Shown here: positions 1 to 23,390 of the stretch, piece by piece
Numbering within the stretch: the stretch's first letter is position 1
Layout of the letters: every line of letters starts with the position of its first letter
Assembly (NCBI GenBank): GCA_934661735.1
Contig: CAKUJN010000028.1
Location: 1 to 23,390 of the forward strand
Direction: 5' to 3'
Length of the DNA stretch: 23,390 nt
Source of the DNA: an uncultured Oscillospiraceae bacterium
Lineage (GTDB): Bacteria > Bacillota > Clostridia > Oscillospirales > Oscillospiraceae
Translations under genes and position numbers: made by a program
Notes under the pieces: model-generated
Seen by the model: only the letters and a program-made list of their open reading frames with translations
The model's database searches: none
What the model was told of the DNA's origin: nothing

Positions 1-30
1 GCACGGCCCACTCAGCCACCTGCGGTGACA

Positions 31-49
31 GCTCTCCCAACGGGAGAGC
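31..49. repeat. Perfect hairpin of an intergenic repeat family
   Basis: An 8-bp perfect stem (GCTCTCCC / GGGAGAGC) closes on the loop AAC and is preceded by CTGCGGTGACA. The same arrangement (CTGCG, GTGACA or GAGACA, then a CTCCC hairpin) occurs inside the repeats near 7110 and 23063. This is probably the edge of another family member cut by the window start. Confidence 0.55.
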
Positions 50-89
50 CAGGGGTCTGTACCCCGCTGCATAGCATGTTGGCATGAGA

Positions 90-154
90 AATGGCGCATA
101 TCTGTACGATATGCGCCATTAACTGTTTTACGACCGCCCATCAAAACAGGGCGG
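90..154 (-). terminator. Two hairpins downstream of the GtrA-like gene
   Basis: Just past the stop of the minus-strand operon lie two inverted repeats. The first met by RNA polymerase is CCGCCC-(9 nt)-GGGCGG at 134-154. The second is a perfect 13-bp stem at 90-120 with a 5-nt loop (arms AATGGCGCATATC and GATATGCGCCATT). Neither has a long U-tract, so a terminator role is inferred from position and stem strength. Confidence 0.45.
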
Positions 155-158
155 CGGT

Positions 159-593
159 TTATTTTTCCTCTGTTTTCCGGAACGTCAAAAACCGCTGCGA
201 CAGGTAATTGAGCGCCACAAATACGCACGAGCCGAACAGCATCGCCGCGTTGTCGATGGTCCTCTGTGAAAGCCCGCGCAGGACCCAGCGGACAAAGGGC
301 CGCGCCAGCCCGTAGGCCACGGCGTAGCACGCCGCGATATTCACCGCAAAGCGCAGCACCGTTTTCCAGTCGCGGCTTTTGTCCTGAAACGTGAAATGCT
401 TGTTCAGAAAAAAGCTCAGAATACTGCCGAAAACGTAATTCGCCGCCGAGGAAATCCAGTAGTCCAGATGCAGCAGGTTGTAAAACCCGAACATAATCGC
501 GTAGCCGAACAGCGTATTGACCACGCCCACCAGCACAAAGCGCAGGAATGTCCGGTCAAACAGCTTCTTCGCGAGTGCCTTGAGCCTGTTCAT
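159..593 (-). CDS. GtrA-like four-helix membrane protein (putative lipid-linked sugar flippase)
   Basis: This 144-residue protein has about four hydrophobic segments and the two family signatures of GtrA/DPMS-like proteins: FVLVGVVNTLFGY near residue 19, and the LNKHFTF and LNYLSQRFLTF motifs at the ends of helices 2 and 4. GtrA proteins are thought to move undecaprenyl-phosphate-linked sugars across the membrane. The gene overlaps the end of the glycosyltransferase gene upstream by 38 nt and has its own GGAGG ribosome binding site inside that gene, 6 nt before ATG, indicating translational coupling. It is the last gene of a three-gene operon. Family membership is clear; the carried sugar cannot be read from sequence. 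Confidence 0.88.
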   Translation of the reverse strand: MNRLKALAKKLFDRTFLRFVLVGVVNTLFGYAIMFGFYNLLHLDYWISSAANYVFGSILSFFLNKHFTFQDKSRDWKTVLRFAVNIAACYAVAYGLARPFVRWVLRGLSQRTIDNAAMLFGSCVFVALNYLSQRFLTFRKTEEK

Positions 594-1530
594 TGCCGTC
601 CTCCAGTCCCAGCGTCCGGCGCGCCAGATAAATCGGCCGCTTTTTGCTTTCCATATAGATTTTTCCGATATACTCGCCGATTACGCCGAGGCCCATCAGC
701 TGAAGCCCGCCGAGAAACAGCAGCAGCACCACAATCGTCGCATAGCCCGGCACGTCGATGCCGGCCGTCAGCTTCTGCACAATCACGACGATCAGATACA
801 CAAACGCGGCCAGCGCGCTCACGCCGCCCAGCACCGTCACCGCGCGCAGCGGCGCGGTGGAAAACGACAAAATGCCCTCGAAGGCGTAGCGGAACAGCTT
901 TCCAACCGTCCACTTTGACTCGCCGCTGACGCGCGGCTGGACGGTATAGGGAATGTATTTCGTGTGAAAGCCGACCCAGGCAAAAATTCCTTTGGAGAAG
1001 CGCTGATACTCGCCCATGCTCAAAATCGCGTCGATCACCGGCCTGCGGAAGCAGCGGAAATCGCTGGCGTTTTCGTGAAACGGCACGTCGGCCAGCCGGT
1101 CGATTGTGCGGTAGAAGCCCTTTTTCAGCGCTGTCATCAGTCCGCTTTCCCGCCGCTTTTCCTGACAGGCGACCACACAGTCGCAGTCCGGCTCCGCCGC
1201 CAGAATCTCCATCATCTGCACCACGACCTCCGGCCGCTGCTGAAGATCGGCGTCAATCAGCGCCGCGCATTCGCCGCGCGCGGCCTGAAGGCCCGCGTAG
1301 ATGGCCGACTCCTTGCCGAAATTGCGCGAGAAGCTGACCACGCGCACGCGCGCCGCGTCCATGGCGTACAGCGCCTCCAGCTCGCGCATCGTGCCGTCGC
1401 GGCTTCCGTCGTCGATGAAAATCAGCTCATAGGAAAACGGCCGGTTTTCAAACGCGGCCACGGCCGCGTCGTAAAACGCGCGGACGTTTCCCTCCTCGTT
1501 ATAGCAGGGGATGACCAGCGATAGCTGCAT
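556..1530 (-). CDS. Family 2 glycosyltransferase, DPM1/GtrB type, membrane anchored
   Basis: This 324-residue protein carries a GT-A nucleotide-sugar domain with the DDG motif at residues 40-42 and DAD at 93-95. The run FSRNFGKESAIYAG near residue 67 is typical of polyprenyl-phosphate glycosyltransferases (GtrB, ArnC, DPM1). Two hydrophobic helices follow at roughly 230-295. The expected reaction is transfer of a sugar from a nucleotide donor to undecaprenyl phosphate on the cytoplasmic face. The start at 1530 is chosen because GGGAGG lies 7 nt upstream; an in-frame ATG at 1548 overlaps the stop of the preceding gene but has no good ribosome binding site. The partner GtrA-like gene lies directly downstream, supporting a synthase plus flippase pair. 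Confidence 0.9.
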   Translation of the reverse strand: MQLSLVIPCYNEEGNVRAFYDAAVAAFENRPFSYELIFIDDGSRDGTMRELEALYAMDAARVRVVSFSRNFGKESAIYAGLQAARGECAALIDADLQQRPEVVVQMMEILAAEPDCDCVVACQEKRRESGLMTALKKGFYRTIDRLADVPFHENASDFRCFRRPVIDAILSMGEYQRFSKGIFAWVGFHTKYIPYTVQPRVSGESKWTVGKLFRYAFEGILSFSTAPLRAVTVLGGVSALAAFVYLIVVIVQKLTAGIDVPGYATIVVLLLFLGGLQLMGLGVIGEYIGKIYMESKKRPIYLARRTLGLEDGNEQAQGTREEAV

Positions 1531-1544
1531 GTTTGCGCCTCCCA

Positions 1545-3389
1545 TCATTCCGCGCGGAGCGAATAGAGCTTCTGCGCCGCGTCATACGTCCACGTGATGC
1601 CCAGATACTGCGTCAGCTGCTCGGCGCGCGTGTACAAAAGGGTGTATGTCTCGGAAAACGGCAGCAGAATCACAAAATCATCGCCCAGCGTCCGCCATGT
1701 GCCGTCCGCCGTCTGCTCCGTCACCACGCCGTCCGCCGTAATGTGCCGGCGCACGCCGTCAAGCGTAATGTCATAGCTGTGGTCGCGCCAGGAATAGACC
1801 GTCGTCCCGCCCACGGCGGTGACCGCCTGCTCAATCGGGAAATACAGGCCCGTCCCATCCTCCAGCGTCGGGAACACGCACGTCCCGCCCTCCGCCGTTT
1901 CCAGCCAGCCGAGATTCCATCGCTCGCTGGTGAACACCAGCTTTGTCTCCGGCGCCATGCGGTAGTATTTGCGGAACATGTTGTAGAAATAATTGCCCTC
2001 AAACGGCATGGTAAAGCGGTAGCGCGGGTCGATATCGATATTGAACTCAGCCACGCCCGTTTCGCGGCTGCGCTCGACCGAGGCAAGGTTTTCGTCCACA
2101 ATTTTCTTCGCGTCCGCATAGCCCTTCAGCGTCGGAACATACGCCGCGACGCAGATTACCGCCAGCATGCACAGGCACACGCACGCGCCGCGCGGGCGCA
2201 TATACCGCGCCAGCCGGAACAGCAGGCTCAGCATCACCAGAATCAGCGTCACCATGCCGATCATGGCCGTGCGCTCGGAGTTGAGCGTGGTGATGATCAG
2301 CATCATGTTCGACGCCAGCGAGCCCAGCAGCATCAGTCCCGTCGTCCAGTACTCCCGCCGCAGCAGGAACAGCACCGCCAGCGTCAGCAGGCTCACCGCG
2401 TACACCACACATGCCGGCCAGTACCAGTCCAGCGCGTAGAACAGCAGCTGAAGCGCGGCAAAGCCGAAGCCGGACAGCAGTCCGCGGCTGAGCTGCCGCT
2501 CCTTCAGACACAGCAGCCCCGCCGTCACATCCGTCAGCACCAGCAGAACAACGGACGAGGGATATTTGACCACATAGATCATCGCGTCGTAGAAGCGCTT
2601 TACAAACACGCTCGGAATCAGGCAGCTGAGAATGCCGCCGTCCACGCCGCGTCCGACGCGCGCCCACGAGCCCGGCGCGCACAGAATCGTCAGAAAGCCC
2701 AGCAGCACAAACGCCGGATAGCCCCAGCAGCGCCTGCGCTCCACGCCGCCCCAGATGCGGCTGAGAATCGCGTAGCCCCACACGACGACCAGCGACACAA
2801 TGCCGCACTGCTCGGTGGACGCGCCCGCCAGAAGCGCGAAAATCAGTCCGAACACATGTCCGGTCCTGGACTGCGTTCCCGCGTACCACCGGCGCTGGAA
2901 CAGCACGGCGGCAGCCGTCATGCACGCAGGGAAAATATAGTTGAAGTACGCGGCAATCCACAAAAGGCTCATGCGCAGATACTGCACATCGCACGCCAGC
3001 GTGCACAGAATGCCAAACGCCGCCGACAGCATCACGCCGCCGCGGTCCAGCCGTTCGTTGAGCGCCTTCGCGCCCAGCGCGTACAGCGCCGCCAGCAGCA
3101 CGGGACTGAGTATCATGAACAGCTTTGTGTCAAACAGCAGCACCACGGGGATAATCAGATGGACATACAGCCGCCCGTTCGTCTCCAGATAGTGGTGGTA
3201 CATCTCCCTGAGGAAGCCGACGAAGCCGTTCTGAAAGAACGTGCCGTACCAGTAATCGTCGGAGTACAGCGTGATCTGGCTGTTGAGCGCCGTCAGAAGC
3301 GCCATCGCCGCCACCAGCACCGCCGCGCAGAGCCACTGCCTTTTTTGATCGGAACGCGGCGCATCCGGCCGCAGAGAAGTCTGCTTCAC
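1545..3389 (-). CDS. Large polytopic membrane protein (DUF6056-like), possible GT-C glycosyltransferase
   Basis: This 614-residue protein has a first transmembrane helix at about 19-36, a following loop with an acidic pair (SDDYWYG, Asp44-Asp45), roughly ten further hydrophobic segments and a soluble C-terminal domain from about residue 430. The architecture resembles DUF6056 and GT-C enzymes, in which an Asp in the first external loop is catalytic. With the GtrB- and GtrA-like genes downstream it forms the classical three-component layout in which the third member transfers the flipped sugar to a surface polymer. That role is inference. The start is taken as GTG at 3389, preceded by GGGAGAG; an in-frame GTG at 3410 would add seven residues. 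Its stop overlaps the alternative ATG of the next gene. Confidence 0.8.
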   Translation of the reverse strand: MKQTSLRPDAPRSDQKRQWLCAAVLVAAMALLTALNSQITLYSDDYWYGTFFQNGFVGFLREMYHHYLETNGRLYVHLIIPVVLLFDTKLFMILSPVLLAALYALGAKALNERLDRGGVMLSAAFGILCTLACDVQYLRMSLLWIAAYFNYIFPACMTAAAVLFQRRWYAGTQSRTGHVFGLIFALLAGASTEQCGIVSLVVVWGYAILSRIWGGVERRRCWGYPAFVLLGFLTILCAPGSWARVGRGVDGGILSCLIPSVFVKRFYDAMIYVVKYPSSVVLLVLTDVTAGLLCLKERQLSRGLLSGFGFAALQLLFYALDWYWPACVVYAVSLLTLAVLFLLRREYWTTGLMLLGSLASNMMLIITTLNSERTAMIGMVTLILVMLSLLFRLARYMRPRGACVCLCMLAVICVAAYVPTLKGYADAKKIVDENLASVERSRETGVAEFNIDIDPRYRFTMPFEGNYFYNMFRKYYRMAPETKLVFTSERWNLGWLETAEGGTCVFPTLEDGTGLYFPIEQAVTAVGGTTVYSWRDHSYDITLDGVRRHITADGVVTEQTADGTWRTLGDDFVILLPFSETYTLLYTRAEQLTQYLGITWTYDAAQKLYSLRAE

Positions 3390-3422
3390 AAAACTCTCTC
3401 CCTTGTACACATATGTTTTTAT

Positions 3423-3451
3423 ATTTTATCATACCGCCCGCTTTTTGTAAA
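3423..3451 (-). promoter_or_regulatory. Sigma-A-like promoter for the glycosylation operon
   Basis: On the minus strand TTTACA (3446-3451) is separated by exactly 17 nt from TAAAAT (3423-3428), about 35 nt before the chosen start. The site lies in a locally AT-rich patch of an otherwise GC-rich intergenic region. Confidence 0.6.
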
Positions 3452-3478
3452 CAAGCGCGGCGCCCTGCCGCGCATTTG

Positions 3479-3507
3479 TTGCGCCGCGCGCCGATTTGTG
3501 CTATACT
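3479..3507 (+). promoter_or_regulatory. Extended -10 promoter for the ATP-grasp operon
   Basis: TGCTATACT (3499-3507) is an extended -10 element. A weak -35, TTGCGC (3479-3484), lies 17 nt upstream. It would give a leader of about 80 nt before the ATG at 3597 and is divergent from the promoter at 3423-3451. Confidence 0.5.
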
Positions 3508-3596
3508 TTTTACGGCGGCACCGCACAATTGCGCCGGCACGCTTCGACGGATCGTGCGCTGCTGTCCTATCTTTTCTGTCAGGAGGCCGCGCCGTC

Positions 3597-4751
3597 ATGC
3601 TTGCCATTGTCACCGACGCGCATTACCGCATGTCCGTCGCGCTGATCCGCGACCTGTCCGAGGCCGGCGTCACGGTTGTCGCCTGCGAATCGGACGCATA
3701 TCCCGCACCGGCCGGCTTCGCCTCGCGCGGCGCGGCGCGGTGCGTCACGCTGCCGCAGAGCGGCTTTCCCGACGCGCTGTTTGCGCTGTGCCGGTCGCTC
3801 TCGGAGGAATCCGGCGAAAAGCCGGCGCTGCTGCCCGTGGGCGCGGCGACGCTTGCCATGCTCAGCGCGCAGCGCGCGCGCTTTGACGCGGTCTGCGGTC
3901 TGTGCATTCCAACGCCGGAGCAGCTGGCGCTTCTGAACGATAAAAACGCGCTCTGCGCGCTTGGCGCGCGGCTCGGACTGCCGGTCCCGCAGAGCTTTTC
4001 TCCGGAAGCGGACGAAAGCGACGCGCAGTTCTGCGCGCGCGTACCGCTTCCGTGCGTGGTCAAGCCCGCGTGCGGCGAAAAATTCGGCCTGCACGCCGAG
4101 GCCCGCTACCGCATCGCGCGCACCGCGGCGGAGCTTTCCGCGGCCGTCGCGCATTTCCGCGCGCTCACGGGCGAAACGCCCATTGTCCAGGAATATCTGC
4201 CTGGCGGCGGCACGGGCTGCTCGGTTCTGGCCGACCACGGCGAGGTGGTCTATGCCATCTGTCACCGGCGCGTGCGCGAATATCCCATCTCCGGCGGACC
4301 GTCCAGCTGCTGTGACTGCATCGACGCACCGGAGCTGGTCGATGCGGCGCGGGCGCTGGTCCGCGAAACCGGCTATACGGGCCTTGCCATGTTTGAATTC
4401 AAGGCGGACGCCTCCGGCGCGCCGCGTCTGCTGGAGTGCAATCCCCGCATATGGGGCACCTACCCGCTGACGCGCGCAGCAAAGACGACGTTTGCGCTGT
4501 GCTGGTGCTGTCTCGCGCTGGGAAGGCCGCTGCCCGAGCGGCCCGCGCCGCAGCCGGTCAGGATGGCCTTTTATCCCTCCGACTACGCCGCCGCGCTGGG
4601 CTATCTCCGGCGCGGCGAGGTAAAAAAATTCTTCGCCGCCCTGTGCGACCGCCTGAATCCGTCGGTCCGCGACGGGCTGGATGAGCGCGGCGACCCCGCG
4701 CCCGCGCGCGTCTACCGGCGCAGCCTTCTGGAAAGGAAACACAAAGCATGA
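3597..4751 (+). CDS. ATP-grasp domain ligase, unknown substrate
   Basis: This 384-residue protein has an N-terminal alpha/beta pre-ATP-grasp domain, a linker with LNDKNAL near residue 110, and an ATP-grasp fold. Visible landmarks are the lysine strand LPCVVKPACGEKF, the hinge IVQEYLPGG and the metal-binding pair in LLECNPRIWG (Glu280 and Asn282). ATP-grasp enzymes join a carboxylate to an amine or thiol through an acyl-phosphate. The start is the ATG at 3597, with AGGAGG 10 nt upstream; the frame is open much further upstream but that part has no start signal and lies antisense to real genes. The stop overlaps the PHP gene start (ATGA). The neighbouring deacetylase suggests modification of an envelope component, but the substrate is not evident. 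Confidence 0.85.
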   Translation: MLAIVTDAHYRMSVALIRDLSEAGVTVVACESDAYPAPAGFASRGAARCVTLPQSGFPDALFALCRSLSEESGEKPALLPVGAATLAMLSAQRARFDAVCGLCIPTPEQLALLNDKNALCALGARLGLPVPQSFSPEADESDAQFCARVPLPCVVKPACGEKFGLHAEARYRIARTAAELSAAVAHFRALTGETPIVQEYLPGGGTGCSVLADHGEVVYAICHRRVREYPISGGPSSCCDCIDAPELVDAARALVRETGYTGLAMFEFKADASGAPRLLECNPRIWGTYPLTRAAKTTFALCWCCLALGRPLPERPAPQPVRMAFYPSDYAAALGYLRRGEVKKFFAALCDRLNPSVRDGLDERGDPAPARVYRRSLLERKHKA

Positions 4752-5470
4752 TTCAAGCCGACCTGCATGTCCACAGCGCCGCCTCCGCCGACGGCAGAAG
4801 CTCCCTTGACGAGCTGATCGCCGCCGCGCGGCAGAACGGGCTGAACGCCATCGCCGTCACCGACCACGACCTGTGCACGCCGCTTCCGGCGTGTGCGGAC
4901 GTGCTGCTGATTCCCGCCGTGGAGATTACCACCACCGCCGGTCATATTCTCGGCCTGTTTCTTGAGCGGCCGGTCGACCTCGCGTCGCTGACGGCGGGCG
5001 GAACGCCCACCGTCAAAGCCGCCGTCACGGCCATCCGCGCGTGCGGTGGGCTTTCCGTGCTGGCGCACCCGTTCGCGCCGCAGAAGGCGCCCGTCGAGGA
5101 GCTGGCGCGCTTCCCCGTCGACCTGATCGAGGGCTGCAACGCGCGCGCCGCGCTCAAGCGGAACCACGCCAACGAGCAGGCGCAGGCGCTTGCCGCGCAG
5201 ACAGGGCGGCCCATGACGGCCGGAAGCGACGCGCACTGCGCCGACGAGCTTGGCGGCGCGGTGACAAAGATCGACTGTGAGGCGTGCGAGCTGTCCGCAC
5301 TGAAAGCGGCGCTGAAAGCGGGAAAGACACAGCCGGAGCTGGTGCACGCGTGCCGCTGGCGCTATAAGGGTCTTTCGCGTCTGGAGCGTGACCGGCGGCA
5401 GAAGCAGGTCACCGCTGGGACGTATCTGTATCTGATCTATACGCTGCTGCGCGGTCTGGCGCAGCGATAG
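4748..5470 (+). CDS. PHP-family metal-dependent phosphoesterase
   Basis: This 240-residue protein has a complete PHP metal site: His7 and His9 (LHVHS), Asp15, His40 (VTDHD), Glu59 (PAVEIT), His107 (LAHPF), and Asp161 and His163 (GSDAH). Members include RNase AM/TrpH-like nucleases, histidinol phosphatase and polymerase-associated domains. Length and motif spacing match the stand-alone TrpH-like group best, whose members hydrolyse nucleotide 3',5'-bisphosphates or short RNA. It overlaps the ATP-grasp gene by 4 nt and precedes the deacetylase by 9 nt, so the three are co-translated. The last 45 residues are basic and then hydrophobic (TYLYLIYTLLRGL), which may be a weak membrane contact. The function in this operon is unknown. 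Confidence 0.88.
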   Translation: MIQADLHVHSAASADGRSSLDELIAAARQNGLNAIAVTDHDLCTPLPACADVLLIPAVEITTTAGHILGLFLERPVDLASLTAGGTPTVKAAVTAIRACGGLSVLAHPFAPQKAPVEELARFPVDLIEGCNARAALKRNHANEQAQALAAQTGRPMTAGSDAHCADELGGAVTKIDCEACELSALKAALKAGKTQPELVHACRWRYKGLSRLERDRRQKQVTAGTYLYLIYTLLRGLAQR

Positions 5471-5479
5471 GAGGACGCC

Positions 5480-6811
5480 ATGTCTGTTGTTACCAAAGCC
5501 ATCGGCTGCGCAAAAAAGCTGAAGCACCGCTTTGCCGATGAAATCCGCGCGCGCACGCCGGTCTATCTCTCTCCGGTCCGTCGCATCGAGCGCGTCGCCC
5601 TGCACGAGCGCGTGTGCGCCATGACCTTTGACGACGGCCCGTGCCGTCTGCCCGCCAATCCCTCGCAGAGCGGGAAGCCCCTGACGGTCGATCTGCTGGA
5701 AACGCTCGAGCGCTTCGGCGCAAAGGGCACGTTTGACATCGTCGGCGACACATCCGGCAACTATCCCGATCGGCCCGGCAGGGAGGGGAGCGCCTACTGG
5801 GGCGGCGTGGCCTACGACCACTATCCCGACTTCGGCAAAGACACCGACGGCGGCGCGGCACACTGCCCCGAGCTGGTCGGGCGCATTCTCTCCGCCGGGC
5901 ACGAGATCACCAGCCACACATGGTCGCATGTGCTCTACGGTCCGAAGCCGCTGGTCTACGGCAACCGCCGTCCGCTGGAAAATCTGGACGCCGTGACCGA
6001 GGACCTGCGCCGGCTTGACCGCTTCATGCAGGAAAACTACGGCTATCAGATCCGCCTGTCGCGCCCGCCGCACTATGTGGACAATACAAAGGACGGCTTT
6101 TCCGCCTATGACGCGCATGCGCGCATGGGCTATCAGTATATGGCCGCGAGCTTCGACGGCGCAGGCTGGCTCCCGCTTGCCGGCTATGAAGCCGAGGTCG
6201 AGGCGACATGGCGGCCGGTCGAGCGGGCGCTGGAAGCCGATCCGGACGCGCTCTGCGGCCAGATCATCTTCCAGAAGGACGGATACAACATGGCCCGCCG
6301 TTCGCCGGTGGCCGACGGCCTTGCAAAGCAGCTTCAGCTGCTGGAACAGCACGGCTACCGCGTTGTGACGGTTTCCGAGCTGCTTTCCATGTGCCCGTTT
6401 CTCGATCTGCCGGTCGAGGACGCGTGCTATCCGGCGGCAAAGGCGCTTCTGGACGCGGGCTGGTGCGTGTGCTATCGCGACAATTCCGTCCGCCCCGACG
6501 CGCCGCTGACGCGCGGCGAGCTTGCCATGATGGCCTACGGCGGCAGAACGGTCGAGCGCCGCATTGAAATGGTCCGCGGCAGAACCGCCGCCGCAAAGGA
6601 CGCACCCTGCCGCCATCCCTACGCCGCCGCCATCGAGGCGGCCCTGCGCGCGGGGACGATGACGGCGGAGGGCGGCCGCTTCTGTCCGGACGCGCCGGTC
6701 ACGCCGGAGGCGTTCGACGCCTTCGCGCACGCGTATTTTGGCCGCGGAGCGCAGCCCACCGCCCCTGTCACGCACGGCGCGGCATTGCAGGCGCTGGCAG
6801 AGCTTCTCTAG
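5480..6811 (+). CDS. Polysaccharide deacetylase (NodB-like) with C-terminal SLH-like repeats
   Basis: This 443-residue protein contains NodB/CE4-type motifs: TFDDGP (Asp51, Asp52), the HxxxH pair His146/His150 in SHTWSH, and RPPHY at about 195. Such enzymes remove N-acetyl groups from peptidoglycan or other amino-sugar polymers. From about residue 307 two degenerate S-layer-homology-like repeats follow: the first runs from FLDLP through RPDAPLTRGELAMM (about 307-350) and the second through FCPDAPVTPEAF (about 375-425). SLH repeats normally bind secondary wall polymers, usually as three copies. No signal peptide is visible; the N-terminus is basic and amphipathic, which is odd for a wall-anchored enzyme. 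The ribosome binding site is AGGAGG. It is the last gene of its operon and is followed by a hairpin. Confidence 0.87.
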   Translation: MSVVTKAIGCAKKLKHRFADEIRARTPVYLSPVRRIERVALHERVCAMTFDDGPCRLPANPSQSGKPLTVDLLETLERFGAKGTFDIVGDTSGNYPDRPGREGSAYWGGVAYDHYPDFGKDTDGGAAHCPELVGRILSAGHEITSHTWSHVLYGPKPLVYGNRRPLENLDAVTEDLRRLDRFMQENYGYQIRLSRPPHYVDNTKDGFSAYDAHARMGYQYMAASFDGAGWLPLAGYEAEVEATWRPVERALEADPDALCGQIIFQKDGYNMARRSPVADGLAKQLQLLEQHGYRVVTVSELLSMCPFLDLPVEDACYPAAKALLDAGWCVCYRDNSVRPDAPLTRGELAMMAYGGRTVERRIEMVRGRTAAAKDAPCRHPYAAAIEAALRAGTMTAEGGRFCPDAPVTPEAFDAFAHAYFGRGAQPTAPVTHGAALQALAELL

Positions 6812-6828
6812 TCTGAGCAGATATAACA

Positions 6829-6861
6829 AGGACGCGGCGATGCCGCGTCCTGTCTGCTTTT
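6829..6861 (+). terminator. Terminator after the deacetylase operon
   Basis: A 9-bp perfect GC-rich stem (GGACGCGGC / GCCGCGTCC) with loop GAT starts 18 nt after the stop codon. The T-run (TTTT) is displaced by TGTCTGC, so it is a non-canonical but likely terminator. Confidence 0.6.
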
Positions 6862-6962
6862 CGGATATCTCTGTAGAGGATGAATAACCCCTGTCCGTCT
6901 GCTTGTCCGGATTCACCGGAACTGCCATTTTCGCGGCAAGGCCGCAACTGTTGCTTCGCAGA

Positions 6963-6994
6963 CCCACTTTTTCTGTCTTGCCAGAAAAAGTGGG
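6963..6994. repeat. Arm hairpin of the composite repeat
   Basis: A 13-bp perfect stem, CCCACTTTTTCTG with CAGAAAAAGTGGG, closes a 6-nt loop TCTTGC. It recurs inverted in the opposite arm (about 7482-7513) and at 22915-22946 with loop CCTTGC. A T-rich stem inside GC-rich DNA is distinctive. Confidence 0.8.
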
Positions 6995-7109
6995 CAAAAA
7001 GAGGCGCTGGATGCGAATCGGATTGTACCGCAAGCCACAGAATCACCCCATCGAAGAAGGCTGCGGCCAGCACACGGAAATCTCTCTGCAAATCTATACT
7101 ACAGCGCCG

Positions 7110-7154
7110 CCTGCGCGGTGACAACGCTCCCATCGGGAGCAGTTGCCGCGCAGG
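7110..7154 (+). repeat. Branched or bulged stem conserved in both repeat copies
   Basis: CCTGCGCGG pairs with CCGCGCAGG; inside it CAAC pairs with GTTG and GCTCCC with GGGAGC around loop ATC, leaving only the bulges TGA and A. The copy at 23063-23107 keeps every pair, with one C-to-T change that makes a G-U wobble and a change confined to the bulge (AGA). This suggests selection on an RNA fold, or at least a recent common hairpin ancestor. Confidence 0.65.
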
Positions 7155-7575
7155 GAAAGAGCAAAACACGCTGCTGTAGAAATAATGGGCCATCTACGTA
7201 TGCGCCGATGGTGCAGAATCGTTGCGCTCCATTGTAAATCTTTGTAGGGGCCGATACCTACAACATGCTGTGCAATATCGTAATCGGTCGAGTATTCCGG
7301 AAATGAGCAGAACCGAAATTGATGCAATCTGTCCGCATCTACGTGTAGTACATTCGTCGGAAGTATAAGCTATCGGGAAAATAGCAATTCTGCGCCCGAA
7401 GAGGGCGTTCAGGCCGCGGAGCGGCCAAAAATTCGCGCGCGTCAGCGCGCAATATGATGCGTCTCCAAGCGCCTCTTTTTGCCCACTTTTTCTGGCAAGA
7501 CAGAAAAAGTGGGTCTGCGAAGCAACAGTTGCAGCCTCATTGAAAATTCGGCACCTCCGGTGAATCCGGACAAGC

Positions 7576-7741
7576 GGGCCGATGTGCACCCGCAAGGGGT
7601 GGGCCGCATCCGTAGCGCTCCTTCGTCGCTGACGGCTGCGCTCGCCATCGGCCCCTACGGAAGGCGGGAGTTCTGGCACAGCAGAAAAAGTAAGCCGCCG
7701 GAGGCACGGTTGCGGCCTCGCCGCAAATTCGGCACTTCGGC
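7576..7741. repeat. Second repeat block with a degenerate third arm
   Basis: Directly after the composite repeat lies a stretch rich in short inverted pieces. GGGCCGATGTG near 7577 and CATCGGCCCCTAC near 7648 are partly complementary, and GTAGGGGCCGA also occurs at about 7242-7252. From 7676 to 7741 the reverse complement resembles the left arm of the copy near 22870 (GGCGAGGCCGCAACC, then ACTTTTTCTG), so this is a decayed third arm. No gene is seen here. Confidence 0.55.
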
Positions 7742-7744
7742 GTC

Positions 7745-7777
7745 AAAAGGCCGCGATGCTCTGCATCGCGGCCTTTT
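7745..7777 (-). terminator. Rho-independent terminator of cassette A
   Basis: A 15-bp perfect stem (AAAAGGCCGCGATGC / GCATCGCGGCCTTTT) with loop TCT lies 5 nt beyond the stop codon of the last cassette A gene. The A/T ends give a U-run on the minus strand, and the symmetry could also stop plus-strand transcription leaving the repeats. Confidence 0.85.
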
Positions 7778-7782
7778 CGTAC

Positions 7783-8010
7783 TCATCCGACCGGTTCGGT
7801 CTGCATATAGGGCGTGACGGTCTTGTCCTCACGCTCCATGTTGTCATAGTGCCTGCGCAAAAACGGCGTAACGCCGTAGTACAGCAGCTTGCCGTCCAGA
7901 TCAAAGTAGAACACGGCAAACAGCGCCGCGTACACCGCGGCCAGAATCCCCGCGGTTTTCAGCAGCACACGGAAAATCGTCCCGATCAGCGTGCGGTTTT
8001 TCTTTTTCAT
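7783..8010 (-). CDS. Small single-pass membrane protein, last gene of cassette A
   Basis: This 75-residue protein has a basic start (MKKKNRT), one transmembrane helix at about 10-35 (FRVLLKTAGILAAVYAALFAV), then FDLDGKLLYYGVTPFLRRHYDN and a charged tail. The start is set at 8010 because AGGAGG lies 7 nt upstream in the 14-nt gap after the dehydratase beta gene. I do not recognise a named family. It has the same design and position as the 51-residue protein at 18762-18917: TM helix, then an F/W-x-LD-x-KL motif, then a short basic amphipathic tail. It may therefore be a membrane tether or accessory of these dehydratase-like complexes. That role is inference. Confidence 0.75.
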   Translation of the reverse strand: MKKKNRTLIGTIFRVLLKTAGILAAVYAALFAVFYFDLDGKLLYYGVTPFLRRHYDNMEREDKTVTPYMQTEPVG

Positions 8011-8024
8011 GCGATTTCCTCCTG

Positions 8025-9683
8025 TTACCACGACATCGAGTCGTCGAATTCCACCAGCGACGGGTCCAGCGGCTCCTCCTGCATGACGGTGGTCATATAG
8101 TCGCTGATGATGCGCCGGATTTCCATTCTGGAAACCGTGCGCTTGTCCGGCAGCGCGTGCGGGACCCAGATTGCGTGAATGCCGCGCGCACGGAACTCAT
8201 CCTCGAACATGCCGTGAATGCCCTGCATGCCCTTGCATTGCAGCTGGTCGTACATGATGACCATGTCGCAGTGGAAGCGCTCCATATACTCCCACAGCTG
8301 GAAAATGTGCTTATAGCCGCCGACTGCCATCGCGCGCATGGGCGCGTGCTCGTTGAATGTAGCCAGATCCTCCAGCGCGTGCTCATAGGTATCCGTGCGC
8401 AGCATCTGGTCAAACATCAGCGAGTCCATATTCATGACCGTGTTGATGCCCCAGCAGTTGTACGCCCATGTGCACCAGTGCGAATAGTACAGCGGCGCGC
8501 ACGACCACGCGATGGTGCGGTGGCGCGTATTGGGGAACGTGACGATCTGCTCACGCACGCATCTGTCCATGATCCGGCGCACCTTTCTGTCCGTCTCATG
8601 CCAGATGTCGCGGTCGCCGTCCTGCGAATAATAGATGCGGTACAGCGCCTGCGCCACGCCGTTGACGGGATAATACGGCGTATTGGCCGCCACATCCCAC
8701 TTCTCATGCTCAAACTCGGTCAGCTGATTATAGCGCTCGGCGTACTTGACATACTGCTCCCAGCTGAACGGCACGCCCATTTCCTTTTCCACAAACCGCC
8801 AGCATTCCTCAATCTCTCTGGCGCAGTGCTCCTGCACCAGCGGATCGTCAAACTGCATCGGCTGCGGCATGGCGAACAGCGGCCGGTTCAGGAACCAGTC
8901 CTGAAGCACCGACGTCGCGACCGAGCCGTCGCACGCCTCGTTGGAGGTGATCATGATCGGGCTGAAATCGGGATAGTCGTCCTGCACGAAGATGCCGGAC
9001 TCGGCCTGACACATGGGGCAGGGGTCGGCCGGCAGGCCGATGGACTGCACCGCGTCGATATAGTTCAGAACCGTGTCGGAATTGACGTGGCAGGTGACGA
9101 AGTACGGCACCATTTCCAGCGGCACGTCATCAAACTGATCGCGCCACGGGTAGAAGATGCAGCCGCTGACCGTCTCGTTGTGCGCGATGGTCCTGTGCCA
9201 CAGCTCGTTCTGCTTTCCGCCGTGAAGCTTTGTGTCGCAGGCGAACATCCGCTGGAACTGGCGGATGGTCTCGTTGGTCATGGCGCGGTAGTGCCATGCC
9301 GAGGCCTTCAGCGCCTCGCCGCGCAGGCCCTCCATGCCGCGGTCAAACCAGTGCATGACGGTCAGATACGTCTGTCCCACCCAGCGATAGCGCCACACGC
9401 CCTTGAAAAACGCCAGCGGCTCATCGGATTTCAGAATATCCGTCACCATGTGCGCATAGTTATACAGCCAGATGTTGTTGAAGTAGTAGAACGTATCCTT
9501 TACGCCGCGCCATTCGCGGTGCCTGTACAGGCCGGTCTTGTCCATGTACAGCTCGCCCAGACGGCGTTCGCCGTGGGGCTTGCCGTACCAGAAGTCCTTC
9601 GCGGCCTTGCGGATGCGCTCGCGCGCGGGAAGCGCCGGCGCGGCGCCCTTCTTCACGCCGAACAGCTCCTTCAGCTTTTTCAT
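8025..9683 (-). CDS. 2-hydroxyacyl-CoA dehydratase family protein, larger (beta-type) subunit, cassette A
   Basis: This 552-residue protein belongs by its conserved cysteine blocks to the 2-hydroxyacyl-CoA dehydratase/benzoyl-CoA reductase superfamily. Candidate [4Fe-4S] ligands are Cys222 (GLPADPCPMC), Cys251 (NEACDG) and Cys483 (MYDQLQCKGM). It is longer than the usual 370-430 residues, with an N-terminal extension of roughly 100 or more residues rich in aromatics and His. It overlaps the alpha gene upstream by 4 nt (ATGA), as expected for a heterodimer made in equal amounts. It is a clear paralogue of the protein at 16093-17880; both end in a DPSLV(E/D)F(D/E)D motif. Cys225, next to Cys222, is not shared at that position with the paralogue. 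The substrate is unknown; dehydration or a related ATP-driven reduction is inferred. Confidence 0.85.
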   Translation of the reverse strand: MKKLKELFGVKKGAAPALPARERIRKAAKDFWYGKPHGERRLGELYMDKTGLYRHREWRGVKDTFYYFNNIWLYNYAHMVTDILKSDEPLAFFKGVWRYRWVGQTYLTVMHWFDRGMEGLRGEALKASAWHYRAMTNETIRQFQRMFACDTKLHGGKQNELWHRTIAHNETVSGCIFYPWRDQFDDVPLEMVPYFVTCHVNSDTVLNYIDAVQSIGLPADPCPMCQAESGIFVQDDYPDFSPIMITSNEACDGSVATSVLQDWFLNRPLFAMPQPMQFDDPLVQEHCAREIEECWRFVEKEMGVPFSWEQYVKYAERYNQLTEFEHEKWDVAANTPYYPVNGVAQALYRIYYSQDGDRDIWHETDRKVRRIMDRCVREQIVTFPNTRHRTIAWSCAPLYYSHWCTWAYNCWGINTVMNMDSLMFDQMLRTDTYEHALEDLATFNEHAPMRAMAVGGYKHIFQLWEYMERFHCDMVIMYDQLQCKGMQGIHGMFEDEFRARGIHAIWVPHALPDKRTVSRMEIRRIISDYMTTVMQEEPLDPSLVEFDDSMSW

Positions 9684-10873
9684 ACCGGTACACCCCCCTG
9701 AAGCTTCTTGATCTCAATGCTCTCGACAAACGCCTGGAAGCGCGTGCGGAGCTGTCCGGATGCGCCGTTGACGTATTCCTTTTCAATCGAGCACACCGGC
9801 AGGCCATAGTCGCGCGGCAGCACCAGCGTGTCGATGCAGCGCTCATAGCTCCAGTATTCACAGAACTTCATCTGCTCCAGCACCACGCCGTCGGCGTGAT
9901 ATTCCTTTGCCAGATCGGCGATATACTGCTTGCGGCGGCGCATGACGTGCTGCTCCATAAAGCGCGGGCACATCTCCTCGCGCAGATAGTGGCGCGCCAC
10001 CGCCTCCAGCGCCGACTCTCCGGCGTGGACGACGATCTCCTCGCGCCCCGGCAGGCTTCCATAGCAGTGCCGGTCGGCCACGACCAGCGCGCCGCAGTCC
10101 TCCACCAGCTTTGTGAAGTACGGGTCGTCGTTTTCCGAGCCCGCCATCACAACCTTGCACCGCCACGCGGGCTTTTCATCCGGCTCGCGCGTTTTCAGAT
10201 CCTCCAGAATCTCGCGCAGATCGTCCAGAATCAGATACTTCGGACAGCACAGGCTGACCAGCTGAATCAGCTGGAACTCAAATCCGGTAATCGTCGGCTT
10301 TTCCAGCTTGCGGTATTCGCCGATTTCGCGGATGATGCGGCAGACCTCGTTGTGCTCGTCAATCGCCTGCCGGATGGCCTGCTCGGACACATCCACGCCG
10401 TAATGCTCGTGCAGCTTGTCCAGCACATGCGCCTGAAGCTGCTTTTTATAATGCTGTACGGAGTTTTCCGTCTTTTTGAACGGCACGTCGATGAACTCGC
10501 AGAAGAAATTCGGATTCTGCACGATGTTCATCATCTGCAAATGCTCCTGAAAACGGCAGGTGACGGTGCACGTCTCCGTTGCAAACTGCGCGTCGAGGAA
10601 GTTGAACCCTCCCTCCAGCGCCCGCTCCAGCAGGCACCGGCCGTACAGACAGGTGCGGTTGGTCATGTAATAGGTTGCCATATCCGGCGTACCGCTGCGC
10701 GGCGCGCGCAGGCGGACGGAAAAGCAGCCCGGCAGATCCAGCAGCACCTCGGGCATGTACGAGCAGGTGTAGCCAAGGGCGATTTTTCCGTCCTCCTTAC
10801 CTCTGCGCACCAGCTCGTTGTTCGCCTCCAGCAGAAGCTGCTCGAACCGGATCATGTGTTTCAGATCTCTCAT
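9680..10873 (-). CDS. 2-hydroxyacyl-CoA dehydratase family protein, smaller (alpha-type) subunit, cassette A
   Basis: This 397-residue protein is of typical length for the family. Conserved cysteines are Cys37 (GYTC), Cys50, Cys75 (NRTC), Cys102 (ETC) and Cys338 (EQMKFCEYW); by family pattern Cys75, Cys102 and Cys338 are the likely [4Fe-4S] ligands. The C-terminal signature GQLRTRFQAFVES is diagnostic. By eye about half of its residues match the cassette B alpha subunit, with cysteines 37, 50, 75, 102 and 338 at identical numbers. A CCPK motif (near 230) is also shared and is not one I recognise from classical dehydratases. The ribosome binding site is AGGAAG, 34 nt after the flavodoxin-like gene. 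No activase is in this cassette, so activation probably depends on the one at 17937. Confidence 0.88.
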   Translation of the reverse strand: MRDLKHMIRFEQLLLEANNELVRRGKEDGKIALGYTCSYMPEVLLDLPGCFSVRLRAPRSGTPDMATYYMTNRTCLYGRCLLERALEGGFNFLDAQFATETCTVTCRFQEHLQMMNIVQNPNFFCEFIDVPFKKTENSVQHYKKQLQAHVLDKLHEHYGVDVSEQAIRQAIDEHNEVCRIIREIGEYRKLEKPTITGFEFQLIQLVSLCCPKYLILDDLREILEDLKTREPDEKPAWRCKVVMAGSENDDPYFTKLVEDCGALVVADRHCYGSLPGREEIVVHAGESALEAVARHYLREEMCPRFMEQHVMRRRKQYIADLAKEYHADGVVLEQMKFCEYWSYERCIDTLVLPRDYGLPVCSIEKEYVNGASGQLRTRFQAFVESIEIKKLQGGVPV

Positions 10874-10906
10874 GGATACTTCCTTTCTCTCTTCTCGGAT
10901 CGCTTT

Positions 10907-11422
10907 TTATGCCTCGCGGCGGCTCTGATACCAGCTTGCGACCGGCTGGATATTCTCGCGGCACACGCAGCTGTACGCGCCCTGCGCCATCCTCAGCGTC
11001 GCCTGCTCGCCCTCGGTCAGATCGTCCCGCTTTGCCAGATCGCGGCGCAGCTGCGCGCAGATCAGCTTCATGACGGTCCGGTACGGCACGTTCAGCTTCG
11101 CGGGGTCATAGCCGCCCTGCAAATAGAACAGCTGGTCGGTGCCCAGCACGCGGTTGTCCAGACGGAGCTTTCGCTCCAGCGCCTCGGTCGCGGGGCTCAT
11201 GCCCACGCCGCAGACGCACGGGGCGGTAAAGCGCCTGCGCGCCTCGCGCAGACCCTGGATTTTTCCGGCCATCAGCCAGCCCAGATAGATAATCTCGCGC
11301 CCCGCAGCCAGTCCCGCGCTGTCCTTCAGCGAATAGACCGGCAGGCCGGTCGCCTCGCCCAGCAGCTCGGCATACTGCCTTGTGTGACCGGTTTCGGACG
11401 TATAAACGATTGCGGTAACCAT
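10907..11422 (-). CDS. Flavodoxin-like protein
   Basis: This 171-residue protein begins with a flavodoxin FMN-phosphate loop, IVYTSETGHTRQYA (pattern T/S-x-T-G-x-T), followed by alternating strands and helices. The first about 110 residues fit a flavodoxin fold. The C-terminal part is helical, basic and carries two cysteines (SCVC). Flavodoxins pass single low-potential electrons, so it could feed the activase/dehydratase or accept electrons from the ene-reductase. A GGGAGGGGAG ribosome binding site precedes the ATG. It lies between the ene-reductase and the dehydratase pair on the same strand but is separated from the former by a terminator-like hairpin. Assignment to a flavodoxin-like fold is good; the specific partner is inferred. 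Confidence 0.75.
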   Translation of the reverse strand: MVTAIVYTSETGHTRQYAELLGEATGLPVYSLKDSAGLAAGREIIYLGWLMAGKIQGLREARRRFTAPCVCGVGMSPATEALERKLRLDNRVLGTDQLFYLQGGYDPAKLNVPYRTVMKLICAQLRRDLAKRDDLTEGEQATLRMAQGAYSCVCRENIQPVASWYQSRREA

Positions 11423-11440
11423 ATGCTCCCCTCCCTGAAA

Positions 11441-11457
11441 TTTGAAACGGCTTCAAA
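11441..11457 (-). promoter_or_regulatory. Inverted repeat upstream of the flavodoxin/dehydratase genes
   Basis: TTTGAA-ACGGC-TTCAAA is a perfect 6-5-6 palindrome located 19 nt before the flavodoxin-like ATG and abutting the terminator hairpin. It could be an operator or could compete with the terminator stem for pairing. Nothing in the window identifies a binding protein. Confidence 0.4.
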
Positions 11458-11485
11458 AAAGGTCCGGCATCTGTCGGACCTTTTT
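11456..11485 (-). terminator. Intra-cluster terminator between the ene-reductase and dehydratase genes
   Basis: An 11-bp perfect stem, AAAAAGGTCCG with CGGACCTTTTT, has an 8-nt loop and continues into a U-run on the minus strand. It lies 16 nt after the ene-reductase stop. It should end or attenuate transcription before the flavodoxin and dehydratase genes, which therefore need readthrough or a promoter I cannot see. Confidence 0.75.
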
Positions 11486-11501
11486 GAATCATCGCGGAGA
11501 A

Positions 11502-13769
11502 TCAGATCTCCTTTGCCAGATTATACGCAGCGCGGTTCGCCTCAAGAACGCGTCCGGCGTTGAACGAGTCGCCGATGTTGTACACCTCGGGCGCGACGTT
11601 CGCCTGCTGCGCGGAGAGGAACATGCGGTCGTCCGCGCGGCCGCCCATGGCCAGCACAACCAGATCGCAGTGCAGCTCCTGCACGTACGTCTCGGGGCCG
11701 ATCTTCTTTGCCAGCGGGTTTTCAATGTTCTTCGGCAGGACCGGCGCCCATGTGCAGTAGGGATCGGGCACGCCGGCGGAAATGTTGCGGCTGATGCGGA
11801 CGGTGCCCTCGTCAAATTCGACGACCTTGGCGCAGTTGATCAGCTCGCCGCCGTTCTCCTCAAGATAGTGAATCAGGTGGCCGCGGTTTGCGGTGCATGC
11901 GCCGTCGATGAAATACGGCAGCATTTCCACGACCTTGACCTTGCAGCCCTTTTCATAGCTCAGGAAGTACGCCGTCTCCACGCCGACCGCGCCGCCGCCG
12001 ACCACGACGACCTCCTTCGCCTCGCCCAGCAGCTCGGGCCTGACCAGCAGGTCGGTCGCCTGTACATAGCGCACCTTGTCGATGCCCTTGATGGGCGGCA
12101 CGCCCTCGCGCGTGCCGTTGCAGAACACGACCGCGTCATAGTGCTCGTCCTTCAGCATCTCGTTCGTCACCGCGCAGTCCAGCCGGACGGTGATATTCTT
12201 CTCGTTTTCAATCTGCTTCTTCAGCCACTTGTTGTAGTTGTCCAGATCATATTTGACCATCGGTGCGCCCGCGGGATTCAGCTTGCCGCCCAGAACCGGC
12301 GCCTTTTCCAGAATCTCGACCCTGTGGCCCTTCTGCGCCGCCAGCAGCGCGAAGTTCATGCCCGCGCAGCCGCCGCCGACCACGCCGATGCGCTTGGGCG
12401 TCTCGGTTTTCGGGAACGCCTTGGGATACAGCTCTTCAAAGCCGGTGCGGCCGTTGACGGCGCACTGCGGATGGCCGCCCTCGACGAACTCGTTGACGCA
12501 GCCCTCCTGACAGCCGATGCACGGCCGGATCTCGTCGACCTTGCCGGCGTAGGCCTTGTTGCACCAGTCGGGGTCGGCCAGCACGGGACGGCCCAGCATG
12601 ATCATGTCGGCGCGGCCGTCGCGCAGCGCCTGCTCGGCGATATCGGGATAGCCCAGCTTGCCGACGGCAACGATGGGAACCTCCACGCCCACGTTCGACT
12701 TCACGCCGCGCGCGGCGAAGTATTCCTTCGCAACCTTCGACACATCCAGGAAGCAGCCCGCCGGCATGCCCGCGGGCGGATGCGGCAGCCACCAGTTGTC
12801 ATAGCAGCCCAGATCCACGTCGAACATGTCGACGCCGGCCTTGACCAGATTCTCCATATAATCCAGCGTATCGGCGATGGAGCGGCCGTTCTTGAAGCCC
12901 TTGAGGCTCTTGACCTTGTCCATGCGCTCGCCATAGGTCTCCTCCAGCGCCAGCGACAGGTCGATGCGGTACATGATGGGGTAGTACGGGCCGACCTTTT
13001 TGCGCATCGCCTTGACCAGATCGATGCCGAAGCGCTGCCAGTCGGCATATTTGCCGAGCTTTCTGTGGTTGAAGGCGGGACTGGTCAGCTGGTCGAGCAG
13101 ATAGCCCTCGTGGCCGTGCAGATACACGCCGTCCAGGCCCATCTGCTTGGCGTCCATCGACGCCTGCGCCGCATTGCGGATGATTTTGTCACATTCCAGA
13201 TCCGTCAGCGGACGGCACGGAACGTCGGGCAGATAGAAGTTCGGATTCCACGACGCGGAAACCGGCAGCTGAAGCTTCGTCAGCAGGCACTGCGGATTGC
13301 CCACGCGGCCGAGGCCCGGGGTCAGCTGGATAAAGATGCGCGAGCCGCGCGCGTGCACGCCCTGCGCCAGATCGCGCCAGCCCATGAAATTCGTGCGCGT
13401 GCCGTCGATGCGCGGGAAGTAGGAATAGTTGCCCTTTTCGGTGACGGACGAGTCCACACCGTGGCTGATGGGGATCAGGCCCGTCGTGATCAGGCCGATG
13501 CCGCCCTCTGCGCGCGCAAAGAAATATTGCAGCATCTTGTCGTTGGGACGGCCGGATTCCTCGGCCATCTGGCAGTTGCCCATCGGCGCCATGACCAGAC
13601 GGTTCTTGACGGTCAGGCGGTTGATCTGGATCGGGGAGAACAGCTTCTCATACGGATAAAGCTCCTGCGTCATGCGGCCCGTGCCGCCGGCTCTGTTCTC
13701 GTTCCCCTCTTTCAGGAACCAGTTGCCATAGCTGTCCACCAGCTGTTGGATCAGTTCGTCTTTCTTCAA
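11502..13769 (-). CDS. FMN/FAD/[4Fe-4S] ene-reductase of the 2,4-dienoyl-CoA reductase / enoate reductase family
   Basis: This 755-residue protein has an N-terminal OYE-type TIM barrel (LFSPIQINRLTVKNRLVMAPM, later HGHEGYLLDQL). A cluster motif follows: Cys417, Cys420, Cys424, Cys436 (CIGCQEGC, then 11 residues, Cys). The C-terminus has two Rossmann motifs, VVGGGCAG near 460 and VVVGGGAVG near 585. The family (FadH, BaiCD, enoate reductases such as FldZ) reduces activated C=C bonds with NAD(P)H. Beside dehydratase-like genes that would make an enoyl product, this order is typical of reductive fermentation of hydroxyacids. The start is placed at TTG 13769, preceded by AGAGAGGA; an ATG at 13847 in frame lacks a ribosome binding site. 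Its length is somewhat above the usual 640-680, partly from the N-terminus. Confidence 0.88.
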   Translation of the reverse strand: MKKDELIQQLVDSYGNWFLKEGNENRAGGTGRMTQELYPYEKLFSPIQINRLTVKNRLVMAPMGNCQMAEESGRPNDKMLQYFFARAEGGIGLITTGLIPISHGVDSSVTEKGNYSYFPRIDGTRTNFMGWRDLAQGVHARGSRIFIQLTPGLGRVGNPQCLLTKLQLPVSASWNPNFYLPDVPCRPLTDLECDKIIRNAAQASMDAKQMGLDGVYLHGHEGYLLDQLTSPAFNHRKLGKYADWQRFGIDLVKAMRKKVGPYYPIMYRIDLSLALEETYGERMDKVKSLKGFKNGRSIADTLDYMENLVKAGVDMFDVDLGCYDNWWLPHPPAGMPAGCFLDVSKVAKEYFAARGVKSNVGVEVPIVAVGKLGYPDIAEQALRDGRADMIMLGRPVLADPDWCNKAYAGKVDEIRPCIGCQEGCVNEFVEGGHPQCAVNGRTGFEELYPKAFPKTETPKRIGVVGGGCAGMNFALLAAQKGHRVEILEKAPVLGGKLNPAGAPMVKYDLDNYNKWLKKQIENEKNITVRLDCAVTNEMLKDEHYDAVVFCNGTREGVPPIKGIDKVRYVQATDLLVRPELLGEAKEVVVVGGGAVGVETAYFLSYEKGCKVKVVEMLPYFIDGACTANRGHLIHYLEENGGELINCAKVVEFDEGTVRISRNISAGVPDPYCTWAPVLPKNIENPLAKKIGPETYVQELHCDLVVLAMGGRADDRMFLSAQQANVAPEVYNIGDSFNAGRVLEANRAAYNLAKEI

Positions 13770-13876
13770 TGCTACGTCCTCTCTTTCTTCCTGTTTGACA
13801 GTCGTGCCCCGCATCGCGGCGCGTGATGATCTGTTGTGTATATACATTTTTGTAAAAACAGCCCTTCATCTTTTTC

Positions 13877-13905
13877 ATACTAACACGTTTTTTGTCAACA
13901 TTCAA
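13877..13905 (-). promoter_or_regulatory. Candidate promoter for cassette A
   Basis: Within the AT-rich divergent intergenic region, TTGAAT (13900-13905) and TAGTAT (13877-13882) are spaced 17 nt apart on the minus strand. Each matches four of six consensus bases. A TTGACA overlaps nearby but has no correctly spaced -10. On the plus side no convincing promoter for cassette B was found, although the DNA there is unusually AT-rich. Confidence 0.4.
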
Positions 13906-14043
13906 CTGGAAAAGTCGCAAATTCAACAAAAAGAAACAGAATAGCAGAAAATGCGCTTGTAAAATAGTAACGAATATGATAGCATGATATCGATAACACG
14001 CAACGGATATATATGTATGATAATCCGATATACGGGTGATGAT

Positions 14044-14805
14044 ATGGCACATTCTGCAAAAGTAATCGCGCTGTCCGGCAAGGGCGGCGTCGGCAAAACC
14101 TCCATTTCCGCCGCGGCGGTCCGTCTGCTGTGCAGCCGGCGGCCCGACGCGCGCATTCTTGCCATCGACGCCGACCCTGCGGTCGGCCTTTCCACGGCGC
14201 TGGGCGTCGAGGTGACGGAAACGCTTGACGACATCCGCAAGCGCGTCGCCAGCGACGTGACCGGCAAGCTCCGCGACACACAGGACATTCTCGCCGAGGC
14301 GCGCTTCCGGCTGTTCGAGGCCATGCGCGAGCAGCGCGGCTTCGCGTTCCTTGCCATCGGCCGGCCCGAGGCCGCGGGCTGCTACTGCGCCGTCAACACC
14401 TATCTGCGGCAGGTCATCAGCATGCTGGTGAACGATTTTGACTACGTCGTCATCGACGGCGAGGCCGGCATCGAGCAGATCAACCGCCGCGTCATGGAAA
14501 AGGTCACGCATCTGATCTTCGTCTCCGATCAGAGCAAAAAGGGCCTCGGCGTCGTGCGGACAATCAAAAACGTCGCCGACGAGCTGGTCATGTACGACCG
14601 CGCGGGCCTGATTCTCAACCGCGTCACGCATCCCGAGCGCATCGATTTCACAGAGGCCGAGGGCGTTCCGCTGCTGGCCGCCATCGGCCCCGACGAGGCG
14701 CACGCCGCCGACGATATCGAGGGACTGAGCATTTTTGAGCTTCCGGAGGCTTCGCTTCTGCTGCGCGGCGTGCAGACCGCGCTGGAAAAGCTGGAGCTTC
14801 TTTAA
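14044..14805 (+). CDS. CooC-type MinD/Mrp-family ATPase with CXC metal-binding motif
   Basis: This 253-residue protein has a deviant Walker A loop, GKGGVGKTS at 12-20, DADPAVG for the switch region, and VIDGEAGIEQINRR near 140, which matches the CooC subgroup. A CYC motif falls at Cys113-Cys115 (GCYCAVN). In the CO-dehydrogenase nickel-insertion ATPase CooC1 a CXC pair at about 112 and 114 binds metal at the dimer interface (from memory), so both motif and position agree. It is probably a dimeric ATPase that delivers metal or otherwise matures a metalloenzyme. No CO dehydrogenase is present in the window. The start at 14044 is chosen for GGGTGAT about 5 nt upstream; in-frame ATGs at 14017 and 13984 are weaker. 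It leads cassette B, 91 nt before the alpha gene. Confidence 0.85.
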   Translation: MAHSAKVIALSGKGGVGKTSISAAAVRLLCSRRPDARILAIDADPAVGLSTALGVEVTETLDDIRKRVASDVTGKLRDTQDILAEARFRLFEAMREQRGFAFLAIGRPEAAGCYCAVNTYLRQVISMLVNDFDYVVIDGEAGIEQINRRVMEKVTHLIFVSDQSKKGLGVVRTIKNVADELVMYDRAGLILNRVTHPERIDFTEAEGVPLLAAIGPDEAHAADDIEGLSIFELPEASLLLRGVQTALEKLELL

Positions 14806-14896
14806 GCCGCCGCAGGGCAATCTGGAGGAAAAGAAAAAACAGACACCGCTGCGCACCGCGCACCGCTGTCGGGAAAGAAAAAGAGGTGTACACAAT

Positions 14897-16096
14897 TTGA
14901 AGGATCTCAAGCATCTGATCTACTTTGAGGACCTGCTGGAGAACGCCGACAATGAGCTGGTACAACAGGCAAAGGACGAGGGAAAGCTGGCAATCGGCTA
15001 TACCTGCTTCCACATCCCCGAGGTACTGCTCAACGTCGACAACTGCTTCTCCGTCCGTCTGCGCGCCCCGCGCACCGGCTCCATCGACATCGCGACCTAC
15101 TACATGTCCAACTATACCTGTGAGTTCGCCCGCGCGCTGACCGAGCGCGGCATCGAGGGCGGCTACAACTTCCTGGACGGACTGGCCGGCGTGGACGCGT
15201 GCTCGATGATGAACCGCTTCTACGAGCATTTCGAGCTGCTCAAGATGAACGAAAAGCCGAATTTCTTCGTCACGCACACCGACATGCCCTACAAGGTCGA
15301 GGATTACTCCGTGCGCCAGTATGTCAAGCAGATGCGCATCCGCCTGCTCGACGTGATGGAAAAGAGCTACGGCGTGGACACCTCCGACGCGGCCATCCGC
15401 GACGCGGTGGCGCGCCACAACGAGGTCTGCCGCATTCTGACCGAAATCGGCCAGCTGCGCAAGCTGGACAATCCGCCGCTGACGGGCTATGAATACCATA
15501 TTCTCAATCTGGTCTCCTACTGCTGCCCGAAGCATCTGATTCTGCCGTACCTGCGCGAGACGCTGGAGGAGCTGAAAACGCGCCAGCCCGACCCGAAGCC
15601 GTGGTATCGCGCGCGCGTTGCCATCGTCGGCTCCGAGATCGACGATCCCAGCCTGACGAAGCTGATCGAGGACTCCGGCGCGTTCGTCGTCTCCGACCGC
15701 TACTGCTTCGGCTCCACGCCCGGCCGCGAGGTCATCGAGCTGACCGACGACGAGGACGCGCTGACGCAGATCTGCCGCCACTACATGCGCGTTTCCGAGT
15801 GCGCGCGCTACATCTCCGACGACAAGGTTCAGCAGCGCCGCGACACCGCCGACCGCCTCGCGCGCGAATTCCGCGCCGACGGCATCATCTACGAGCAGAT
15901 GAAGTTCTGCGACTTCTGGGGCTTCGAGCGCGCGCTGGTCAGCCACATCATGAAAGAGGAAAAGGGCTGGCCCGTCCTGTCGATCGACCGGCCGTACAAC
16001 GCCCGCTCCTCCGGCCAGCTCCGCACGCGCTTCCAGGCGTTCGTCGAGTCGCTTGAGATCAAGCGCATCCAAAAGGGCGAGGAGGTACACGCATGA
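14897..16096 (+). CDS. 2-hydroxyacyl-CoA dehydratase family protein, smaller (alpha-type) subunit, cassette B
   Basis: This 399-residue protein is a paralogue of the cassette A alpha subunit. Cys37, Cys50, Cys75, Cys102 and Cys338 sit at exactly the same residue numbers; Cys75, Cys102 and Cys338 (EQMKFCDFW) are the expected [4Fe-4S] ligands. The motif GQLRTRFQAFVES is retained. The start is TTG at 14897, with AAGAGGTG 8 nt upstream, aligning with the start of the paralogue (MKDLKHLIYFE against MRDLKHMIRFE); longer forms would run into the CooC-like gene. It overlaps the beta gene by 4 nt (ATGA). It likely forms a heterodimer with the next product and is activated by the ATPase encoded after it. 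The substrate is unknown. Confidence 0.88.
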   Translation: MKDLKHLIYFEDLLENADNELVQQAKDEGKLAIGYTCFHIPEVLLNVDNCFSVRLRAPRTGSIDIATYYMSNYTCEFARALTERGIEGGYNFLDGLAGVDACSMMNRFYEHFELLKMNEKPNFFVTHTDMPYKVEDYSVRQYVKQMRIRLLDVMEKSYGVDTSDAAIRDAVARHNEVCRILTEIGQLRKLDNPPLTGYEYHILNLVSYCCPKHLILPYLRETLEELKTRQPDPKPWYRARVAIVGSEIDDPSLTKLIEDSGAFVVSDRYCFGSTPGREVIELTDDEDALTQICRHYMRVSECARYISDDKVQQRRDTADRLAREFRADGIIYEQMKFCDFWGFERALVSHIMKEEKGWPVLSIDRPYNARSSGQLRTRFQAFVESLEIKRIQKGEEVHA

Positions 16097-17880
16097 GCAG
16101 AAAGCAGAAATTCCCCAACCCGAAATTCTGGCGTTTCAAAGACAACATCAACTGGAAGGCACAGGGTGAAAACCTGAAAGCCGTCTGTGGCATCTTTGCC
16201 GACATGGCAAAGGAGACCGACTGGAAGGCGTTCGGCAGAAAGCAGCTGGAAAACGTCCGGCAGACCGGCAAACGCCTCGCCTCCGAGGCCGCGCTGCTCA
16301 AGGGCATGACCTCCGCCGAAATTCTGGACGTGGCGCTCAACGGCGAAAAGCAGCTCGGCAAGCTCTACCGCGCCGACTCCATGGCCACCGTCCGCCGCGA
16401 ATGGCGCGGCGTGGGCGATACGGCGTATGATTTCTACGAGTGGCTGCGCATGTGGGGCATGCTGCTGGCGACATTCTCAAAGGACCTCGTTCCGGCGCTC
16501 AACAGCGCGCTGTACTACCGCTGGGTCATCTCCTATTTCTGCTGCCACTCCTTCATGGACAAAAATACGCTCGGCCAGCGCGGCTCCGCGCTCCGCATGA
16601 GCCACGCGCTGATTTACGATATCTTCCGCTACGTCGCGGAAAACATGGTGTTCCTCGCCAAGTGCGACCGCCGCAACGGCAACTGCGAGGGCCTGAACAA
16701 AAAGGTCGTCCTGTTCGACGAAATGACCATGGGCCAGATCATGGCGGGCTTCCCCGACCTGCTGGGCATTCCGTACCAGCTGCTGCCCGTGTTCCTCGTC
16801 TCCGAAATCGACCAGCTGACGTGCGTGCCGTATATCGACGCCGTCGAATCCTTCGGCCTGCCGGCCGACACCTGCCCCGTCCCGTCGTCCGAGTGCGGCG
16901 CGCTGGTGCTGGACGCGCTGCCCCATATGGGCACCTGCTTCATCTCCAGCTCCATGCCCTGCGACGGCTCGGTCATGGCCTCGTCCTATATGAGCCGCCG
17001 CTTCCCCGACCTGCCCGTGTTCCACCTGACGTTCCCCGTCCGGTACGAATACGAGGAGACCGTCTCCGACGCGGCCGAGGACGTCAAGGCGTGCATCCGC
17101 TTCATCGAGGAGCAGACCGGCGCCAAGTGGAGCTGGGACGCCTACTTCACCGCCATGAAGCGCTTCAACGTCGAAACGTCGTACGAGCTTCAGAAGTGGG
17201 AGGTCAACCGCACGAAGAATCCGCAGCTCATCGGCCCGTGCTATGAGCTGTTCCGCAAATGGAACTATGAGATGGACGGCGGCAGCGACCCGCGCGTCAT
17301 GAAAACCTGCAAAAAGGTCAACCGCCTGATGCTCAAGGCGTATGAGCGCCGCGAGGAGCCGTGGCGCGGCAAGATGAAATACCGCGGCATCGTCTGGTCG
17401 TGTCCGGCGCACTATTACGCCAACTTCTCCAACTGGCTGGCAAACTGCTGGGGCGTGGACATCCTTGTCGAGATGGAAAGCCTCAACTTCACCCGTCCGC
17501 TTGAGACCGAGGACCCCGAAAAGGCGCTTCAGGATCTCGCCCGTCTGTACGAGCGCATGGTCATGCGCCGTCACACAAACGGCGGCTATCAGAACGTCGT
17601 CGACGAGCTGTGGAAGCAGTGCGAGCTGTGGGATATCGACATCATCATCATGTACCAGAACGTCGCGTGCAAGAACATGTCCACGCTTCAGGGCATTCTG
17701 GACGAGCAGGCGCGCGAAAAGGGCTATCACATGATCTGGATCGAGCACGATCTGATGGACCCGCGCACCGTCTCCCGCAAGACCATGCGCAGCAAGGTCA
17801 ACGAGTACATGCGCACCGTCATGCGCGCCGAGCCGGTCGACCCGTCGCTCGTCGACTTCGAGGACGATATCACGTGGTAA
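16093..17880 (+). CDS. 2-hydroxyacyl-CoA dehydratase family protein, larger (beta-type) subunit, cassette B
   Basis: This 595-residue protein has candidate cluster ligands Cys261 (GLPADTCPVP), Cys290 (MPCDGS) and Cys526 (NVACKNM). The 29-residue gap between the first two equals that in the cassette A paralogue. The N-terminus is about 40 residues longer than in A and starts with a basic, aromatic stretch (MSRKQKFPNPKFWRFKDN). Shared blocks include REWRGV near 100, YIDAV(Q/E)S, IVWSCPAHYY and a C-terminal DPSLVDFED. Both beta subunits are much longer than classical HgdB/HadC proteins, so they may form their own subfamily. A 56-nt AT-richer gap separates it from the activase gene. A dehydratase function is inferred from fold; a different ATP-driven reduction is possible. 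Confidence 0.86.
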   Translation: MSRKQKFPNPKFWRFKDNINWKAQGENLKAVCGIFADMAKETDWKAFGRKQLENVRQTGKRLASEAALLKGMTSAEILDVALNGEKQLGKLYRADSMATVRREWRGVGDTAYDFYEWLRMWGMLLATFSKDLVPALNSALYYRWVISYFCCHSFMDKNTLGQRGSALRMSHALIYDIFRYVAENMVFLAKCDRRNGNCEGLNKKVVLFDEMTMGQIMAGFPDLLGIPYQLLPVFLVSEIDQLTCVPYIDAVESFGLPADTCPVPSSECGALVLDALPHMGTCFISSSMPCDGSVMASSYMSRRFPDLPVFHLTFPVRYEYEETVSDAAEDVKACIRFIEEQTGAKWSWDAYFTAMKRFNVETSYELQKWEVNRTKNPQLIGPCYELFRKWNYEMDGGSDPRVMKTCKKVNRLMLKAYERREEPWRGKMKYRGIVWSCPAHYYANFSNWLANCWGVDILVEMESLNFTRPLETEDPEKALQDLARLYERMVMRRHTNGGYQNVVDELWKQCELWDIDIIIMYQNVACKNMSTLQGILDEQAREKGYHMIWIEHDLMDPRTVSRKTMRSKVNEYMRTVMRAEPVDPSLVDFEDDITW

Positions 17881-17936
17881 GCGCCCGTGATCTGCGTCAA
17901 AACTGAATTGAGAGAAATAAATTGGAGGAAATAGAA

Positions 17937-18734
17937 ATGAAATACTTTGGTGGATGCGACGTAGGCTCTACTTATACAAAAGCGGTCATTCTGGATGAGA
18001 ACGGCAAAATGGTTGCCGACACCACCATCCGCAGCAAGATCAACGCCGAAATTTCGGCCCGTCAGGCCATGGACGAGGTCGTGGCAAAGGTTGAGGGTCT
18101 GAACAGCCCGCAGGATCTGGCCTACCTCATCGGCACCGGCTACGGCCGCAACAAGGTTCCGTTCGCCGACGAAAACATCTCCGAAATCTCCTGCCACGCC
18201 ATGGGCGTGCACATCACCAACCCGTCCGTCAAGGCGATCATCGACATCGGCGGCCAGGACGTCAAGGGCATCTCCATTGACACCGACGGCACCGTCAAAA
18301 ACTTCGCCATGAACGACAAATGCGCCGCCGGCACGGGCCGCTTCTATGAGGCCATGGCGCGCAGCTTCGAAATGACCCTGCCCGAGTTCTCCAAGCTGTC
18401 CCTGACGGCAAAGAACGTCATTCCCATCACCGCGCAGTGCACCGTTTTCGCCGAGTCCGAGGTCATCACGCTTGTCGGCGAGGGCAAGCCCATGGACGAA
18501 ATCGCCGCCGGCATCCAGATGGCGGTTGCCAAGCGCTGCTTCGTCATGGCCAAGAAGGCCGGCGCGACCGATTCGATCACGCTGACCGGCGGCTGCGCCA
18601 AGAACGACGGCCTGAAGGCCGCCATCGAACGCGTGCTGAAGCTCAAGGTCGTTGAGCTGTCCACCGACCCGCAGCTGATGGGCGCGCTGGGCGCGGCGGA
18701 ATACGCCCGCCAGAAGGGACTTGCCAGAGCCTGA
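17937..18734 (+). CDS. 2-hydroxyacyl-CoA dehydratase activase (HgdC-type ATPase)
   Basis: This 265-residue protein has the ASKHA fold landmarks of the activator: GCDVGSTYTKAVI at the N-terminus, GTGYGRNKVPFAD, IDIGGQDVKGI and LTGGCAKNDGL. Cys129 (NDKCAAGTGRF) and Cys168 (AQCTVFAESEV) correspond to the two cysteines per subunit that hold one [4Fe-4S] cluster between the two halves of the homodimer (Cys127 and Cys166 in Acidaminococcus HgdC, from memory). It hydrolyses ATP to push one low-potential electron onto the dehydratase. The start at 17937 has GGAGG 8 nt upstream; five extra residues are possible. It is the only activase in the window and probably serves both alpha/beta pairs. Confidence 0.95.
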   Translation: MKYFGGCDVGSTYTKAVILDENGKMVADTTIRSKINAEISARQAMDEVVAKVEGLNSPQDLAYLIGTGYGRNKVPFADENISEISCHAMGVHITNPSVKAIIDIGGQDVKGISIDTDGTVKNFAMNDKCAAGTGRFYEAMARSFEMTLPEFSKLSLTAKNVIPITAQCTVFAESEVITLVGEGKPMDEIAAGIQMAVAKRCFVMAKKAGATDSITLTGGCAKNDGLKAAIERVLKLKVVELSTDPQLMGALGAAEYARQKGLARA

Positions 18735-18761
18735 TTTCGGCCGGAAAGGAGCGTTTAGCCG

Positions 18762-18917
18762 ATGAAATTTCTCAAATCTCTGTTGAAAATCGTCTCCATC
18801 GTCACCGGCATTCTGTTTGCGGTGTATTTCTGGAACCTTGATCAGAAGCTGATGGCGTGGGCCTACACCATGGTCAACCGCATGTTTGACCGCAAGGACG
18901 TGGATGTGAAGTTCTGA
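18762..18917 (+). CDS. 51-residue single-pass membrane protein, cassette B
   Basis: The protein reads MKFLKSLLKIVSIVTGILF, continues hydrophobic to about residue 23, then has YFWNLDQKLMAWAYTMV and a charged tail. An AAAGGAG ribosome binding site lies about 10 nt upstream. Its stop overlaps the next start (TGATG), so it is translationally coupled to the ACS-like gene and is very probably real despite its size. It mirrors the 75-residue protein at 7783-8010 in layout (TM helix, LD-x-KL motif, short basic tail). I recognise no named family. A membrane-tethering or accessory role for the dehydratase-like complex is a guess from the repeated association. Confidence 0.78.
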   Translation: MKFLKSLLKIVSIVTGILFAVYFWNLDQKLMAWAYTMVNRMFDRKDVDVKF

Positions 18918-19627
18918 TGAAGCTCTATGACAACATCATAAAGCAGACGCTGGACGCGCTGGGCACGCCGGATCGGGTCTATGCCTATGATCCGGCCTGC
19001 GCGTGGCGCGACCGCGGCGAAAGCGAGCTGGTCATGCAGCGCGACGCCGCGCTGGAGCTTGGCGGCTCCGGCCGCAAATCGGTCAATTTCACCTGCGTCA
19101 CCTCCACGCCTGAGCTGGTGACAAACGACGAAATCTGGCTGTACGGGAGCGAAATTGCACAGCTGCGCGGCGATGTGCCGTTTGCGCGCATCGCGCTTCT
19201 GGAGGTTGACGACCTCGGCGGCGACGAGGAGGCGTACAACGCCATCCGCCGGATGGAATTTGTCCGCTATCATGTGTTCCCCGAGGGCTATATGGTCCGC
19301 GTCTCCTCCGAAAGCAATCAGGAGCAGGTGCGCCTGAGCAAAGCCGCCGTCAAGGCCGGCATCAGCTTCCGCTCGGTCGGCGCGGCGTATATCCGCAAAT
19401 ACCGCGAGCTGGCCGGCGTGCGCCATGTGCGCCTGATCTTCTGCACCGGCCATCCGGCCATGGACGCGTTCATCGACGCCGCGAAGAAAACGGACGCGAT
19501 CACGCAGACGCTGACGCATATTCTCGACGGTCTGCCCACCGACTGCGGCCACTGTACGCTCAAGCCCGTCTGCGACGAGGTCGAGGGCATGCGCGAGCTG
19601 CACCTCGGGAAAAACCGGAAAAAATAA
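18917..19627 (+). CDS. Stand-alone protein resembling the central domain of acetyl-CoA synthase (ACS/CODH beta)
   Basis: Across most of this 236-residue protein I see a colinear resemblance to the middle domain of acetyl-CoA synthase as I remember it from Moorella AcsB. ALELGG matches YVEMGG; LYGSEI matches VIGPDI; VPFARIALLEVDDLG matches LPLGILVDIYG; and RLSKAAVKAGISFRSVG (about 139-155) matches RVSKDAVAKGFRFKNYG. ACS continues into its A-cluster domain; here the protein ends shortly after a cysteine knuckle, Cys210-x2-Cys213-x5-Cys219 (DCGHCTLKPVCDE). The later cysteine pair (CGC) and the rest of the catalytic domain are absent, so it cannot be a complete ACS. It may bind a cluster or dock to a ferredoxin or corrinoid partner. 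The CooC-like ATPase in the same operon makes a metal-related role plausible. Confidence 0.72.
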   Translation: MKLYDNIIKQTLDALGTPDRVYAYDPACAWRDRGESELVMQRDAALELGGSGRKSVNFTCVTSTPELVTNDEIWLYGSEIAQLRGDVPFARIALLEVDDLGGDEEAYNAIRRMEFVRYHVFPEGYMVRVSSESNQEQVRLSKAAVKAGISFRSVGAAYIRKYRELAGVRHVRLIFCTGHPAMDAFIDAAKKTDAITQTLTHILDGLPTDCGHCTLKPVCDEVEGMRELHLGKNRKK

Positions 19628-19631
19628 GCGC

Positions 19632-19667
19632 AAAAACGTCCTCCGGCGACGCCGGAGGACGTTTTTT
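19632..19667 (+). terminator. Strong terminator of cassette B
   Basis: A 16-bp perfect stem with loop GAC (arms end in CGTCCTCCGGC and GCCGGAGGACG) starts 4 nt after the stop codon and runs into TTTTTT. The A-tract on the other side makes it potentially bidirectional, so it may also stop the convergent TetR transcript. Confidence 0.93.
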
Positions 19668-19769
19668 CTGCGAAAAAATCATGAAATTTTTCATTTTCTC
19701 CGCGAAATTTTGAAAAAAATCAGCGTTTTTTCGCAAAATTTCAGCGGAATTTCAGCCGAAAACCGCGCG

Positions 19770-20393
19770 CTATTCGCGAATCAGCGCCGTGAAAACGGCG
19801 TCGCGGTCAAAGCTGCCGTCGACAAAGCCGTCGATTTCCTTGATGGCCTTGCAGACGCTGACGCTGAAGCCGGTCAGAATCGCGCCAAGCTCCTGATCGG
19901 AATACGGACACGCGCCGGTCACAATCAGCGTGGCCAGACTGTGCACCACCAGCCACAGATCGCGGAAGTATCGGTCGGCGGTCAGCGCGTCCATGTGATA
20001 GATGCGCATGAGCGACTCGCGCACCTGCGCCTGCGAATGCTCCATCGCGGCCATCGCGCCGCTTTTCCCGTCCGGCCCCTGCGTCAGAAACAGCAGGCGG
20101 TAGAGCTCCGGCTCCCGCTTTGCAAAGCGCAGATACTGGATCCCGAAGCCGTGGAACGGCACCGGCATCCGCAGGCCCTCGGCGGCGTATTCGTCATAGA
20201 CGGCCTGCGCAGCCAGACGCACCTCGGCGTGCACCTCGTCCATGGATTTGAAATAGGTAAAGATCGGGCGCGTGGAGACGCCAAGCTCCGCGGCGATATC
20301 CCGTGTCGTCACGCCCTGCGCGCCCTTTGCGCGCGCCACATTCAGCGCGGCGTTGACAATTTCCTCTTTTGTGAACTTGACCTTCGGCGGCAT
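19770..20393 (-). CDS. TetR-family transcriptional regulator
   Basis: This 207-residue protein has an N-terminal TetR helix-turn-helix (FTKEEIVNAALNVARAKG, then TTRDIAAELGVSTRPIFTYFKS at about 26-47) and a helical C-terminal ligand domain resembling TetR_C proteins such as WHG-domain regulators. It probably represses its own gene through the palindrome at its promoter and may control the divergent hydrolase operon. The start at 20393 (MPPKVKF) is chosen because AAAGGGTG lies about 8 nt upstream; longer in-frame starts would run back through the promoter. It is convergent with cassette B, from which it is separated by the strong terminator and about 100 bp of AT-rich DNA. The inducer is unknown. 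Confidence 0.9.
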   Translation of the reverse strand: MPPKVKFTKEEIVNAALNVARAKGAQGVTTRDIAAELGVSTRPIFTYFKSMDEVHAEVRLAAQAVYDEYAAEGLRMPVPFHGFGIQYLRFAKREPELYRLLFLTQGPDGKSGAMAAMEHSQAQVRESLMRIYHMDALTADRYFRDLWLVVHSLATLIVTGACPYSDQELGAILTGFSVSVCKAIKEIDGFVDGSFDRDAVFTALIRE

Positions 20394-20426
20394 GCGGCCC
20401 ACCCTTTCTGTGTCCGTTATTTTTCG

Positions 20427-20441
20427 GATGTGTTGCACATC
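20427..20441. promoter_or_regulatory. Palindromic operator at the tetR transcription start
   Basis: GATGTG-TTG-CACATC is a perfect 6-3-6 palindrome located immediately downstream of the -10 of the TetR gene promoter, where RNA synthesis should begin. Position and symmetry fit autorepression. No second copy was found near the hydrolase promoter. Confidence 0.6.
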
Positions 20442-20448
20442 AATTGTA

Positions 20449-20477
20449 ATTTTACGAGATTCCATCGTTTCTGTCAA
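20449..20477 (-). promoter_or_regulatory. Promoter of the TetR gene
   Basis: Consensus TTGACA (20472-20477) and TAAAAT (20449-20454) are separated by exactly 17 nt on the minus strand, giving a leader of about 50 nt to the chosen start. It is divergent from the promoter at 20513-20541, with the two -35 boxes 35 bp apart. Confidence 0.8.
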
Positions 20478-20512
20478 GCCCCGCGGGGGATATTTCCGCG
20501 CACGCCTGCGGG

Positions 20513-20541
20513 TTGACAGGAAAAGGAAGGCAGCTTATAAT
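20513..20541 (+). promoter_or_regulatory. Perfect-consensus promoter of the hydrolase operon
   Basis: TTGACA (20513-20518), a 17-nt spacer and TATAAT (20536-20541) match the sigma-70/sigma-A consensus at every position. It should be strong unless repressed. The leader to the hydrolase ATG is about 250 nt and contains two hairpins and a small open frame. Confidence 0.88.
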
Positions 20542-20571
20542 AGGGTCGGACAGGCGCGGACTGCCGCAAAC

Positions 20572-20628
20572 AAGCCGCCGGAGGCGGCTTTTCAAAGACG
20601 CGCTGGTTAGATTTGACTAACCGTTTTT
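20572..20628 (+). promoter_or_regulatory. Two terminator-like hairpins in the hydrolase leader
   Basis: AAGCCGCC-GGA-GGCGGCTT followed by TT (20572-20592) and GGTTAG-(6 nt)-CTAACC followed by GTTTTT (20605-20628) lie 30-90 nt after the promoter. Either could act as an attenuator before the hydrolase gene. I found no alternative antiterminator pairing and no known riboswitch class. Confidence 0.5.
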
Positions 20629-20697
20629 GGCAGCACATCCGCGCACTGCGGCGAGCGCCGCGAAACAGACAACGCCTGATACGGGAGGGTATGCAGC

Positions 20698-20799
20698 ATG
20701 AGAGATTCTGAATCTGAAGCGGCTCGTTCCGGACGGCGGAACGCGCGGCGGCTCCGGCCCGTGGGACCGATCCATTGCGGAAGGGAGATGCCGGAATGA
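20698..20799 (+). CDS. Possible 33-residue leader peptide coupled to the hydrolase gene
   Basis: An ATG at 20698 has GGGAGGG 8 nt upstream and opens a 33-codon frame whose TGA overlaps the hydrolase ATG (ATGA). The peptide begins MRDSESEAARSG and is Arg-rich with no helix or signal. The start signal and exact overlap favour translation, perhaps to couple hydrolase synthesis. In GC-rich DNA such frames also arise by chance, and the sequence looks unconstrained. Confidence 0.4.
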   Translation: MRDSESEAARSGRRNARRLRPVGPIHCGREMPE

Positions 20800-21701
20800 G
20801 CGTATGTGCCTCGCTGCTGCGCACGGTATACCGGCTTTCCGGCGCGAAAAAGGCGTTTGCCCTGCCGGAGGATGCACTTCTGGAGGCCATCCGGAAGGCG
20901 AACCGAGGCCGCGGCTTCTTTATGCCGACGGACCACAAGGCGCACTATGAAAAGAAAATGATCAACGGTTTTCCGTGTCTGGTCGTCCGCGCGGCCGAAA
21001 CGCCCGCGAAGCGTGCGATTCTGTTCTTCTTCGGCGGCGGGATGGTCATCGGACCGGACAGAGGCGACGCAGCTGTACTGCGCAGACTCTGCTACGGAAC
21101 GGATTCCGACGTGTGGTTCCCGATCTATCCGCTCTGCACGGAGCACTGCATCACGGAGAGCTATGACATGGCGTTTGAATGCTACCGGCAGATGATCGGG
21201 ATGTACGGCGGCGGAAACGTGAGCACCTGCGGCTTTTCCTCCGGCGCGGCGCTGGCGCTGGGCATGGCGGCGCACAACCGCGCACTGGGCGCGCCGCTCC
21301 CGCAGCCGAGGCACATCATTGCCGTCGCGCCGGGCGAAGTGCCGTGGAACGACGAGGAGCTGGCGCGGATGCAGGCGCTCAACCCGACGGACGTCGCCAT
21401 CGACTACGCGTTCATGGCCAAAGGCGAAAAGCTGATGCGCCACGGGCGGGACGATGTGCCGGATTACACGCTTGCGCCGTCGCTGGGCGACTATACGGGC
21501 GTGGGCGATATCCACTTCTATTACAGCACGGACGAGGTGCTCTACGGCGCGCTGCCGGAATTCCGAGCCGCGTGTGAGCGGGCGAATGTGCCGTACACCG
21601 TGACCGCACGCGCCGGAATGACGCACTGCTACTGCATGCTGCCGTATTATAAGGAGGCGAAGGAGGACTTCGCCGGAATTGTGGAACAATTGAAGCAATA
21701 G
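20796..21701 (+). CDS. Alpha/beta hydrolase (HSL/acetyl-esterase-like)
   Basis: This 301-residue protein has the nucleophile elbow GFSSG with Ser148, a probable acid Asp246 (YSTDEVLYG) and His277 (GMTHCY), in the order and spacing of the hormone-sensitive-lipase/acetyl-esterase group. The usual HGGG oxyanion motif is FFGGGMVIG, lacking the histidine. No signal peptide is evident, so it is probably cytoplasmic. It would hydrolyse a small ester or related bond; the substrate is unknown. The start at 20796 is set by AAGGGAG about 9 nt upstream. It is the first long gene of an operon with a membrane protein (12-nt gap) and an ATC-hydrolase family protein, divergent from the TetR gene. Confidence 0.83.
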   Translation: MSVCASLLRTVYRLSGAKKAFALPEDALLEAIRKANRGRGFFMPTDHKAHYEKKMINGFPCLVVRAAETPAKRAILFFFGGGMVIGPDRGDAAVLRRLCYGTDSDVWFPIYPLCTEHCITESYDMAFECYRQMIGMYGGGNVSTCGFSSGAALALGMAAHNRALGAPLPQPRHIIAVAPGEVPWNDEELARMQALNPTDVAIDYAFMAKGEKLMRHGRDDVPDYTLAPSLGDYTGVGDIHFYYSTDEVLYGALPEFRAACERANVPYTVTARAGMTHCYCMLPYYKEAKEDFAGIVEQLKQ

Positions 21702-21713
21702 GAGGAACAAAGC

Positions 21714-22205
21714 ATGGTCTGGAAAGTGCTTTTGGAGGGAATCGGACTCGGGGCGCTGATGGCGCTGGTCTGCGCCATCGGAATCCGGAACGGCGCGGTG
21801 GGTATGGTGCATCTCTACAGCCCCGAGGTGCAGGAGCGCTGCATCTCGACGGGTCTGACGACGCGGGATGAGATCAACCGCCGCCGCACGTCCTTCAAGC
21901 TGCTGTGTCTCCCCGTCTACATCGCCTACGTGCTGGTGTGCGTGTACGCCGCCAATGGCGCACGGGGCTTTGTGTCCGGCTTCTGGCAGCTGCTGGTCAT
22001 TCTGTCGGTGATGAATCTCATCGACCGCTTTCTGATCGACGACTTCTGGGTCGGGCACACAAAGGCATGGACCATCCCGAACACGGAGGATCTGAAGCCG
22101 TATATTCCGGCCGCCGCCAAACGCAGAAAGTGGCTTTTCGGCACGGCGGGCGTGGCGGTCATCGCCGCGGCGCTTTCGGGAATCATGACAATCTTCATCC
22201 GCTGA
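21714..22205 (+). CDS. Four-helix membrane protein of unknown function
   Basis: This 163-residue protein has hydrophobic segments at about 3-25, 60-80, 86-106 and 141-162. Between the first two lies a soluble stretch with paired charges (SPEVQERCISTGLTTRDEINRRR), and between the last two DDFWVGHTKAWTIPNTEDLKPY. AGGAGG precedes the ATG by 8 nt. I do not recognise the family. Its position between two predicted hydrolases in a TetR-controlled operon suggests export, import or membrane placement linked to their substrate, but this is only context. Confidence 0.78.
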   Translation: MVWKVLLEGIGLGALMALVCAIGIRNGAVGMVHLYSPEVQERCISTGLTTRDEINRRRTSFKLLCLPVYIAYVLVCVYAANGARGFVSGFWQLLVILSVMNLIDRFLIDDFWVGHTKAWTIPNTEDLKPYIPAAAKRRKWLFGTAGVAVIAAALSGIMTIFIR

Positions 22206-22221
22206 GAGGGGAAAGGCCGGC

Positions 22222-22830
22222 ATGGATATGAAAGGAAGCTATCTTGCCAGAGATTTTCGGGCGACTGCCGCGCAGCAGTTTCCGGCGCAGACCGAGGCGC
22301 TGAACCGTGCGTTTGACGCGCGGCTGGCGGCGCTCCGCCGCGAAAACGCGGACGCGTCCAGAGAGAAGCTGTGGCATCTGGAGGGGCAGATTCTGCCGGG
22401 AATTGCGGCGTATGAGACGCTCCAGACGGTCATGCCGAAGGATGCCGCACTGCAAACCGTCCACGGCTATGTAGAGGCGCGCGCGTGGCGGCTGAAAGGG
22501 ATTTTCGTCCGGCTGATGCGCATTCCGCGGCTCTACCGGCGTGTGCCTGACATCTTTGCCAGACAGACGCCGAAGCTGTTCGGCGAGGCGGCGGGCTTTG
22601 CGGCGACGGAAATCCAGACAACAGGCGGCGTGTGGCGCATCGACATGACGCGCTGTCCTTATCACGACGCATGCGTGCGGTACGGCTGTCCGGAGCTGTG
22701 CCCATCGTTCTGCGACAGCGACGATATTACATACGACGGCCTGCATCCGCAGCTTTTCTGGCGCAGGACGAAAACGCTGGGCCGCGGCGGAGACTGCTGT
22801 GACTTCTGTTTGAAAATCCGCGGGCGGTAA
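22222..22830 (+). CDS. L-2-amino-thiazoline-4-carboxylate hydrolase (ATC hydrolase) family protein
   Basis: This 202-residue protein has a helical N-terminal half and a Cys-rich C-terminal core: TRCPYHDACVRYGCPELCPSF, then CDSDD near 165 and GGDCCDFCLK at the end. This fits the ATC_hydrolase-like family. The founding Pseudomonas enzyme opens the thiazoline ring of ATC to S-carbamoyl-cysteine on the way to cysteine. Most Firmicute members are uncharacterised and substrate identity should not be assumed. The start at 22222 has GAGGGGAAAGG upstream; an ATG two codons later is possible. It is the last gene of the hydrolase operon, and no clear terminator follows before the repeat begins. Confidence 0.8.
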   Translation: MDMKGSYLARDFRATAAQQFPAQTEALNRAFDARLAALRRENADASREKLWHLEGQILPGIAAYETLQTVMPKDAALQTVHGYVEARAWRLKGIFVRLMRIPRLYRRVPDIFARQTPKLFGEAAGFAATEIQTTGGVWRIDMTRCPYHDACVRYGCPELCPSFCDSDDITYDGLHPQLFWRRTKTLGRGGDCCDFCLKIRGR

Positions 22831-22865
22831 ATTGCACAGCGCGCAGTTGGTTCTTTCCGGCCGGC

Positions 22866-23334
22866 GCCGGAGGTGCCGCCGAATGCGGCGAAGCCGCAAC
22901 CATTGCTTCGCAGCCCCACTTTTTCTGCCTTGCCAGAAAAAGTGGGCAAAAAGAGGCGCTGGAGGCGGATCGGATTGTACCGCAGTGCCACAGAAGAACC
23001 CCGTAGAAGGACATTGCGGCCAACACACGGGAATCTCTCTACAAAACTGGACTACAGCGCCGCCTGCGTGGAGACAACGCTCCCATCGGGAGCAGTTGCC
23101 GCGCAGGAAGATGGTAAAACACGCTGCCGTGGAATGCAGAACGCATCTACGTGTTCGCCGGTGGTGCAGAATCGTAACCGGCTGAGTATTCCGGAAATGA
23201 GTAGTACCGAAGCTGATGTCGTTTGCCAGTAACTGCGTGTAGTACATTTATCCGCACCGAAAACCATCGGCATGGTTGCAAATTTGCGCCCGAAGAGGGC
23301 GTAAAAAAATTCTCGCGCGTCAGCGCGCAATATA
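22866..23334. repeat. Structured repeat, copy 2
   Basis: The block is colinear with 6944-7454 in the same orientation, beginning with a GC-rich arm, then the CCCACTTTTTCTG hairpin (22915-22946), GGCAAAAAGAGGCGCTGGA, the bulged stem at 23063-23107, GAGTATTCCGGAAATGAG and the end GCGCGTCAGCGCGCAATAT. The match stops at that AATAT. The inverted right arm seen in copy 1 is not found in the remaining 56 bases. No gene is credible inside. Relative to copy 1 it lacks about 54 bp and one short hairpin. Confidence 0.8.
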
Positions 23335-23338
23335 AGAA

Positions 23339-23373
23339 CCGAATTGCAAACCAGCGAAGCGTTTGCAATTCGG
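23339..23373. repeat. Hairpin at the right edge of repeat copy 2
   Basis: CCGAATTGCAAA and TTTGCAATTCGG form a perfect 12-bp stem around an 11-nt loop, five bases after the point where the two repeat copies diverge. It may be the start of another nested repeat that continues outside the window. Confidence 0.6.
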
Positions 23374-23390
23374 AGAGGACGAGCAGCGCA

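Follow-up and report, generated by a model that had tools for sequence, protein, structure and literature searches.

An operon of six genes on the forward strand of DNA from an uncultured Oscillospiraceae bacterium (GCA_934661735.1) joins the parts of a double-cubane reductase to a CooC-type ATPase and to a stand-alone domain of acetyl-CoA synthase (ACS), here called ACSd. It occupies positions 14044-19627 of the window, which is the whole stretch of 23,390 nt analysed from contig CAKUJN010000028.1 and to whose forward strand all coordinates refer, and its gene order is CooC-type ATPase, α, β, activase, γ and ACSd. The reading that we favor, and to which we give an even chance, is that these genes encode a membrane-linked, ATP-driven reductase system with a shared mini-ACS that carries a CooC-matured Fe-S, probably Ni-Fe-S, center. 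The gene set unites two ancient metal chemistries, that of the ATP-driven radical reductases and that of the ACS A-cluster, in hosts that mostly lack CO dehydrogenase (CODH), and it points to an unusual manner, possibly dependent on nickel, of powering difficult reductions. Among the literature matches listed, none has a title or opening of its abstract that describes this gene set.

The α, β and activase subunits

The α gene (14894..16096, +, GTG start assumed) encodes a BzdN/DCCP-like protein in which C38, C76, C103, C271, C303 and C339 are the predicted ligands of an [8Fe-9S] double cubane, as in benzoyl-CoA reductase and DCCP. These residues are conserved over 103 alpha-type places with a single gap at C38, and the best PDB match is BzdN (8s02, E 3e-23), with DCCP at E 2e-18 (6eno). 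The scores against named families remain far below their cut-offs, at 80 of 454 bits for the BzdN equivalog, 73 of 700 for HadC (NF052456), and 146 of 350 for the double-cubane cluster protein (NF040772), in which comparison the window has two unlike subunits and no homodimer. The "dehydratase" label that the first-pass annotation gave to the operon is, therefore, not supported, as α has the double-cubane cysteines and falls well short of the cut-off for the dehydratase family.

The β gene (16093..17880, +) overlaps α by 4 nt and encodes a BzdO-like catalytic subunit with an N-terminal extension. C261, C290 and C526 are kept; they would ligate a [4Fe-4S] cluster that, like the one in BzdO, has an open site. 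In BzdO, the fourth ligand of the three-cysteine site is water or hydroxyl (PMC11971306, in excerpt). Together, α and β thus hold the six N-subunit and three O-subunit cluster cysteines of the Bzd-type class I benzoyl-CoA reductases, using the Bzd ligand numbering in the same excerpt. Near the place of the acid/base residue His131 of BzdO, β reads C-D-G-S, with G292 or S293 as the counterpart in an alignment that is ambiguous by one residue; the serine is found in 99/100 sequences.

The ATP-dependent activase of the BadF/BcrA family (17922..18734, +) scores 210 bits against the TIGR00241 cut-off of 125. Its residues are counted from the TTG at 17922, with an ATG at 17937 as an alternative start. 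The cysteines C134 and C173, kept in 59/59 relatives, are the cluster cysteines of its family and stand at the places of the bridging cluster. An activase was not found in 6/17 genomes, perhaps because near-identical copies break assemblies.

The closest comparison is with BzdNOPQ and MbdONPQ, which share the double-cubane subunit, the [4Fe-4S] catalytic subunit and a BadF-type ATPase. They have both P and Q, whereas the window operon has one activase gene; β is longer by ~125-160 N-terminal residues; γ, CooC and ACSd set the operon apart; and the window proteins fall far under the NCBIfam cut-offs of the Bzd family (the BzdQ equivalog, for example, at 168 of 380 bits). DCCP with DCCP-R shares the six-cysteine double cubane and an ATP-dependent activase, but DCCP is a homodimer (PMC11971306, in excerpt), unlike the α/β pair with its γ and metal-type accessory genes. 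The 2-hydroxyacyl-CoA dehydratases (HgdAB-C, HadBC-I) share the β fold and the activase family, but not the double-cubane ligand set of α. CooC and ACSd are not known as accessories of these dehydratases.

A small predicted membrane protein, γ

Between the activase and ACSd lies γ (18762..18917, +), a 51-residue protein with a single predicted transmembrane segment that is recognized from its sequence and from the recurrence of the ORF across loci. The genes listed by the first-pass annotation all stand, but γ was missed; it is short enough to escape gene callers. An RNA element in this gap was considered and rejected, as the gap is the γ ORF and an Rfam search of the window gave zero matches. 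The γ protein has no Pfam match, yet it is a conserved one-TM, near-constant partner: a small γ-like ORF is present in 67/67 loci with an activase just upstream. Two narrow ORF patterns each find it in 54/80 loci and a looser pattern in 69/80, the 11 outside the looser pattern having no activase upstream. A γ profile places it after 100/102 β-type ends tested (117 hits, 17 of them not assigned to a β end), although, as the profile was built from the same loci, this is not an independent test.

The stand-alone ACS domain

ACSd (18917..19627, +; 236 residues) starts with an ATG that overlaps the γ stop TGA by 1 nt. The proposed likeness to an ACS domain proved to be real homology, to the A2 domain. 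The single-sequence PDB search is weak on its own (E 0.09), and the profile match is significant, so that the outcome named beforehand as fatal to the proposal, the lack of such a match, did not occur; a chance match was rejected. ACSd scores 21 of 800 bits (NF040764) and 19 of 356 bits (TIGR00316) against models of full-length ACS. Per genome, there is one CdhC match in 18/20, and zero in two (G018 and G020).

The C-terminal cysteines noted in the first pass extend to C210-x2-C213-x5-C219-x9-H229, and C-x2-C-x5-C-x9-H recurs in 79/80 ACSd loci. This is similar but not identical to the C-x2-C-x8-C-x9-C of the ACS A-cluster. The local HMM alignment halts ahead of the motif. When a global alignment is forced, C210, C213 and C219 fall opposite the first three cysteines of the A-cluster, but His229 does not fall opposite the fourth; only the equal spacing would place it there. 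A one-to-one structural mapping of the cysteines meets an AF2 model that is unreliable over 204-236 and VIA chain ranges that disagree (the absence of a family from the VIA rows proves nothing). The chain stops 17 residues past C219 and thus has no CGC of the distal nickel site, which is found in 11/11 ACS. ACSd shares with ACS/CdhC of the Wood-Ljungdahl pathway the A2 fold and a cysteine motif resembling the first part of that of the A-cluster, and differs in having neither A1, the rest of A3 nor the CGC site. It is an A2 domain with a terminal A-cluster-like cysteine motif, and the distal nickel part is missing.

Nickel chaperones and the question of their client

The first gene of the operon (14044..14805, +) encodes a P-loop, MinD-type ATPase with a CXC pair (C113, C115), the features by which CooC is recognized. 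Its identification in the first pass was confirmed by the best PDB match, CooC1 (3kje, E 1e-11), and by the retention of CXC in 57/57 aligned relatives. In R. rubrum, CooC, CooT and CooJ serve the nickel loading of CODH, although the same source doubts that CooC is always required for nickel insertion (PMC6006190, in excerpt). The gene set described here shares CooC with CXC, and relatives add CooT with its Cys2 and a His-rich partner, but CODH is absent from 18/20 ACSd genomes scanned. A CODH or full ACS elsewhere in these genomes was considered as the CooC client; CODH is present in two of the 20, G017 (whole) and G026 (split).

The nickel chaperone CooT is at the locus in 34/80 related loci, in three kinds of position, and a His-rich gene is recognized in 21 of these 34. 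CooT scores 56-65 bits against a Pfam cut-off of 27 in 5/5 examples scanned from relatives. The five His-rich proteins scanned match no Pfam family over cut-off, and their CooJ likeness consists of His-richness and position only. CooT was not found in the other 46/80 loci (many with short flanks), nor in the window, L001, L104, L105 or L131, nor in G207, where ACSd is present. It occurs in 28/243 Clostridia, and in the distant G191 it adjoins a full ACS, so that CooT is not specific to the αβγ/ACSd system. The dedicated metallochaperone that had been postulated is made likelier by these genes in genomes mostly lacking CODH; nickel as its cargo is something that we infer. Elsewhere, 85 CooT-containing proteomes with CODH are set against 111 CooT homologues, indicating that some CooT proteins have no CODH client (PMC6006190, in excerpt). 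The isoprene reductase (isr) operon of Acetobacterium wieringae also combines a reductase with dedicated nickel chaperones, but these are HypA/HypB and the enzyme is an unrelated FAD oxidoreductase (PMC10134865, in excerpt).

Co-occurrence and copy number

CooC, ACSd and the α subfamily of the window co-occur with a recurrent gene order in gut and rumen bacteria and behave as a unit, so that the second outcome named beforehand as fatal, a failure to co-occur, was not seen either. Of the seven genomes with co-occurrence, four were already among the ACSd loci, and three have a single α match. CooC and ACSd are usually single-copy (close CooC copies, at least 58%, number one in 14/17 genomes and two in 3/17), whereas α is often multi-copy, with one to eleven matches, a disparity missed in the first pass. 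In G207 the α match reads through one TGA. Many ACSd genomes have multiple αβγ sets, suggesting that reductions yet to be explored take place in the rumen and gut. A substrate clue was not found; the neighbors of lone αβγ pairs look mutually unrelated by eye. For Lachnospiraceae without canonical ACS, HCP-type (PF03063) genes have been proposed, in an excerpt that makes no mention of a stand-alone ACS domain (PMC7000372).

Proposed mechanism and alternatives

In the favored reading, the activase would use ATP to drive electrons one at a time into α. The α subunit would store them and pass them to β for the reduction of a hard-to-reduce substrate, while γ would anchor αβ at the membrane. A metal, most likely nickel, would be loaded onto ACSd by CooC, in relatives together with CooT and the His-rich protein. 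ACSd, usually one per genome, may be the common partner of the αβγ sets of that genome, either relaying electrons at low potential or donating a cluster or metal. We infer the nickel, the membrane attachment, the electron flow, the nature of the substrate and the joint function. More tentatively, and with the balance somewhat against it, the system may represent a new Ni-Fe-S class, in which membrane-linked αβγ double-cubane reductases need a shared mini-ACS with a Ni-[4Fe-4S] site loaded by CooC, CooT and His-rich chaperones, through which gut and rumen Clostridia would reduce various hard substrates that act as electron sinks. If so, the mini-ACS would be an extra nickel enzyme family and would account for some of the genes for CooT and CooC in genomes that lack CODH.

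Alternatively, nickel or another metal may enter αβ itself, with CooC and ACSd as a maturation pair in which ACSd is not a redox partner but a carrier or scaffold passing nickel or a cluster on to the open site of β or the double cubane of α. The usual single CooC and single ACSd per genome, for one to eleven α matches, would fit such a shared service, as would the retained three-cysteine site of β. However, the plasmid from which E. coli produced BzdNO is described as one that encodes BzdNO (PMC11971306, in excerpt), suggesting that the double cubane alone does not need a dedicated maturase, and CooC adjoins ACSd even where αβ lies elsewhere. We consider this alternative rather improbable. 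Unlikely, too, is a nickel-free system, in which ACSd is a plain [4Fe-4S] relay or adaptor from cellular reductants to the activase and CooC its ATP-driven conformational helper: the missing CGC, the histidine where the spacing would put the fourth cysteine of the A-cluster and the loci without CooT favor it, but the CooT and His-rich genes at so many loci, and the role of their namesakes in R. rubrum, speak against it. Finally, an ordinary 2-hydroxyacyl-CoA dehydratase or benzoyl-CoA reductase with CooC, ACSd and γ as hitch-hikers is very improbable, for although α, β and the activase lie within that superfamily and the match of the β model to a true dehydratase ties with its match to BzdO, the co-occurrence, gene order, constancy of γ and low equivalog scores of α argue otherwise.

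Flanking features and a divergent gene set

Directly 3' of ACSd and before a convergent TetR gene lies a terminator-like hairpin of 16 pairs (19632..19666), near-palindromic and scored on the minus strand. As the region has 8 terminator-like sites against 7.3 in shuffles, it is backed by its strength and place only. Upstream, the divergent intergenic region (13848..14043) has one weak promoter-like site at 13993-14021 and separates CooC from a minus-strand gene for an Old-Yellow-Enzyme/BaiCD-like flavoenzyme (11502..13847), which scores 322 bits, below the NF041087 cut-off of 825. Copies 75-81% identical are divergent to CooC in L001, L004 and L005. This first gene of the minus-strand set is accompanied by those for a flavodoxin-like protein (10907..11422; a weak Pfam match that, at E 0.002, stays below cut-off), a second double-cubane-type subunit, α2 (9680..10873), with the six ligand cysteines kept in 31/31, and β2 (8025..9683; Pfam HGD-D, 88 bits against 28), directly after which lies γ2 (7783..8010), a 75-residue protein that again has a single transmembrane segment.

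Gene order and co-occurrence

CooC, α, β, activase and ACSd, a mini acetyl-CoA synthase (ACS), form a unit. With γ, a small subunit predicted to sit in the membrane, they make up a conserved variant of the double-cubane reductases driven by ATP, which none of the literature matches listed describes. The plus-strand run (14044-19627) opens with CooC, a P-loop metal ATPase (14044-14805), followed by the double-cubane, BzdN/DCCP-like subunit α (14894-16096), the BzdO-like subunit β (16093-17880, overlapping α by 4 nt), an activase (17922-18734), the small protein γ (18762-18917) and ACSd, a stand-alone ACS A2 domain (18917-19627, overlapping γ by 1 nt), with a terminator-like hairpin of 16 pairs directly 3' of these genes (19632-19666). 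The operon that the first-pass annotation described is real and conserved, and is richer than stated there, as γ has to be added. Divergent from it, on the minus strand (7783-13847), genes for an OYE/BaiCD-like flavoenzyme and for a flavodoxin-like protein accompany a second set, α2β2γ2; many Butyrivibrio loci likewise carry an α2β2 pair on the upstream side of CooC.

The gene-neighbourhood conservation that the same annotation proposed to test is seen in 46 of the 80 loci compared (the best 80 of 227 found), where the five long genes occur in order, rising to 43/50 among loci having at least 6.5 kb upstream. In six of the other seven (L043, L058, L059, L065, L068, L072) CooC directly precedes ACSd, and L026 has the order CooC-activase-ACSd. 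Such direct CooC-ACSd adjacency, with gaps of -14 to 35 nt, is found in 10 of the 80 loci. Locus L069, with a 14-nt CooC/ACSd overlap, lacks αβ beside these two genes and carries an OYE-type gene and, by eye, aconitase X-like genes. Co-occurrence holds as well: of 243 Clostridia genomes sampled, the 4 with ACSd (E<=1e-10) are also the 4 with α (E<=1e-60), and in a second order the 3 of 197 with ACSd are again the 3 with α, the two samples overlapping in some genomes. Four of these seven genomes (G002, G004, G013, G015) were known beforehand from ACSd loci and three (G191, G207, G406) were not; each of the latter has a single α match, that of G207 reading through one TGA.

The ACSd tail and γ

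The Cys210-x2-Cys213-x5-Cys219 ending noted at first pass is kept and extended, as C-x2-C-x5-C-x9-H ends ACSd in 79/80 loci (the 80th, L047, being truncated by a contig end) and in 24/24 rows of an alignment of relatives, three of them at 30-37% identity, with one row left out for length. Full ACS from Clostridia instead has C-x2-C-x8-C-x9-C in 11/11 loci (one of twelve left out for length), with a CGC motif further on. ACSd differs in having x5 where ACS has x8, and a His at the spacing of the fourth Cys. The cysteines of the ACS motif are the A-cluster ligands, and in ACS the second one forms a bridge to the proximal Ni. Local alignment of ACSd stops short of the motif; in a global HMM alignment C210, C213 and C219 pair with the first three ACS cysteines, and His229 is unpaired with the fourth, to which it would correspond by equal spacing. 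The tail is an altered A-cluster-like motif.

The activase-ACSd gap holds γ, a conserved ORF of 51 aa with a single TM segment. Every one of the 67 loci in which an activase lies no more than 700 nt ahead of ACSd has such an ORF, as do 69/80 loci overall. A γ profile, built from the same loci as were tested, matches 117 of 19,809 short frames, 17 of them not assigned to any β. At the 102 β-type ends that leave 450 nt or more of room, γ follows β directly at 39, lies within 1.6 kb of β after an activase at 61, and was not found by the profile at two (L110, L116). Lone αβ pairs (L106, L107, L111, L112, L113, L117, L118) have a γ of their own. We infer that γ anchors the enzyme to the membrane.

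Helper genes, nickel and proposed working

A genome with one helper set often has many enzymes. In the 17 genomes taken from ACSd loci, α is always present; its matches, counted with fragments, range from 1 to 11 per genome. A single CdhC-domain match is found in 18/20 genomes and none in 2/20, and close CooC copies number one in 14/17 and two in 3/17, setting aside 35% relatives in three genomes. Activase was found in 11/17; contigs of L066, L067, L070 and G022 break at one or both ends inside near-identical activase copies, suggesting that the gene may be missing from some genomes through assembly loss. Several activase copies also seem to be kept alike.

The most interesting claim, that nickel is involved, can be tested. 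CooT-type nickel chaperone genes occur in 34/80 loci, and in 29 of the 44 whose flanks reach 9 kb or more before and 1.5 kb or more after, either downstream on the same or opposite strand or upstream past the α2β2 region. The five CooT examples scanned reach 56-65 bits, where the Pfam cut-off is 27. A His-rich gene is recognised too in 21 of the 34; five of these scanned passed no Pfam cut-off. Several points speak against nickel: no CooT gene turned up in the window or in L001, L104, L105 and L131; 28 of 243 Clostridia have CooT, among them three of the four with ACSd (not G207); and in G191 it adjoins a full ACS. A review (PMC6006190) raises, as a further point against, the question of whether CooC is required in every case. 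By its account, Ni reaches CO dehydrogenase (CODH) in Rhodospirillum rubrum with the help of CooC, CooT and CooJ, CooT binding Ni via Cys2. In contrast to that system, CODH was not detected in 18 of 20 ACSd genomes scanned, including G003, G028 and G032, where a second CooC adjoins CooT. Seven of the 20 have a locus CooT (L007, L021, L035, L036, L037, L060, L071), and six of these lack detectable CODH, the genome of L071 (G017) having it. The second CooC regions (L125 5842-7146, L127 5752-7083, L126 5090-6332) encode CooC 58-61% identical; a His-rich gene is recognised in two of the three (L125, L127), and a protein nearby in L126 and L127 resembles a ferredoxin-NADP reductase subunit.

To the observed component identities, ligand conservation, gene order and co-occurrence, a proposed working scheme can be added. 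By analogy with the benzoyl-CoA reductase/2-hydroxyacyl-CoA dehydratase family, the activase would spend ATP to raise electron energy, the double cubane of α would store the electrons, and substrate would be reduced at β, with γ tying the enzyme to the membrane. CooC would load metal, probably Ni, onto ACSd, which would be the shared partner. As the tightest neighbour of CooC in split operons is ACSd and not αβ, we lean weakly to ACSd being a redox partner and not a cluster donor.

Other features

In L128, L129 and L130 (genomes G031, G026, G029) a 33-35% CooC relative stands beside genes that by eye resemble those for corrinoid Fe-S protein subunits and a corrinoid activator. In L104 (979-3159) the five-gene set has, again by eye, an aldehyde ferredoxin oxidoreductase-like and a MoaD-like gene on its upstream side. 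In the window, a convergent TetR-type regulator (19770-20541) has sigma-70-like sites at its start (plus strand, 20513-20541, 12 of 12; minus strand, 20477-20449, 11 of 12), and Pfam recognises an alpha/beta hydrolase (20775-21701) and an L-2-amino-thiazoline-4-carboxylic acid hydrolase family protein (22222-22830). Two minus-strand ORFs (4712-7033, 22662-22991) have near-identical starts, R-Y-N-P-I-R-x-Q-R-L-F-L-P-T-F-S-G-K, so that an element appears to be repeated within the window.
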